From Hydrogenophilales bacterium (lineage in GTDB: Bacteria; Pseudomonadota; Gammaproteobacteria; Burkholderiales; Thiobacillaceae), in NCBI GenBank assembly GCA_023258975.1, contig JAHFRD010000004.1, positions 1 to 64,000 of the forward strand: a stretch of 64,000 nt of DNA, read 5' to 3'. The notes under the pieces are model-generated. The model was not told the DNA's origin and did not search any database. It worked only from the letters and a program-made list of their open reading frames with translations. The position numbers and the translations under genes were made by a program. Shown here piece by piece: positions 1-64,000 of the stretch; position 1 is the first letter of the stretch, and every line of letters starts with the position of its first letter.

Positions 1-75
1 AACAGGACCGTGAAACATGTCCGCGCCAATGATAGTCGGCCTCGCGCCGGCGAAAGTAGGTCATCGCCAGACTCC
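1..75 (+). rRNA. rrf: 5S ribosomal RNA, 3' part (5' end outside the window)
   Basis: The first ~75 bases match the 3' two-thirds of a bacterial 5S rRNA: a GTGAAAC segment, then GCGCC(A)ATGATAGT, then CGAAAGTAGGTCATCGCCAG, in the same order and spacing as the E. coli molecule. The closing GCCAG would pair with the missing 5' end. A rho-independent terminator follows at once, so this is the end of an rRNA operon. The exact 3' end is uncertain by a few bases. Confidence 0.88.
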
Positions 76-84
76 TCTCACCTC

Positions 85-112
85 AAAACCCCCGCTCCGC
101 GGGGGTTTTGCG
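85..112 (+). terminator. rho-independent terminator of the rRNA operon
   Basis: AAAACCCCCGC pairs with GCGGGGGTTTT around a 3-base loop (85-95 with 99-109), and the T-run forms the 3' arm. It lies about 10 bases past the 5S rRNA end. The A-run on the other side means it could also work in reverse. Confidence 0.9.
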
Positions 113-145
113 CTTGTGGCAAGGCGTCTCCGTAATGGCCAACCA

Positions 146-174
146 TTGAGTAAGCGCTAGCCTGACCGTATAAT
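146..174 (+). promoter_or_regulatory. sigma-70 promoter for carAB
   Basis: TTGAGT at 146-151 and a perfect TATAAT at 169-174 are separated by 17 bp. Transcription would start near 181, giving a carA leader of about 65 nt. This is the only strong promoter-like pair between the rRNA terminator and carA. Confidence 0.75.
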
Positions 175-193
175 CGACGGCGAATTTCAACTG

Positions 194-221
194 AGCGGGG
201 TGGACGCGAGTCCGCCCCGCT
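194..221 (+). other. stable hairpin in the carA mRNA leader
   Basis: AGCGGGG (194-200) pairs with CCCCGCT (215-221), and GGAC (202-205) with GTCC (210-213), closing a GCGA tetraloop. It is followed by TTGTCATATC rather than a U-run, so it is not an obvious terminator. It ends about 14 nt before the Shine-Dalgarno of carA. Role unknown; it could stabilise the 5' end or take part in regulation. Confidence 0.55.
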
Positions 222-246
222 TGTCATATCTGGACCAGGGGTTATC

Positions 247-1389
247 TTGTCTGAGTTCGTACCTGCACTTCTTGCCTTGGCTGATGGTACGGTCTTCCGT
301 GGTTATTCCATAGGCGCTGAAGGCGCCGGAATAGGTGAGGTCGTGTTCAATACCGCGATCACTGGCTACCAGGAAATATTGACCGATCCTTCTTACCGTA
401 ATCAGTTGGTTACATTGACCTATCCGCATATTGGCAATGTCGGAACCAATCCCGAGGATGCGGAATCCGTGGCGGTGCATGCGGCAGGCTTGGTCATCCG
501 CGATTTGCCGCTACGATCAAGTAATTTTCGCCAGACCCAAACACTGAGCGACTACCTGAAAGAGCGCCAGATCCCCGCAATTGCCGGTATTGATACTCGT
601 CGATTGACGCGCCATCTTCGAGAGAATGGTGCACAGAACGGTTGCATCATGACGGGCCAAGTTGACGACCTAATTGCCCTGGCGCGGGCGCGCGCCTGCC
701 CCAGCATGGCTGGCCTCGACCTCGCAAGCGTTGTGACCTGCTCGGAAAAACATGTCTGGGAAGAAGGTGAATGGAGGCTTGGGCAAGGCTTCGGAAGGCC
801 GGTCGAGTACCCATTTCATGTTGTGGCCTACGATTTTGGCGTGAAACGCAACATCCTGCGCATGGCCGCCATGCGCGGATGCAGGATCACGGTGGTGCCG
901 GCGCAAACCCGCGCGGCCGAGGTGCTGTCCATGAATCCTGACGGAGTGCTTCTCACGAATGGTCCTGGCGATCCGGAGCCCTGCGATTATGCGATTCGGG
1001 CCATACAGGAAATCACTTCGGCGCGTATTCCCACTTTTGGTATCTGCCTCGGTCATCAGTTGTTGGCCCTGGCATCCGGCGCGCGCACCCTCAAGATGAA
1101 ATTCGGCCACCACGGCGCCAACCATCCAGTACAGGATCTGGATAGCAAGCGGGTTGTCATCACCAGCCAGAACCACGGTTTCGCCGTGAATGCCGCGACG
1201 CTTCCAGCCAATCTGGTGGCTACTCACGTCTCCTTGTTCGATGGCTCCCTGCAGGGCATCCGCCGTACCGACGTACCAGCCTTCAGTTTCCAGGGGCATC
1301 CGGAAGCGAGCCCGGGGCCGCAGGATGTGGGCTATCTATTCGACCGCTTCATCAAGATGATGCAAGACAACAAGGCGAAAAATGCCTAA
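247..1389 (+). CDS. carA: carbamoyl-phosphate synthase small (glutaminase) subunit
   Basis: CarA hydrolyses glutamine and passes ammonia to CarB, which makes carbamoyl phosphate for pyrimidine and arginine synthesis in the cytosol. The 380 residues are of normal length. The N-terminal CarA domain begins at once ([11 protein letters not shown]), and the C-terminal class I amidotransferase shows the nucleophile Cys in GICLGHQ and the His/Glu pair in FQGHPEA. The start is TTG, chosen because AGGGG lies 7 bases upstream and the family N-terminus aligns there. The last 8 bases overlap carB, so the two subunits are translationally coupled. The gene lies directly behind an rRNA operon and has its own promoter. 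Confidence 0.97.
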
Positions 1390-4300
1390 GCGCAGCGATC
1401 TTCATTCCATTCTCATCATTGGGGCCGGCCCCATTGTCATCGGCCAGGCCTGCGAATTCGATTACTCCGGCGCCCAGGCGTGCAAGGCTCTGCGCGAAGA
1501 GGGCTACCGGGTCATCCTGGTCAACTCCAATCCGGCCACCATCATGACCGACCCGGAGATGGCTGATGCCACCTATATCGAGCCAATCAACTGGCAGACG
1601 GTGGAACGCATCATCGAGAAAGAGCGTCCCGACGCCATCCTGCCGACGATGGGCGGTCAGACCGGCCTCAATTGCGCGCTCGACCTTGCAAAGCATGGAG
1701 TGCTGGAAAAGTATGCCGTCGAATTGATCGGTGCCAGCCGCGAGGCAATCGACAAGGCTGAGGATCGCGAGAAGTTCAAGCAGGCGATGGCTCGAATCGG
1801 CCTCGGCAACCCACGCTCGGCGTTGGCGCACAGCCTCGAAGAGGCGATGCAGATTCAGGCTGGCATCGGTTTTCCGACCATCATCCGGCCCTCGTTCACG
1901 ATGGGAGGCAGTGGCGGTGGCATTGCCTACAACATGGAGGAGTTCCTCGCCATCTGTGAGCGCGGTCTGGACGCATCGCCCACCAAGGAACTCCTGATCG
2001 AGGAGTCATTGATCGGCTGGAAGGAGTTCGAGATGGAAGTGGTCCGCGATCACGCGGATAACTGCATCATCGTTTGTTCCATCGAGAACCTCGACCCGAT
2101 GGGGGTGCATACCGGCGACTCGATCACTGTCGCGCCGGCGCAGACCCTGTCCGACCGTGAGTATCAGTTGCTGCGCGATGCTTCCATCGCCGTGCTGCGT
2201 GAAATCGGCGTCGATACCGGTGGTTCCAACGTGCAATTCGCCATCAACCCGGCGGATGGGCAGATCGTGGTGATCGAGATGAACCCGCGCGTGTCGCGTT
2301 CCTCCGCTCTTGCGTCGAAGGCAACCGGCTTCCCCATCGCCAAGGTTGCGGCGAAATTGGCCGTGGGTTTCACGCTGGACGAGCTCAAAAACGACATTAC
2401 CGGAGGTGCCACGCCGGCATCCTTCGAGCCTTCCATCGACTACGTGGTTACCAAGGTTCCGCGTTTTGCCTTCGAGAAATTTCCGCAGGCCAACGACCGC
2501 CTCACCACCCAGATGAAATCCGTGGGCGAGGTGATGGCCATAGGCCGCACCTTCCAGGAATCGCTGCAAAAGGCTTTGCGCGGCCTGGAAACGGGTGTCG
2601 ATGGACTGGACGAGAAAACCGGCGATCAGGACGAAATCGAGGCGGAATTGGGCAACCCCGGCCCCGAGCGCCTCTGGTATGTCGCCGACGCCCTGCGTAT
2701 CGGCATGACCTTCGACGAAGTGCAGGGCGCCAGCAAGATCGACCCCTGGTTCCTCGCCCAGATCGAGGATCTGGTACGCCAGGAAGGCGAACTCAAGGGC
2801 CGCGCGTTGGCCGACCTCACACAGGACGAACTGTTCACCCTCAAGCGCAACGGCTTTGCCGACCGCCGCCTGGCCAGGTTGCTGGGTACTGATCAGCACA
2901 CGGTACGCGCGCGGCGCTGGGAACTGGGTATCCACCCCGTCTACAAGCGGGTGGATACCTGCGCGGCGGAATTCGCCACGTCCACCGCCTACATGTATTC
3001 CACCTACGAGGAAGAGTGCGAGGCACATCCTTCCGATCGCAAGAAGATCATGGTGCTGGGAGGTGGTCCCAACCGGATCGGCCAGGGCATCGAATTCGAT
3101 TATTGCTGTGTGCACGCGGCGCTCGCCATGCGCGAGGATGGCTATGAAACCATCATGGTCAACTGCAATCCAGAGACCGTTTCCACCGACTACGACACCT
3201 CCGATCGCCTCTACTTCGAGCCGCTTACCCTGGAAGACGTACTGGAAGTGGTACGCATCGAGAAGCCGGTCGGCGTCATCGTCCAGTACGGCGGCCAGAC
3301 CCCGCTGAAGCTGGCGCGCGACCTGGAGAAAAACGGTGTGCCCATCATCGGCACCACGCCGGACATGATCGACGCGGCGGAAGACCGCGAGCGCTTCCAG
3401 AAAATGCTGCACCAACTCGGCCTGCTGCAACCGCCCAACAGAACCGCGCGCGCCGAGGATGAGGCAATACGCCTGGCCGCAGAGATCGGCTATCCGCTGG
3501 TGGTGCGCCCCTCCTACGTACTGGGTGGCAGGGCGATGGAAATCGTGCGCGAGGAAGCCGATCTGCAACGCTACATGCGTGAAGCGGTGAAAGTATCCAA
3601 CGATTCCCCGGTACTGCTCGACCGCTTCCTCAACGACGCCATCGAGGTCGATGTCGACGCCCTCTCCGACGGCGATCAGGTTCTCATCGGCGGCATCATG
3701 GAGCATATCGAGCAGGCCGGCGTGCATTCCGGCGACTCCGCCTGTTCCCTGCCCCCATACAGCCTCACGCCCGCGATCCAGGACGAGCTGCGCCGACAGA
3801 CCGTGGCGATGGCCAAGGCGCTCAACGTCGTTGGCCTGATGAACGTGCAGTTCGCCATCAAGGGCCAGGGTGACGCGGCCGAAGTCTATGTGCTGGAAGT
3901 GAACCCGCGCGCCTCACGAACCGTGCCTTTCGTCTCCAAGGCCACCGGCCGCCAGTTGGCCAAGATCGCCGCGCGCTGCATGGCCGGCAAGACGCTGAAG
4001 GAACAGAACGCCGAAATCGAAGTCATTCCACCCTATTACTCGGTCAAGGAAGCCGTCTTCCCATTCCGCAAATTTCCTGGCGTCGATCCCATCCTCACCC
4101 CGGAAATGAAGTCGACCGGCGAAGTCATGGGCGTGGGCGAGAGCTTCGGCGAGGCCTTCCTGAAATCTCAGTATGGCGCCAGCGTCAAATTGCCGCAGCG
4201 CGGCAATGTCTTCGTCTCGGTGCGCAATCCCGACCATCCCCAGGTTGCCGAGATCGCCAGGCACCTGCATGAACTCGGGTTCAAACTGTTCGCCACTCGC

Positions 4301-4597
4301 GGCACCGCCAACGTCATCGACTCGGCCGGGGTGCCGGTCAACCGGGTCAACAAGGTGGCCGAGGGGCGCCCGCACATCGTCGACATGATCAAGAACCGGG
4401 AAATCGAATTGATCGTCAACGTGGTCGAGGACAAGCGGGCCATGAAGGATTCCTTCGCCATCCGCGCCGCCGCCCTGGCTCAGAACATTCCCTACATCAC
4501 CACGCTCGCCGGCGCTCAGGCGGCCTGTCTGGGCATGAAGGAACGTCGCGAAATCACGGTCTATCCCCTGCAAGACCTGCACAAGCGGCTGCATTGA
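1382..4597 (+). CDS. carB: carbamoyl-phosphate synthase large subunit
   Basis: CarB makes carbamoyl phosphate from bicarbonate, ammonia and 2 ATP. At 1,071 residues it matches the usual length and internal duplication: the first ATP-grasp half (about 1-400) starts with [20 protein letters not shown], an oligomerisation region lies at ~400-550, and the second half (~550-930) has the matching [19 protein letters not shown]-terminal MGS-like allosteric domain (~940-1071, [13 protein letters not shown]) is where UMP/ornithine/IMP act in the family. The start overlaps carA by 8 bases. greA follows after 13 bases, probably in the same transcript. Confidence 0.98.
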
Positions 4598-4610
4598 GAG
4601 GAATTCCACC

Positions 4611-5087
4611 ATGAACAAATTTCCACTGACTGTGGTCGGCGCGGAGCTGTTGCGTAATGAATTGCAACGCCTGAAGAGCGTCGAACGCCCCAGCGTCATC
4701 GCCGCCATCGCGGAAGCGCGTTCGCACGGCGATCTGTCGGAAAATGCGGAATACGATGCCGCCAAGGAAAAACAGGGTTTCATCGAAGGCCGTATCAAGG
4801 ATCTGGAAGGCAAGCTGTCCAATGCCCAGATCATCGACCCGCGCCATCTCGACGCCGAAGGCCGCGTGGTATTCGGGGCCACCGTCGAACTGGTCGACGC
4901 GGTAACCGGTGACGAAGTGAAATACCAGATCGTCGGCGACGACGAAGCCGACATCAAAGGCGGAAAGATCTCCGTGGGTTCCCCCATCGCACGCGCCCTG
5001 ATCGGAAAATATGCCGGCGATGTCGCTGACGTGCACGCGCCGGGCGGCCTGCGACGTTACGACATTATCGACGTCCACTACCTCTGA
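4611..5087 (+). CDS. greA: transcription elongation factor GreA
   Basis: GreA enters the secondary channel of RNA polymerase and stimulates cleavage of backtracked RNA. The 158-residue product has the N-terminal coiled coil with the acidic tip ([20 protein letters not shown]) and the C-terminal FKBP-like globular domain ending in [15 protein letters not shown] lies ~8 bases before the ATG. It sits between carB and a DUF4149 gene, a common betaproteobacterial order. Confidence 0.97.
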
Positions 5088-5088
5088 C

Positions 5089-5544
5089 GTGAAGCGCCTC
5101 CCCGACCTCCTCGCCGCTTGGGCCATCGCCATTTGGGTCGGCGGGCTATGGGCGGTGGGCTATCTGGCCGCTCCGACGCTTTTCTACAGCCTGGATGACC
5201 GCATGCTGGCCGGAATGTTGGCAGGCAAGCTGTTCAGCCATATCGCCTGGGTAGGCTTGCTTTGCGGTGGCTGGCTGCTGCTGTTTCGCCTGAGTCGCCT
5301 GGGCGGGGCCGCGTTGAAGCAGGGTTTTTTCTGGATCGTCCTGGTCATGCTCTTGTTGAGCGCCGCCCAGCAATTCGGCATCCAGCCGATCCTGCAACAA
5401 CTCAAGGATCTGGCGCGGCCGCGCGATGTGATGGAGAGCCTGTTTCGCGACCGCTTCGCCACCTGGCACGGCATCTCCAGCGCGGTATACCTGATCGAAA
5501 GCCTGCTCGGCCTGGCCCTGGTGGCCAGGCAGAATTCAAGGTAG
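5089..5544 (+). CDS. DUF4149 inner-membrane protein
   Basis: A 151-residue membrane protein with four predicted hydrophobic segments: about residues 5-27 (LLAAWAIAIWVGGLWAVGYL), 45-66, 75-97 and 130-147. It resembles the DUF4149 family, which in betaproteobacteria commonly lies between greA and yhbY; no biochemical role is known to me. I chose GTG at 5089, one base after the greA stop, because it gives the family start (V/M-KRLPDLLAAW). A longer in-frame ATG at 5011 would add 26 polar residues from inside greA. Its 3' end overlaps the convergent yhbY by 9 bases. Confidence 0.85.
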   Translation: MKRLPDLLAAWAIAIWVGGLWAVGYLAAPTLFYSLDDRMLAGMLAGKLFSHIAWVGLLCGGWLLLFRLSRLGGAALKQGFFWIVLVMLLLSAAQQFGIQPILQQLKDLARPRDVMESLFRDRFATWHGISSAVYLIESLLGLALVARQNSR

Positions 5545-5829
5545 CTTGAGCTTCGGCTTTTCCGCCGCCTTGTAGAGCAGCAGTAACTTGCCGATATGCT
5601 GCACCGGCGCGGCGTCAAGCGCCTCGCAGAGTTCCTGAAACCAGGCCTCGCGCGCCGCGCGGTCCTCGCCCAGCACCCGCACCTTGATGAGTTCATGCGC
5701 GGCAAGCGCCACGCCGGCTTCCCTGATTACCGCCTCGGTCAGTCCCTGGGCGCCGATCATTACCACCGGCTTGAGCGAGTGGGCCAGACTTTTCAGGTAT
5801 TTACGTTGTTCAACCGATAATTCGCGCAT
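5536..5829 (-). CDS. yhbY: YhbY-family (CRM domain) ribosome-associated RNA-binding protein
   Basis: A 97-residue CRS1/YhbY (CRM) domain protein. Family members bind 23S rRNA in pre-50S particles. The CRM signature is visible: an N-terminal KYLKSLAHSLKPVVMIGAQG containing the GxxG loop, then the ELIKVRVLGED strand. I chose the Met of MRELSVEQRKYL; upstream in-frame Mets add a non-family extension. It is transcribed convergently to the DUF4149 gene and divergently from rlmE, 34 bases away, so the two promoters must overlap. Confidence 0.93.
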   Translation of the reverse strand: MRELSVEQRKYLKSLAHSLKPVVMIGAQGLTEAVIREAGVALAAHELIKVRVLGEDRAAREAWFQELCEALDAAPVQHIGKLLLLYKAAEKPKLKLP

Positions 5830-5863
5830 TCGGATTCCCCAAAAAAGGCGGCGATAGTAGCCC

Positions 5864-6532
5864 ATGAAACGACAAGCCAAAACCCGCGTCTGGCATCAGC
5901 GGCATGTCAATGATTTCTATGTGCGTCAATCGGTGGAACAGGGCTACCGTTCACGCGCGGCCTACAAGCTGCTGGAAATCGACGCTCAGGATCATCTGCT
6001 GAAGCCGGGCATGGCGGTGGTCGATCTCGGTTGCGCGCCGGGCGGCTGGTGCCAGGTGGTGGTGGAACGGCTGAAGGGGCAGGGGCGCCTTATCGGTATC
6101 GACCTGCTGGAAATGACCGGGATGAACCACCTCACCTTCATTCAGGGGGATTTCACCGAGGATGGCGGCCTGCGCCAGGTGGAAGCCGCGTTGGGGGGAA
6201 AGCCGGTCGACCTTGTGCTTTCCGATATGGCCCCCAATATCACCGGCGTGATCGTCACCGATCAAGCGAGAAGTTATCAACTGGCGGAACTGGCGCTCGA
6301 ATTCGCGGCCGAACGATTGCATCCCGAGGGCGCCTTTCTGATCAAGGTGTTTCAAGGCGCGGGCTTCGAGGATTACGTGAAGGCGATGCGCGCGGTGTTC
6401 CGCAAGGTGGCGGCGCGCAAGCCGGATGCCTCGCGCGACCGCAGCCGCGAGGTGTATTTATTGGGCCGAGGACTGAAGGCGAATGCCACGCAAGTGTCCG
6501 ACTTCATTGAATCGGCCCCGGATTTCGTCTAA
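5864..6532 (+). CDS. rlmE: 23S rRNA (uridine-2552-2'-O)-methyltransferase RlmE (FtsJ/RrmJ)
   Basis: RlmE methylates the 2'-O of U2552 in the ribosomal A loop, using S-adenosylmethionine. The 222 residues include the SAM-binding motif [13 protein letters not shown] and the K-D-K-E catalytic set at Lys35, Asp121 (SDMAPN), Lys161 (LIKVFQG) and Glu196 (SREVYLLG). It is divergent from yhbY and 41 bases upstream of ftsH, matching the classical rrmJ-ftsH pair. Confidence 0.97.
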
Positions 6533-6573
6533 CTTCTCCCCGTTCACGGCAAGTTCGCCGCAAAGGAGTCAAA

Positions 6574-8472
6574 TTGAACAACCTCTTCAAGAACGTCGCC
6601 ATCTGGCTGGTCATCGCGCTGGTGCTGATGACGGTGTTCAATCAGTTCAACACACGCCAGACCGCGCAGTCGCAGGTCGATTACTCCACCTTCATCGAAC
6701 AGGTGAAGCAGGGGCAGGTCGCCAAGGTCACCATCGAGAATCATGTCCTGCGTGGTGTCAGTAGCGATGGTCAGCGCTTTACTTCCTATGCGCCTTCCGA
6801 TCCCTGGATGGTTTCCGACTTGTTGAAGGCGGGCGTCCAGGTGGAAGCCAAGCCGGAAGAACAGCCATCCATGCTGATGAGCATCTTCGTCTCCTGGTTC
6901 CCCATGCTCCTGCTGATCGGTGTCTGGGTGTTTTTCATGCGCCAGATGCAGGGCGGCGGCAAGGGCGGCGCCTTCTCGTTCGGCAAGAGCAAGGCGCGCC
7001 TGCTCGACCAGGACACCAATACGGTCACCTTCGCCGATGTGGCGGGCTGCGACGAGGCCAAGGAAGAAGTGGGCGAACTGGTGGAATTCCTGCGCGATCC
7101 CTCGCGTTTCCAGAAACTGGGCGGCCGCATTCCGCGCGGTGTGCTGATGGTCGGCTCCCCCGGCACCGGCAAGACCCTGTTGGCCAGATCCATCGCTGGC
7201 GAAGCCAAGGTGCCGTTCTTCAGCATTTCCGGCTCCGATTTCGTGGAAATGTTCGTCGGCGTGGGTGCGGCGCGCGTGCGCGACATGTTCGAGCAGGCCA
7301 AGAAGCATTCTCCCTGCATCATCTTCATTGATGAAATCGACGCCGTCGGTCGCCAGCGCGGCGCCGGCCTGGGTGGCGGCAACGATGAACGGGAGCAGAC
7401 GCTGAACCAGTTGCTGGTGGAAATGGACGGCTTCGAGGCCACCGCCGGAGTCATCGTGATCGCCGCCACCAACCGCCCCGACGTGCTCGACCCGGCCCTG
7501 ATGCGCCCCGGTCGCTTCGACCGCCAGGTGGTGGTGCCGTTGCCGGACATCCGCGGCCGCGAGCAGATCCTGATGGTGCACATGCGAAAGGTGCCGATGA
7601 GCCAGGATGTGAAGGCCGACATCATCGCCCGCGGCACCCCCGGTTTCTCCGGCGCCGATCTCGCCAACCTGGTCAACGAGGCGGCGCTGTTCGCCGCGCG
7701 CGGCAACAAGCGCGTGGTGGACATGGACGACTTCGAGCGCGCCAAGGACAAGATCATGATGGGCGCCGAGCGCCGCTCGATGGTGATGCCCGAGGAAGAG
7801 CGCAAGAACACCGCCTACCACGAGTCCGGCCATGCCGTGGTGGCCAAGCTGATGCCGAAGACCGACCCGGTGCACAAGGTCACCATCATCCCGCGCGGCC
7901 GCGCTCTGGGCGTCACCATGCAGTTGCCCACCGAGGATCGCTACAGTCAGGATCGAACCCGTCTCCTGTCCACCCTCGCGGTGCTGTTCGGTGGCCGTAT
8001 CGCCGAAGAACTGTTCATGAACCAGATGACCACCGGCGCTTCCAACGATTTCCAGCGCGCCACCGATCTGGCTCGGCGCATGGTCACGCAATGGGGCATG
8101 TCCGACGTGATGGGGCCGATGGTGTATGGCGAGGAGGAAGGAGAAGTCTTCCTTGGTCGTTCGGTGACCACGCACAAGAGCATCTCCGAGGAGACCATGC
8201 GCAAGGTGGACGCCGAGGTGCGCCACATCATCGACGAGCAATATTCCCTTGCGCGCAAGCTACTGGAAGAAAACCGCGACAAGGTGGAAGCCATGACCGC
8301 CGCCCTGTTGCAGTGGGAAACCATCGACAGCGAGCAGATCGACGACATCATGGCAGGCCACGAGCCGCGCCCGCCCAAGCCGGTGGCGCCGCCCCCCGCC
8401 ACCAATGCCGGCGGTGGCCCCAGCGCCCCGGCTCCCACCACCACCCCCGCCGCCGATGGCGGCGTGGACTGA
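6574..8472 (+). CDS. ftsH: ATP-dependent zinc metalloprotease FtsH
   Basis: FtsH is the membrane-anchored AAA+ protease that degrades misfolded membrane proteins and short-lived regulators. The 632 residues show two TM segments (about 5-24 and 105-124) flanking a periplasmic loop, Walker A at 194-201 (GSPGTGKT, with Ser where Pro is common), Walker [12 protein letters not shown], an SRH region ([20 protein letters not shown]) and the zinc site HESGH (His416-His420). The C-terminal ~40 residues are Pro/Ala/Gly rich. The start is TTG, supported by AAAGGAG 6 bases before it. A strong terminator follows. Confidence 0.98.
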
Positions 8473-8492
8473 GCGCCCTCCCGTCCGTCTTC

Positions 8493-8529
8493 CGCATCCG
8501 CCAGGTTCTCGACCTGGCGGATGCGTTTT
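8493..8529 (+). terminator. rho-independent terminator after ftsH
   Basis: A 14-bp perfect stem, CGCATCCGCCAGGT with ACCTGGCGGATGCG, with a 5-base loop and then TTTT. It ends the rlmE-ftsH transcript and separates it from rsmB. Confidence 0.92.
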
Positions 8530-8560
8530 CAGCCCTCCTTTTCCGGGATAATCCCGGCCC

Positions 8561-9850
8561 ATGCCCGCCCCCAGCCGAGACCCAACTGGCGCTTCCGCCA
8601 ACACCCCCCGCCTTCTGGCCGCGAATCTGGTCAATGACGTGCTCCTGGAGGGTGCCAGTCTGACCCAGGCGCTGGGTAATTTGCGCGGGCGGGCGCCCGA
8701 TGGCCTGGCCACGATCCAGAGCCTCGCTTATGGCGTCCTGCGCAACGCGGGGCGCCTGGGTTTCTTTCTCACCACCTTGTGCGATCGACCGCTCAAACCC
8801 GCAGCCCTGTCCGGTCATCTCCTGGTCGGTCTGTACGAGCTGGAAGCGGGCGAAACGCCCGCTTATGCCGTGGTGAACGAGACCGTGGCGGCGGTGGCCG
8901 GGCAGTACCCTGGCGCGCGTGGCTTCGCCAACGCGGTACTGCGCAACTTCCAGCGCCGCCGCGCGGAACTGGAAGCCGCCGCCGCCGCCGACCCGGAGGC
9001 GCGCTGGAACCTCCCGCTCTGGTGGCTCAAGCGACTGCAAGCGCAATACCCGTCCGATTGGCGGGCCATCGTCGAGGCGCAGAACGCGCATCCGCCCATG
9101 ACCCTGCGGGTCAATCGACGCCGTGGCGGCGTCACCGAATACCTCGCCAGGCTGACGGCCGTCGGCATCGAGGCCCGGCAAATCGGCGAGTGGGCGCTGA
9201 TCCTGGGCCGCCCTGTTCCGGTGGGCGATCTGCCGGGGTTTTTTGACGGGTTGGTTTCCGTGCAGGATCTGGGGGCGCAGTTTGCCGCCACCCATCTGGG
9301 CGCCGCCGACGGCGAGCGGGTGCTGGACGCTTGCGCCGCGCCCGGCGGCAAGACCGGGCACCTTCTGGAATCGCATGATCTCGACCTGGTCGCCCTGGAT
9401 AGCGATGGCGGGCGTCTGAGCCGGGTTCGGGAAAACCTGGATCGGCTTGGCCTTGCCGCCACGCTGGTGGTCGGCGATGCCGCCGACACGGCGGCCTGGT
9501 GGGACGGCCGCCCGTTCGACCGCATTCTGCTCGACGCCCCCTGCACCGCCTCCGGCGTGGTGCGCCGGCATCCCGACGGCAAATGGCTGAAACGGCCTGA
9601 AGATGTGCAACAGCTGGCGCGCCGGCAACACCGTCTCATGGATGCGTTGTGGCCGCTCCTGAAGCCGGCTGGCACAATGCTCTACGCCACATGCAGCCTT
9701 TTTCGCGAGGAAAACGCCGACCAGGTGGCCGCCTTCCTGGCCCGCCACGGCGATGCTCGCGGCGAGGCCGTGGCGGCCACTCGCGCGGGCCAGCTGCTCC
9801 CCGGCCCGGAGATGGATGGATTTTTCTATGCACGTTTGCTCAAGGCGTAA
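8561..9850 (+). CDS. rsmB: 16S rRNA (cytosine-967-C5)-methyltransferase RsmB
   Basis: RsmB (Sun/Fmu) methylates C967 of 16S rRNA. The 429 residues hold the N-terminal NusB-like RNA-binding domain (~15-140) and the C-terminal Rossmann methyltransferase: SAM motif LDACAAPGGKTGHLLE, the DAPCTASGVVRRHPD motif IV with catalytic Cys, and ATCSLFREEN with the second Cys. It heads a compact set, rsmB-DUF4390-ntrY-ntrX, common in betaproteobacteria. Its 3' end overlaps the next gene by 23 bases. Confidence 0.97.
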   Translation: MPAPSRDPTGASANTPRLLAANLVNDVLLEGASLTQALGNLRGRAPDGLATIQSLAYGVLRNAGRLGFFLTTLCDRPLKPAALSGHLLVGLYELEAGETPAYAVVNETVAAVAGQYPGARGFANAVLRNFQRRRAELEAAAAADPEARWNLPLWWLKRLQAQYPSDWRAIVEAQNAHPPMTLRVNRRRGGVTEYLARLTAVGIEARQIGEWALILGRPVPVGDLPGFFDGLVSVQDLGAQFAATHLGAADGERVLDACAAPGGKTGHLLESHDLDLVALDSDGGRLSRVRENLDRLGLAATLVVGDAADTAAWWDGRPFDRILLDAPCTASGVVRRHPDGKWLKRPEDVQQLARRQHRLMDALWPLLKPAGTMLYATCSLFREENADQVAAFLARHGDARGEAVAATRAGQLLPGPEMDGFFYARLLKA

Positions 9851-10394
9851 CCTCCTGCGCATCGCCGTGGCCACGCTGGCGCTGGCGGCCATTCCCGCCG
9901 CTCGTGCCGAGGGCATCCAGGCGCCACAGATCGAAGTGGTGCAGAGGGGGGAACTGTTCCACCTCAACGGCGCCTTCTCCATTCAGTTGTCTCCCACCCT
10001 GGATGATGCGCTGCGCCGTGGCGTGCAGCTCACTTTTGTGCAGGCGGTGGAGACCGAGCGCACCCGCGACTGGTGGCTGGCCGAGGGCCTCTCCGATCTG
10101 GAACGCAGCGTGCGTCTGTCTTACAACGCCTTGCTGCGCCAGTATTACGTCACCCTCAATGGCGTTTCCAGCGCCCATGAGAGTCTTTCCGACGCGCTAT
10201 ACGCGGCGGGGGATTTGCGCGACTGGGCCGTGGTCAACGTCAAGCAGATGAAGAAACGGGCCGAGTACAAGATCTACGTGCGCATGTACCTGGACATCTC
10301 GCAGCTGCCGAAACCCCTGCAAGTCAATGCCCTGGCCTCCTCGGGGCGCTGGCAGCTTGATTCCGGCTGGCTGGAACGCAGCTTCAAGTACTGA
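9828..10394 (+). CDS. DUF4390 exported protein
   Basis: A 188-residue protein with a likely signal peptide (RRNLLRIAVATLALAAIPAARA, cut near AEG). The rest matches the DUF4390 family as found between rsmB and ntrY in betaproteobacteria: a beta-rich segment (HLNGAFSIQLSPTLDDALRR) and a conserved WWLAEGLSDLERS region. Function unknown; its constant position suggests a link to the NtrYX envelope-sensing pair. I chose ATG 9828, inside the end of rsmB, because it places the signal peptide at the N-terminus; an upstream in-frame ATG (9753) would prepend rsmB-overlapping sequence. Confidence 0.85.
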   Translation: MHVCSRRNLLRIAVATLALAAIPAARAEGIQAPQIEVVQRGELFHLNGAFSIQLSPTLDDALRRGVQLTFVQAVETERTRDWWLAEGLSDLERSVRLSYNALLRQYYVTLNGVSSAHESLSDALYAAGDLRDWAVVNVKQMKKRAEYKIYVRMYLDISQLPKPLQVNALASSGRWQLDSGWLERSFKY

Positions 10395-10423
10395 TCGGAG
10401 GAGGGGAAATGGGTAATCGGCCA

Positions 10424-10472
10424 GGGGGCATCCAAGGCGCGGAAGACGCGCCCGGCACCCCCCGTTTCTTTT
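10424..10472 (+). terminator. possible terminator/attenuator between DUF4390 gene and ntrY
   Basis: GGGGG (10424-10428) can pair with the C-run at 10458-10463, enclosing an inner GGCGCG/CGCGCC hairpin, followed by GTTTCTTTT. It would give partial termination ahead of ntrY, whose ATG lies 9 bases further on with a poor Shine-Dalgarno. Confidence 0.4.
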
Positions 10473-10480
10473 AGGCACGG

Positions 10481-12616
10481 ATGCTCTACCTCGTCGCCGG
10501 CAGCCTGTTACTTGGTTCGGCCCTGATCGGGTTGTTGGCCGCCGCCGCCGGCAATACCGCCTTTTTCGCCGGAAATCTGCCGCTTCTGCTCGGGATCACC
10601 GCCGCCGTCGCTCTGGGACTGGTGGCGCTGATCGTCTATCAGGCCATCACCCTGGTACGGCGCATCCGCGCCGGCGTATTCGGGGCCAAGCTCACCACCC
10701 GGCTGTTCCTGATCATCGGCCTCATGTCGCTGGCGCCCGGCCTGGTGGTCTACGGTGTGTCGGTGCAGTTTCTGGTGCGTTCCATCGAGTCCTGGTTCGA
10801 CGTGCGCATGGAGAATGCGCTCGAAGGCGGCCTCGCCCTGGGCCAGTCCGCGCTGGAACATGTACAGCGGGAAACCGTGAAAAAGACGGAGCGACTGGCC
10901 CAGCAACTGGGTGATCTGCCGCCGATCCTGCAGGTCGCGCGTCTGGACGATCTACGCGAAGCGGCGGGGGTGCAGGAACTGGGGTTGTTCGACGACAACG
11001 GCAATATGCTGGGGTTTTCTTCCTCCGACCGCAGCAGCCTGTTGCCCAAACCGCCGGAGCGCGGCGCCCTCTGGCAGGTACGCCTGCAACAGACCTGGTC
11101 GCGCCTGCAGGCGGTTGGCACGGGCGGCATCATGGTGCGGGTGGTGGCGTCGGTGAACATGGCCTCGCTGTCCGTGCGCCCGCGCGTGGTGCAGGTGCTG
11201 CAACCGGTTCCGCAGCAGCTCGCCCAGGATGCGCAACAGGTGGAAGAAGCGCGCCAGGGTTATCAGGAATTGCTGCTTTCGCGTCTGGGGCTGAAGCGGC
11301 TGTATGGCATTTCGCTGACCCTGGCGCTGGCGCTGGCATTGTTTTCCGCCTTCTCGCTGGCTTTCGTTCTCTCCGAGCGCCTCGCCGCGCCGCTGCGTGC
11401 CCTGGCGCGCGGCACCCGCGCGGTGGCGCGCGGCGATTTCACCCAGGTGCAAACCGTATCCAGCCGCGACGAGTTGGGTCTGCTCACCCATTCCTTCAAC
11501 CGCATGACCCGGCAACTCTCCGATGCCCGCGCGGTGGCCGAGGAAAGCCGCGACAAGCTGCTGGAGGCCAATTCCTACCTGGAAGGCGTGTTGTCCAGCG
11601 TGACCACCGGCGTCGTCACCCTGGAACACGATCTCGGCGTGCGCGTGGCCAATCCCGCCGCCGCGAGCATTCTCGGGGTGGCGCGCGTGGATCTGGAGGG
11701 GCGCCGGCTCCCTGACTGGGGCAGTGAGAACGCCGGCCTCGCCGGCTTCGTGCGCGACATGGTGCGGCATTTCCACGGCAGCCCGACGCAGCCTTGGCGC
11801 GAGCAGATCGAGATCGCGACGCCCAACGGCAAGCGCATCCTGCTGGCGCGCGGCACGCCCCTCACCGCCGGCGAGAAACCCGACTACGTGCTGGTGCTCG
11901 ACGACGTCACCCAGTTGCTGCAGGCCCAGCGCGACGCGGCCTGGGGTGAAGTGGCGCGGCGCATGGCGCATGAGATCAAGAACCCGCTGACCCCGATCCA
12001 GCTTTCCGCCGAACGCCTGGAAGCCAAGCTGGCGAGCAAGCTGGAAGGCCCGGCGCGGGAAACCCTGATTCGCGCCACCGCCACCATCGTCGGCCAGGTC
12101 GCGGCGATGAAAGGGCTGGTGGATGCCTTCGCGCAATATGCCCGGCTTCCCTCGCCGCGCATCGAGCGCCTGGACATCAATGCCCTGACCCGGGAAGTGA
12201 CGCACATGTATGAAGGCGACATCGCCATCGAGAGCCATCTGGCCGAAGGCCTGCCGCCAGTGGCGGGCGACCCGGCTCTGCTCGGCCAGGTACTGGTCAA
12301 TCTGATGAAGAATGCCCAGGAGGCGCTGGAAACGACCACCGCGCCGTTGATTATCGTGAGTACGGCTCTGAGCGGGAGTCAGGTAAGCTTGTGCGTCCAG
12401 GACAACGGGCCCGGTTTCCCCGAAGCGTTGCGGGGCCGTCTGTTCGAACCCTATGTCACCAGCAAGCCCAAGGGCACCGGCCTGGGCTTGCCGGTGGTGA
12501 AAAAAATCGTGGAGGAACACCACGGCAGCATTGCGGTAGACAATCCGGAAACGGGCGGCGCGCGCGTATGCATCAGCCTGCCGTCTCTGATAAACGAGGA
12601 AGAGCAACATGCCTGA
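10481..12616 (+). CDS. ntrY: NtrY-family membrane sensor histidine kinase
   Basis: A 711-residue sensor kinase of the NtrY type. TM segments lie at about 2-24, 30-52, 73-95 and 278-302, with a ~180-residue periplasmic sensor region between the last two. HAMP (~303-360), PAS (~370-475), a HisKA H-box (GEVARRMAHEIKNPLTP) and an HATPase (NLMKNAQEAL; DNGPGFPE; GTGLGLPVV) follow. NtrYX has been tied to nitrogen/redox and envelope signalling in proteobacteria; the signal here is unknown. It overlaps ntrX by 8 bases, so kinase and regulator are co-translated. Confidence 0.94.
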   Translation: MLYLVAGSLLLGSALIGLLAAAAGNTAFFAGNLPLLLGITAAVALGLVALIVYQAITLVRRIRAGVFGAKLTTRLFLIIGLMSLAPGLVVYGVSVQFLVRSIESWFDVRMENALEGGLALGQSALEHVQRETVKKTERLAQQLGDLPPILQVARLDDLREAAGVQELGLFDDNGNMLGFSSSDRSSLLPKPPERGALWQVRLQQTWSRLQAVGTGGIMVRVVASVNMASLSVRPRVVQVLQPVPQQLAQDAQQVEEARQGYQELLLSRLGLKRLYGISLTLALALALFSAFSLAFVLSERLAAPLRALARGTRAVARGDFTQVQTVSSRDELGLLTHSFNRMTRQLSDARAVAEESRDKLLEANSYLEGVLSSVTTGVVTLEHDLGVRVANPAAASILGVARVDLEGRRLPDWGSENAGLAGFVRDMVRHFHGSPTQPWREQIEIATPNGKRILLARGTPLTAGEKPDYVLVLDDVTQLLQAQRDAAWGEVARRMAHEIKNPLTPIQLSAERLEAKLASKLEGPARETLIRATATIVGQVAAMKGLVDAFAQYARLPSPRIERLDINALTREVTHMYEGDIAIESHLAEGLPPVAGDPALLGQVLVNLMKNAQEALETTTAPLIIVSTALSGSQVSLCVQDNGPGFPEALRGRLFEPYVTSKPKGTGLGLPVVKKIVEEHHGSIAVDNPETGGARVCISLPSLINEEEQHA

Positions 12617-13862
12617 AATACTGGTGGTGGACGACGAGCCCGGCATCCGCGAACTGATGCGCGAGATTCTGGAAGAGGAAGGTTACGAGGTGCGCATGGC
12701 GGAAAACGGCACCCGCGCCCGCGCCGCTCTCGATGACAAGAACCCCGACCTGATCCTGCTCGACATCTGGATGCCCGACGTGGACGGCGTGACCCTGCTC
12801 AAGGAATGGCGCGGCCAGGGGCGGCTCACCATGCCGGTGGTGATGATGTCCGGCCACGGCACGGTGCATACCGCCGTCGAGGCCACCCGCCTGGGCGCTT
12901 TCGACTATCTGGAAAAACCCATTGCCTACAAGCAGTTGCTGGAAACCGTGAAGAAGGCGCTGGCCTCGCGCCAGGCCAAGCCCACCACCAGCGGCACCCT
13001 GGAGGAATTGGGCGGCGGCGACAGCGTGAAGCGCCTGACCCAGCGTCTCGGCCTGGCCGCCAGCGCCGGCCTGCCGGTGCTGTTATTGGCGGAGCCGGGC
13101 ACCGGCGAGGAAGTGGTGGCGCGTTTTCTCACGCCGCCCGACGCCAATTTCGTGCGCATCGACGAAGCGGCCGAACTGGCCAACCGCCCTGCGGAAATCC
13201 TGGCGCGCGCCAAAGGTGGCCTGGTATTCGTGCCGGATCTGGGCAGTCTGACGGTGATGCAGCAACGCGGCCTGACCCTGTTGATCGCGCGGCGCGGCGA
13301 ATTCTCCGCGCGCGTGGTGACGGTCAGCCGGGAAGACCCCGCGCGCGCGCTGGCCGAGGGTCGCCTGACGCAGGAATTGCACGAACTGCTGGCGCATGCC
13401 GTGGTGGAGCTGCCTCCCCTGCGCGATCGTCGCGAAGACATCCCGAACCTCGCCGCGCGCGCCCTGGAAACCGCCTGTGTGCGCCTGCGCCAGCAACCGC
13501 TCAAATTCAGCGACGCCGCCTTGATCCGTCTGGCGGAACACGACTGGCCGGGCAACCTGGCCGAACTCGACGCCCTGGCCGCGCGGCTGGCCCTGGAAGA
13601 TGGCGGCGGCCCGATCGACCTGGCGGTGATCGACGTGGCGCTCCCGCCCAAGGCCGGCAAGGAAAAGGCCGGCATCGACCTGATGCTGAACCTGCCATTG
13701 AAGGATGCGCGCGACGCCTTCGAGAAAGCCTATCTCGAAGCCCTTCTGGCGGAATGCGACTGGGGCATGAGCCGCGCCGCCGACCGCGCCGGCCTGGATC
13801 GCACCAACCTGTACCGCAAGGTGAAACAGTTGGGCATCGAGGCGCCGGGAAAAAATAATTAG
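12609..13862 (+). CDS. ntrX: NtrX-family response regulator with degenerate AAA+ domain
   Basis: A 417-residue regulator and partner of NtrY. The receiver domain (1-120) is intact: VDDEPG, phospho-acceptor Asp in LILLDIWMPD, and the KP motif in YLEKPI. The central domain is a reduced NtrC-type AAA+ module: Walker A reads AEPGTGEE with Glu167 in place of the catalytic Lys, and the GAFTGA loop for sigma-54 contact is absent. The part after it (LRDRREDIPNLA, WPGNLAELDAL) is recognisable. A Fis-type helix-turn-helix ends the protein (MSRAADRAGLDRTNLYRKVKQLG). It probably binds DNA without acting as a sigma-54 ATPase. Confidence 0.92.
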   Translation: MPEILVVDDEPGIRELMREILEEEGYEVRMAENGTRARAALDDKNPDLILLDIWMPDVDGVTLLKEWRGQGRLTMPVVMMSGHGTVHTAVEATRLGAFDYLEKPIAYKQLLETVKKALASRQAKPTTSGTLEELGGGDSVKRLTQRLGLAASAGLPVLLLAEPGTGEEVVARFLTPPDANFVRIDEAAELANRPAEILARAKGGLVFVPDLGSLTVMQQRGLTLLIARRGEFSARVVTVSREDPARALAEGRLTQELHELLAHAVVELPPLRDRREDIPNLAARALETACVRLRQQPLKFSDAALIRLAEHDWPGNLAELDALAARLALEDGGGPIDLAVIDVALPPKAGKEKAGIDLMLNLPLKDARDAFEKAYLEALLAECDWGMSRAADRAGLDRTNLYRKVKQLGIEAPGKNN

Positions 13863-13924
13863 CCGCGAGCCGCTGGTTGAGCGTGGCCGGCTACAGGCGG
13901 CCCCCCAACTCGCGACTCGCGGCT
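13861..13924 (+). repeat. inverted repeat between ntrX and trkA
   Basis: AGCCGCGAG at 13861-13869, which includes the end of the ntrX stop codon, is inverted as CTCGCGGCT at 13916-13924, with GC-rich sequence between. There is no T-run. It may be a REP-like element or an RNA-processing hairpin; trkA starts 22 bases later. Confidence 0.5.
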
Positions 13925-13945
13925 CGCAACCGACAACGGGCCTTT

Positions 13946-15319
13946 ATGAAAATCATCATTCTCGGTGCCGGCCAGGTCGGCTCCAATCTGGCCGAGCACC
14001 TGGTGCGGGAAGGCAATGACCTGACCGTGGTGGATGTGGACGCGGAAAAACTCACCGCGCTGCAAGACCGCTTCGATCTGCGCACCGTGCATGGCCAGGC
14101 CTCCCACCCCGCCATCCTGCGCGCGGCCGGTGCGGAGGATGCCGACATGCTGGTGGCGGTGACGCTCAACGACGAGACCAACATGGTGGCCTGCAAACTG
14201 GCCGGCACCCTGTTCAACATCCCCACCAAGATCGCGCGCATTCGCGCCGTCGACTACATGAAGCATCCGCAATTGTTCGACGCGGATCACTTCGGCGTCG
14301 ATCACGTCATCGCGCCGGAACAGGAAATCACCGACTACCTGCGCAAGCTGATCGACTACCCGGAAGCCTTGCAGGTGGTCGATTTCGGCGGCGGGCGGGC
14401 GCGCCTGGTGGCGTTGCGGGCGCGCGCGGGCGGGCCGCTGGTGGGGCATGAGCTGCGCGATCTGCAAAAACACCTGCCCGGCCTCGACGCGCGCGTCGCG
14501 GCCATCTTTCGGCGCGACCGCACCATCGTTCCGGAAGGCCGCACGGTGATCCAGGACAGCGATGAAATCTTCTTCATCGCCGCCACCGAAAACATCCGCG
14601 CGGTGATGAAGGAAATGCGCCGCGGCGACAAGAGCGTGCGCCGCGTGATGATCGCCGGCGGCGGCAACATCGGCCAGCGCCTGGCCAAGAGCCTGGAGTC
14701 GGATTACGAGGTCAAGATCATCGACCGCAACAAGAAGAACACCGAGTATCTCGCCCAGACCCTGAAGCGCACCCTGGTACTCACCGGCGACGCCACCGAC
14801 GAGGATCTGCTGCTGGAAGAAAACATCGAGGACATGGACGTGTTCTGCGCGCTGACCAACGACGACGAGGACAACATCATGGCCTCGCTGCTGGCCAAGC
14901 GCCTGGGCGCCAAGAAGGTGATCGCGCTCATCAACCGCTCGACCTACGTCGACCTGTTGCAGGGTGGCGAGATCGACATCGCCCTGTCGCCGGCGCAAGC
15001 CACCATCGGCCCGCTGCTCACCCACATCCGGCGCGGCCACATGGCCGTGGTGCACTCCCTGCGCCGGGGCGCGGCGGAAGCCCTGGAAGCCGTGGTGCAC
15101 GGCGATGCCCGCGCCTCCAAGCTGGTCGGGCGCAAGATCGAACAGGTGGAATTGCCTGAAGGCGTTTCCATCGGCGCCATCCTGCGCGGCGAGCAGGTCA
15201 TCATCGCCCATCACGACAACGTGATCGAGGCGGATGACCATCTGGTTCTGTTCGTGCCCAACAAGCGCCTGATCCCGAAAGTGGAGAAACTGTTCCAGGT
15301 GGGCCTGGGTTTCTTCTGA
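13946..15319 (+). CDS. trkA: Trk potassium uptake regulator TrkA
   Basis: TrkA is the cytoplasmic NAD(H)/ATP-gating ring of the Trk K+ channel. The 457 residues contain two RCK halves, each with a Rossmann glycine motif: MKIIILGAGQVGSNLAEHL at the N-terminus and VMIAGGGNIGQRLAKSL near residue 235. Each RCK-N is followed by an RCK-C domain. I chose the ATG giving the glycine motif at the very N-terminus; a further in-frame start 69 bases upstream adds repeat-encoded residues. The trkH genes follow after 12 bases. Confidence 0.96.
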   Translation: MKIIILGAGQVGSNLAEHLVREGNDLTVVDVDAEKLTALQDRFDLRTVHGQASHPAILRAAGAEDADMLVAVTLNDETNMVACKLAGTLFNIPTKIARIRAVDYMKHPQLFDADHFGVDHVIAPEQEITDYLRKLIDYPEALQVVDFGGGRARLVALRARAGGPLVGHELRDLQKHLPGLDARVAAIFRRDRTIVPEGRTVIQDSDEIFFIAATENIRAVMKEMRRGDKSVRRVMIAGGGNIGQRLAKSLESDYEVKIIDRNKKNTEYLAQTLKRTLVLTGDATDEDLLLEENIEDMDVFCALTNDDEDNIMASLLAKRLGAKKVIALINRSTYVDLLQGGEIDIALSPAQATIGPLLTHIRRGHMAVVHSLRRGAAEALEAVVHGDARASKLVGRKIEQVELPEGVSIGAILRGEQVIIAHHDNVIEADDHLVLFVPNKRLIPKVEKLFQVGLGFF

Positions 15320-15331
15320 TACGCGAGCCCG

Positions 15332-16789
15332 ATGCCGCGCCTGTTTCCCATCCTGCATGTGCTGGGCATGATCGTCCTGGTGTTCGGCTTGTCCATGCTC
15401 GCCCCCTTGCTGCTCGCGGAACTGACCCATGACGGCGCCCAACTCGCCTTTGACGAGGCCGCGTTCCTCACCATTGGCGGCGGCCTGCTGCTCTGGCTGG
15501 CCGGCCGCCACTGGCGGCGCGAACTGAAAACCCGCGACGGCATTCTCCTGGTGGTGCTGTCCTGGACGCTGTTGCCGGTCTTCGCCGCGCTGCCCTTGCT
15601 CATCCACATGCCCGACCTGTCACTGGCCGACGCCTACTTCGAGGCGATGTCCGGCCTCACCGCCACTGGCGCCACGGTACTGTCCGGCCTCGACGAACTG
15701 CCCAACTCGATCAACCTCTGGCGCGCGCAATTGCACTGGATCGGCGGACTTGGAGTGATCGTGCTGGTTACGGCGGTGCTGCCGCTGCTGGGAATCGGCG
15801 GACGTCAGATGTTCAAGACGGAGACGCCCACGCCCATGAAGGATCAGAAGCTGACTCCGCGCATGGCGGAAACCGCCAAGGGGCTGTGGGCGGTGTACGT
15901 ACTTCTCACGGCGGCCTGCATTCTGGTGTTGTGGGTGCTGGGCATGTCGTGGTTCGACGCCGTCGTGCATGCCTTCTCGGTGCTGGGCCTGGGCGGGTTT
16001 TCCTCGCATGACGCCAGCCTGGGCTATTTTGATTCGTTGCCTCTGGAAATCGCCGTGGGGTTTTTCGCTCTCGTCGCCGGCATCAATTTCGCCACCCATT
16101 TCGCGGTGCTGCGCGGGCGGCGCATCAGCTTCTATCGCCACGACCCGGAGATCCGCTGGTTTCTCGGCATCGTTCTGGCGAGCGGGGTGATCCTGGCGGT
16201 GTTTCTGTGGTCGCGCGATGTATTCCTGGATTTTCCCAGCGCCCTGCGCTATTCGCTGTTCAACACCATTTCAGTCGCCACCACGCTCGGCTTTTCCACT
16301 ACCGATTATGGCCACTGGCCCTTCTTCGCCGGTCTCTGGCTGATGTTCCTGTGCAGTTTCTCCACCAGCGCGGGTTCCACCGGCGGTGGCATCAAGATGA
16401 TGCGTGCCGTCCTGCTGTACAAGCAGGTATATCGCGAACTGAAAAAACTCATCCATCCCCATGCCCGGATTCCCATGCACCTGGGCGAACAGATCGTTCC
16501 CAACAAGATCGTCTATGCGGTGCTGGCCTTCCTGTTCATTTATGTGGCCTCCATCGTCTCGTTGTCCTTCGTGCTGTCGTTCACTGGCCTCGATGTGCTC
16601 ACCTCGTTTTCCGCCATCGTCGCCTGCATCAACAACACCGGCCCCGGCCTGGGTGAAGTGGGGCCGGCGCATACCTACGCCGTGCTCAACGATTTTCAGA
16701 CCACGGTGTGTTCTTTCGCGATGCTCCTGGGGCGGCTGGAACTGTTCACCCTGCTGGTCGTGTTGACCCCGGCGTTCTGGCGCAAATAG
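15332..16789 (+). CDS. trkH: Trk potassium transporter, TrkH subunit (first copy)
   Basis: The K+-translocating membrane subunit that works with TrkA. 485 residues, about ten hydrophobic segments, and the four degenerate filter/pore repeats typical of the family: SGLTATGATVLSG (~106), GLGGFSSHDAS (~222), ATTLGFSTTDYG and NNTGPGLGEVGP. It is immediately downstream of trkA and upstream of a very similar second copy; both end in the same LLGRLELFTLLVVLTPAFWRK-type tail. The TAG stop lies in a TAGGAGCGGCG half-palindrome related to the REP elements of the window. Confidence 0.96.
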   Translation: MPRLFPILHVLGMIVLVFGLSMLAPLLLAELTHDGAQLAFDEAAFLTIGGGLLLWLAGRHWRRELKTRDGILLVVLSWTLLPVFAALPLLIHMPDLSLADAYFEAMSGLTATGATVLSGLDELPNSINLWRAQLHWIGGLGVIVLVTAVLPLLGIGGRQMFKTETPTPMKDQKLTPRMAETAKGLWAVYVLLTAACILVLWVLGMSWFDAVVHAFSVLGLGGFSSHDASLGYFDSLPLEIAVGFFALVAGINFATHFAVLRGRRISFYRHDPEIRWFLGIVLASGVILAVFLWSRDVFLDFPSALRYSLFNTISVATTLGFSTTDYGHWPFFAGLWLMFLCSFSTSAGSTGGGIKMMRAVLLYKQVYRELKKLIHPHARIPMHLGEQIVPNKIVYAVLAFLFIYVASIVSLSFVLSFTGLDVLTSFSAIVACINNTGPGLGEVGPAHTYAVLNDFQTTVCSFAMLLGRLELFTLLVVLTPAFWRK

Positions 16790-16807
16790 GAGCGGCGTTT
16801 CGCCACG

Positions 16808-18283
16808 ATGTCCATGCGCTTCCGTCTCTACAACGTGTTCCCCATCCTGCACGTGCTCGGCATGATCATTGCCGTGTTCGGGCTCTCCATGCTGTTGCCG
16901 CTGGCGGTTTCCGAGTGGTCCGGGGATGCCGCGCAACGCGCCTACGACGAGGCGGTGCTGATTACCCTGGCCAGCGGCATTTCGCTGTGGCTGCTCGGGC
17001 GTTACTGGAAGCGCGAACTGAAGTCGCGCGACGGCATCCTGCTGGTGGTGCTGACCTGGGTGTTGACACCGCTGTTCGCGGCGCTGCCCCTGCTCATCTA
17101 CCTGCCCGGCCTGAGCTTCACCGATGCCTATTTCGAAACCATGTCCGGGCTCACCACCACCGGCGCCACGGTGCTCTCCGGCCTCGACAAGTTGCCGGAC
17201 TCGATCAACATCTGGCGTGGGCAATTGCACTGGCTGGGCGGATTGGGGGTCATCGTGCTGGTGGTCGCCGTGCTGCCCTTGCTGGGTGTCGGTGGCCGCC
17301 AGATGTACAAGGCGGAAACGCCGGGGCCGATGAAGGACGACAAGCTCACCCCGCGCATGGCCGAGACCGCCAAGGGCTTGTGGCAGGTCTACATCCTGCT
17401 CACCTTGTTGTGCATCGGCCTCTACTGGCTGTTCGGCATGACTCCCGCCGATGCCGTCATCCACGCCTTCTCGGTCATGGGCCTGGGCGGTTTTTCCTCG
17501 CATGACGCCAGCTTCGGCTACTTCCATTCGCTGTCGCTGGAAATCATCACCGAAGTGTTCGCCCTGCTCGCCGGCTTGAATTTCGCCATGCATTTCATGG
17601 CTCTGCGCGGCCGTTCCTTTGAACCCTACCGCGTCGATCCGGAAATTCGCTGGTACTTCGGCTATGTGCTGGGGAGCTGTCTCATGCTGGGAACGTTGTT
17701 GTGGGCGAAGGGGGTCTACCAGGATTTTCCCGGCGCCCTGCGCGATGCCAGTTTCAGCGTGATTTCCATGGCCACCACCCTGGGACTGTCCACCGCCGAT
17801 TTCGGCCAATGGCCCTATTTCGCGGGATTGTGGCTGCTGTTTCTGTGCAGTTTCTCCACCAGCGCCGGTTCCACCGGCGGCGGCATCAAGATGCTGCGCG
17901 CGGTGCTGCTCTATAAACAGGTGTACCGGGAACTGCTGCGCGTGCTGCATCCGAGCGCGGAAATTCCCATCCGCCTGGGCGATCAGGTGGTGCCGAACAA
18001 GGTCTTGTACGCCGTGCTGGCCTTCTTTTTCATCTACGTGGCGTCCATCGTCTCGCTGAGTTTCCTGCTTTCCTTCACCGGGCTGGATGTACTCACCGCC
18101 TTCTCCGCCATCGTCGCCTGCATCAACAATACCGGCCCCGGCCTGGGCCAGGTGGGGCCCTCCACCACCTACGCCGTGCTGACCGATTTCCAGACCTGGG
18201 TATGCACCTTCGCCATGCTCCTGGGCCGCCTGGAATTGTTCACCCTGCTGGTGGTGCTGACCCCGGCGTTCTGGCGCAAGTAG
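16808..18283 (+). CDS. trkH: Trk potassium transporter, TrkH subunit (second, tandem copy)
   Basis: A 491-residue paralogue of the preceding gene, collinear over the whole length and sharing most residues in the pore segments (SGLTTTGATVLSG, GLGGFSSHDAS, ATTLGLSTADFG, NNTGPGLGQVGP). The third filter differs: LGLSTADFG against LGFSTTDYG. Only 18 bases separate the two genes, so they form one trkA-trkH-trkH unit. Tandem duplication is the simplest origin, and the copies may differ in affinity or ion preference. The TAG stop is part of the GTAGGAGC end of a REP-like palindrome. Confidence 0.95.
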   Translation: MSMRFRLYNVFPILHVLGMIIAVFGLSMLLPLAVSEWSGDAAQRAYDEAVLITLASGISLWLLGRYWKRELKSRDGILLVVLTWVLTPLFAALPLLIYLPGLSFTDAYFETMSGLTTTGATVLSGLDKLPDSINIWRGQLHWLGGLGVIVLVVAVLPLLGVGGRQMYKAETPGPMKDDKLTPRMAETAKGLWQVYILLTLLCIGLYWLFGMTPADAVIHAFSVMGLGGFSSHDASFGYFHSLSLEIITEVFALLAGLNFAMHFMALRGRSFEPYRVDPEIRWYFGYVLGSCLMLGTLLWAKGVYQDFPGALRDASFSVISMATTLGLSTADFGQWPYFAGLWLLFLCSFSTSAGSTGGGIKMLRAVLLYKQVYRELLRVLHPSAEIPIRLGDQVVPNKVLYAVLAFFFIYVASIVSLSFLLSFTGLDVLTAFSAIVACINNTGPGLGQVGPSTTYAVLTDFQTWVCTFAMLLGRLELFTLLVVLTPAFWRK

Positions 18284-18337
18284 GAGCGGGCTTGCCCGCG
18301 ATAGCCAGCGTTGATCGCGGGCGAGCCTGTTCCTACA
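18280..18337. repeat. REP-like palindrome between convergent trkH and helicase genes
   Basis: GTAGGAGCGGGCTTGCCCGC followed by GAT is inverted as ATCGCGGGCGAGCCTGTTCC plus TACA, separated by a short spacer. The ends resemble REP elements of other proteobacteria that begin GTAGGAGC. Both flanking genes end in TAG triplets formed by the outer GTAG of the palindrome. It may also act as a bidirectional transcription barrier. Confidence 0.75.
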
Positions 18338-21300
18338 GCCACCAAACCACCCCATCCGCGAATGCCAGGGCGGCGCGCGCCGGCTTGTCGGGATAAAGCT
18401 GGCGAACCGCCTGGCGGTAGCCGTCGATCTGTTCGAGATGGGGCAGGGCGCGGCGCTTGATGTCGGGCTCGCCGAGGCCGCCGGTCTTGTAGTCCAGTAC
18501 CCAGACTTCCTCGCTGAATTCCACCAGGCGGTCGATGCGGAAAACGTTGCCCTCGCCGTCCAGGAATTCCATTTCGTTGTGGGCGCGGCGATAGCGGGCC
18601 GGGTCGAAGGCGGGGGCGAGTTCCGGGATGGCGAGGATGCGGCGGGCGGCGGCGGTGGCGCGCTCGGCGGTCTCGGCTTCCACGCCATAGGATGCGGTGA
18701 GCTTGCGAACCGCATCACCAGTGGCCGATGCGGTTCCTTCGTCACCGCATCCTACGGATTCGCTCATCCATTCCAGGCAGGCATGCACGGCGATGCCGAA
18801 TTCGGCTTCCGGGCCGGAAGGGGGGCGGATTTGGCCGATGGGCGGGATTTCTCCCTCCCCCGCCGGGGGAGGGCCGGGGAGAGGGCGCAACGGTTGATTC
18901 GGCGTTTGCGTTTGATCGAGCCTTGCTCCCTCTCTCCCGGCGGGGGAGGGGAGAAAGGGCATTTCCGGCAACCCCGCCATCTCCGCTTGCTCCAGCGCCG
19001 TTTTCAGCATCCCCAGCCAGTGCGCGGGTTCTTTTCCGGCTTCCCGCATGCCGCTGACGAACAGGGCCTGGCGGGCGCGGGTCATGGCCACGTAGAGCAG
19101 GTTGAGGCGTTCGCGCGCGGCCTGTTCCGCCTCCCGCGCGAACAGGTCGTCGCGGCCGCCGCCGCGCCAGGCCTTGGGGCCGTACACCGAGAAATGCGCG
19201 GGGCGCTCGCCGCCCGGCGGCCAGTCCATGATGATGCCGCTGTGATCGTCGCGTTTCTCCGCTTCGTCGGCCTTGATCAGGAATACCACTGGCGCTTCCA
19301 GTCCCTTGGCGGCGTGGATGGTGAGCATGCGCACGGCGTCGCCGCCGCTGGCCGGCGGCTCGTCCGGCGCGTCCTGGCCGGCCTTGTCGCGCAGTTGCCG
19401 CAACTCGTCGAGAAAACGCGGCAAGCTGGGGAAACGGCCGCCGGAGAGGTTCAGGGACAGGCCGAGCAGGCCGTGCAGATTGGCCAGCACGCCGGCGCGC
19501 AGGCGCGGCGCCACGGCGTCGGCATAACGTTCGAGCAGCGCGCCTTCATGAAAGACGCGGTCGAGCAGGTCATGCACCGGGAGATGCCCGGCGATACCGC
19601 GCCAGGCGTCCAGCAGGCGCGCGGCGCGGGCGACCCGCAGCGGGGCGTCCACTCGCGCCGCCCAGGTACGGAGGCGCCACCACCACGGACCATCGCCGCG
19701 CGCCAGCGCCTTGAGATCGTCGTCTGAAAACCCGAACACCGGACATTTCAACGCCTGCGCCAGGGCAAGGTCGTCGAGCGGGGAAACCAGAACACCGAGC
19801 AGGGCCATCAGATCCGCCGCTTCCAGGCTGGCGAGCAGGCCGCCTCGGCGGTCGCCGACGAAGGGGATGCCGGCCGCCTTGAACGCGTCCTCGAACACGC
19901 CGAGGTCGCGCCTCTTGGTGTAGAGCAGGGTGATGTCGCCATAACCGGCGACGCAGCCCGCGCCCAGTTCGAGATGGCCGACGATTTCGCCGATGCGCCG
20001 CGCTACCCAGGCGGCTTCCTGTTCGCGTTTGTGCGGCGCGGCGACGGGCGCCTGGGTGAGTGGGTCGCGGAAGGCGATGGGCGGCGCGGCGGCAATGGTG
20101 TCGGCCTCGGCGATATGCAGTTCGCAATGGCCGGGCAGGGCGGCCTGATGCGCGCCGTGCGCGGCGAACAGCGGGTAATCGTCGCGCCCGGCGAACAGCG
20201 CGTTGACCCACGCCACCACGCGCGGCGCGCAGCGGCGGGTTTCGTTGAGGGGAAAGTGGCGCGCCTGGAAATTCGCCCGCAGCCATTCGGCGGCCACCGC
20301 GAACAAGCGAGGCTCGGCGCGACGGAAACGGTAGATGGATTGCTTGGGGTCGCCCACCAAAAACACGGTGGGGCGCTCGCCGGCGCGGCCGTAGGCCGCC
20401 AGCCAGGCTCGCAGAATGCGCCATTGCAGCGGGTTGGTGTCCTGGAACTCGTCCAGCAACAGATGCTTCCAGCGCGCATCCAGCCTGGAGAGAATGGCGC
20501 CGGCCGCCGCCTCGTCGTCGAGCAGGCGCGCGGCTTCCAGTTCGCCGTCACTGAAATCGAGGCCGCCACGTTCGCTTTTCAGGCGCTGGTAGCTGTCCAG
20601 GTAAGCCTGGCCCACGGTCAACACCAGGCGGTTGAGGCGCAGGGCGCGTTGCCCGGCCAGGCGGTCGAGCGTGAGCATCAGCCGTTCGGCCAGGCGCTGG
20701 TGCAAGTCCAGGTAGGCTTGCGCCTCGGCGCCGAGACGCTCGGAAAGCGCCCGGCTCAACTCATGAACGCGCGCGCCACCTTCCCTGGTGAGGAATACCG
20801 GGGCGAGTTGTTCCAGGCTGTTCGCCTGGATCGCCACCGCCAACTGGATGGCGCGTTTTGCCTCGGTTTTCAATTTCGCGCCATTCAATTCCTGGAGCCG
20901 CCGATAGTCGGCGAGCGCGTCGCGAAACCCGGCGTCTCGCCACAATTCCCCGGCGGGGTCGTCCGCCTCGCTCACGCCCAGGCGTTCGGCCAGCGCCGCG
21001 TCGGCCGCCGCCACCGGATCGTCGTGGCCCTGGCCCGCCGCCCACCATTCGGCGCGGCGGGCCAGCAGGGCGCCAAGCAGATCGCGCAGGCTGGACAGGG
21101 AAAACTCCCCCGCCAGTTCGCTGAAGGCGCGCTCCTCCGGGCCGCCACGCCCGCGCCCCAGGGTTTCCGCCAGGGCGTACCAGGCCTCCTCGCGCAGCAG
21201 GGCGGCATCTTCCAGCACTTCGCCGGGCAAGCGCAGCGGCAGCGGCGCGCGCGCGATGAGGTGGAAGAACCAGCTGTGGAAGGTGGTAATCATGGGCGAG

Positions 21301-21629
21301 GCCGCCAGCACCTTCTCCAGCAGGCCGCGCGCGGCGGGCAGCGCGGCGCGCGCCGCCGCGCCGGCCAGGCCGCGCTGTTCGAGAAAATCCAGGGCCTCGG
21401 CATCCGGCAGCAGCGCCAGATCGGCCAGCCAGGCATCCAGACGCGCCTGCATCTCCGCCGCCGCCTTGCGCGTGAAGGTGATCGCCAGCAGTTCGGCGGG
21501 CGCCGCCCCCGCCAGCAACAACCGCAGCATGCGCGACACCAGCAGCCAGGTCTTGCCGCTGCCGGCGCAGGCTTCCACCACGGCGCAGTGGGTGGGTTCG
21601 AGGGACGGGAGAAGGGGGTTGGCGGGCAT
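18333..21629 (-). CDS. RecB/AddA-type UvrD helicase with C-terminal PD-(D/E)XK nuclease
   Basis: A 1,098-residue superfamily I helicase-nuclease for processing double-strand breaks. Motifs: Walker A EACAGSGKTWLL near residue 20, motif Ia ITFTRKAAAEMQ, Walker B LLLDEFQDTNPLQW, VGDPKQSIYRFRRAEP, motif V LTIHAAKGLEAPVVFL and motif VI LLYVAMTRARQALF. The C-terminal nuclease shows FRIDRLVEF and VLDYKTGG. It is closest in layout to AddA/RecB; no addB, recC or recD partner is in the window. I start at the second Met (MPANPLLPSLEP), because upstream residues look non-family. Residues ~892-926 are encoded by an inserted palindromic repeat. Confidence 0.9.
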   Translation of the reverse strand: MPANPLLPSLEPTHCAVVEACAGSGKTWLLVSRMLRLLLAGAAPAELLAITFTRKAAAEMQARLDAWLADLALLPDAEALDFLEQRGLAGAAARAALPAARGLLEKVLAASPMITTFHSWFFHLIARAPLPLRLPGEVLEDAALLREEAWYALAETLGRGRGGPEERAFSELAGEFSLSSLRDLLGALLARRAEWWAAGQGHDDPVAAADAALAERLGVSEADDPAGELWRDAGFRDALADYRRLQELNGAKLKTEAKRAIQLAVAIQANSLEQLAPVFLTREGGARVHELSRALSERLGAEAQAYLDLHQRLAERLMLTLDRLAGQRALRLNRLVLTVGQAYLDSYQRLKSERGGLDFSDGELEAARLLDDEAAAGAILSRLDARWKHLLLDEFQDTNPLQWRILRAWLAAYGRAGERPTVFLVGDPKQSIYRFRRAEPRLFAVAAEWLRANFQARHFPLNETRRCAPRVVAWVNALFAGRDDYPLFAAHGAHQAALPGHCELHIAEADTIAAAPPIAFRDPLTQAPVAAPHKREQEAAWVARRIGEIVGHLELGAGCVAGYGDITLLYTKRRDLGVFEDAFKAAGIPFVGDRRGGLLASLEAADLMALLGVLVSPLDDLALAQALKCPVFGFSDDDLKALARGDGPWWWRLRTWAARVDAPLRVARAARLLDAWRGIAGHLPVHDLLDRVFHEGALLERYADAVAPRLRAGVLANLHGLLGLSLNLSGGRFPSLPRFLDELRQLRDKAGQDAPDEPPASGGDAVRMLTIHAAKGLEAPVVFLIKADEAEKRDDHSGIIMDWPPGGERPAHFSVYGPKAWRGGGRDDLFAREAEQAARERLNLLYVAMTRARQALFVSGMREAGKEPAHWLGMLKTALEQAEMAGLPEMPFLPSPAGREGARLDQTQTPNQPLRPLPGPPPAGEGEIPPIGQIRPPSGPEAEFGIAVHACLEWMSESVGCGDEGTASATGDAVRKLTASYGVEAETAERATAAARRILAIPELAPAFDPARYRRAHNEMEFLDGEGNVFRIDRLVEFSEEVWVLDYKTGGLGEPDIKRRALPHLEQIDGYRQAVRQLYPDKPARAALAFADGVVWWL
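18850..18954. repeat. in-frame palindromic repeat inside the helicase-nuclease gene
   Basis: TCTCCCTCCCCCGCCGGG (18850-18867) is inverted, with one extra G, at 18936-18954; each arm is itself a small palindrome. In the helicase frame it encodes a Pro/Gly-rich linker (PSPAGREGA ... PLPGPPPAGEGEI) between the helicase and nuclease domains. The reading frame is kept and no motif is broken. It resembles dispersed proteobacterial repeats usually found between genes. Confidence 0.75.
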
Positions 21630-21712
21630 GCGGGAATTGTAAGGGCAAGGGGCCGGCGGGTTTCCTCGCCGCACCAATGGCACAATGGCACTTTGGTTAC
21701 GAGAGACATGCC

Positions 21713-22021
21713 ATGAAAGGCCCGAAGACTTACGATGAATATGTGGATCTGGTGCACCAGGGGGTGTACGAGGTGGACGAGATGCGCGCGGGCATCGACT
21801 ACGACCCGGAGAACGCGGAGCGCTGGTCGGCCATGCTGGATCATCTCGATGGCGTGTTGCGCAAGCTCTACGACGACATGATTTCCGACAAGTACGAGTT
21901 CCCCACCGACAAGGATCTGCCTTACATGCAGTTCGTCAATCGCTGGGGCAAGGAGATTCCCTTCAAGCAGTTGTTGCTGGTCATCAACCAGGCCCACAAG
22001 CACGGGTTGTCGCGTGACTAA
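21713..22021 (+). CDS. conserved hypothetical protein
   Basis: A 102-residue soluble acidic protein (MKGPKTYDEYVDLVHQGVYE...) with no signal peptide, TM segment or Cys motif. I do not recognise a named family. The start is the second ATG; GAGAGA lies 8 bases upstream. It overlaps the next small gene by 8 bases, and pilS and pilR follow, so it is probably the first gene of that transcript. It is divergent from the helicase gene (84 bases between starts). Confidence 0.75.
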   Translation: MKGPKTYDEYVDLVHQGVYEVDEMRAGIDYDPENAERWSAMLDHLDGVLRKLYDDMISDKYEFPTDKDLPYMQFVNRWGKEIPFKQLLLVINQAHKHGLSRD

Positions 22022-22229
22022 AATTCTCCTGATCGTCGCCTTCACCATCGGCATCGTGGTCTGGTTCAAGTACCTGGCCGGCAAGCGGGAGGTATTGCCG
22101 CGCAAGGAAAAAATGCCGGAGGACATGGTGCGCTGCCAGGTGTGCCAGGTGAATCTGCCGCGTTCCGAAGCGCTCCTGAGCCAGGGCAGGTTCTACTGTT
22201 GTGATGAACATCTCCGCCGCCGTGATTGA
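22014..22229 (+). CDS. PP0621-family small protein
   Basis: A 71-residue protein with one N-terminal TM helix (ILLIVAFTIGIVVWFKYLA) and a cysteine motif, MVRCQVCQVNLPRSEAL ... FYCCDEH, that could bind a metal. This matches the small PP0621 family found next to pilS/pilR or ampD in beta- and gammaproteobacteria; function unknown. The start is GTG, within the last bases of the preceding gene. Its TGA overlaps the ATG of pilS by one base. Confidence 0.85.
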   Translation: MTKILLIVAFTIGIVVWFKYLAGKREVLPRKEKMPEDMVRCQVCQVNLPRSEALLSQGRFYCCDEHLRRRD

Positions 22230-23920
22230 TGTCCGTCGGCATGGCCTCTGAGTCCGTCCCGGATGCCGGGCGCTTCGCAATGTCCTCGCCCCCCGCCTCC
22301 GCTTTTCTGAATGCCCCGCCGGAAGAGGAGGAGAGCGGCTGGCGGCGCCTGAAAGCATCCGAGGTGCCGGAAGCGTTCTGGCGCTCGCTCGACCACCTCA
22401 ACAGCTTTCGCGTCTTCCTGGCCATCGCCCTGGGCATGGCCGGGATGCTGGCCAACCAGACGTTTCACCGTTTCGAGTATCCGAGCCTGTTCCAGGCGAC
22501 CTGCGCGGTGTATCTGCTGGTCGCGCTGCTGTTCCGCAGCCCGTTGTCGGCGCGGCGCGAGGGATTCGAGCGGCAGGTGGGGCGCCAGGCCCTGGTCGAT
22601 ATCATCTGCATCACGCTCCTGATGCAGCTTTCCGGCGGCAACTCCAGCGGCGTCGGCCTCTTGTTGATCGTCACCCTGGCCGCCGCCGGCATGTTGTCGG
22701 AAACCCGCATGGTGTTGTTCTGGTCGGCGACCGCCACCCTGGCCGTGCTGGGCGAACAGATCATCCAGGCCACGGTGTTCGATGGCAGCACCGGCGGTTT
22801 TGCCCGGGCTGGTTTTCTCTCTCTCGGCCTGTTCGCCTCCGCGCTGCTTTCCCATATTCTCGCCAAAGGCACCCTGGCGGCATCCAGGGTGGCGGCGGAG
22901 AAGAGCCTGCGGGCGGAGAGCCTGGAACGCATCAACGAACGGGTGATCCAGGAACTGCCCTACGCGGTGATGGCGCTGAACGGCCAGGGCGAGATCCTGC
23001 AACACAACGCGCGCGCCGCCGAATTGCTCGATGTGCGGTTTTTCCCGCGCTGCGGCCTCGGGCATTGCTCACCGCGCCTGACGGAAATGTGGCTACGTTG
23101 GCGCGCCGGCGAGAACCCGCCCGCGCACCCGTTTCAGGTGGGCCGCGAGGGGCGGCGCCTGCGCGCGCGCTTCATCGAACTGGAGCCGACCCGGCGCGAG
23201 GGTGCCGTGGTGGTGCTGGAGGACATGACCGAACTGGAGGTACGGGCGCAGCGCATGAAGCTGGCCTCGCTGGGGATGCTCACCGCCAATCTCGCGCACG
23301 AGATCCGCAACCCGCTCTCGGCCATCCGCCACGCCGCCGGCTTGCTCAAGGAAGACGCTCGGGAAGCGCGCAGCGCCACGGCCGAAAAGTTGTCCGGCAT
23401 CATCGACAGCAATGCCGAGCGCCTGAACTGGCTGGTGGAAGATGTGCTGGCCCTCAATCGGCGTGATCGGCTGACCCGCGAAACGCTGCTTCTGGAGCCC
23501 TATCTGAACGCCTTCATCGAACACATCGCGCAGCGTGAGGGGATGCCGCTCGACTTCGTGGCGGTTCAGGTGGCCGGCAACCCGTCCATCTGTTTCGATG
23601 TCGACCACCTCGAACAGATTCTGTGGAACCTGTTCCGCAACGCGCTGCGCTTTTGCCGCAAGCGGCCCGCCAGCATCCGCATCCGCGCGGTGGCGGGTGA
23701 AACGAAAGTGGACGTGGACGTGGCCAACGATGGGCCAGGCATTCCGGCGGAACTGCAATCACGCCTGTTCGAACCGTTCTACACCACGGACAAGGCCGGC
23801 ACCGGACTCGGCTTGTACATCGCGCGTGAACTCGCCGAGGCCAACGACGCCAGCCTGCACTATGTGGATATTCCGGATGGCGCCATGTTCCGGCTGTCCT
23901 GCCGGTTGCCGCCGTGTTGA
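22229..23920 (+). CDS. pilS: sensor histidine kinase PilS
   Basis: A 563-residue kinase with the PilS layout: six hydrophobic segments in the N-terminal ~220 residues (starting LNSFRVFLAIALGMAGML), a PAS-like segment (VIQELPYAVMALNGQGEILQ), the H-box NLAHEIRNPLSAIRHAAGLL, and an HATPase domain (NLFRNALRFC, DGPGIPAE, GTGLGLYIAREL). PilS senses pilin in the membrane and controls PilR, hence type IV pilus genes. I use the ATG at 22229; a TTG three bases earlier is also in frame. pilR starts 18 bases after the stop. No pilin gene is in the window. Confidence 0.94.
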   Translation: MSVGMASESVPDAGRFAMSSPPASAFLNAPPEEEESGWRRLKASEVPEAFWRSLDHLNSFRVFLAIALGMAGMLANQTFHRFEYPSLFQATCAVYLLVALLFRSPLSARREGFERQVGRQALVDIICITLLMQLSGGNSSGVGLLLIVTLAAAGMLSETRMVLFWSATATLAVLGEQIIQATVFDGSTGGFARAGFLSLGLFASALLSHILAKGTLAASRVAAEKSLRAESLERINERVIQELPYAVMALNGQGEILQHNARAAELLDVRFFPRCGLGHCSPRLTEMWLRWRAGENPPAHPFQVGREGRRLRARFIELEPTRREGAVVVLEDMTELEVRAQRMKLASLGMLTANLAHEIRNPLSAIRHAAGLLKEDAREARSATAEKLSGIIDSNAERLNWLVEDVLALNRRDRLTRETLLLEPYLNAFIEHIAQREGMPLDFVAVQVAGNPSICFDVDHLEQILWNLFRNALRFCRKRPASIRIRAVAGETKVDVDVANDGPGIPAELQSRLFEPFYTTDKAGTGLGLYIARELAEANDASLHYVDIPDGAMFRLSCRLPPC

Positions 23921-23938
23921 TCGAGAACCGTTGCCGTT

Positions 23939-25273
23939 ATGCCCAATAAAACGAAGCATCCCCGCGTCCTGCTGGTGGACGACGAACCCGACCTGCTCGA
24001 ATTGCTCGAACTGGATCTCGCGCGCATGGGGCTGGATACGGCGCGCGCCGCCACCGTGGCAGAGGCGCTGCGGCATCTGGACACGACGGCCTTCGATCTT
24101 TGCCTGACCGACATGCGCCTGCCCGACGGCGAAGGCATCGAAGTGGTGCGCCACATCGCCGAGCACGCGCCACGCACGCCGGTCGCGGTCATCACGGCCT
24201 TCGGCTCGGCGGAAACCGCCGTGGCGGCGCTCAAGGCGGGCGCTTACGACTATGTCGAAAAGCCGGTCACGCCCGAGAAAGTGCGCGGCCTGGTGCGTTC
24301 CGCGCTCAAGCTTGCCGATCTTGCCAGGCCGGCCGGCGGGCGTGATCTGGTCGGTGACTCCGTGCCCATGCGCCAGGTGCGCGCGCTGATCGACAAGGTG
24401 GCGCGCAGCCAGGCGCCGGTATTCATCAGCGGCGAAACCGGCACCGGCAAGGAAGTGGCCGCGCGCATGATCCACGCGCGCGGCAGCCGCGCCGAGGCGC
24501 CCTTCCTGGCGGTGAACTGCGGCGCCATTCCGGAAACGCTGATGGAGAGCGAGTTCTTCGGTTATCGCAAGGGCGCCTTTACCGGCGCCGACAGCGAACG
24601 TGACGGTTTTTTCCAGGCGGCGGCGGGCGGCACCCTGTTTCTCGACGAAATCGTCGAATTGCCGCTCTCCATGCAGGTCAAGCTATTGCGCGCCATCCAG
24701 GAACGGCGCGTGCGCCGGGTCGGCGGGGTCGAGGAAGAAGCGGTGGACGTGCGTTTGATCAGCGCCTCGCACCAGGATTTGCGGGCTGCGGTGGAGCAGG
24801 CGCGCTTTCGCCAGGACTTGTTCTATCGCCTGAACGTCATCGAAATCCACATGCCGGCCCTGCGCGAGCGGCGCGAGGATATCTCCGATCTGGCCCACTA
24901 TCTCCTGGGGCGCCTGTGCGAAGGGCGCGCGGTGCCCACGCTGACGTCCTCCGCGTTGGCCGCGCTGGCTACTTACCACTACCCGGGCAACGTGCGCGAA
25001 CTGGAAAACATTCTGGAACGGGCGCTGGCCCTGTGCGACGGCGGCGGCATCGGCCCGGACGACCTCAATCTTGCGCCACGGTCAAGTGGCCCGGATGGCC
25101 CGGATGGCCCGCGAGGCGGGGTGGCGCTGCAGGATCACCTCGACGAGGTGGAGCGCCAGGCCATCCGCGACGCCCTGCGACGCACCGGCAACAACAAGAC
25201 CGCCGCCGCCCGCCTCCTGAACGTTACCTTTCGTTCGCTGCGCTACCGGATGGAACGCCTGGGGATGGAATAG
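23939..25273 (+). CDS. pilR: sigma-54 response regulator PilR
   Basis: A 444-residue NtrC-type activator: receiver (LLVDDEPDLLELL, phospho-Asp in LCLTDMRLPDGEG, KP in YVEKPVTP), an intact AAA+ domain with Walker A SGETGTGKEVAA, sigma-54 loop RKGAFTGADSERDG and GGTLFLDEI, and a Fis-type HTH at the C-terminus (NNKTAAARLLNVTFRSLRYRM). It should activate sigma-54 promoters such as that of pilA. It contrasts with NtrX of this window, which has lost these motifs. An Asp/Gly/Pro-rich linker (GPDGPDGPRGG) precedes the HTH. Confidence 0.95.
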   Translation: MPNKTKHPRVLLVDDEPDLLELLELDLARMGLDTARAATVAEALRHLDTTAFDLCLTDMRLPDGEGIEVVRHIAEHAPRTPVAVITAFGSAETAVAALKAGAYDYVEKPVTPEKVRGLVRSALKLADLARPAGGRDLVGDSVPMRQVRALIDKVARSQAPVFISGETGTGKEVAARMIHARGSRAEAPFLAVNCGAIPETLMESEFFGYRKGAFTGADSERDGFFQAAAGGTLFLDEIVELPLSMQVKLLRAIQERRVRRVGGVEEEAVDVRLISASHQDLRAAVEQARFRQDLFYRLNVIEIHMPALRERREDISDLAHYLLGRLCEGRAVPTLTSSALAALATYHYPGNVRELENILERALALCDGGGIGPDDLNLAPRSSGPDGPDGPRGGVALQDHLDEVERQAIRDALRRTGNNKTAAARLLNVTFRSLRYRMERLGME

Positions 25274-25298
25274 CGCGCGCGGGGCGCAAGCCACGGCA

Positions 25299-26747
25299 TC
25301 AACTGTGCTTCTCCACCACCATCCGGTCGATCAGTTCCATGACCTCGCGGCTGGCGTCTTCGGTTTCCCGCATGGCGGTGAACATGGTTTGTTGCATCGC
25401 CAGGTCTTTTTCCCAGCCTCGCGCCAGGTAGCCCAACATCCTGTGCGCGCCGGCGTGGACGCGGGCGTGCGGGCCGGCCAGGGCGGCGTAGGCGCGGGTG
25501 GAGCCGAATTCCGCGCGGCCTTCGCCTTCGTACCATTGGCCCAGGCGGCATTGGTGGTGATCCACCTTGACCGCGTCTCTGTAGCTTTGCTCGCCGCCGC
25601 TGTTCAGGGCCATGTAGGCGCGCTGTTTGTAGATGACGTGATCCACCTTCACCAGCGAGGCGAAACTCATGTTCCGGGCACGCGCGGCGCGGCCCTGCGT
25701 TTCCCGCGCGGAGCCGGCGAAGTGGACGAAACGCCCCTCCATCTCGCCGATGACGCCGCGTGAGGCGGCGGCCATGTCGCGCATGGCATGGGAGTCGTCC
25801 AGCATGCGTTGCGCTTCGACGGTCAGCGTTTCCATGACCCGGCCGATGGATTCCGAGGCCTTGCGGGTGTTTTCCGCCAGTTTGCGCACTTCATCGGCCA
25901 CCACGGCGAAACCGCGCCCCGCCTCGCCGGCGCGCGCCGCCTCGATGGCGGCGTTGAGCGCCAGCAGGTTGGTCTGGTTGGCGATGGTGGTGATGAGTTG
26001 CACCGCGTCGGTGATTTCATGGCTGTGTTCGTTGAGGGCGACGATGGAGTCCGCCGCCTGGTCGATGCGTCCGCTGATGTCCGAGAGTTGTTCCACCACC
26101 AGGCTCACCGTGCCGCGGCTTTCCTCCGCGTCCGCCGTGGTGCGGGTGGCGAGTTCCACCACCTGGCGCATCTCGTGGGTGATGTTCTTCAGATCGTTCT
26201 GATTGGACGCGAGGTTGGTCAGCAGATTGCTGGTGTTGAGGTGGTGCACCTGGGAAATGAGCTGGTTGCGCATCTGCCCGCGCTGCTGATCGGCCATGCC
26301 GTCGAGCAGGACATTGTGGCTTTCCAAGCCGCGCTTGAAGCTGCCGTGCAGGCCGGCGGGGAACGCCTTGCGATGGAATTTGCCCTCGACATGCAGGGCG
26401 AAGGCCGTGGTTTCCTCGCGGAAATAGGTTTCCAGTTGATCCAGCATGTCGTTCATGTGCCAGCACAGTTGGCCGAGTTCGTCACCGTCGCCGATGCCCG
26501 TGACGCGTTGATCGAACCGGCCGCGGCTGATTTCCGTGGTGAGCCGGTCGAGCTTGGCGATGGGGGCCAGCCATTGCCGCGCCTTGACCTGGCCCCAGGC
26601 GGAGACGGCGACGCCGATGAGCAGGAACGACAGCATCAGCCAGTCGAAGCCATGCAGTGTCCAGGTGCCGACGATGGTCGCCAGCACCAGGCCGGAGAAG
26701 CCCCAGAGCAGGGCGGTGAGCCTAGATTGCAAGGACCAGTTCGTCAT
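25299..26747 (-). CDS. methyl-accepting chemotaxis protein with C-terminal CZB domain
   Basis: A 482-residue chemoreceptor. Two adjacent N-terminal TM helices (about 10-50) leave almost no periplasmic domain. A HAMP-like segment, the coiled-coil signalling domain with hairpin tip ([19 protein letters not shown]), and a C-terminal zinc-binding CZB domain (KVDHVIYKQ..., [26 protein letters not shown]) follow. With no ligand domain of its own it probably takes input from the PAS protein encoded just upstream, whose gene overlaps it by 26 bases; CZB domains sense zinc/hypochlorite in characterised receptors. Confidence 0.93.
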
Positions 26748-27240
26748 AGTTCATGTCCTTTTCGGCCAGCAGATCGGTGAGGATTTTCGTCGAGGCGGCG
26801 ATGGCGTCGCGCGCGCCGGCCTTGCTTTCCGCCTCCAGCATGGCGCGGTACAGGCCGGTCACGGTCTGGATGCCGGAACCCCTGGGTTTGCGGCGCACCG
26901 AGAAATAGCCGGTGATGTCGCCGTTGTGGTCGCGGCTGGGCGTCACGTTGGTGAACACCCAGTAGAAGCCGCCGTCCTTCGCCAGGTTCTTCACATAGGC
27001 GTTGCATTCGCGCCCGGCCTGGATGGTGTCCCAGAGCAGCTTGAACACCGCGCGCGGCATGTCCGGGTGGCGAATGATGTTGTGCTGGGTGCCCAGCAGT
27101 TCACGCTCGTCGTAGCCGGAAAATTCGATGAAGATGCGATTGCCGTAGGTGATGCGGCCTTTCAGGTCGGTCTTGGAAACGATGAAATCGTCCTCGCGCA
27201 TCACCTTTTCCACCGAGGTGGGTGTGATCGGGTTCTTCAT
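26722..27240 (-). CDS. Aer-like PAS domain sensor protein
   Basis: A 172-residue soluble protein made of one PAS domain of the Aer (aerotaxis) type: [20 protein letters not shown], the NIIRHPDMP motif, and [20 protein letters not shown]. The family binds FAD and reads redox state. After it comes only a helical tail (~130-172), with no TM or signalling domain. The overlapping downstream chemoreceptor lacks a sensor domain, so the pair looks like a split Aer. It was annotated from the Met of [17 protein letters not shown]. Confidence 0.92.
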
Positions 27241-27336
27241 GCCTGCTCCATCCGCGCGGCGCCGGGGAGTGGGCGCCGCTTGTCATTGATGCATGCAGTA
27301 GCGGCAGCGGCCGGAAAAAGTTTAAGGCAGGCCGTG

Positions 27337-28338
27337 TCAGCTCAACGCGATCGCCAGATAGGTGACATACAGGCCGCCATTGATCGCCAGATGCCAGACC
27401 CGCAACTGCCCGCGCAGCAGCATGAAGCGCAGCCAGGTGGCGGCGATCAGGGTGATGACCACGCCCGCAAGCACTTCCTTTTGCGGCGCCCAGGGGGTGA
27501 GCAGCACGCCGATGGCCGGCAGCAGGGTGCCCTGGAACACCATCGCGCCGGTGATGTTGCCGAAGGCCAGGGTGTCCTTGTGCTTGCGTATCCACAGGAT
27601 GGAGTTGACCTTCTCCGGCAGTTCCGTCGCCACCGGCACGATCATCAGGCTCAATACCAGGGCGGAGATGCCCAGCAGCGGCGCGGCCTGTTCAATGCCG
27701 TGGATGAAACCCTTGGCGCCCAGCACCAGCATCACCAGGCCGACGCCCAGTTGCAGCAGGATGGTGCCCAGGTGGGTGGGCAGCCCCAGGCGCGAGAGGA
27801 ACATCGGGTCATCCGCCTCGGTGGCGTGTCCGTCCTTCACCAGCGCGGCGGAGGCCTTGAGGGTGAGCATCACGTAGAAGAAGTAGATCAGCACCATCAC
27901 CACCGCCAGCATGGCGCGCATGGCCGGGTTGGCGTGCGGCACGAACAGCGCCACCGTGGCGATGGCGAAAGATGTGAGGAAGAAATCCAGATCGCGTTTC
28001 AGGCCGCTCTTCTCCGGGGTCAGGTGCCCTTGCGCGCCGCGCTTCTTCCATACCGCCACCGCCATCAGGCACAGCGACAGGGTGGACAGCATCAAGGGCG
28101 CGCCGAGGATGGCGCCGACGCCGATTTCCTCGTTCAGTTGCTGGTTCTGGGTGCCCGCGAAAATCGCCAGGAGCGGCACGATGGTTTCCGGCATGGCCGT
28201 CCCCACGGCGGCGAAGATCGACCCGGTGACGCCTTCGGAAATCCCCAGTTTCTCGCCCAGATGCTCCAGCGCGTTCACGAAAACCTCGGCGGCGATGAGG
28301 ATGACGATGAGGAAGAAGAACATCTCAAGGGCGATCAT
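27337..28338 (-). CDS. CaCA-family sodium/calcium exchanger
   Basis: A 333-residue membrane antiporter with about ten hydrophobic segments. It has the two inverted alpha repeats of the CaCA family: first GSIFAAVGTAMPETIVPLLA (~38-57), second LVLSLMIVPVATELPEKVNS (~231-250), each with the conserved acidic residue in a PET/PEK context. It probably exchanges Ca2+ or another cation for Na+ or H+ across the inner membrane. It lies 97 bases downstream of the PAS gene on the same strand and divergent from the ampD unit. Confidence 0.9.
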   Translation of the reverse strand: MIALEMFFFLIVILIAAEVFVNALEHLGEKLGISEGVTGSIFAAVGTAMPETIVPLLAIFAGTQNQQLNEEIGVGAILGAPLMLSTLSLCLMAVAVWKKRGAQGHLTPEKSGLKRDLDFFLTSFAIATVALFVPHANPAMRAMLAVVMVLIYFFYVMLTLKASAALVKDGHATEADDPMFLSRLGLPTHLGTILLQLGVGLVMLVLGAKGFIHGIEQAAPLLGISALVLSLMIVPVATELPEKVNSILWIRKHKDTLAFGNITGAMVFQGTLLPAIGVLLTPWAPQKEVLAGVVITLIAATWLRFMLLRGQLRVWHLAINGGLYVTYLAIALS

Positions 28339-28433
28339 GGGGGACTCCGGGTGAAAAAGCGGGGCGGATTGTAATCGCTCGCGTCGGCATCGCGCCGTCG
28401 GGCCGACGGCGCCACCCGAGTTACCATCCCCCC

Positions 28434-28556
28434 ATGCATTCCCTCGAAGAATCCCGCGATCACGACCACCCGCCCACTCCGGCTCCTTACCGGGACGAGC
28501 ATCTTCATGCCCGTCCCGATGGCGAAATCACCGCGCCGCAGCGGGAGGCGCCATGA
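28434..28556 (+). CDS. possible 40-residue small protein coupled to ampD
   Basis: An ORF of 40 codons (MHSLEESRDHDHPPTPAPYR..., ending PQREAP) whose TGA overlaps the ATG of ampD in an ATGA junction. The product is His/Asp/Pro-rich and hydrophilic, with no recognised domain. The ATG is preceded by only a C-rich stretch (CCATCCCCCC) and no Shine-Dalgarno, so it may be a chance ORF or a leader peptide. Confidence 0.35.
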   Translation: MHSLEESRDHDHPPTPAPYRDEHLHARPDGEITAPQREAP

Positions 28557-29131
28557 CGCTCGCGGATTATCAAATCGACGCCGAGGGCTGGCTCGCCAGC
28601 GCGCGCCGGGCCGAATCTCCCAACCATGATGCGCGCCCGGAAGGCGAGGCGATTTCATTGCTGGTGATCCACAACATCAGCCTGCCGCCCGGCCGGTTCG
28701 GCGGGCCGGGGGTCGAGCAACTGTTCGGCAACCGTCTGAACCCGGACGAACACCCCTATTACGCCGGCATCCACGGCCTGCGCGTATCCAGCCACTTCTT
28801 CATCCGCCGCGACGGCGAACTGGTTCAGTTCGTGCCCTGCGGCCAGCGCGCCTGGCATGCCGGGGCCTCGGCCTGGCGGGGGCGCGAGCGCTGCAATGAT
28901 TTTTCCATCGGGGTGGAACTGGAAGGCACGGACGACATGCCGTTCAGCGACGCGCAATACGCGGTGCTGAAGCGTTTGCTGGAGGTGCTGCGGGCGGCTT
29001 ATCCGATCACCGGGCTGGCCGGGCACAGCGACATCGCGCCGGGCCGGAAAACCGATCCGGGGCCGTGTTTCGATTGGAGCCGGATTGGCGGACTATCCGG
29101 CCCGCACCCCATGCTGGAGAAGCCGAACTGA
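28553..29131 (+). CDS. ampD: 1,6-anhydro-N-acetylmuramyl-L-alanine amidase AmpD
   Basis: Cytosolic zinc amidase of peptidoglycan recycling that cleaves the peptide from anhydroMurNAc. The 192 residues show the zinc ligands in LVIHNISLPPG (His) and GLAGHSDIAPGRKTDPGPCFDW (His, Asp), and the family motifs VSSHFFIRRDGELVQFVP and AWHAGASAW. It has no signal peptide, as expected. GGGAGG lies 5 bases before the ATG. A palindromic repeat follows the stop. Confidence 0.96.
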   Translation: MTLADYQIDAEGWLASARRAESPNHDARPEGEAISLLVIHNISLPPGRFGGPGVEQLFGNRLNPDEHPYYAGIHGLRVSSHFFIRRDGELVQFVPCGQRAWHAGASAWRGRERCNDFSIGVELEGTDDMPFSDAQYAVLKRLLEVLRAAYPITGLAGHSDIAPGRKTDPGPCFDWSRIGGLSGPHPMLEKPN

Positions 29132-29140
29132 AGCGGCGAC

Positions 29141-29200
29141 TGTAGCGCCGGCTTCCAGCCGGCCATTTGTAAAGGCGCCGGCAAGGATGCCGGCGCTACA
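29141..29200. repeat. palindromic repeat between ampD and panD
   Basis: TGTAGCGCCGGC (29141-29152) is repeated inverted as GCCGGCGCTACA (29189-29200), with inner GCCGGC palindromes. It lies between the convergent ampD and panD genes. It shares the TGTAG...CTACA ends with the other REP-like elements here, but its core differs, so it is a separate subtype. Confidence 0.7.
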
Positions 29201-29242
29201 TGGGCGACCCGGGGCGGCCCGGCGATTGACTGGATGGCTGAA

Positions 29243-29623
29243 TCAGGCCGCTTGCGCGGGGATGTGCGCGCCGATGCGCTTGATGCGGTTCTTTTCATCG
29301 ACGTAGACCAGTTTCGGCTCGAAGTTGGCCAGTTCGATTTCGTTGAAGGTGGCGTAGGTGGCGATGATCAGGATGTCGCCGACGGCGGCTTTGCGCGCGG
29401 CGGCGCCGTTCACCGAAATCATGCCGGAGCCGCGCTGGCCGCGAATGGCATAGGTGGAAAAACGCTCGCCGTTGTTGACGTTGTAGATCTCGATCCGCTC
29501 GTACTCGCGGATGTCGGCCGCTTCCAGGAGGTTTTCATCAATCGCGCAGGAGCCCTCGTATTCCAGCTCGGAGGCGGTGACGCGCGCGCGGTGCAGCTTG
29601 GATTTGAGCAGGGTGCGTTGCAT
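29243..29623 (-). CDS. panD: aspartate 1-decarboxylase
   Basis: PanD makes beta-alanine for pantothenate. The 126-residue pro-enzyme carries the self-cleavage site Gly24-Ser25 ([11 protein letters not shown]), from which the pyruvoyl group forms, and the conserved [16 protein letters not shown] segment. The Met of [16 protein letters not shown] is the family start. A -10 TATAAT lies ~31 bases upstream and a terminator separates it from panC, so it is probably transcribed on its own although panB and panC are adjacent. Confidence 0.96.
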
Positions 29624-29653
29624 GGCACAAAGGCGAAGGACAAACGGGGCGCG

Positions 29654-29659
29654 ATTATA
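29654..29659 (-). promoter_or_regulatory. -10 element of a panD promoter
   Basis: A perfect TATAAT on the minus strand, with only a weak T-rich -35 (TTTTGT at 17-bp spacing), which falls in the panC terminator T-run. Transcription would start ~24 bases before the panD ATG. Confidence 0.5.
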
Positions 29660-29677
29660 TGCCATATTGCGTTGCAA

Positions 29678-29702
29678 CAAAAAACCCCGCCAAGCCGGGT
29701 TT
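29678..29702 (-). terminator. rho-independent terminator after panC
   Basis: On the minus strand AAACCC pairs with GGGGTTT across GGCTTGGC, followed by a T6 run and GTT. It begins at the panC stop codon and ends the pcnB-to-panC transcript before panD. Confidence 0.82.
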
Positions 29703-30532
29703 CAGTTCACGCAAACCTCGATGTTGTCGATCAGCCGCGTGCCGCCGAGATGGGCGGCGGCCAGGATCACCAGCTCGTGGGATTCCGGCGTGGGCGGCAG
29801 CAGGGTGGCTTGATCCCGCGCCGAGAAGTAATCCACCCGCCAGCCGTGGGCGGCAAGCTCGACGCCGGCCGCCCGCTCGATGTCGGTGAAGTCGCGCTCG
29901 CCCGCCGCGACGCGCGCCGCCGCTTCGCGCAACAGGCGGATCAGGCGCGGCGCCTCTTCCCGTTCCGCCGCCGAGAGATACCCGTTGCGCGAGGACAGCG
30001 CCAGGCCATCCGCCGCGCGCGTGGTTTCCGCTTCGAGGATGCGGATCGGCAGGTTGAACTGGCGCGCCAGGCCTTTCAGGATGAACAACTGCTGGTAATC
30101 CTTCTTGCCGAAGATGGCGGTCGCCGGCCGCACCATGTTGAACAGCTTCAACACCACGGTGGCGACCCCGGAAAAGTGGCCGGGCCGGAAGGCGCCGCAC
30201 AACTCGTCGGCCAAGGGTGGTTGCACATGGAAGGTTTGTGGTTCCGGGTACATCTCGTTCGCGTCCGGCGCGAACACGATGTCGCAGCCTGCGGCTTCCA
30301 GTCGTTCGCAATCGGCTTCGAGGGTGCGCGGATAGCGCTGGAAGTCCTCGCCGGCGCCAAACTGGAGCGGGTTCACGAAAATGCTGGCGACCACCGGGCG
30401 GCCGACCGCGCGAGCCTGTTCGACCAGGGCGATATGCCCGGCATGCAGATTGCCCATGGTCGGGACGAACGCGGTTTTCGCTTCCCCGGCCAGGGCGGCG
30501 CGCAGTTCCGTGACGCTGTGGATCAAACGCAT
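29702..30532 (-). CDS. panC: pantothenate synthetase
   Basis: PanC joins pantoate and beta-alanine using ATP. The 276 residues contain the nucleotidyltransferase motif FVPTMGNLHAGHIALVEQA, the SIFVNPLQFGAGEDFQRYPR loop, the FGKKDYQQLFILK segment and SSRNGYLSAAER. Its ATG overlaps the panB stop by one base (TGATG). Confidence 0.97.
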   Translation of the reverse strand: MRLIHSVTELRAALAGEAKTAFVPTMGNLHAGHIALVEQARAVGRPVVASIFVNPLQFGAGEDFQRYPRTLEADCERLEAAGCDIVFAPDANEMYPEPQTFHVQPPLADELCGAFRPGHFSGVATVVLKLFNMVRPATAIFGKKDYQQLFILKGLARQFNLPIRILEAETTRAADGLALSSRNGYLSAAEREEAPRLIRLLREAAARVAAGERDFTDIERAAGVELAAHGWRVDYFSARDQATLLPPTPESHELVILAAAHLGGTRLIDNIEVCVN

Positions 30533-31314
30533 CAGAAACCGTGTTCCGGCCCGGGGAATTCGCCGGCCTTCACCGAGGCGACATAGCCGCGTATCGCGTT
30601 GCCGATGTTCCAGGAGCCTTCCATGAAGTCCTTGGCGAAGCGCGGTGGTTTTTCGGTGAGGCCGAGGAGGTCGTTGAGCACCAGAACCTGGCCGTTGCAG
30701 TGGGGGCCGGCGCCGATGCCGATGCTGGGAATGGCGAGATGCTGAGTGACTTCCTCGGCGACCACGGTGGGGATGGATTCCAGTACCAGCATTTGCGCGC
30801 CGGCGTTTTCCAGGTCTTCCGCGTCCTCGATCAGGCGGGCGGCGGCGCCGCTTTCGCGCGCCTGGCCGCGGTATCCGGTGGTGTTGACCGATTGCGGCAG
30901 CAGGCCGAGGTGGCCGCAGACCGGGATGCCGCGCTGCACCAGGAAGCGCACGCTTTCGGCCATCACCGCGCCACCTTCCAGCTTGACCATATTGGCGCCG
31001 GCGGCGAGCAGCCGGGCGGCGGCGGCGAAGGCCTGTTGCGGGCTTTGCTGGTAGGCGCCGAAAGGCAGGTCGCCGATGATGAAGGCGCGCCCCTGGGCGC
31101 CGCGCGCCACCGCTTCGGTGTGATAGATCATCTGCTCCAGGGTGACGGCCAGGGTGGTGTCGCGCCCCTGCACGGTCATGCCCAATGAATCGCCGACCAG
31201 CAGGATGTCGACGCCGTTGTCGGCGAGGAGGCGGGCAAAGCTGGCGTCGTAGCAGGTCAGCGCGGTGAGCTTCTCGCCTTTCTCGGCCCGCGCCATGAGT
31301 TGCGGCAAAAACAT
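30532..31314 (-). CDS. panB: 3-methyl-2-oxobutanoate hydroxymethyltransferase
   Basis: PanB transfers a hydroxymethyl group from methylene-THF to ketoisovalerate, the first step to pantoate. 260 residues, with LTCYDASFARLLADNGVD, LVGDSLGMTVQG, MVKLEGG and PSIGIGAGPHCNGQVLVLND. I prefer the ATG at 31314 because GGGAG lies 7 bases before it; a GTG six bases further upstream is also in frame but too close to that site. It follows the deoxynucleoside kinase gene by 2 bases. Confidence 0.96.
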   Translation of the reverse strand: MFLPQLMARAEKGEKLTALTCYDASFARLLADNGVDILLVGDSLGMTVQGRDTTLAVTLEQMIYHTEAVARGAQGRAFIIGDLPFGAYQQSPQQAFAAAARLLAAGANMVKLEGGAVMAESVRFLVQRGIPVCGHLGLLPQSVNTTGYRGQARESGAAARLIEDAEDLENAGAQMLVLESIPTVVAEEVTQHLAIPSIGIGAGPHCNGQVLVLNDLLGLTEKPPRFAKDFMEGSWNIGNAIRGYVASVKAGEFPGPEHGF

Positions 31315-31316
31315 GA

Positions 31317-31955
31317 TCACGCTCCCATATTGAAGAACTCGCGTGCGCCGCGCATGTCGCGGATGCGTTGCACCAACAGGTCGAAATCGCTGTCGCGCTC
31401 GGCGAAGTTGAGGTGCTCGCTGTTCACGATCAGCAGCGGCGCCGCTTCGTAATGATAGAAAAACTCACTGTAGGCACGCGCCAGATCGGCCAGGTAGCTT
31501 TCGCTCAGGGTGCGTTCGTAACCTCGCCCGCGCTTTTTCACGCGTTCCATCAGCGTGTCCGGGCTGGTTTGCAGGTAGATCACCAGGTCGGGCGCGCTGG
31601 CTCGCGGCTTGAGTCCGTCGTGGATCCGCCGATACAGGCGGAATTCCTCCTCGTCCAGTGTCAGGCGGGCGAACAGCATGTCCTTTTCCAGCATGAAGTC
31701 GGCCACACTGGATTCATTGAACGGTTCGCCCTGGGAGAGCCGGTTTGCCTGTTCCAGGCGGGAGACCAGAAAGAACAGTTGCGTGGGCAGCGCGTAGCGG
31801 CGACGGTCTTCATGGAAGCGCGGCAGGAACGGGTTTTCCTCGGCGTTTTCCAGGATCAATTCGGCGCCGGTGAGCGTCGCCAGCCTGCGCGCCAGGCTGG
31901 TCTTGCCGGCGCCGATGGGGCCTTCGACGACGATATGGCGGAAACGGCCGAGCAT
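31317..31955 (-). CDS. deoxynucleoside (deoxyadenosine/deoxyguanosine) kinase family protein
   Basis: A 212-residue dNK-type kinase, P-loop VVEGPIGAGKTSLARRL near residue 10, NPFLPRFHEDRRRYALPTQL, ESSVADFMLEKDMLFARL and LVIYLQTSPDTLMERVKKRG. It phosphorylates deoxynucleosides in salvage; the substrate cannot be fixed from sequence. The start is the Met right before the P-loop strand, overlapping the folK stop by one base (TGATG). A folK-kinase-panB order is common in betaproteobacteria. Confidence 0.9.
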   Translation of the reverse strand: MLGRFRHIVVEGPIGAGKTSLARRLATLTGAELILENAEENPFLPRFHEDRRRYALPTQLFFLVSRLEQANRLSQGEPFNESSVADFMLEKDMLFARLTLDEEEFRLYRRIHDGLKPRASAPDLVIYLQTSPDTLMERVKKRGRGYERTLSESYLADLARAYSEFFYHYEAAPLLIVNSEHLNFAERDSDFDLLVQRIRDMRGAREFFNMGA

Positions 31956-32461
31956 CAGGCGGCGTTCAGGTCGCCGCGCGGCAGCCGCAGCGGCGCCATG
32001 CCGGTCAGGCCAGCCAGGCAGTCGGCGACCTTTCCCTTGCCGGGAATGCCCTGTTCCGGGGCGATCTCGCTCATCGGCTGGAGCACGAAAGCGCGCTCGC
32101 ACATGCGCGGATGCGGCAGGGTGAGGCCGGGTTCATGCAGCACCAGGCCGTCGTAGAGCAGCAGGTCGAGGTCGAGGGTGCGCGGCGCGTTCTTGAACTC
32201 GCGGCGGCGGCCGTGGCGCGCCTCGATCTCCAGCAACGCTTCGAGCAGCGCGCGCGGCGTCAGCCGGGTGGCCAGCAAGGCGACCGCGTTGACGAAATCG
32301 GGCTGCTCGGCATAGCCCTCCGCTTTCGAGAGATACAGCGCGGAACGCGCCTCAACGCGGGTTTCCGGCAGGCGCGCCAATTCGTCCAGGGCGCGCTCCA
32401 CCTGCGCCGCCGGGCTGCCCAGATTGGCGCCCAGGGCGATGAATGCCCGCGTTTCAGCCAA
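31955..32461 (-). CDS. folK: 2-amino-4-hydroxy-6-hydroxymethyldihydropteridine pyrophosphokinase
   Basis: FolK transfers pyrophosphate from ATP to 6-hydroxymethyl-dihydropterin in folate synthesis. The 168 residues show FIALGANLGSP, YLSKAEGYAEQPDFVNAVA, and the signature RTLDLDLLLYDG ... LPHPRMCERAFVL. I chose a TTG start, giving MAETRAFIALGANLG as in the family; it lies in the last codons of pcnB (8-base overlap). Upstream in-frame Mets fall deep in pcnB and add a non-family extension. Confidence 0.93.
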   Translation of the reverse strand: MAETRAFIALGANLGSPAAQVERALDELARLPETRVEARSALYLSKAEGYAEQPDFVNAVALLATRLTPRALLEALLEIEARHGRRREFKNAPRTLDLDLLLYDGLVLHEPGLTLPHPRMCERAFVLQPMSEIAPEQGIPGKGKVADCLAGLTGMAPLRLPRGDLNAA

Positions 32462-33815
32462 TTTCGGGCGCTCTGGATGTCGCCTCGGCGGGCTTGCGGC
32501 GCTTGCGGCGTTTGCGTGTGGCGTCCGTGCCTCGCGCGGGCAGCAGCATTTCCGCGCGCTCCGCTTCATCGGCATCCTGGAAACGACTCCACCAGTCGGC
32601 CAGTTCCTGGCTGGCATCGCCGCTTTCGGCGCGGATCAGAAGGAAGTCGTGGCAGGCGGACAGGCGCGGGTGACTGAGCAGGCGGAACGGGCGGGCGCCG
32701 CTGCGTTGCTCGAAGCGCCCCTGCAATGACCAGATTTCCTTGATCATGCCGTCGAAACGGCGCGGGAAGGCGAGGGCGCGGCGTTGCCGTTCCAGCACCG
32801 TGTCCATCGCCTCATACAGCGCGGATTGTTCGTGCAGGCCCTGACCACGCTTGCGTTCGAGTTCCCGCCGCATGTCGAACCAGAGCAGGCAGGCCAGCAT
32901 GAACGCGGGCGACGCCGACTGGCCCTGGCGGATGCGCGCATCGGTGTCGTGCAGGGCGGCGTGCAGGAATTTCTGCCGCGACGGATCGTCCAGGATGGCG
33001 TCCAACATGGGCAGCACGCCGTGGTGCAGGCCCTCCGCGCGCAACTGTTTCACGCCGCGCTCGGCATGGCCGGAGAGCAGCAGCTTCATCATCTCGTCGA
33101 ACAGGCGCGACGCGGGGATGCGCGCCAGCATGCCGGCCAGTTCGGCGATGGGCGCGCGCGTGGCCGGGTCGATGTGGAAGTCCAGCTTGGCCGCGAAACG
33201 TGCCGCCCGCAGCATGCGCACCGGGTCTTCGCGGAAGCGCGTGGCCGGGTCACCGATCATGCGCAGCACCTTCTTTTGGGCATCGGCGACGCCGCCGTGG
33301 CTATCCCAGACTTCCTGTTTTTCCGGGTCGTAATACAGGGCGTTGACGGTGAAGTCGCGCCGCGCCGCGTCTTCTTCCCGGGAACCGAATACGTTGTCGC
33401 GCAGCAGCATGCCGTCGGCGGCGGTGACGCGGGATTCGTCCTCATCCCCCTCGTCTTCCACCGGCGGCGCCGCCGCGCGGAAAGTGGTGACTTCGATCAG
33501 ATCCGGCCCGCAATAGACATGCACGATCTGGAAGCGGCGGCCGATGACGCGCGAACGGCGGAACAGGCGGCGAATCTCGTCGGGAGTCGCGTCGGTGGCG
33601 ACATCGAAATCCTTGGGCTCGCGCCCCAGCAGGAGGTCGCGCACCGCGCCGCCCACCACGAAGGCGGCATAGCCTTCGCGCGCCAGGGTGTCGGTGACCT
33701 TGAGCGCGCAGGGGTGGATCTGCTCGCGCCGGATGCCATGTTTGTCGAGCGGCAGGATGCGCGGTCCGGCGGCGGTTTTCTTTCCCAAGACCTTGTTGAT
33801 CAGGCGGCGGATCAT
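32454..33815 (-). CDS. pcnB: poly(A) polymerase I
   Basis: PcnB adds 3' poly(A) tails that promote RNA decay. The 453 residues have the nucleotidyltransferase motif VVGGAVRDLLLGREPKDFDV with the catalytic aspartates, the RRDFTVNALYYD segment, the RNA-binding region, and a basic C-terminal tail rich in Arg/Lys (KRRKRRKPAE). An acidic insert (VEDEGDEDE) lies near residue 118. It is the first gene of the minus-strand set reaching panC and divergent from exbB. Confidence 0.95.
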   Translation of the reverse strand: MIRRLINKVLGKKTAAGPRILPLDKHGIRREQIHPCALKVTDTLAREGYAAFVVGGAVRDLLLGREPKDFDVATDATPDEIRRLFRRSRVIGRRFQIVHVYCGPDLIEVTTFRAAAPPVEDEGDEDESRVTAADGMLLRDNVFGSREEDAARRDFTVNALYYDPEKQEVWDSHGGVADAQKKVLRMIGDPATRFREDPVRMLRAARFAAKLDFHIDPATRAPIAELAGMLARIPASRLFDEMMKLLLSGHAERGVKQLRAEGLHHGVLPMLDAILDDPSRQKFLHAALHDTDARIRQGQSASPAFMLACLLWFDMRRELERKRGQGLHEQSALYEAMDTVLERQRRALAFPRRFDGMIKEIWSLQGRFEQRSGARPFRLLSHPRLSACHDFLLIRAESGDASQELADWWSRFQDADEAERAEMLLPARGTDATRKRRKRRKPAEATSRAPEIG

Positions 33816-33988
33816 CGGCGCCGGGTTCCTTAAAGAATGAGGGTTTCGCGAAGCGGCGGATTATATGCCCAGCGGGCCGCGGGGCTGGGTTCGTCGAGAG
33901 CGAAAAGCCGGCCGCGAGGCGGCGCGGCTTGCCCGTGAGAGGTATGCAGGCTACAGTACCGCGCGTTTTCGGGTGCCCAAGGAATACC

Positions 33989-34594
33989 GTGTTAGCCCTC
34001 ATCGAAGCCGCCGGCTGGCCCATCTGGCCACTCATCATCGCCTCCATCCTGGCCCTGGCCATCATTTTCGAGCGCATCTATACCCTGCGCCGTCCCACCA
34101 TCGTGCCGCAGGGCCTGCTCGATCAAACCGTCGATAACCTGCGCCGCCACGGCGCCAATGCCGATGTGCTGCGCGCGCTGGCGGAAGGTTCCGCCCTCGG
34201 CCGCATCCTCGCCGCGGGCGTGCGCAACATCGGCACTAGCCGCGAGGTGATGAAGGAGTCCCTGGAAGAGGCCGGGCGCGCGGTCGGCCATGATCTGGAA
34301 CGCTATCTCGGCACCCTCGGCACCATCGCCACGGTGGCGCCGCTGCTCGGCTTGCTGGGCACGGTGGTCGGCATGATCGAAATCTTCGGCTCGCAGTCGC
34401 CCACCGGCGGCAACCCGGCGGTGCTCGCGCACGGCATCTCGGTGGCCCTGTACAACACCGCTTTTGGCCTGATCGTCGCCATCCCCAGCATGATCTCCTA
34501 CCGCTTCTTCCGCGGCCGGGTGGACGCCTTCCTGGTCGAGATGGAGCAGCAGGCGATCAAACTGGTGGAAATTGCCCACGGCGAGCGCAAGTGA
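33989..34594 (+). CDS. exbB: ExbB/MotA/TolQ-family proton channel protein
   Basis: A 201-residue membrane protein with three TM segments: ~8-28 (WPIWPLIIASILALAIIFER), ~105-130 (TVAPLLGLLGTVVGMIEIF) and ~150-172. With ExbD it forms the proton-driven motor that energises TonB or, in Tol form, TolA. The start is GTG with AAGGA upstream; the in-frame ATG further up adds 20 non-family residues. GTG of exbD overlaps its stop. It precedes lpxK, the usual betaproteobacterial order. Confidence 0.93.
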   Translation: MLALIEAAGWPIWPLIIASILALAIIFERIYTLRRPTIVPQGLLDQTVDNLRRHGANADVLRALAEGSALGRILAAGVRNIGTSREVMKESLEEAGRAVGHDLERYLGTLGTIATVAPLLGLLGTVVGMIEIFGSQSPTGGNPAVLAHGISVALYNTAFGLIVAIPSMISYRFFRGRVDAFLVEMEQQAIKLVEIAHGERK

Positions 34595-35013
34595 ACTTCA
34601 AGCGCCATATCCGCCGCGACGATCCGGAGATCAATCTGATCCCCCTGATCGACGTGCTGCTGGTGATCCTGATCTTTCTCATGGTGACCACCACGTATGC
34701 GCGCTTTTCCGAGTTGCAGATCAATCTGCCCGAGGCCAAGGGCGACTCCACCAAGGAAATGCCCGCGCAGATCACGGTGAATGTCGATGAACGCGGCAGT
34801 TATGCGGTCAATGCCACGGGGGTGGCGTATGCCGGCGTCGACTCCCTGGTGCATGCGCTGAAGACGGCGGCGGGTGAGCAGGCCGATCCGGTCATCGTCA
34901 TTTCCGCCGACGCGCGCGCCACTCATCAGTCCGTGATTCGGGTCATGGATGCCGCACGGCGCGCCGGCTATCCCCGGGTGACCTTCGTGACACAGAGCCC
35001 GGTCCAGGAGTGA
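34591..35013 (+). CDS. exbD: ExbD/TolR-family biopolymer transport protein
   Basis: A 140-residue protein with a single TM helix (~15-35, INLIPLIDVLLVILIFLMVT) bearing the conserved proton-carrying Asp in PLIDVLL, and a periplasmic domain ending RRAGYPRVTFVTQ. It starts with GTG overlapping the exbB stop (GTGA) and its own stop overlaps the lpxK GTG in the same way. Confidence 0.94.
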   Translation: MNFKRHIRRDDPEINLIPLIDVLLVILIFLMVTTTYARFSELQINLPEAKGDSTKEMPAQITVNVDERGSYAVNATGVAYAGVDSLVHALKTAAGEQADPVIVISADARATHQSVIRVMDAARRAGYPRVTFVTQSPVQE

Positions 35014-36014
35014 AACCGCTCCTGGAGCGTTGCTGGTACGGCGATTGCCGCTATCACTTCCTGCTCGCCCCCTTCAGCCTGTTGTTCTTTTTCCTGACCG
35101 CCTGGCGCCGCCTGGCCTATCGCGCCGGCCTGTTCCACACACAACGTCTGCCCGTGCCGGTCATCGTGGTGGGTAACCTGAGCGTCGGCGGCAGCGGCAA
35201 GACCCCGCTCACCCTGCATATCGCGCGCTGGCTGGCCGAACTCGGTTATCACCCCGGCATCATCAGTCGCGGATATGGCGGCCATGCCCGTTCGCCCATG
35301 CCGGTGCGGGCAGATAGCGACCCCGCGCTGGTCGGCGACGAGCCGGTGCTGCTGGCCCGCCGCGCCGCCTGTCCGGTGTGGATCGGGCGCAAGCGCGCCG
35401 AGGCGGGGCGGCGCCTGCTGGCCTTCCACCCCGATGTGGATGTGCTGGTCGCCGACGACGGCTTGCAGCATTACGCGCTGGCGCGTGACATGGAAATCGT
35501 CGTGGTGGATGGCGAACGCGGTTTCGGCAACGGCCGCCTGCTCCCGGCCGGCCCGCTGCGCGAACCGCTGGGGCGCCTCGCCACGGTGGACGCGGCGGTG
35601 GTCAACGGCGGCGATCCGGAGAATTTCATCCTGCTGCCGCCCAGCTTCGCCATGCGCCTCTCCGGGGCGACCTTCCGCAATCTGCGCGACCCCGCGCGAA
35701 CCGCCGTGGCGGCCGATTTAGCCCATCGCGAGGTGCATGCCCTGGCCGGCATCGGCCATCCACGACGTTTCTTCGATCATCTTGAGCGTCTCGGCCTGAA
35801 CGCCATCCCGCACGCTTTCCCCGATCATCATGTCTACACGGCGGCCGATCTGCCGGCCGGCACCCTGCTCATGACCGAAAAAGATGCCGTGAAATGCGCC
35901 GCCTTCGCCCCTCCCGACGCCTGGTTCCTGGCGGTTGACGCGGAACTGGAGCCGGGACTAAAAACGCTCATCGACCACACACTTAAAGACCGACATGGAT
36001 CCAAAACTGCTTGA
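35010..36014 (+). CDS. lpxK: tetraacyldisaccharide 4'-kinase
   Basis: LpxK phosphorylates the lipid A precursor at the 4' position on the inner membrane. 334 residues: an N-terminal hydrophobic anchor ([19 protein letters not shown]), Walker [39 protein letters not shown] and LPAGPLREP. Start GTG, coupled to exbD. The next small gene begins inside its last 20 bases. Confidence 0.96.
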
Positions 36015-36171
36015 AATTCTCGTCTGCCCCCTGTGCAAGGGCCCGCTCGTCCACCAGAAGGCCGAGTTGATCTGCAAGGCGGATCGTCTCGCCTTCCCCA
36101 TCAGGGATGGCATCCCGGTCATGCTGGCAGAGGAGGCGCGGCGCCTGGCCGAGACCGAAGAAATCGCCTGA
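35995..36171 (+). CDS. Trm112/YcaR-family small protein
   Basis: A 58-residue protein beginning [20 protein letters not shown] and continuing [20 protein letters not shown], the UPF0434/Trm112 pattern usually found between lpxK and kdsB. The CPLC pair and a third Cys may bind zinc; the fourth Cys is missing. It starts 20 bases before the end of lpxK. kdsB, the normal next gene, is not here. Confidence 0.9.
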
Positions 36172-36177
36172 GTTCCG

Positions 36178-36627
36178 ATGCCTGCCCGCTTCCCCCTGCA
36201 ATCCCTGCTGGAGCACGCCCGGCACCGCATGGAAGCGGCGGAGCGCCTGTTGCGCATCCTCAGGCGCAAGGAAGAGGCCGCACGCCAGCGGCGTGATGAA
36301 CTGCAAGGCTACAAACAGGATTACCAGCAACGCCTCACCGGAGAAGCCGGTTCGCGCGGCATGGAAATCCACCTGTTACGCGATTACCACGCGTTTCTCG
36401 GCAAGCTCGAAGTCGCCATCCGGCACCAGGAAAACGAAGTCGCCCAAGCGACCGCGCACTGGCAAAGCGCGCATGACAACTGGCTCGCCCTGCGCCAGAA
36501 GGTGAATGCCTACGAAGCCCTGGCCGACCGCCACCGTGCTCAGGAGTCGCGGCGCGAGGAAAGGCGCGACCAACGACTCACCGACGAACAGGCCGCGCGT
36601 CGGCATGTGCCGAAGGCCGCGCTCTAA
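36178..36627 (+). CDS. fliJ: FliJ-family flagellar export chaperone
   Basis: A 149-residue, almost entirely coiled-coil protein with the FliJ pattern: N-terminal FPLQSLLEHARHRMEAAERL, central YKQDYQQRL, LLRDYHAFLGKLEVAIRHQE and a basic C-terminus (RREERRDQRL). FliJ links the FliI ATPase to the export gate in the flagellar secretion system. It lies 6 bases after the Trm112-like gene, with no other flagellar gene in the window, so it is a displaced copy or an alternative coiled-coil partner. Confidence 0.88.
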   Translation: MPARFPLQSLLEHARHRMEAAERLLRILRRKEEAARQRRDELQGYKQDYQQRLTGEAGSRGMEIHLLRDYHAFLGKLEVAIRHQENEVAQATAHWQSAHDNWLALRQKVNAYEALADRHRAQESRREERRDQRLTDEQAARRHVPKAAL

Positions 36628-36657
36628 GGCGCGGCGGCGGATTCGAGGGAATCAAGT

Positions 36658-36686
36658 TTGACCTGATTACTCGGGTATTGCATACT
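36658..36686 (+). promoter_or_regulatory. sigma-70 promoter for cysE
   Basis: TTGACC (36658-36663) and CATACT (36681-36686) with exactly 17 bp between. The start of transcription would be ~23 bases before the cysE ATG. Confidence 0.65.
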
Positions 36687-36715
36687 TTCAAGACTTTTTC
36701 GTCCTGAATCACTCC

Positions 36716-37477
36716 ATGTTCAACCACCTGCGAGAAGACATCAGCGTCGTGTTCGACCGGGATCCGGCGGCGCGCACCTTTTTCGAGGTGCTCACCACTT
36801 ACCCCGGTCTGCACGCGATTCTCTGGCACCGCCTGTCGCATGGATTGTGGAATGCCGGGTTCAAGTGGCTGGCGCGTTTTTCCAGCCATCTCGCGCGCTG
36901 GTTCACCGGCATCGAGATTCATCCGGGCGCCCGCATCGGCCGGCGCGTGTTCATCGACCACGGCATGGGCGTGGTGGTGGGCGAGACCGCCGTCGTCGGC
37001 GACGACTGCACGCTGTATCACGGGGTCACCCTGGGCGGCACTTCGTGGAACAAGGGCAAGCGCCATCCCACCCTGGAGGCCGGGGTGATCGTTGGCGCGG
37101 GCGCCAAGATTCTCGGCCCGATCACCCTGGCGGCGGGCGCCAAGGTCGGCTCGAACGCGGTGGTGGTGAAGGATGTGCCGGCGGGCGCCACGGCCATCGG
37201 CATTCCGGCGCGCATTCTCGATGCCGAACAGGACAAGCTGCGCGAGGAGGCCGCCAAGAAATTGGGCTTCTCCGCCTATGCGGTGTCCAGCGACATGAAC
37301 GATCCGGTGGTGAAAGCCATCCACGGCCTGGTGGATCACTCGGCCATGACCGATCAGCGCATCGAATGGATCGTCGCCGAATTGAAGCGTCTGGGTGGTG
37401 ATGCCGAGGAAGACAAGATCGGCGGCAAGCCGGACGATCATTTCGATCCCGCTTACCTGAACAAAATTGTTGACTGA
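36716..37477 (+). CDS. cysE: serine O-acetyltransferase
   Basis: CysE makes O-acetylserine from serine and acetyl-CoA for cysteine synthesis. 253 residues: an N-terminal helical domain ([20 protein letters not shown]) and a left-handed beta-helix of hexapeptide repeats ([32 protein letters not shown]) with the catalytic His residues. It stands directly before iscR, supplying cysteine for IscS; it keeps its own promoter and iscR has another. Confidence 0.96.
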
Positions 37478-37488
37478 TGCCCTCTGTA

Positions 37489-37521
37489 ATAGTTGACTAA
37501 AATAATCGGGATTAGTACAGT
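37489..37521 (+). promoter_or_regulatory. iscR promoter overlapped by a type 1 IscR box
   Basis: TTGACT (37493-37498), 17-bp spacer, TACAGT (37516-37521). The 25 bases 37489-37513 fit the E. coli type 1 IscR consensus at 22 of 25 positions, including GACT...(A/T)3...A-TC. The box covers the -35, so [2Fe-2S]-IscR should repress the operon when clusters are plentiful. Confidence 0.82.
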
Positions 37522-37566
37522 GTCGGTATCTTCCACCGTATCTTCAACCAAACATCGAGGTTCACC

Positions 37567-38052
37567 ATGCGCTTGACCACCAAAGGACGTTTCGCGGTAA
37601 CCGCGATGATCGATCTGGGCCTGCGCCATCAGCGCGGCCCCACCACCCTGGCCGGGATCAGCGAGCGGCAGCGTATCTCCCTGTCTTACCTGGAGCAGTT
37701 GTTCGGCCGCCTGCGTCGCCAGGGTATCGTCGACAGCGTGCGTGGCCCCGGGGGCGGTTACACCCTGGCCAAGGCGCTGGATGAAATCTCGGTGGCGGCC
37801 ATCATCCGCGCCGTGGACGAGCCGATCGACGCGACCCAGTGTGGCGGCCTCGGCAATTGCCACGATGATCGCGAGTGCATGACCCATGATCTGTGGACGA
37901 GCCTGAACACGCGCATCTACGATTACCTGGAATCGGTCACGCTGGGTGAACTGGTCACCAGGCAACTGGAAAAACAGGCGCGGGAAGAAGAATCCCCGCG
38001 CAAGGAAACGCGCCGCGTCATCGGCTCGGCGGAAATCAAGGCCGCATACTGA
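37567..38052 (+). CDS. iscR: Fe-S cluster-sensing transcriptional regulator IscR
   Basis: Rrf2-family repressor of the isc operon. 161 residues: a winged helix (MRLTTKGRFAVTAMIDL, SLSYLEQLFGRLRRQGIV, GPGGGYTL) and the [2Fe-2S] ligands Cys92, Cys98, Cys104 and His107, at the same residue numbers as in E. coli. GAGG lies 6 bases before the ATG. An IscR box overlaps its own promoter. Confidence 0.97.
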   Translation: MRLTTKGRFAVTAMIDLGLRHQRGPTTLAGISERQRISLSYLEQLFGRLRRQGIVDSVRGPGGGYTLAKALDEISVAAIIRAVDEPIDATQCGGLGNCHDDRECMTHDLWTSLNTRIYDYLESVTLGELVTRQLEKQAREEESPRKETRRVIGSAEIKAAY

Positions 38053-38078
38053 ATCGCGGCTGACGGAGCAAGATAGCT

Positions 38079-39290
38079 ATGGTCAAAACCCCCATTTACC
38101 TCGACTACTCGGCGACCACCCCGGTGGATCCGCGCGTGGCCGCGAAAATGATTCCCTACCTCACCGAGATGTTCGGCAACCCCGCCTCGCGTTCCCATGT
38201 GTTCGGCTGGGATGCCGACACGGCGGTGGAAGAGGCGCGCGGCCATGTCGCCGCGCTGGTGAACGCCGATCCCAGGGAAATCGTCTGGACTTCCGGCGCC
38301 ACCGAATCCAACAACCTCGCCATCAAGGGCGCGGCGCACTTCTACCACGGCAAGGGCAAACACCTGATCACGGTGAAGACCGAGCACAAGGCGGTGCTGG
38401 ATACCTGCCGCGAACTGGAGCGCGAGGGCTACGAAGTCACCTATCTGGGTGTGAAGCCCGACGGCCTGATCGACCTGGAAGAACTCAAGGCCGCGATGCG
38501 GCCCGATACCGTCCTGGTTTCCGTGATGTTCGTGAACAACGAGATCGGCGTGATCCAGGACATCCCGGCCATCGGCGAGTTGTGCCGCTCGAAAGGCGTG
38601 ATCTTCCATGTCGACGCCGCGCAGGCGGCCGGCAAGGTGGAAATCGACCTGGGCAAGCTCAAGGTCGATCTGATGTCCTTCTCCGCGCACAAGACCTACG
38701 GCCCCAAGGGCATCGGCGCCCTGTATGTGCGCAGGAAACCGCGTGTGCGCCTGGAAGCGCAGATGCACGGCGGCGGCCACGAGCGCGGCATGCGTTCCGG
38801 CACCCTGCCCACCCACCAGATCGTCGGCATGGGCGAAGCCTTTCGCCTCGCCAAGCTGGAAATGGGCACCGAGACCGAGCGCATCCGCTCCTTGCGTGAC
38901 AAACTCTGGCGCGGCTTCCAGGACATGGAAGAAGTCCACCTGAACGGCGATTTCGAACGCCGCATCGCCGGCAACCTCAACGTCAGTTTCAATTTCGTCG
39001 AGGGCGAAAGCCTGATCATGGCGATCAAGGATCTGGCCGTATCCAGCGGTTCCGCCTGCACCTCCGCCAGCCTGGAGCCGTCCTACGTGCTCAAGGCGCT
39101 GGGGCGCAACGACGAACTCGCGCACAGTTCCATCCGCTTCACCATCGGCCGCTTCACCACCGAGGAGGAGATCGACTACACCATCAAGCTCCTGCACGAA
39201 AAGATCGGCAAGCTGCGCGACATGTCGCCGCTGTGGGAGATGTACAAGGATGGCGTCGATCTCGACACCGTGCAGTGGGCGGCACATTGA
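38079..39290 (+). CDS. iscS: cysteine desulfurase IscS
   Basis: PLP enzyme that takes sulfur from cysteine for Fe-S clusters and tRNA thiolation. 403 residues. The PLP lysine is Lys205 ([11 protein letters not shown]) and the persulfide Cys is Cys327 ([16 protein letters not shown]). The N-terminus is [16 protein letters not shown]. It follows iscR by 26 bases. Confidence 0.98.
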
Positions 39291-39310
39291 TTACCGGCTA
39301 GGAGAATACG

Positions 39311-39742
39311 ATGTCATACAGCACACAGGTTCTGGACCACTATGAAAACCCGCGCAACGTCGGGGGTTTCGACAAGAACGATGGCGGCGTCGGTACCGGC
39401 ATGGTCGGCGCGCCCGCCTGCGGCGACGTGATGAAATTGCAGATCAAGGTGAACGAGCAGGGCGTCATCGAAGACGCCAAATTCAAGACCTATGGTTGCG
39501 GCTCGGCCATCGCCTCCTCGTCCCTGGTGACCGAATGGGTCAAGGGCAAGACCCTGGACGAGGCGATGAACCTCAAGAACACGCAGATCGCCGAGGAACT
39601 GGCGCTGCCCCCGGTGAAGATCCACTGCTCCATCCTGGCGGAAGACGCCATCAAGGCGGCGGTGGCCGACTACAAACAGAAGCACGGCAACAAGGCGGGC
39701 AGCACGGAATACACCGCCTGCAATCCGCCGGTTGCCGCTTAA
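39311..39742 (+). CDS. iscU: Fe-S cluster scaffold IscU
   Basis: Scaffold on which [2Fe-2S] clusters are built. 143 residues with the three cluster cysteines in GAPACGDVM, YGCGSAIASS and VKIHCSILAEDAI, and the LPPVK site bound by HscA. AGGAGA precedes the ATG by 4 bases. The C-terminus is slightly longer than in E. coli (STEYTACNPPVAA). Confidence 0.98.
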   Translation: MSYSTQVLDHYENPRNVGGFDKNDGGVGTGMVGAPACGDVMKLQIKVNEQGVIEDAKFKTYGCGSAIASSSLVTEWVKGKTLDEAMNLKNTQIAEELALPPVKIHCSILAEDAIKAAVADYKQKHGNKAGSTEYTACNPPVAA

Positions 39743-39754
39743 GAGGGTTTTGTC

Positions 39755-40078
39755 ATGGCTGTCACTCTGTCCGAACGCGCCGCCACCCACATCAAGAACT
39801 TCCTGGCCAAACGGGGATCGGGGCTGGGCCTCAAACTCGGTGTGCGCACCTCCGGCTGTTCCGGCATGGCCTACAAGCTGGAATTCGTCGATGTCGAAGA
39901 CCCGGAAGACGCCAAGCTGGAGTGCCACGGCGTCACCGTCTACATCGACCCGAAGAGCCTGGCCTACCTGGACGGCACGGAACTCGATTACACGCGCGAA
40001 GGCCTCAATGAAGGCTTCAAGTTCAACAACCCCAACGTCAAGTCGCAGTGCGGTTGCGGCGAGTCGTTCAACGTGTAG
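39755..40078 (+). CDS. iscA: A-type Fe-S carrier IscA
   Basis: 107-residue A-type carrier that delivers clusters to targets. It has the three conserved cysteines in [13 protein letters not shown] and [15 protein letters not shown] lies 8 bases before the ATG; 12 bases separate it from iscU. Confidence 0.97.
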
Positions 40079-40094
40079 CGCCGGCGTTGGTTCT

Positions 40095-40622
40095 GTGCTC
40101 GACTTCTCCCGCAACCACTTTGAACTGTTCGGTCTGCCCGCTTCCTACACGTTGGATTCAGAGCGCCTGGATCGGGCTTATCGCAATCTCCAGGCGGAGA
40201 TTCATCCGGACAAGTTCGCGCATGCGGGAGAGGCCGAACAGCGTTTGGCGATGCAATGGGCGACCCGGGTGAACGAGGCTTACCAGACATTACGCCGCCC
40301 GTTCGAACGCGCCGACTATCTTCTGCAATTGCGGGGCATCCACGCGATGGACGCCAAAAACACCTCGATGCCGATGGATTTTCTGGTGCAACAGATGGAA
40401 TGGCGCGAGCAGCTGGAAGACGCGAAAACCACGCGGGATGTGGCGGTGCTGGAACGCCTGGAGAAGAACCTGCGCGGCGAGGCCCGCGATTATCAGGCGC
40501 GCCTCGCCGAGGAGATCGACCTGCGACGGAATGACTCTCTGGCCGCCGAAACCCTGCGCAAACTGCGCTTCACCGACAAATTGCTGGCCGAAGTCGGCGC
40601 GGCTTACGAGGATATGGAGTGA
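40095..40622 (+). CDS. hscB: Fe-S assembly co-chaperone HscB
   Basis: J-domain co-chaperone that brings IscU to HscA. 175 residues: J domain with HPDKF (HFELFGLPASYTLDSERL..., AEIHPDKFAHAGE) and a C-terminal helical IscU-binding bundle. I chose GTG at 40095, giving a family-like N-terminus; the Shine-Dalgarno is weak, and no closer ATG exists. It lies 16 bases after iscA. Confidence 0.94.
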   Translation: MLDFSRNHFELFGLPASYTLDSERLDRAYRNLQAEIHPDKFAHAGEAEQRLAMQWATRVNEAYQTLRRPFERADYLLQLRGIHAMDAKNTSMPMDFLVQQMEWREQLEDAKTTRDVAVLERLEKNLRGEARDYQARLAEEIDLRRNDSLAAETLRKLRFTDKLLAEVGAAYEDME

Positions 40623-40771
40623 GGAGTCAGCGACGCAGGCCGGGCCGCATCTGTTCGCCGCCTGATTTTCCAACTTCCCGCTGAAGCCGATTTTTTGAGA
40701 TATGAGCGTCAGGCGGCAAGAAGACGCAGCCTGACCCACGCCCAACGCCTCACCCATAAAGCTTCCCAATC

Positions 40772-42652
40772 ATGGCTCTCCTGCAAATCTCCGAACCCGG
40801 ACAGTCCACCGCGCCGCACCAGCATCGGCTGGCGGTCGGCATCGACCTGGGCACCACCAATTCCCTGGTCGCCACGGTGCGCAACGGCGTCTCCGTGGTG
40901 CTCAACGACGCCCACGGCCACGGCCTGCTGCCTTCGGTGGTGCGTTATCTGAAGGAGGGTTCCACCAGCGTCGGCCATGCCGCCCAGGCGCAGGCATCGG
41001 AAGACCCGCACAACACCATCCTCTCCGCCAAGCGTTTCATGGGGCGCGGCATCAAGGACATTCCGGATCTGTCCACACTGCCCTACAAGTTCGTCGACGA
41101 GCCCGGCATGGTGCGGATCAGGACGGTTGCCGGGGTGAAAAGCCCGGTCGAGATTTCCTCCGAAATTCTCAAGGTATTGAAGGCGCGCGCCGAGGCCAGC
41201 CTGGGTGGCGAACTGGTGGGCGCGGTCATCACCGTGCCGGCCTATTTCGATGACGCGCAACGCCAGGCCACCAAGGACGCCGCGCGCCTGGCCGGCCTCA
41301 ACGTGCTGCGCCTGCTCAACGAACCCACCGCCGCCGCCATCGCCTACGGCCTGGATAACGCCGCCGAGGGCATCTACGCGGTGTACGACCTGGGCGGCGG
41401 CACCTTCGACATTTCCATCCTCAAGCTCACCCGCGGCGTGTTCGAAGTGCTCGCCACCAACGGTGATTCGGCGCTGGGCGGCGATGACTTCGACCGCCGC
41501 ATCTACTGCTGGGTGCTGGAACAGGCCAAGGTCCATACCCTCAGCGACCGCGACAAGACCCTGTTGATGGCGCGTGCCCGCGAGGCCAAGGAAACCCTCT
41601 CCGAACACGCCTCGGCGCGCATTACCGTGGTGCTTTCCACCGGCGAGGTGGTGGACCTCAGCCTCGCGGAGGATGCCTTCAACGAAATGACCGCCAGCCT
41701 GGTCAACAAGACCCTGCTGCCCATGCGCCGCGCCTTGCGCGACGCGGGGCTGACGGCGGAGGAGGTGAAGGGCGTGGTGATGGTCGGCGGCTCCACCCGC
41801 ATCCCGCGCATTCAGGCGGCGGTGGGCGAATTCTTCGGCGAGGGTGGCAAATGCACCCCGCTGACCAACCTCGACCCGGACAAGGTCGTATCGTTGGGCG
41901 CGGCGATCCAGGCCAACGTCCTGGCCGGCAACAAGGGCGGCGACGACTGGCTGCTGCTCGACGTGGTGCCGCTCTCCCTCGGCCTGGAAACGATGGGCGG
42001 CCTCACGGAAAAGATCATCCCGCGCAACGCCACCATTCCCACCGCGCGCGCCCAGGAGTTCACCACCTACAAGGACGGCCAGACCGCCATGAGCATCCAT
42101 GTGGTGCAGGGCGAACGCGAACTGGTCGCCGACTGCCGCTCGCTGGCGCGCTTCGAGTTGCGCGGCATTCCGCCGATGGTGGCGGGCGCGGCGCGCATCC
42201 GCGTCACCTTCCAGGTCGACGCCGACGGCCTGCTCTCGGTCAGCGCGCGCGAACTGGGTACCGGGGTCGAATCACATATCGCGGTGAAGCCCTCGTATGG
42301 CCTCGGCGACGACGAGGTCGCGCGCATGCTGCGGGACTCCTATGCCCACGCCCAGGACGACATGGCCGCGCGCAATCTGGCCGAAGCCAAGGTGGACGGC
42401 CGCCGCCTGGTCGATGCCAGCGAGGCCGCCCTCAAGGAAAACGGCGCCGCGCTGCTCGATGAGGCGGAGCGCGGCCAGGTAGAAAAACTGCTGGCCAGCC
42501 TGCGGCTTGCCCTCGACGGAGACGACCTGGTGGCCGTCAAACGCGCCACCGAGGCGCTCAATCAAGGCACGGTAGAATTCGCCGCGCGACGCATGGATCT
42601 GAGTGTGAAGAAAGCGCTCACAGGCCAGCGTCTGGATGCGCTGGAACTCTGA
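40772..42652 (+). CDS. hscA: Fe-S assembly chaperone HscA
   Basis: Hsp70-type chaperone dedicated to IscU. 626 residues: ATPase domain ([39 protein letters not shown]) and substrate domain binding the LPPVK of IscU. It starts 149 bases after hscB; the gap holds a GTCAGGC/GCCTGAC inverted repeat (40708-40735) but no gene that I can support. Confidence 0.97.
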
Positions 42653-42669
42653 CCACCAACGAGCTTGTC

Positions 42670-43008
42670 ATGCCCCAACTGATCGTTCTTCCCCACGTCG
42701 AACTCTGCCCGGATGGCGCCGTCATAGACGCCCCCAAGGGAGTTTCCCTCTGCGATACCTTGCTGGAAAACGGCATCGAGATCGAACACGCGTGCGAGAA
42801 ATCCTGCGCCTGCACCACCTGCCACGTCATCCTGCGCGAAGGCTTCGGCAGCCTGTCCGAAGCCACCGAACTGGAAGACGACCTGCTCGACAAGGCATGG
42901 GGCCTGGAACCCACGTCGCGACTGTCCTGCCAGGCGCTCATGGGCAAGGAAAACGTGGTGGTGGAAATTCCCAGGTACACCATCAACATGGTCAAGGAGG
43001 GGCATTGA
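42670..43008 (+). CDS. fdx: [2Fe-2S] ferredoxin of the Isc system
   Basis: 112-residue adrenodoxin-type ferredoxin that gives electrons to cluster assembly. The cluster cysteines are in HACEKSCACTTCHV and SRLSCQAL. It lies 17 bases after hscA. Confidence 0.97.
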   Translation: MPQLIVLPHVELCPDGAVIDAPKGVSLCDTLLENGIEIEHACEKSCACTTCHVILREGFGSLSEATELEDDLLDKAWGLEPTSRLSCQALMGKENVVVEIPRYTINMVKEGH

Positions 43009-43023
43009 AATGAGGGGATGCAA

Positions 43024-43218
43024 ATGAAATGGATCGACACCCTGGATATCGCCATCGCCCTGGCCGAACATCATCCGGACGTGGACCCGCGCTACGTGCG
43101 CTTCACCGACCTGCACCGCTGGGTGATGGAACTGGAAGACTTCTCCGACGACCCCAACCACTCCGGCGAGAAAATTCTGGAAGCCATCCAGGCGGCCTGG
43201 ATCGAGGAAGTGGATTGA
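43024..43218 (+). CDS. iscX: IscX (YfhJ) Fe-S assembly protein
   Basis: A 64-residue acidic protein beginning MKWIDTLDIAIALAEHHPDV, the IscX pattern that binds IscS and iron. GAGGGG lies 6 bases before this ATG; an ATG six bases upstream has no room for a ribosome site. It ends the isc cluster proper. Confidence 0.95.
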   Translation: MKWIDTLDIAIALAEHHPDVDPRYVRFTDLHRWVMELEDFSDDPNHSGEKILEAIQAAWIEEVD

Positions 43219-43844
43219 ACCAGGAAACCGCGCTTGACCGCTCCCTGGCCCTCGTAAGGCCGCGTGGGCGCTGGCGTGAGCGCCTTCGTGCAACCGCCAT
43301 TCCCAGGTTGAAGGCCCTGCTGGCCGTTCTGGCGCTCGCGCTGCCGCCTCTGGCCGCGTGGGCCGAGGGCCTCGGTTTCAAGGGCGTCGATCTCGGTTCC
43401 CCGCTTGCCCGTGTCGCCAGCGATCCGCGTTATGCCTGCCGCGCGGTCAACACGCCGATCGGCGACACCATTTGCAGCCTGCGCCCGAGCGAAGCGGAAA
43501 CCATCGCCGGTGCGCCCGTCGCCACGCTGTTCTACTTCTACGATGCCAGCAGTCTGACCGGCATCCAGATCACCGTCGCGGAAACGGATTGCCAGCGTGT
43601 GGTCGACGCGCTCGGCGCCAAGTATGGCGCCGCCCGGATGCGCAGTGAGAAGGTGAAGAACTTCAACGGCGCCGCCTTCGAGAACCGTACCTGGGACTGG
43701 CAACACCCTGAAGGCAGCCTGCAAGTGAAACGCTACGCCGGCCGTCTGGATAAATCGGTCATCCGCTACACCGACGACCACGCCGCCCAGCGCGTACAAC
43801 AACGTCGCGCCGCCGCCGCCAAAGACCCGCGCAAGGATCTGTAG
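43215..43844 (+). CDS. putative exported protein downstream of iscX
   Basis: A 209-residue protein of unknown family. A hydrophobic stretch at ~32-50 (LKALLAVLALALPPLAAWA, cut near AEG) looks like a signal peptide after a long Arg-rich lead. The mature part has three Cys (YACRAV, TICSLR, TDCQRV), suggesting disulfides. I prefer TTG at 43215, which overlaps the iscX stop and has GAGG 7 bases upstream; a TTG at 43308 would give a classical short signal peptide but has no ribosome site. The stop TAG is formed by the end of a REP-like palindrome. Confidence 0.7.
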   Translation: MNQETALDRSLALVRPRGRWRERLRATAIPRLKALLAVLALALPPLAAWAEGLGFKGVDLGSPLARVASDPRYACRAVNTPIGDTICSLRPSEAETIAGAPVATLFYFYDASSLTGIQITVAETDCQRVVDALGAKYGAARMRSEKVKNFNGAAFENRTWDWQHPEGSLQVKRYAGRLDKSVIRYTDDHAAQRVQQRRAAAAKDPRKDL

Positions 43845-43913
43845 GAGCGCCGCTCGCGGCGCGATCATGGCGCCCACGAAGTGGCGTTCGGCCCGTGAGC
43901 GAACCCTCCTACA
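43840..43913. repeat. REP-like palindrome between convergent genes
   Basis: TGTAGGAG (43840-43847) is inverted as CTCCTACA (43906-43913), with internal GC-rich palindromes (GCGCCGC...). The outer GTAG/CTAC supply the stop codons of the exported protein on the left and of the V-type ATPase gene on the right. Confidence 0.7.
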
Positions 43914-45726
43914 GCTTGGTTACGCCGGGCCGTCGCAGCGGCTGGAACGGTTTCCCCTCCTCATGCAGAAATCGGGTGAAGAACTCGAACAGCACCAGGC
44001 GGGTGGTCTGTACATAAACCACGAGGCCTTCCAATACCAGGCTGAACAGGTTGCCCAGCACCAGCACCAGGGCCACCGCCAAGGGATGTTCGATCCCGCT
44101 CGCCAGCGTCATGAGCGCCAGGGACAAGGCCGCGTGGCCCAGGGCGAAGGCGCCGACACGCGCGAACGACAGGGTGTTCATCGCCAGTTCGAAGGAAGAA
44201 AGCAGCAGTCGGCCGGCGGCGCCGGGCAGGGCGCGCGGGTTGCGCTCGATCACCAGCGTGCCCACGAAGTACTGCGGCAGTCCCAGCGCCACCAGCCAGA
44301 ACGCGGCGGGCAGGAACAGCCCCAGCAATGTGCCCGCATAAATTAGAAGCAGCGCGCCATCCAACCACAGCCAGCTACGCAACTCGCCGCGCCAGGCCGC
44401 CGCCACGCCGGAAAATGCCAGCCCCAGCAGCATCAGCGCGGCGCCAAAGACCAGGGCGACGGCCATCACCGCCAAGGGCTGATCCAGCGGTTTCAGCCAG
44501 AGCGCCGGAACCAGATTGTCGAAGCCGAAGACATCACCGAACACCAGGCCGAAGAGCATGGCCGATAGGCCGCAGGGAATGAGAAAACGGATGTGCGGCC
44601 AGCGCTTCGCGAAAATCGTCGCGAACAGCAGCAGCACCAGGCCGTGGCCGATATCCGGGAACATGTAGCCGAACAGCAGCGGCACCACCACCGCCAGCAG
44701 ACCGCTCGGATCCACCTCGCTGCCGCCGGGCGTGCCCCACATGCGCAACAGCGGCTGGAACGGGCGCGCCCACCAGGCATCCAGCAGCGCCACCGGCGCG
44801 GCGTCGCCGCCGGGAGCGTCGGGAAAACGCACCATCGCCTCGATGCCCGCCTCATGCAATGCCTGGCTCAAGCGTTGCGGGTCGGCGCAAGTGGTCCAGC
44901 CGGTTACATGGCATAGCTTGCGCTCGCCCAGCGTGTGCGCGGCGTGTTCCAGATACCAGCGCAGGGTTTCCGCGTTGGCGCGCGCACGGGCCATGTCGGC
45001 ATCCTTCCTCAGCTTGCTCAGGTGCGTTTCAAACCCGGCGAGTTCATGCGTCTTCAGGGCCAATTGCGCCAGCAACATCTGTTTTTGTCGCGCATGGTCG
45101 CCGGACAGCCAGGGGGGGATGCCCACCTGTTCGCACTCCGTTTCCGCCACCAGGCGGCCCACCAGATCACGCTGTTCCGGGGCGCCGACGAAATAGAGGA
45201 AGGCGTGTCGTGGGCCATGCGCCACCCGTTCCACCACGCCACGCAGTTCCGGCGCGATTTCGTGGCCATGCGGGCAGGCGAACAGGCATTTGCAGAGAAA
45301 CCGGGTTTCCCGGAATACGCCGTCGAGATCGGCTCCCGCCGGTTGCATCGCCTCCAGGCATTCCTTCAGCAGCAGCAGATGCTCGCGCTCGGCGCGCAGT
45401 TGCGCCAAGTGTTCGCGAATGAAATCGACCCGCGCGCTCCAGATGCGCAGGCGGTGCAAAGCCTGGTTGGCGATGTGCGCGGAATCACCCACCAGCGCGG
45501 TGGGATGCGCCACCCCGGTGGGCAGGTCTTCCCCGTGTTCCTCGGCCAGCGCGGCAAAACGATCAAGGAAAAAGCGCAGACGTTCCAGATCCGGCATCTC
45601 GTCCAGGCGCGGATCCAGTTCCAGTTGCACCACCCCGGTGTCGGCCAGCACGCCGGTGGCGCGCACGGTCTGTTCGCGCGGTACATAAGTCTCGAACCAT
45701 TTCGTCCGCGCGGGTCTCAGCGCCAT
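43909..45726 (-). CDS. V-type ATPase subunit I (a-subunit homologue), isolated
   Basis: A 605-residue V/A-ATPase membrane subunit. Residues 1-~280 are soluble and helical/coiled-coil (stator arm); the C-terminal part has about seven TM segments (VVVPLLFGYMFPDIGHGLVL, LIYAGTLLGLFLPAAFWLVA and others). The FARVGAFALGHAALS and VQTTRLVLFEFFTRF segments carry the arginines expected to face the rotor ring. The Met of MALRPARTKWFETYV follows GGAGGCGAGG by 9 bases. No other V-ATPase subunit lies in the window: its upstream neighbour is a PEP-CTERM gene and its downstream neighbour the isc cluster. Confidence 0.9.
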   Translation of the reverse strand: MALRPARTKWFETYVPREQTVRATGVLADTGVVQLELDPRLDEMPDLERLRFFLDRFAALAEEHGEDLPTGVAHPTALVGDSAHIANQALHRLRIWSARVDFIREHLAQLRAEREHLLLLKECLEAMQPAGADLDGVFRETRFLCKCLFACPHGHEIAPELRGVVERVAHGPRHAFLYFVGAPEQRDLVGRLVAETECEQVGIPPWLSGDHARQKQMLLAQLALKTHELAGFETHLSKLRKDADMARARANAETLRWYLEHAAHTLGERKLCHVTGWTTCADPQRLSQALHEAGIEAMVRFPDAPGGDAAPVALLDAWWARPFQPLLRMWGTPGGSEVDPSGLLAVVVPLLFGYMFPDIGHGLVLLLFATIFAKRWPHIRFLIPCGLSAMLFGLVFGDVFGFDNLVPALWLKPLDQPLAVMAVALVFGAALMLLGLAFSGVAAAWRGELRSWLWLDGALLLIYAGTLLGLFLPAAFWLVALGLPQYFVGTLVIERNPRALPGAAGRLLLSSFELAMNTLSFARVGAFALGHAALSLALMTLASGIEHPLAVALVLVLGNLFSLVLEGLVVYVQTTRLVLFEFFTRFLHEEGKPFQPLRRPGVTKL

Positions 45727-46001
45727 TTCGTCGTCCTCGCCTCCAGCGGGGTAGGGCTGGATGGATGCCGGGATGCGCCCGGTGGAAGGCGCATCATAAA
45801 ACGCATTGAGGTGTCGGGTTGTTTGACATCGGGTTTGCCTGGCCACGGGAATGGGAGAGGAGAAGTCGGGGCTTCGCCTGTTGCGCCGCGACAACGATGG
45901 CATGAATATTGGTTGCGTGAGTGTCGGAATTCTTTACCGGAAGCCATTTCCAGAGATGGTGCGTATATATAAATATATGTTTATCAATGAGAAATGTTCC
46001 G
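45727..46001. other. divergent intergenic region upstream of the PEP-CTERM gene
   Basis: 275 bases between the V-ATPase start and the sigma-54 site. It is less GC-rich than its surroundings near 45960-45990 (TATATATAAATATATG), which could be an activator or IHF/H-NS-type bendable stretch. I see no gene or clear repeat in it. Confidence 0.5.
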
Positions 46002-46017
46002 TGGCACGGGAAATGCT
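46002..46017 (+). promoter_or_regulatory. sigma-54 (RpoN) -24/-12 promoter for the PEP-CTERM gene
   Basis: TGGCACG (46002-46008), four bases, then ATGCT (46013-46017); the consensus is TGGCACG-N4-TTGCA/T. The GG and GC dinucleotides have the required spacing, and only the first T of TTGC is changed. Transcription would start near 46028, giving a ~32-nt leader with GAAGGAG ahead of the ATG. Control of PEP-CTERM genes by RpoN with PrsK/PrsR is known in related bacteria. Confidence 0.72.
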
Positions 46018-46059
46018 CGCCATCGGCTGAACTTCAGCTTAACTACCGAAGGAGTAATC

Positions 46060-46782
46060 ATGAACTCCCATCTGCGCCCCCTCTTTGTGGCGACCATGTT
46101 GGCTGCCGCGCTTGCCTCAACCAGTGCCCTGGCCGATCCCATCGTGCAAGGCCCGGCCTATGCGCCGAACTCCGGTTTGGCCGGCGGGGCAACCGTGTTC
46201 CATCCCATGCTGCGGATTACCGACGACCCGACGGATACGCTCGATTTTTCAACTGTTTATCTCTGGAGTTTTTTCCTGGATTGGGGTGATTCCGTACTGC
46301 TGTTCGATCCCGGTGGCGCGACCATTTCTTTCGGCGCGGGTGGAGCGACTGCTTACAGCGGTGCCTTGTCGGGCGTGGCGGCCTATCTGGCCGGGATTGG
46401 TTCCCCCGTCACGGCCACGGATAACCTGGCAACCGCAGCGGCGGATGGCTACTACGCCCTGCAATGGGAATCCGATGGTTCCGCGTTGCTCGACCTCGGT
46501 TCGGAGATCAATTTCACCGGCTCGTACACGATCAAGGCGGGAGCAGCTCCCCAGGATGCTTTATTCGGTTTTTCCCACGCGGTGGGTGGAACCCCTTCAG
46601 AGATCCTCGATATGGGCTTTAACTCCTTCACCTACGATACCGTTACATCTGGCCAGTCGGCGATGAAGGTAACCGTCAATGCTCCCACCCCCGCGCCCGA
46701 GCCGGGGATGCCGTTGCTGCTGCTGGCTGGTCTGGGCGCGTACTTCGGTGCCGCGCGCTTGCGCCGGAAAACCCTGAACTAA
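46060..46782 (+). CDS. PEP-CTERM sorting domain protein
   Basis: A 240-residue exported protein. Signal peptide ~1-26 (LFVATMLAAALASTSALA, cut near DP). The mature part is Gly/Ala/Asp-rich and low in Cys, typical of extracellular matrix proteins. The C-terminus is a PEP-CTERM tag: APEPGMPLLLLAGLGAYFGA then basic ARLRRKTLN, recognised by exosortase/EpsH-type enzymes, none of which is in the window. It was started at the Met of MNSHLRPLF, 5 bases after AAGGAG; an upstream in-frame ATG lies before the sigma-54 start site and is excluded. Confidence 0.88.
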   Translation: MNSHLRPLFVATMLAAALASTSALADPIVQGPAYAPNSGLAGGATVFHPMLRITDDPTDTLDFSTVYLWSFFLDWGDSVLLFDPGGATISFGAGGATAYSGALSGVAAYLAGIGSPVTATDNLATAAADGYYALQWESDGSALLDLGSEINFTGSYTIKAGAAPQDALFGFSHAVGGTPSEILDMGFNSFTYDTVTSGQSAMKVTVNAPTPAPEPGMPLLLLAGLGAYFGAARLRRKTLN

Positions 46783-46993
46783 GCCGGTCGTCAGCTCGGT
46801 CGACGAGGGAATGCCTTCAGGATGAAGGTGGTTCCCGTGTGAGACGAAGGATGTGTTTCAAACGAGCATCGAGACGGATGCCGGCAGTGCGTGTTCGGTA
46901 TTGACGACCGTCCAGTCTCGGAAAACCTTGTTGTAGGCATTGTTTTACCGCGTTGATGAACTAAGAAGTGAGTGTGGTCAGTCGATGTGCGTA

Positions 46994-47011
46994 GGGGGCG
47001 AGAAGGCCCCC
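46994..47011 (+). terminator. weak terminator-like hairpin upstream of the riboswitch
   Basis: GGGGGC pairs with GCCCCC around a 6-base loop, followed by GAGTTATTT, a poor U-tract. It lies 210 bases past the PEP-CTERM stop. It could end that transcript or be part of the following leader RNA. Confidence 0.35.
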
Positions 47012-47018
47012 GAGTTAT

Positions 47019-47103
47019 TTCCAATCAAAGCCACACCCGTCGCGAGGCGGGGTCGGAAAGCTACGGGTCTTCAGGAGATCGCCGAGCTGCCATGACGTAG
47101 GAA
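47019..47103 (+). promoter_or_regulatory. candidate c-di-GMP-I (GEMM) riboswitch
   Basis: The segment reads AAAGCCACACC, then a stem with a GCGA (GNRA) tetraloop (CCGTC/GGCGG, 47037-47050), then GGTCGGAAAGCTACGGGTCT, a second variable stem, and GCCGAGCTGCC. This follows the c-di-GMP-I order: AAAGGCAAACC, GNRA-capped stem, GGACGCAAAGCCACGGGTCT, and GCCGGGTTGCC. TTCC (47019-47022) and GGAA (47100-47103) can close a basal stem. Several consensus positions differ, so the call is tentative. It lies ~150 bases before the giant surface-protein gene. Confidence 0.55.
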
Positions 47104-47166
47104 TGATCGTTATGGCGTATGCAGGTCCACCGGACGCTGCCCAATTTGCAAGCAATGTTCAGCCCA

Positions 47167-47242
47167 CCTCCGAGCGGAGGCGTCGGGTTGTGCGTTTGAG
47201 TCCCCTCTCCAGCCTTTTGCTTCGCCCGCGCGGGCGAGGAGG
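47167..47242 (+). promoter_or_regulatory. hairpins around the Shine-Dalgarno of the giant gene
   Basis: CCTCC (47167-47171) pairs with the GGAGG right after it (47176-47180), or alternatively with the Shine-Dalgarno GGAGG at 47238-47242. A second palindrome, CGCCCGCGCGGGCG (47223-47236), abuts the ribosome site GAGGAGG. The choice between these pairings could switch translation. Inferred from base pairing only. Confidence 0.45.
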
Positions 47243-47250
47243 TTAGCGCC

Positions 47251-50200
47251 ATGTTTGCCATGCCCACTCTGTTTGCCGGTAACAAGGTCAATCCCAATGT
47301 TTTCCAGGCGGCGCTTTCGCGTTTCTTCCGGCGTGGGGACAAGCATCGGCAAATCGAAAGGCCGCCGCAGCGGCACAAGATTCTGTTCGAGAGCCTCGAA
47401 CCCCGGTTGCTGATGTCGGCGGATTTCAACCCGGTCGCGCCGATGGGGTCGTTGATTCATCAGGCGCAGGCATCGACCGTTCTCGAAGTCGAGAACTCGT
47501 CCCATACCATCACCCTTTCCCTGGATGCGGGCCAGCAGGTTTCCGTGCTGTTCACCCCTCTTTCCGGCGGCATGCGGGGAGAGGTCGAACTGCTTGATCC
47601 GGATGGACATTCACTGGAGGTGGCCACGGCCGGCACCGCTGGGGAACTGACGCTGTTCAATTCCGCGCGGGCCTCGTCAGCCGGCGATTACGATCTGGTG
47701 GTGCGCAACCTGGAGGGAACGGGAAGTTTCACTGCGGAGATCGTCCTCAATGCCGCGCTGGAGTCCGAATCGCTGGGCATGGCCGGCAATGACGATCTGT
47801 CGGGTGCGCAGGCACTGGACTCCGCCTGGATCGACTTGCCGGTGAGCGGTCAGCGCGCGGCGGTGTTGGGTAGGGTGGAGGCGGGCGCGCCGGATATGTT
47901 CCGGCTGGATTTGAGCGATGGCGATGTGCTGGGTTTCGGTCTGGCCTCCCTGGAACGCGGCATGGGCGCCGGCCTGCGTCTGGAATTGCTTGATGGCACG
48001 GGTGGCCTGATCGCCGTGGGGACCGCCTCGGCCAGCAATATCGACCAGGTGATCGACGGCTTCACAGCCGGTTCCGGCACTTATTACCTGCGGGTGACCG
48101 GCGTTGGTGGCGAGCGATACAGCCTGCTCGCGGCGCGCCAGGCGCGCATGGATTTGGAACCCAATGACAACCCGGCCCAGGCCGAGGTGATGAGCCCGTT
48201 GTTCGATGCCCTGGGTAGTGTCGGGGTGATGGAATTCGGCAGGAGCGGCCCGATCCGGGTTGCCGTCCTGGCAGACTGGGACAGCAATACACTCGCCCAA
48301 CTCAACGACGACAGTTACTACGATTTCACCGCCATTCGGGTGAATTCGATGGAGATCGACACACTACAGGAACTCAACCAGTTCGATGTGGTGCTGCTGG
48401 GTTCCTGGCAGGATCAGAGCCAGCTCAATGCGATGGCGCCCGCTCTGCGCGCCTGGGTGGAAGCGGGCCACGGCGTCGTGGCCACGGGTTGGACGGTCGC
48501 CATGGCCGGACTCGGCAATGGCGGAGTGGTGGCCGACCTGGATGCCATCGTGCCGGTGAGCCTGAACACCATCGGCCGTTACGATTACACCAACTACTAC
48601 AACACCATCACCGTCAACGTCGTCGATTCCAGCCACCCCGTCACCCAGGGGGTGGCGAATTTCGATGGGGAGCTTTATCAGAATATCGAGTTCAGCACGT
48701 TGGCCGCCGACCCCGGCGCGGTGGTTCTCGGCACCGTGGGAATCAGCTCGCCCTATGGCACCTACCCCGCCATCGTCGCGGGCAGGCCAGGGCAGGGGCG
48801 TGGTGTCTATCTGGGTCCGGCCTATCCCGACAACAACTGGTCCGGCCCAATGGCCGACCGTCTGCTGGAACAGGCGGTGGCCTGGGCGGCCTTCTCGTCG
48901 CGGGATGCCCGTGACGACTACCTGCTGGCGGTAAACGAGGGGGATCATCTGCTCATCACGACCACCACGCCAGGCGGCGTGGCAAGCGACCCGGGCGACC
49001 TGCTTTCCCCGGTCAACAGCCTGGATCCGATGCTGCAATTGTTCGCGCCGGATGGAACGCCGATCACGGCGAATGACAACGATGCCGGCGATGGCCGCAA
49101 CGCCTTGCTCGACTACATCGTTCCGGCGGGCGGCGGTGGCGTCTATCGCCTGAGCGTGACCCCCGTTTCCGGCGGCGGTGATTACACCCTGCATGTCGAT
49201 GGCGCCAACGGAGTCATGGCAGGCGCGTCTCTCGACCTGATCGGCGTGACGCTTGTCGATGGCGCTCTGCTCAACACTTTCCCTTCGTTCATTGACTTCA
49301 CGTTTTCGCGCCCGGTGCGGCTCGATGCCATGCGGGCCGGCGATTTCACGTTGAGCGACGGGCCGGGCAACGCCGTGAATGTCAGCGGATGGACGCTGAC
49401 CAATGCCGATACCGTGCGCTTCCTGCTGGAATCACCGCCACTCCAGGATAGCCATTACAACCTGCATCTTGCCGCCAACGTGATCCGCGACCTGGCCAAT
49501 GGCGCCGGCAACGCGGAAGTCAACCAGGGCTTCGATGTGGACGTGACACCGCCCCAGGTGATCTGGCAATCGGTGTATGACGGTGATCGCCTGCTCGCCG
49601 GCGACTTCTATTTTTCCGTCAACTTCAGCGAGGAACTGCGGGGTGACGTGCTGGGCATGGAAGACGTGCGCCTGGTGGAGAACTTCAGCGGTCGGGTGAT
49701 CGGTCCGGCGAGTTTCGATTTTTGGGGGGATAGCCTCCAGGTCGGCTTCGGCGTACTTCCCGAAGGTAGTTACACCCTGACCCTGTTCAGCAATGCCAAC
49801 GGTTTCCGCGATCCCGCCGGCAATCTGCTGGACCATGATGGTGACGGCATCGCCGATGGAGATCTGGTCATTCATTTCGGTGTGGACACCGATGAGTTGC
49901 TCTATCCCACTCCCCTGAACAGCGCCAATCCCGCGGGCTCCCTGCTCTATGGCGGCGATACCCTGGGCGTGCTCTACGAACCCGGGGGCGAGGATGTGGA
50001 TACCTGGCTGCTCGATCTGGCCACCGGGCAGCGCTTCACGGTGGGTGTGTTCCCCGTGGACACGGGCCTTCGCGCCAATGTGACGGTCTACAACCCCGGC
50101 GGCGATTGGCTGGGATCGTTCGACGCGGCGCATCCGGGCGATATGGCCGGCCTCAACAACCTGCCGGTGGACGTGGCGGGGCGCTACCGCATCGAGGTAC

Positions 50201-53200
50201 GGAACCTTACTCACCCGGACACCGGGGAATGGACATCCGGCCGCTTCACGCTGGGCGTGTTGCTCAATGGCGCGGCCGAGGAAGAGGCGTACTTTGCCGG
50301 CGTCACCAATAACGATTTCGGCGGCGCGCAAAATCTGAACGACAGCTTCATCGATCTGGGCGATGGTGTTTCGCGCGGCGCGGTGGAGGGCAGTCTGGCC
50401 GTCGATGCCGCGCGTGTTCTGGCCGAGCAACATTTCGATGGCGCGCCCGGCGGCGAATGGGTTTTCAACACACTGACCGACGATCCGGCACCGCCGCCAA
50501 ACGGCTGGGACGGCTCCGCCCTCTCCATGTATTCCTCATTGTCTTCCAGCCCGAAATACACCGTCCTGCATGAAGCCGACTGGACGGTGGATCTGACCGG
50601 CGTCAGCCAGGCCACCCTGAGTTTTCGCGAGATCGGCTCGGATGCGACTGCGGAAGCCTTCGCGGGCGCTTTCCTCGGCCACTACAACGCCGACGGTGTC
50701 GCGATCAGCCAGGACGGCAACCTTTGGTTCCCGCTGCTGCAATTGAATGCCGAGTCCGGCGACGGCTGGAATACTTACAGCGTCGATCTCGATGCGGCGG
50801 CCGCCGCGGCCGGCTTCTCGCTGGATGGCGGACTGCACATCCGCTTCCAGTATTTCGACGACCCCTTCATTCTGAAATACCGCAGTTGGGACGACATCGT
50901 CATTACCACCGACAACCCGCTACCCGTCGTCGGGGTTTGGACGATCAACGAAACGGGTAACTATTACAACGGCCTTCACCAATTGGTCGATGGGATCACT
51001 CCCGATCAGTGGAGCAATTGGGACGCCGGCACCAACGTCTGGTGGTTTGACCAGGAGTTCGATCCCGGCAACGGCATGGGCCAGGCTTTCATGCTCGATC
51101 TGGGTTCTGTGCGGGAAGTGGCCGATTTGATGGTGAGCGTCGACAACAACGACGATTACGCCGTGGACTGGTCCGCTGACGGCGTGGCCTGGAACCGCTT
51201 GACCACGATTCCCTGGAGCGCGGGCGAGGTCGACTACGGCATGGATACCTTGAGCAGCGTTGCCGGCGATCCCGACTACGCCAGCGAGATGGATTTCGCC
51301 AACCCGGTCATGGCGCGCTTCCTGCGCGTCTACGCCACCGGCGGCGATGGCGCTTATGCCATCGGTGAAGTGCGGGTGCTGGGGCAGCCCGGCGTGCGCG
51401 TCGGAGTGGATCAGGACTGGTATGCCTTCACGCTGAATGATTGGGAAACCGTGTCCCTCGCGCTGCACCACGATAATCCGGAAGTCGCCGGCAATATCCG
51501 CCTGGAACTGTATGACCCGGATGGCCGGCAAGTGGCGCTCGGTGTGCCTGGAGATGGCCAGGTGGCGCAAATCATCGCCAACTTTGTGGCGCATCCCGCA
51601 CTCGGCGCCTCCGGGGTGAGCACCAGCGGGGAATTCCGCGCCCGCGTGTTCGGCATGGCCCCCGGCGACTACAACCTGGTGCTCACCCGCAACGCCGATT
51701 TCGGCCTGGAAACCGGGTCCGATCAGGTGCTGCGCGCGGATGGCGGCGTGCTGGGCGCCATCGTCGGCGGCGAGACCGACAGCTACCTGCTGCATGCCAA
51801 TCCGGGCGACTGGATCGAACTGTGGTTCACCCTGCCGGGAGATACCGACCCCTCCGATGGCGGCCAGGAGTTCCTCAACGGCCTGCTTCCGGCCATTCAG
51901 GTGTTCGACCCGAACGGCAACGAGGTCGCGCTGGATTACGATGGCGGCAACGGCCATTACAGCTTCACCGTGTCCACCGGCGACCCGGCCGATTATCGGG
52001 TGGTCGTCAGCGACAGCGGCGGCGCGGGCGGCGAATATGTGCTGCACGGCAATGGCGCCACCGGCGCCGAGCCGGATTTCCATGTGACCGCGATCGACCC
52101 GGTGGATGGCCGGGTTCTGGCCGACTACCCCAACTGGATTCGCCTCGACTTTTCCGCCCCAGTGCGGCCAGACCATGTGAACAACTGGGATCTGTGGGTT
52201 CTCGACCCCTCCGGAAACCAGCTGGATTCTCAATTCACCTGGATTCAGGATGCCGACACGGTCTACTACTACATCGGCAATTCCCTGAACGGCGAGGGGC
52301 TCTACACCGTCATGCTGGGCGGTGACACCCTGTTCGACACCAGTGGCCGTGGCGTCCTCCAGTTCGAGTCCTCCTTCTGGTTCGACGACACCTCACCCCG
52401 GGTGATCGCCAGCAGTGTCGAGGAAAACGCCATCGTCGCCAGCGGCGATCTGGTGGTGAACGTGCAATTCTCCGAGGCCATGCTGGCCGACGTGCTGGAT
52501 GCCACCGACGTCCTGCTGCGCAACGACAGCACGGGTGCGACCTTTGCCAGCGCCGGCATCAGCTACGACGTCGGCAACCGGATCGCCAGCATCGCTTTCA
52601 CCGGCCTGACGGAAGGCGATTACAGCCTCACCCTGTACAGTCGCGCCGATGCCTTCCGCGACGTCAGCGGAAAACTCCTGGACGGCGAATACAGCGGCAG
52701 CCTGCCTTCCGGCAACCATGTCCAGGGCGGCGATTTCGTGGTGCATTTCGCCGCCGACCACATTCTCCCGGTGGCCTATCCCACCCCACTGCTGGCCATC
52801 CAGCCGGATGGCTCGCTGATCCATGACCCGGTCATATCCGGCCTGTTCCATGCCACCGGCGACAGCGACGACTACACCCTCGATCTGGATGGCGGGCAGA
52901 CGCTCAGTGTCGTGTTGTCCCCGGCGGATGCCGGCGCGCGCGGAAACATCATGATCCTGGCGCCGGACGGCAGCCAGATCGCCGAAGCCACCGGCCTGGT
53001 GGACGGACAGCCGACCATTCTGCAAACCGCCCCGGTGGCCGGCGCCGGCCTCTATACCATCCGGGTGAGCGCCGCTCATGGAGCGGGCGCCTATCAGGCG
53101 CAAGCCTTCCTGAATACCGCGCTGGAACAGGGCGACGCTGTCCAGGATATCGACGCCAGCTTCATCCCCCTGGCCGGCACCGCCGAACGCGGTGCCGCGC

Positions 53201-56200
53201 GCGGCACGCTTGTCAGCGGCGACAGCGACTGGTACGGCTTCAGTCTGGACGCGGGCCAGTCGGCGACGCTGCTGCTGTCACGCGATAACCGCGTGGCGGC
53301 CGCCAATCTGATACTTGAGCTCCATGACGGCGCCGGCAATCTGCTGGCCAGCGGCCGGGCCGGATCCGTGGCGATCGACCAGATCATCAAGAACTTCACC
53401 CCGGCCACGGCCGGGACATTCCTGGTTCGAGTCAGTGGCGACCCGGCCGGCTACAGCCTGCTGGTGCTGCGCGAGGCGCAGTTCGACCTGGAACCCAACA
53501 GCCAGGCGGGCAATGCGCAAACCCTGACGTTCGGCACAGCGGGCACGGCCCATGTGCTTGGCTATCTGGGTAACTATGTGGGCGCCATCAGCACGGAACA
53601 GGAGCCCAACGACACCTCCGCCCAAGGCGGCTCGGCGGCGGATCTGCCCTACGCCAACGACCTCAACGGTTCCTTCGTCTCCCTCGGCTCCAACCAGTAC
53701 CGCGCCACGGTGAATGGCGTCATCAGCATCGGCAGTGATTGGGATTGGGATTTCTTCAAGGTCTCCCTGAGCGCCGGCGATTTCCTCGCCATCAACCTGA
53801 ACAACGCCGGTGTGGGCGACCCTTATCTGCACTTGTATAACAGCGGCGGCTCGCGGATCGCTTACAACGACGATTACTACGGCCTCAATTCCTATATCGG
53901 CTACACCGCCACCTATACGGGCGACTACTACATCGTCGCCGACTCCTACAGCAGTCGTACCGGCGGCTATCAATTGATCGCCACCGTCACCACGCCCAGC
54001 CCGAGCTTCGGCGACGGCGGCGACCAATACCTGTACGCAGTCAACCCGGGGGATCGCCTGGTGATCGAAACCGCGACGCCCGGCGGCGGCGCGGGCGAGC
54101 CGGTCAATCCGCTCGACCCGCAACTGTTCCTGTATGCGCCCGATGGCAGCCAGATCGCGTTCAACCAGAACAGCGCGGCGGATGGCCGCAATGCGCGAAT
54201 CGAATACACCGTGCCCGACGGCATGGCGGCCGGCAGTCTCTACCGCATCGAAATCCGCACCGAGAACGCGACCAAGGGCAGCTATGTCCTCAGCGTCACC
54301 GGCAGCGGCGCCACCGCGCCCGCGTTCAGCGTGACCGCCAGCAATCCCGCCAACGCCGCCCTGCTCATCGGTTACCCGGCCACCTACACCGTGGATCTGT
54401 CGGAGGCGATATTGCTCACCTCCGTCGCGGCCTCCGACCTGACCGTGGACGGAGTCGCTGCCGATAGCGTGGCCGTGGTCGACGCCGACACGCTACGTTT
54501 CACCATTGGCGGTGCCGCGCATGGCGATGCCGTGTACAGCGTGAACATCGCCGGGGGCGCCCTCACCAGTGTTTCCGGCAAGCCACTCGCGGCATTCACG
54601 GCGACTTTCGATGCCGACGCCACAGCCCCCAGAGTCATCGCCAGCAGCCTCGCCAGTGGCGACATCCTGGAACCCGGAGGTGTGATCTACACCGCGCGTT
54701 TCAGTGAAGAATTGGCCAGCGGCGGCCTCGGCCCCGAGGATGTGCGGCTGCTCAACCTGGATACCGGCGCCAGCCTCGCTCCGCTGGTCGGCTATGACGC
54801 GGTCAGCGGCACGCTGACCGCCAGCCTGGGCGTGCTGCCGGAAGGCAACTACCGACTGGTTCTGGTCTCCGCCGTCGATGCTTTCCGTGATCGTCGCGGC
54901 AACCTGCTCGATGGCGAGAACGGCGGCACCCTGCCCTCCGGTGACGGTGCGGCGGGCGGCAATTACGTCGTCGATTTCAGGGTGGACGCCAGTGGCGCCA
55001 CCCCGCTTACCACTACCCGGGTGGCGCCGCTCGGCTCGCTGGTCTACGACCCGCCGGCCTCGGCCAACCTGTATGCCGGCGGCGATGTCGATCTCTACGG
55101 CATCACCCTGGATGCCGGCCAGAAGGCCAGCGTGCGCCTGACCCTGCAAAACGCCGGCCTGTCCGCGCAACTCGAATTGCTGGGGCCGGACGGCAGCGTC
55201 CTGCCCGGCGCCAGCGTCAGCGGCACCGGCGGCACGCTGATCTTGCGGAACCTGCCCATCGACGTGGCGGGCGGTTACACCGTGCGCATTACCGGTCTCG
55301 GCGGTTCCGGCAACTATGAAACCCAGTTGGTGCTGAACGCGCAACTGGAAGCCGAAGCCTGGGGCGGTGCCGGCAACGACGCGCAGGCCGGCGCGGAAAG
55401 CCTGGATGCCTCGGCGATCGCCCTGCAAGGCGGCGCCGACCGACTCGCGGTGCTGGGCGGTGTCGCGGCCGGCAACAGCGATTGGTATCGCTTCACCCTG
55501 GCCGGCGGCCAGGCCGCCAGCCTCGCGGTGACCCGCACCGATGTGACGGGCGGCAGCGGGCTGACGCTGGAACTCTTCGATTCCGGTGGTGCCCGCCTTG
55601 CCCTGGGCATCGCCGACGCCGGCAATGTAGACCAGGCCATCAGCGGCTTTGTCGCTCCGGCGGCGGGTGAGTATTTCGCGCGCATTTCCGCCGCTTCCGC
55701 GTTGCCCTACAGCCTGGTGGTGACGCGCGGCGCCGAATTCGGCCTGGAAAACTCCTTCTCCGGGAATGTGCAGGACATCTCGCCGACCCTGCGCGCCGTC
55801 GGCTATCTGGGCGGCGCGGGTGGTGGCGCCATCCGTGTGGCCGTGCTCAACAATGGCAACGCGTGGCAGGTGGTGAACCAGCTCAACGACGACACCTGGT
55901 TTGATTTCACCGCGTCCTCGGTGGACTACACCCAGATCGACACGCTGGCCGAACTGAACAATTACGACGTGGTGATGCTGGGTGATTCCTACACCTCGCA
56001 CAGCCAGATCGCGGCCATCGCCCCGGCCCTGCGGCAATGGGTGGAAGCGGGCGGCGGCGTGGTGGGCACCGGCTGGGTCATTTACGACTCCGGGAGTTAC
56101 ACCGGCACACCCATCGCGGACATCAACGCCATCCTGCCGGTGGATACCAGCGTCACCCACCTCTACCAGTACAACCCCCTGATTCACATCAGCGATGGCG

Positions 56201-59200
56201 GCCATCCGGTGACGGCCGGCGTGGCGGATTTCTACCCCGGTTCTTACGCGGAATACTCGCCTACGGTGGATCCGGGCGCGACCGTGCTGGGTTATGCCGG
56301 CAGCCAGGCCGCCGTGGTGGTGGCCAACGTCGGTGCCGGCCGGGGTGTCTACCTCGGCCCCACCTATATGGTCAGCGCCGGCGGCGACCTGGACGTCGGT
56401 TCCGGAGATCGCCTGCTGGAACAGGCGGTAGCCTGGGCAGCGGCGGATCGGGACGACCGCTACAGCTTCCAGGTCACGGCGGGCCAGGCCCTGAATATCC
56501 GCACCTTCACGCCTTACGATGGTGTCGGCGAGCCGGCCAATAGCCTGGATGCCCGTCTGGAGTTGTATGACCCGAACGGCAACCTGGTGGCCAGCGACGA
56601 CAACGGCGCCGATGGCGACGACCACAACGCCAACATCCTCTATACCGCCGCCGCCGGCGGCCGCTACGAACTCAGGGTGCTTGCCGCCACGACCGGGCAG
56701 ACCAACAAGGGCGACTACATCGTCCAGGTCAGCGGCGCCACCCTGTCCGCCGGCCCGGCACCGACGGTGGTGGCCAGCAGCCCGGTGGAGGGCGCCAATT
56801 TCCTGGCGCCGCCGGCGAGCCTCACCCTCACCCTGTCCGAGGGACTTCTGGCCACCTCGGTGCAGGCCTCCGACCTGGTGCTGGATCACGGCGCGGGCGT
56901 CACCGGCGTGACCCTGGTGGACGGCCGCACCGTGCGCTTCACGATTACCGTGCCCGACGTCCAGGGCACCTATTCCTACACCCTGGCGGAGGGCGTGGTG
57001 TCCGATCTGCAAGGGCAAGGCAATGTCGCCTACACCGGCCATTTCACGGTGGATCACAGCGGCGCCCGGGTGGTGAGCCAGAACCCGGAAGTGCAGGGTT
57101 CGGCGCCATTCAGCCTGATGACGTTCACCTTCAACGAGAACATCGACCCCGCCAGCGTATCCACGGCGGACATCGTCAGTTTCACCGGGCCGACGGGCAA
57201 CAACATCGCCATCTCCAGCGTCAGTGTTTCGGGAAATACCCTCACGGTGAATTTCGCCGCCCAGAACGTCCAGGGCACTTACACCCTGGTGCTGGGGCCC
57301 AACATCAACGATCTGGTCGGCAACTCGATGGACCAGAACCAGGATGGCGCCAACGGCCAGGCCAACGATGCCTATACCGCCGTGGTGCAACTGCAATCGC
57401 CTGACCTGCGGGCCGCGTCGTTGAGCAACCCGGCAGCCGCTTCCTGGGGCGATACCCTCCACCTCGCCTGGACGGTGGAAAACATCGGCGCCGATCCGGC
57501 GCGCAACAACTGGTACGACGCCATCTATCTGTCCAGCGACGCGACCCTGGACGGTAGCGACAGCCTGCTCCACTACGCGTGGGCCAGCGTCAATCCACTG
57601 GCGGCCGGCACCGATTACACCCATGCGCTCGATCTGGCGTTGCCGCTCGACTGGAACCCCATCGAGGGCACCTATTACCTGCTCCTCTCCACCGACGCCT
57701 TCGGCCACCAGCCCGAATCCAGCGAAAGCAACAACGTGGTGGCCGGCCAGGCCATCCACATCACCCTGCCGGCCAAACCGGATCTGGTGGTCAGCAACCT
57801 CAGCGCGCCGGCCGATCTGATGCTCAACCCCAGCGGCGATACCCTGGTGCCGATTACCTGGACCATCACCAACCAGGGCACGGCGGCGGCAACAGGCTGG
57901 TATGACTACGTCTACCTGTCCAGCGACAACAGCGTCGGCGGCGATGTTTATTTCGGTGGTTATTACTTTGAAGGCACCTTGAATCCGGGCGAATCGGCGA
58001 CCCGTGGCCAGAGCATCTCGCTGCCCTACAACTATGTGGGCAACGCCACCTCGGCCACGCGTTGGCTGGTGGTGACGACCGATGCCTGGAACAGCCACTA
58101 TGAAGTCACCAACGCCACGCCGCGCAGCCATCCCGACGCGGAGAACAACAACTCCACCGTGGACGACGCCTCCATGACCGTGCGTTATCCGGCCCTGCCG
58201 AATCTGACGGTCACCGCCGTCACTCCGCCGGATCATTCGTACTCCGGCCAGGACGCGGTAATCAGTTGGACGGTCAGCAACGTCGGCGCCGGCGCCACCA
58301 GCGTGCCGACCTGGTATGACTGGGTCTACCTGTCCACGGACAACGTCCTGGACAGCGGCGATACCTCTCTGGGCCAGGTTCAGAATCCCAGTTACCTGCC
58401 GGGTGGCGGCAGCCTCGGCAACAGCTACACCAGCAGCCTCCACTACACCCTGCCGCAGGGCATTTCAGGCAGCTATTACTACCTGGTCAAGACCGATATT
58501 TACGACCAGGTCTTCGAGAACCAGAACGAAACCGACAACCTCGGCAGCGTCCTCGTCAATGTCGAACTGACGCCACCGCCGGATCTACAGGTCGTCGCGC
58601 GCAACCCCAACAACAACGAATGGGAATCCTCGGTGCATATCAGCGCCCCCGGCGGGCTCTGGTCCGGCCAGGCCGCCACGGTCACCTGGGCCGTGACCAA
58701 CCGGGGTGACGGCACCACCCAGGCCCCCGGCGGCTGGTACGACCGCGTCTACCTGTCCACGGACGCCAGCACCGACTATGGCAACGGCGACATCCTGCTC
58801 GGCACCTGGTACTACAACGCCGCCGCCGACGGGCAACTGGCTTCCGGCGCGAGCTATACCCGCTCCGGTAGCGTCACGCTGCCGATCGGCATGCCCGCCG
58901 ATGGCGTGCCCACCACCTACTACTTCTACGTCGTCACCGACGCCAACCGGCAGGTTTACGAATATGTGAACGAAGGCAACAACGATGATTCCTACGCCAG
59001 CGCCGTGGTCAACCTGACCCCGCCGCCCGACCTGGAACCCGGCCCCATCCATCTCCCGGCCAGCGCCGAGACGGGCCATGCCTTCAGCTTCAACTACACG
59101 GTGACCAACTATGGCACCCCCACGCCCAACAGTTACTGGTTCGACCGCTTCTGGCTGTCCGCCGACGATGTCCTCAATGCCTCCGATCTCTACTTGGGCG

Positions 59201-62200
59201 ACCGCAACCACTATGGCGTCCTGGATACCGATGCCTCCTACGGCGGCGCCTTCGTCGCCACCCTGCCGAGCAATCTGGCCGCCGGCGGCTATCGGGTAAT
59301 CATGCGGACGGACTACGACAACCGGGTGTTCGAGGGTCTGGATAACCCGGCGATCGGCTACTACCCGGAAGGCAACAACACGGTGGTCAGCGACGTGATG
59401 AGCGTGGTTTCCAACCCCGCCGACCTGGTCATCGACAGCTTCAGCAGCAGCACCGGCGGCGAGGCCGGCAAGACCATCAGCGCCTCCTGGAGCGTGCGCA
59501 ACGCCGGCTCTGGCGACTCCGTGGTGATCGGCTGGACCGATCAACTGGTCGCTTCGCTGGACGCCCTGCTCGGCAACGGCGACGACGTCGTGCTCTACAC
59601 CCACAACCATTCCGGTCTGTTGGCGGCGGGAGCCGGTTACAGCGTCAACAACGTCTCCGTGGCGCTGCCCATCACCCTGGCGAGTGGCGAATACACCCTG
59701 TTCCTGCGCACCGACGCCGGCAACCAGGTGTACGAATCCGACAACGGCAACAACAGCGCCGCAAATCCGCTCAGCCTGAACCGCCAGACCGCCGATCTCC
59801 AGGTGGTCTCCCTGTCCGGCCTGCCCGCCGACATCACCGCCGGTAGCGCGTTGAGCCTGAACTGGCGGGTGGAAAACCTGGGTGTGGCCAGCACCAACGT
59901 CAACTATTGGTATGACGACGTCTTCCTGTCGCTGGACACCACCCTGGACGGCGGCGACATCGGCATCGGCTCGCTGCGCCACAACAATGTTCTGGCGCCG
60001 AACACCGGCTACGATGCCGGCGCGACTTTCACGCTCTCCACCGGCATCGCCGCCGGCAACTACTACGTCATCGCGCGGACCGATCGTGACAATGTCGTGG
60101 TCGAGTCGCCTTCGGAAGCCAACAACACGCGCGTCTCCGCCGCCACGGTGGCGGTCGCCGCCTGGGCGGGCGGCGAGAAACCGCTGGCCGAACTGCGTCC
60201 GGATCTCTCGGTAACCGCCATCACCCTGCCGCCCGAGGCCTACAGCGGCCAGGGCGTCACCCTGAGCTGGACGGTGGCCAACCAATCCGCCATCGACAAC
60301 ACCGGCTCGCGCTGGTGGAACGATAGCGTCTACCTGTCGCGCGACCTTTATTTCGACCGCTACAGCGACCTGTACCTTGGCTATGTTCCGCAGTACCGCA
60401 ATCTGGCGGCAGGCGACAGCTACGGCGTCACCCAGTCCTTCACCGTTCCGTCCGGCTACACCGGCCCGTTCTATGCTTTCGTGGTGACGGACGCCAGCGG
60501 CAGCGTCGCGGAAAGCAATGAAACCAACAACATCACCCGCTCCGCGAACGTGGTAAGTGTGAGTCTGGCGCCGCCCTCCAACCTGGTGGCCGGCACGATC
60601 ACCATCCCCGCCAACGGGGTGCCGGGGCAGCGGGCGGATATCAGTTACAGCGTCAGCAACGGGCCCGGCGCCAACTCGGTGTTCGGCACCTGGAAAGACA
60701 CCCTGTATCTGTCCAGCGATACCGTCTGGGATATCGACGACATCGCCCTGGGTTCCGTCTGGACCACATACTCCAGCGCCGCGCCGCTGGCCGGCGGCGA
60801 CAGCTACGGCCATACCCTGAACGTCACCCTGCCGGGCGTGAACCCGGGCGACTACCACGTCATCGTGCGTAGCGACATCCTCAACTCCATCCCCGAGACC
60901 AATGAGGAGGACAACCTTTCCGCCAGCCTCGACGCAGTGAGCATGGACGCCGAAGTGCTGCCGCTGGGCGGCTCGGTAAGCGGCAACCTGGGCAATCAGC
61001 AGGCGGTCTATTACAAGCTCGACGTGACAGCCGGCGAAACCGTGAAGCTGAGTTTCGACAGCACCGACGGCAACGCCGCCAACGAGATCTACGTGCGCTA
61101 TGGCGTCATGCCCAGCCTGGGACGCTTCGATTATTCCTCGCTGGAAGAGTACTCCGCCGACCCGACCGCGCTGATCCCGGAAACCCGGGCGGGCACTTAT
61201 TACGTCATGGTCCTCGGCGCATCGGTCTCCGGCGCGCCGGCCTACACGCTGAGTTCTGCGGTCATCCCCTTCTCCATCACCCATGTGCGCACCGACGTGG
61301 TGGGCAACGCCGGCGAGGCCACCCTCCGGATCGACGGCGCCCGGTTCGCCGAGGCCACCCGGTTCGCCCTGCGGGCGCCGGATGGCACGCTCCACGCCGA
61401 CAGCAAAGTGTTCGTGGAAGACTCCAGCCGGGCCTACGTCACCTTCAATCTGCTGCAGGCGGCCGCCGGTGTCTATGACGTGGTGGCGACTCAGGCGGAT
61501 GGCCAGACTACCGCGTTGAATGACACCGTCACGGTGATCGCCAACGCACGTGGCGCCAACCTGTTCAGCCTGATCGACGGGCCGAGTCAGGTCACCACCG
61601 GCCGCATCAACAGCTTCATGCTGCAATACACCAACCAGGGCGATGGCGACTCGATGGCGCCGCTCCTGATCATCACCGGCCAGGCCGACACCCCGTTGGG
61701 TTACGCCAGCGGCGATCTGCGTTCGGAACCCATCTACTTCCTGGGCGCCAGCCTGGACGGCCCGATGGACATCCTGCGTCCGGATACCGGCTATTCGCAG
61801 CAGGTGCTGTTCCGCGCCCCCGGCACCGCCGGCCAGCTCAATATCTCGGTCGCCACCATCCAGGCCACCGACAACCGCGTCATCGGCAGCACCAAATGGA
61901 ATGAGATCAAGGCCGCGATCAAGCCGGCCACCCCGGCCGGCATGAGCGATGCGGCCTGGAATGCGGAATGGGACGTCTTCTGGGGACGCATCCGCGCCGC
62001 GATGGGCGATACCTGGGGCGATTACGTGCGCATGCTCAACCAGGCCATGCTGCTGGTGTCCGAGCAGGGCAGCCCGGTGCGCGACATCCGCACCCTGATG
62101 GCGACGGTTCACGACCGGTATCCCGATTGGCGCCCCGCTTCCAACCTGAGCGGCCGCCTGCTCGACAGCGCAACCGGCGCGGCCCTGGCCAACGTGGAAC

Positions 62201-64000
62201 TCGCCGCTTACCGCGCCACCGCGCGAGGCGTGGTACTGGGCGGTTACTCGACCACCGACGCCAACGGTTATTTCACCCTGAGCGGCCTGCAACCCGGCGC
62301 CTACAGCCTGACGCTGTCCGGCGGCGGGGTGTATGACATGAACCGCAACGGCGTGGACGACAGTGGCGAACTCAACGCCGCCGGCAATGCGCCGTTCGGC
62401 CTGCCGAGCTTCGATGTCGGCTTCAGCGCCGACCGCGACGCCGGCAACGTCTACGTGCTCAACACCACCCGGGTGGCGCACACCGATGATTCCGCGCCGG
62501 TGCTGGCTACCGCGCCGGATGGTACGCCGCACATTCTCTGGCTGCGCGACGGGCGCGCCTGGCACGCCTGGTATGACGGCAGCAACTGGGTTGACGCCGT
62601 GGCGGTTTCCGGCGCCGGCGCCTCCGACCTCAGCCTGGTCGCGGCGGGCAATCTGCTCGACGCTTCCAACCCCGGCCTGATCGCCGTGTGGCAGCAGAAC
62701 GGCGGCAACAGCGCCCTGGGCGGCAACGACTCCGAAATCTGGTACGCGGTCGCGCGGCCTCGGGTCGGTGGCGGCTACCAGTGGAGCGAGCCGATCCGGC
62801 TCACTCATGACAACGTGTCTGATCGCGGCATTGACGTCGTGGTCGTCGGCGGTGGCCAGGTGCTGATCGTCGACAAGAAAGAGGATGTGGCGATCCAGGA
62901 CGACGCCGACATCTATTACTACCTGGTCGACGTGGCGACCGGCGGCGTGGTCTGGACGGCTTCGCCGGTCGTTCTGCAACCGTCGCTCACCGTGGCCTAC
63001 AGCTACGACAAGGAATACGGCCCCTGGAGCGCGCTGGGCATGGAAGTCGGTGCCTCCATCGGCCTCACCGGCAGCGCCACGCAATCCGGCTGCGCGGCCA
63101 GCGTCAGCGTCGGCGGCAAAGCCGAACTGACCCTGGAAAGTGACAATCTCGGCATCACTCTGGAAGGCCACGGCAACCTGCAAGCCGACTGGGGTGTCGA
63201 TCTGGTCGCTCACGACTGGGACTTCCACCAGGCCACCGCCAGCATCGGCATCAGCGGCGAACTGGATTGGAAGAACGGCCTGCTGAAGATGCTCGGCGCC
63301 ATTCCGACGCCGGCCACCAAGGCCGCCGCCACCTTCATCGAATGGGCTACCGCGCTGATCAATTCCACCGGTCTGGTCGAAGCCAGCAATGGCATCAAGG
63401 GCAGCATCGGCCTCGATTTCAGCGGCCTGCAATGGACCATCGCCGAACCCTTCCCGAGTTGGGTCTGGCCGAACGTGATCGCGGAAGCGGCGGTGAACGC
63501 CAGCGTCAAGGCGTATGCCGGTGTCCAGGTCAAGGATAACGATGACTGGAAACTGGAAGTCGAGGGCGGCATCGTCGCAGCCGTGAATGTCTACCCGACC
63601 GTCGAGTTGACCAAATTGGGTGGCGAGATCGGCATCACCCTCACCCTGGACGGATGGGATCTGAGTCCCGATCCGTGGTTCCTCGGCTATGAGAAATCCA
63701 GTCTCATCACCCTGGGCGACGGCGGCATGGGCACGCCGCTCTACCTCATGTCCTGGAACCCGGGACTGCTGATCGGGAGCAACGCCAACTACAGCGACAG
63801 CGTCAGCCGCAGCCTGCTCGCGAACGTCGCCTCCGATGTCGCCAAAGACGGTTCGCCGGCTCTGGCCAGCGACTCCGGCGGCACCTACGCGGCCTGGACC
63901 CACGGCACTGGTGACATCGGTAGCGAGGTGCGGGTTTCCAGCTACACCGGCGGCGCCTGGAGCGCCCCGGTCACGATCGCCGGCAGCGTGGGCTTCAACA
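47251..64000 (+). CDS. giant LEPR-XLL surface protein, 3' end outside the window
   Basis: One frame stays open for 5,583 codons to the window edge. The start ATG follows GAGGAGG by 8 bases. There is no classical signal peptide; residues ~43-58 carry the LEPR-XLL tag (LFESLEPRLLMSAD). Modules in order: beta/pre-peptidase (PPC)-like segments; a glutamine-amidotransferase-like domain (~335-549); Ig-like segments (SFIDFTFSRPVRLDAM); a discoidin-like domain (~1227-1380); more PPC and Ig-like units; a second amidotransferase-like domain (~2861-3063); nine CARDB-type repeats (~3384-4560); a PPC-like unit; a carboxypeptidase-regulatory-like domain (~4963-5027, TDANGYFTLSGLQPGAYSL); a propeller-like stretch (DGTPHILWLRDGRAWHAW); and a Gly-rich beta region. 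It is probably secreted and adhesive or matrix-forming. Confidence 0.92.
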   Translation, partial: MFAMPTLFAGNKVNPNVFQAALSRFFRRGDKHRQIERPPQRHKILFESLEPRLLMSADFNPVAPMGSLIHQAQASTVLEVENSSHTITLSLDAGQQVSVLFTPLSGGMRGEVELLDPDGHSLEVATAGTAGELTLFNSARASSAGDYDLVVRNLEGTGSFTAEIVLNAALESESLGMAGNDDLSGAQALDSAWIDLPVSGQRAAVLGRVEAGAPDMFRLDLSDGDVLGFGLASLERGMGAGLRLELLDGTGGLIAVGTASASNIDQVIDGFTAGSGTYYLRVTGVGGERYSLLAARQARMDLEPNDNPAQAEVMSPLFDALGSVGVMEFGRSGPIRVAVLADWDSNTLAQLNDDSYYDFTAIRVNSMEIDTLQELNQFDVVLLGSWQDQSQLNAMAPALRAWVEAGHGVVATGWTVAMAGLGNGGVVADLDAIVPVSLNTIGRYDYTNYYNTITVNVVDSSHPVTQGVANFDGELYQNIEFSTLAADPGAVVLGTVGISSPYGTYPAIVAGRPGQGRGVYLGPAYPDNNWSGPMADRLLEQAVAWAAFSSRDARDDYLLAVNEGDHLLITTTTPGGVASDPGDLLSPVNSLDPMLQLFAPDGTPITANDNDAGDGRNALLDYIVPAGGGGVYRLSVTPVSGGGDYTLHVDGANGVMAGASLDLIGVTLVDGALLNTFPSFIDFTFSRPVRLDAMRAGDFTLSDGPGNAVNVSGWTLTNADTVRFLLESPPLQDSHYNLHLAANVIRDLANGAGNAEVNQGFDVDVTPPQVIWQSVYDGDRLLAGDFYFSVNFSEELRGDVLGMEDVRLVENFSGRVIGPASFDFWGDSLQVGFGVLPEGSYTLTLFSNANGFRDPAGNLLDHDGDGIADGDLVIHFGVDTDELLYPTPLNSANPAGSLLYGGDTLGVLYEPGGEDVDTWLLDLATGQRFTVGVFPVDTGLRANVTVYNPGGDWLGSFDAAHPGDMAGLNNLPVDVAGRYRIEVRNLTHPDTGEWTSGRFTLGVLLNGAAEEEAYFAGVTNNDFGGAQNLNDSFIDLGDGVSRGAVEGSLAVDAARVLAEQHFDGAPGGEWVFNTLTDDPAPPPNGWDGSALSMYSSLSSSPKYTVLHEADWTVDLTGVSQATLSFREIGSDATAEAFAGAFLGHYNADGVAISQDGNLWFPLLQLNAESGDGWNTYSVDLDAAAAAAGFSLDGGLHIRFQYFDDPFILKYRSWDDIVITTDNPLPVVGVWTINETGNYYNGLHQLVDGITPDQWSNWDAGTNVWWFDQEFDPGNGMGQAFMLDLGSVREVADLMVSVDNNDDYAVDWSADGVAWNRLTTIPWSAGEVDYGMDTLSSVAGDPDYASEMDFANPVMARFLRVYATGGDGAYAIGEVRVLGQPGVRVGVDQDWYAFTLNDWETVSLALHHDNPEVAGNIRLELYDPDGRQVALGVPGDGQVAQIIANFVAHPALGASGVSTSGEFRARVFGMAPGDYNLVLTRNADFGLETGSDQVLRADGGVLGAIVGGETDSYLLHANPGDWIELWFTLPGDTDPSDGGQEFLNGLLPAIQVFDPNGNEVALDYDGGNGHYSFTVSTGDPADYRVVVSDSGGAGGEYVLHGNGATGAEPDFHVTAIDPVDGRVLADYPNWIRLDFSAPVRPDHVNNWDLWVLDPSGNQLDSQFTWIQDADTVYYYIGNSLNGEGLYTVMLGGDTLFDTSGRGVLQFESSFWFDDTSPRVIASSVEENAIVASGDLVVNVQFSEAMLADVLDATDVLLRNDSTGATFASAGISYDVGNRIASIAFTGLTEGDYSLTLYSRADAFRDVSGKLLDGEYSGSLPSGNHVQGGDFVVHFAADHILPVAYPTPLLAIQPDGSLIHDPVISGLFHATGDSDDYTLDLDGGQTLSVVLSPADAGARGNIMILAPDGSQIAEATGLVDGQPTILQTAPVAGAGLYTIRVSAAHGAGAYQAQAFLNTALEQGDAVQDIDASFIPLAGTAERGAARGTLVSGDSDWYGFSLDAGQSATLLLSRDNRVAAANLILELHDGAGNLLASGRAGSVAIDQIIKNFTPATAGTFLVRVSGDPAGYSLLVLREAQFDLEPNSQAGNAQTLTFGTAGTAHVLGYLGNYVGAISTEQEPNDTSAQGGSAADLPYANDLNGSFVSLGSNQYRATVNGVISIGSDWDWDFFKVSLSAGDFLAINLNNAGVGDPYLHLYNSGGSRIAYNDDYYGLNSYIGYTATYTGDYYIVADSYSSRTGGYQLIATVTTPSPSFGDGGDQYLYAVNPGDRLVIETATPGGGAGEPVNPLDPQLFLYAPDGSQIAFNQNSAADGRNARIEYTVPDGMAAGSLYRIEIRTENATKGSYVLSVTGSGATAPAFSVTASNPANAALLIGYPATYTVDLSEAILLTSVAASDLTVDGVAADSVAVVDADTLRFTIGGAAHGDAVYSVNIAGGALTSVSGKPLAAFTATFDADATAPRVIASSLASGDILEPGGVIYTARFSEELASGGLGPEDVRLLNLDTGASLAPLVGYDAVSGTLTASLGVLPEGNYRLVLVSAVDAFRDRRGNLLDGENGGTLPSGDGAAGGNYVVDFRVDASGATPLTTTRVAPLGSLVYDPPASANLYAGGDVDLYGITLDAGQKASVRLTLQNAGLSAQLELLGPDGSVLPGASVSGTGGTLILRNLPIDVAGGYTVRITGLGGSGNYETQLVLNAQLEAEAWGGAGNDAQAGAESLDASAIALQGGADRLAVLGGVAAGNSDWYRFTLAGGQAASLAVTRTDVTGGSGLTLELFDSGGARLALGIADAGNVDQAISGFVAPAAGEYFARISAASALPYSLVVTRGAEFGLENSFSGNVQDISPTLRAVGYLGGAGGGAIRVAVLNNGNAWQVVNQLNDDTWFDFTASSVDYTQIDTLAELNNYDVVMLGDSYTSHSQIAAIAPALRQWVEAGGGVVGTGWVIYDSGSYTGTPIADINAILPVDTSVTHLYQYNPLIHISDGGHPVTAGVADFYPGSYAEYSPTVDPGATVLGYAGSQAAVVVANVGAGRGVYLGPTYMVSAGGDLDVGSGDRLLEQAVAWAAADRDDRYSFQVTAGQALNIRTFTPYDGVGEPANSLDARLELYDPNGNLVASDDNGADGDDHNANILYTAAAGGRYELRVLAATTGQTNKGDYIVQVSGATLSAGPAPTVVASSPVEGANFLAPPASLTLTLSEGLLATSVQASDLVLDHGAGVTGVTLVDGRTVRFTITVPDVQGTYSYTLAEGVVSDLQGQGNVAYTGHFTVDHSGARVVSQNPEVQGSAPFSLMTFTFNENIDPASVSTADIVSFTGPTGNNIAISSVSVSGNTLTVNFAAQNVQGTYTLVLGPNINDLVGNSMDQNQDGANGQANDAYTAVVQLQSPDLRAASLSNPAAASWGDTLHLAWTVENIGADPARNNWYDAIYLSSDATLDGSDSLLHYAWASVNPLAAGTDYTHALDLALPLDWNPIEGTYYLLLSTDAFGHQPESSESNNVVAGQAIHITLPAKPDLVVSNLSAPADLMLNPSGDTLVPITWTITNQGTAAATGWYDYVYLSSDNSVGGDVYFGGYYFEGTLNPGESATRGQSISLPYNYVGNATSATRWLVVTTDAWNSHYEVTNATPRSHPDAENNNSTVDDASMTVRYPALPNLTVTAVTPPDHSYSGQDAVISWTVSNVGAGATSVPTWYDWVYLSTDNVLDSGDTSLGQVQNPSYLPGGGSLGNSYTSSLHYTLPQGISGSYYYLVKTDIYDQVFENQNETDNLGSVLVNVELTPPPDLQVVARNPNNNEWESSVHISAPGGLWSGQAATVTWAVTNRGDGTTQAPGGWYDRVYLSTDASTDYGNGDILLGTWYYNAAADGQLASGASYTRSGSVTLPIGMPADGVPTTYYFYVVTDANRQVYEYVNEGNNDDSYASAVVNLTPPPDLEPGPIHLPASAETGHAFSFNYTVTNYGTPTPNSYWFDRFWLSADDVLNASDLYLGDRNHYGVLDTDASYGGAFVATLPSNLAAGGYRVIMRTDYDNRVFEGLDNPAIGYYPEGNNTVVSDVMSVVSNPADLVIDSFSSSTGGEAGKTISASWSVRNAGSGDSVVIGWTDQLVASLDALLGNGDDVVLYTHNHSGLLAAGAGYSVNNVSVALPITLASGEYTLFLRTDAGNQVYESDNGNNSAANPLSLNRQTADLQVVSLSGLPADITAGSALSLNWRVENLGVASTNVNYWYDDVFLSLDTTLDGGDIGIGSLRHNNVLAPNTGYDAGATFTLSTGIAAGNYYVIARTDRDNVVVESPSEANNTRVSAATVAVAAWAGGEKPLAELRPDLSVTAITLPPEAYSGQGVTLSWTVANQSAIDNTGSRWWNDSVYLSRDLYFDRYSDLYLGYVPQYRNLAAGDSYGVTQSFTVPSGYTGPFYAFVVTDASGSVAESNETNNITRSANVVSVSLAPPSNLVAGTITIPANGVPGQRADISYSVSNGPGANSVFGTWKDTLYLSSDTVWDIDDIALGSVWTTYSSAAPLAGGDSYGHTLNVTLPGVNPGDYHVIVRSDILNSIPETNEEDNLSASLDAVSMDAEVLPLGGSVSGNLGNQQAVYYKLDVTAGETVKLSFDSTDGNAANEIYVRYGVMPSLGRFDYSSLEEYSADPTALIPETRAGTYYVMVLGASVSGAPAYTLSSAVIPFSITHVRTDVVGNAGEATLRIDGARFAEATRFALRAPDGTLHADSKVFVEDSSRAYVTFNLLQAAAGVYDVVATQADGQTTALNDTVTVIANARGANLFSLIDGPSQVTTGRINSFMLQYTNQGDGDSMAPLLIITGQADTPLGYASGDLRSEPIYFLGASLDGPMDILRPDTGYSQQVLFRAPGTAGQLNISVATIQATDNRVIGSTKWNEIKAAIKPATPAGMSDAAWNAEWDVFWGRIRAAMGDTWGDYVRMLNQAMLLVSEQGSPVRDIRTLMATVHDRYPDWRPASNLSGRLLDSATGAALANVELAAYRATARGVVLGGYSTTDANGYFTLSGLQPGAYSLTLSGGGVYDMNRNGVDDSGELNAAGNAPFGLPSFDVGFSADRDAGNVYVLNTTRVAHTDDSAPVLATAPDGTPHILWLRDGRAWHAWYDGSNWVDAVAVSGAGASDLSLVAAGNLLDASNPGLIAVWQQNGGNSALGGNDSEIWYAVARPRVGGGYQWSEPIRLTHDNVSDRGIDVVVVGGGQVLIVDKKEDVAIQDDADIYYYLVDVATGGVVWTASPVVLQPSLTVAYSYDKEYGPWSALGMEVGASIGLTGSATQSGCAASVSVGGKAELTLESDNLGITLEGHGNLQADWGVDLVAHDWDFHQATASIGISGELDWKNGLLKMLGAIPTPATKAAATFIEWATALINSTGLVEASNGIKGSIGLDFSGLQWTIAEPFPSWVWPNVIAEAAVNASVKAYAGVQVKDNDDWKLEVEGGIVAAVNVYPTVELTKLGGEIGITLTLDGWDLSPDPWFLGYEKSSLITLGDGGMGTPLYLMSWNPGLLIGSNANYSDSVSRSLLANVASDVAKDGSPALASDSGGTYAAWTHGTGDIGSEVRVSSYTGGAWSAPVTIAGSVGFN
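57400..60940 (+). repeat. nine tandem CARDB-type protein repeats
   Basis: Repeat units begin at 57400, 57778, 58198, 58579, 59026, 59419, 59791, 60199 and 60577, spaced 372-447 bases (124-149 residues). Most open with P/A-DL-x-V and contain a WYDxVYLSxD core followed by acidic residues, then a YYxxVxTD and an E-x-NExNN motif. The DNA copies have diverged, so this is an old array and not a recent amplification. Confidence 0.85.

Follow-up and report, generated by a model that had tools for sequence, protein, structure and literature searches.

The window analyzed here, the first 64,000 nucleotides of contig C9 (G000:C9; 252,424 bases) in a Hydrogenophilales bacterium genome of 3.6 Mb, ends inside a very long gene (Table 1). 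The earlier note had described a single frame running from an ATG with a good ribosome site to the window edge; this is borne out by a GAGGAGG sequence 8 nt 5′ of the ATG and 5583 open codons. Followed into the rest of the contig, as the note had advised, the frame reaches its stop codon at 71,134–71,136 and encodes a protein of 7961 amino acids, and it contains neither of the defects that the note had said would count against it, a frameshift or an internal stop, anywhere along its length. The 2378 C-terminal residues and the exporter genes discussed below lie beyond the window edge. A protein from an Accumulibacter MAG (G279, found via L141) is 65% identical to, and collinear with, residues 1–7126 of the giant protein (7126 residues), and one from Hydrogenophilales bacterium 28-61-23 (G277) is 46% identical across residues 3370–7046; since both align, the frame is a real coding sequence. 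The domain arrangement, which the note did not recognise, is thus not unique, as the Accumulibacter protein has the same one. Two long minus-strand frames opposite the giant gene (54,493–58,443 and 58,585–65,979) are taken as chance frames because the plus-strand frame has recognizable domains and the 65% identical orthologue. Elsewhere in the window, and unrelated to the giant gene, a minus-strand gene (43,909–45,903) for a 664-aa protein with a partial-length match to V-type ATPase subunit I adjoins an Hsp70 gene (40,772–42,652).

Table 1. Features of the giant gene, its 5′ leader and the exporter cassette, with the sister system of the same genome (window positions unless marked as contig positions)
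Feature	Position	Strand	Basis
c-di-GMP-I-GGC aptamer, 5′ leader of giant gene	47021..47095	+	RF03167, 62.1 bits (gathering 59)
Shine-Dalgarno GAGGAGG	47236..47242	+	sequence; 8 nt 5′ of ATG
Giant LEPR-XLL gene, first 5583 codons	47251..64000	+	continues to 71134-71136; 65% identical collinear G279 protein
LEPR-XLL leader motif, residues 45-64	47383..47442	+	NF012209, 26.1 bits (cut-off 17)
ThuA/amidotransferase-like, residues 356-546	48316..48888	+	PF06283, 41.2 bits (cut-off 33.4)
F5/8 (discoidin)-like stretch, weak	50962..51354	+	PF00754, 19.1 bits (under cut-off 28.2)
PPC domain, best of several	56455..56679	+	PF04151, whole-piece 106.9 bits
Big_5 Ig-like, best of several	57067..57339	+	PF13205, whole-piece 129.8 bits
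CARDB region (best stretch of first scanned piece to best stretch of second)	58198..60537	+	PF07705, 89.9 and 175.6 bits
Carboxypeptidase-regulatory-like domain	62146..62346	+	PF13620, 79 bits
S8 subtilase, residues 6488-6762	contig 66712-67536	+	lies among SdrD-like domains
DUF3467 protein	contig 71244-71543	+	67.3 bits
GAF-HlyD	contig, ATG 71710 (or GTG 71572) to 73563	+	own operon scan
PqqD-M50-HlyD-like protein	contig 73589-75736	+	own operon scan
SecA-like protein, shortened paralogue	contig, ATG 75796 (or TTG 75733) to 77766	+	
HlyD-type adaptor	contig, start uncertain, e.g. ATG 77847, to 78668	+	
Sister system	G000:C5, frame from about 11058; L088:5265-11010		leader LEPRILFDGAA

Searches of the full-length protein against Pfam and NCBIfam, run as two overlapping pieces (E ≤ 0.01), uphold its description as a giant LEPR-XLL modular protein of surface type. 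The protein joins a known tag family, NF012209, as a new member; the family model covers a 24-position N-terminal motif, and its one-line description names no exporter. Among the domains named in the earlier note, the amidotransferase-like (ThuA-like), Ig-like (Big_5), CARDB and carboxypeptidase-regulatory-like units all score over their Pfam cut-offs, as does a PPC domain, whereas the discoidin-like unit is weak (19.1 against 28.2 bits). Past the window edge lie SdrD_B (four stretches), S8 subtilase, Big_9/cadherin-like, PKD and cohesin domains. The subtilase triad is intact (D6496, H6538 and S6724, plus N6637), and the G277 and G279 proteins likewise have its D, H and S motifs. The combination of an S8 protease with Ig, CARDB, SdrD and cohesin modules suggests, from sequence, a surface or matrix protein. 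Neither RTX repeats nor a PEP-CTERM tag, both suggested as things to look for, were found in these whole-protein scans. By eye, a dockerin-like stretch lies between two cohesin-like ones.

The aptamer site ahead of the giant gene, which the note did not report, also matches RF01051 (55.6 bits, gathering score 35), and it has a G at what we take to be the specificity base G20, the mark of c-di-GMP rather than cGAMP binding. In Hydrogenophilales bacterium 28-61-23 (G277, L221) the same riboswitch family precedes the LEPR-XLL giant gene (69.8 bits). Among 56 other LEPR loci scanned by Rfam this is the only one to have it, so such control is not general to the LEPR family; the scan found none at the Accumulibacter orthologue locus (L228). 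The folding of the leader RNA is no better than that of shuffled sequences (z −1.15 and −0.90). In this lineage the riboswitch would place the giant protein under biofilm-type c-di-GMP control, c-di-GMP being the predicted ligand and the sign of the response presumed. Two further c-di-GMP-I riboswitches in the same genome (G000:C32:83007-83094 and 84602-84696, minus strand; L007) adjoin genes that by eye resemble those of PilW/PilY1-type pilus proteins.

Downstream of the giant gene and on the same strand, contig positions 71,244–78,668 hold a gene for a small DUF3467 protein followed, side by side, by GAF-HlyD, M50, SecA_DEAD and HlyD genes. A hairpin and T-run between the DUF3467 and GAF-HlyD genes look terminator-like by eye. 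A DUF3467 gene lies just 5′ of GAF-HlyD on the same strand at this and 31 further loci of 101 (one contig, L070 and L186, is held twice in this count and in the 100-sequence, 88-sequence and 69-locus counts below); its product is possibly a chaperone or regulator. Among the matches listed, the closest named cassettes are those of a Rhodoferax MAG and Hydrogenophilales bacterium 28-61-23 (M50 68%). The N-terminal domain of the M50 protein has the PqqD/RRE fold of RiPP leader-binding proteins. Its M50 domain scores 25.5, slightly under the Pfam cut-off of 27.2, and the HExxH and NPxxxxD motifs are present in 100 of 100 sequences of coverage >0.85 (for L075, whose M50 gene is interrupted, the first piece alone was aligned). 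The nearest NCBIfam model is that of the daptide biosynthesis intramembrane metalloprotease (NF041824; 132 bits, under the cut-off of 300).

The SecA-like protein still has the motor core of SecA and lacks the part corresponding to housekeeping residues ∼699–932, which we take to be the wing, two-helix finger and C-terminal linker; its model stops after one long helix. In a comparison of 88 such sequences with 12 housekeeping SecA proteins the two form separate groups (support 0.989), and the housekeeping SecA of this genome is encoded elsewhere (C3:44314-46032, a 938-aa frame). All four NCBIfam SecA2 models score below their cut-offs (460.9/930, 508.6/1085, 448.5/725 and 393.3/1100 bits). The earlier note had pointed to type I secretion genes as something to seek downstream; HlyD-type adaptors are indeed there, but the operon genes scanned include no ABC transporter, and the SecA-like ATPase and M50 protein hold its place. 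Neither TolC nor SecY was found among them. When public genomes were scanned with an alignment of M50 proteins, at least 577 relatives were found and 80 were kept; the record titles name Beta-, Gamma- and Alphaproteobacteria, Desulfobacteraceae and other "Deltaproteobacteria", Nitrospira, Rokubacteria, Omnitrophota and others. A SecA-like gene accompanies the M50 gene in 76 of the 80 named loci. Same-strand frames of at least 900 aa end no more than 2.5 kb 5′ of GAF-HlyD in 39 of 69 loci, an upper bound that includes shadow frames and the contig held twice. Pfam scans of two giant frames beside cassettes gave Gmad2 and PPC over cut-off for L200 and nothing for L194.

The LEPR-XLL motif could be read by pattern in 52 of 57 loci, with starts picked by rule, and the consensus of these 52 leaders is [FL]E-x-LEPR-x-LL-S-A-D, in which S occurs 48, A 46 and D 46 times, the letters being partly set by the search itself. 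It resembles the planctomycete Pfam motif Planc_extracel (LExLExRRLL). The stretch before the motif is basic (median 20% K+R against 8% D+E). The earlier note found no ordinary signal peptide, and the hydrophobicity of the leader agrees: its maximal 13-residue Kyte-Doolittle mean is 0.85, whereas two N-termini from this genome that by eye resemble Sec signal peptides reach 1.95 and 2.09. Across the 52 leaders the median maximum is 1.19, and nine reach 1.6 or more.

Association of the tag with the cassette was assessed in 274 genomes of the class, the present one included, each searched for LEPR-XLL and for the M50 protein (E ≤ 1e-10); the former was found in 19 and the latter in 38. When cassette-type M50 proteins are delimited at 1e-60, which falls inside a gap between 4e-68 and 4e-49, LEPR-XLL is present in 16 of the 22 genomes with such a protein and in 3 of the 252 others (G224, G076 and G213; p 2e-18, treating genomes as independent), and by hand count a cassette-type M50 is present in 13 of the 15 families that have LEPR-XLL. 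Two of the six cassette genomes lacking the tag have a sub-threshold motif directly beside the cassette (G258 and G264; 14.4 and 13.9 bits), two have motifs over the cut-off at a looser E-value (G179 and G094; 19.7 and 17.3 bits), and two (G265 and G008) gave nothing convincing even in the looser search, which was also positive in 7 of 14 control genomes. The tag occurs in G213 and G076 with no M50 match at E ≤ 1e-10. In 5 of the 22 cassette genomes no SecA-like gene was detected (G052, G094, G177, G190 and G206; the G052 contig ends at M50), which may mean that SecA is dispensable or has been lost. G177 is counted among the 22 though its locus showed neither GAF-HlyD nor a SecA-like gene, and its leader is of the D-type (LLDAN) described below.

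The association recurs in wider samples. Fifty of the 80 public genomes, picked by M50 alone, contain LEPR-XLL in 41 cases, with up to five copies each, mostly in frames of >1000 residues; the other nine have none at threshold. In the phylum of Geomonas paludis (247 genomes, query L211, E ≤ 1e-60) seven genomes have the M50 protein, and LEPR-XLL is found in five of these seven against 2 of the 240 others. In G476 a frame of 15,080 residues, and in G321 both LEPR frames, terminate 2–3 kb upstream of the respective M50 genes. The LEPR-XLL tag thus probably marks the likely cargo of the exporter, as an address label, because it goes together with the neighbouring secretion cassette in the genomes compared. 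Of the two export signals that the note had proposed, an N-terminal tag or a C-terminal signal beyond the window, the tag is the best candidate, since it co-occurs with the exporter cassette. There may in addition be a second signal or anchor in a recurring C-terminal tail, W-x3-[FWY]-[VLIF], which a pattern written after inspection of the tails finds in 15 of the 40 giant frames that precede cassettes and in 2 of 1026 background windows. It often follows IDW and precedes RNPNAxLRI, in the form IDW ... W-x-x-D-[FWY]-[VL] ... RNPNAxLRI (L005, L066, L144, L150, L172, L179, L181 and others).

This tail, together with the HlyD-type proteins of the cassette, is what might be expected of an ordinary type I adhesin exported by ABC/HlyD/TolC proteins encoded elsewhere in the genome, the cassette having another job such as peptide export; giant adhesins are classic type I cargo. 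We consider that quite unlikely, given that the giant protein has no RTX repeats and no ABC gene was found among the operon genes scanned, that in two large samples LEPR-XLL is found mainly where the M50/SecA cassette is, and that frames of 900 aa or more end so close to GAF-HlyD at up to 39 of the 69 loci. The system resembles HlyB/HlyD/TolC secretion in its HlyD-type adaptors, and in the OEP/TolC genes of sister cassettes (L088 and L090), but differs from it in the operon genes scanned, which lack an ABC transporter, in the N-terminal position of its motif and in the lack of RTX repeats.

The sister cassette of the same genome is built around a second M50 protein (29%, C5) and lies beside a 2029-codon frame with the leader MALEPRILFDGAA. 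It contains OEP/TolC, HlyD, a second HlyD whose GAF-like N-terminus is under the cut-off, and M50-HlyD, and showed no SecA-like match. A similar set, with no GAF match and the leader LEPRLLFDGAA, is present in G224. The SecA-less type was checked by Pfam in L088 and L090, and L089, L098, L099 and L100 are assigned to it by weak M50 similarity and the lack of a SecA-like match. Giants beside these cassettes have LExRxxxD[AG] leaders: in a small set seen partly through self-written patterns, D-[AG] occurs at all six SecA-less loci (L088, L089, L090, L098, L099 and L100), whereas 11 loci with the SecA-type M50 and a leader in view (L068, L069, L075, L080, L083, L103, L148, L156, L167, L197 and L213) have S-[AG] in ten and A-A in one; four of these (L068, L069, L080 and L103) have the SecA-type M50 but no SecA-like gene in the locus itself, and L211 (opposite strand, of a 7-locus count) and L208 (unrelated) were dropped. 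L149, which fell outside the pattern, is an exception to the pairing: roughly 5 kb separate its SecA-type cassette from a D-type leader (LLDAT); this leader, in Candidatus Accumulibacter appositus (L149:20093-22145), reads LEPRILLDATPS. G323 holds both leader types. A divergent 573-aa SecA-like frame stands beside HlyD proteins and a weakly similar M50 protein at L096:7001-13352 (G060), a cassette that is possibly intermediate between the two types.

The motor core retained by the SecA-like protein might suggest that it is a SecA2 which works with the housekeeping SecYEG, as accessory SecAs do elsewhere, and delivers the giant protein to the periplasm, with HlyD acting later or not at all. Such a route is unlikely, for the protein lacks the region of residues ∼699–932, the leader has no hydrophobic core, the operon genes scanned include no SecY, and the sister cassette showed no SecA-like gene.

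A secondary SecA_DEAD/type-I-related locus has been published, its role "completely unknown" (Kamneva, Poudel and Ward 2015; PMC4452313), and in the part of that text available to us it combines, like the present one, GAF, Peptidase_M50, SecA_DEAD without the wing-scaffold domain and HlyD; its authors propose that SecA supplies the ATPase and M50 the membrane component, and the locus is also reported in Planctomycetes. The SecA-like gene described here fits that type, as a copy distinct from the housekeeping SecA and without the wing-scaffold end. The same part of the text has no LEPR, giant, DUF3467, PqqD or adhesin; relative to it, the present analysis adds a likely cargo (the LEPR-XLL giants), a SecA-less sister cassette that has a leader type of its own, the fold of leader-binding proteins, and the riboswitch. 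In the open-access PMC literature the term LEPR-XLL occurs in two papers (PMC10868602 and PMC9611531), and no paper tying LEPR-XLL to a SecA/M50 locus was found. A parallel is found in Methylobacterium extorquens AM1, where, from the parts of the two papers available, the 15,831-residue META1_2412 belongs to a gene island 2402–2415 (PMC2680597) and the AM1 copy of the exporter operon comprises genes 2399–2402 (PMC4452313). META1_2412 is likewise a giant repeat-rich protein, in an island starting at exporter operon gene 2402; unlike the present protein, it is described with RTX-type and haemagglutinin matches in the part of PMC2680597 available. No paper connecting it with genes 2399–2402 was found in the open-access literature.

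RiPP leader systems (lasso peptide B1, daptide M50 protease, YydH/LiaK) share with the cassette a PqqD/RRE-type fold and an HExxH intramembrane protease; they differ in having peptides as cargo, against thousands of residues here, and the proteins of the present locus fall under the curated NCBIfam cut-offs. As the nearest model to the M50 protein is by name that of a maturation enzyme, the association could be real and yet the tag be a maturation or anchoring signal, with M50 cutting LEPR-XLL after translocation by another route. This seems very unlikely to us: the M50 protein, GAF-HlyD and HlyD carry adaptor domains characteristic of exporters that span the envelope, and these would be superfluous for a pure processing enzyme.

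We therefore favour, with fair though not strong confidence, the reading that the genes directly downstream encode a leader-directed, type-I-like exporter and that the giant protein is what it carries. The gene content, the association of tag and cassette, the domain folds and the intact motifs are observed; recognition, cleavage, transport and the TolC partner are the steps that we infer from them. The basic N-terminus and the LEPR-XLL(S-A-D) motif would form the export leader, which the M50 protein would recognise through its RiPP-recognition-like (PqqD/RRE) domain. The C-terminally shortened SecA motor would feed the unfolded chain, and the HlyD-type parts (of the M50 protein, GAF-HlyD and one separate protein) may form the link between the inner membrane and a pore of the TolC type whose gene lies elsewhere. 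Cleavage of the leader, near LLSA/D, is probably the task of the M50 active site, and one exporter may serve all LEPR-XLL proteins of a cell, linked or unlinked. Taken with the leader types and the leader-binding fold, the pairing of tag and exporter makes it likely that the system is a new variety of type-I-like secretion. More tentatively, and on a balance that we put slightly below even, this would be a distinct class of secretion, in which a RiPP-style leader code (LEPRxLL-S-A-D or LExRxxxD-[AG]) is read by an RRE-protease-adaptor fusion and a SecA-derived motor replaces the ABC transporter, all dedicated, across several Gram-negative phyla, to the export of giants that range from thousands of residues to about 15,000; two sister machines in one cell would read two leader dialects.

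Annotation of the short SecA copies as plain preprotein translocase SecA appears unwarranted. If the proposed export is correct, the exporter locus published in 2015 without a known role would gain both a cargo and an address label, and the exit from the cell of some of the largest bacterial proteins would be explained. It also suggests that RiPP-type leader recognition has been reused for giant proteins.
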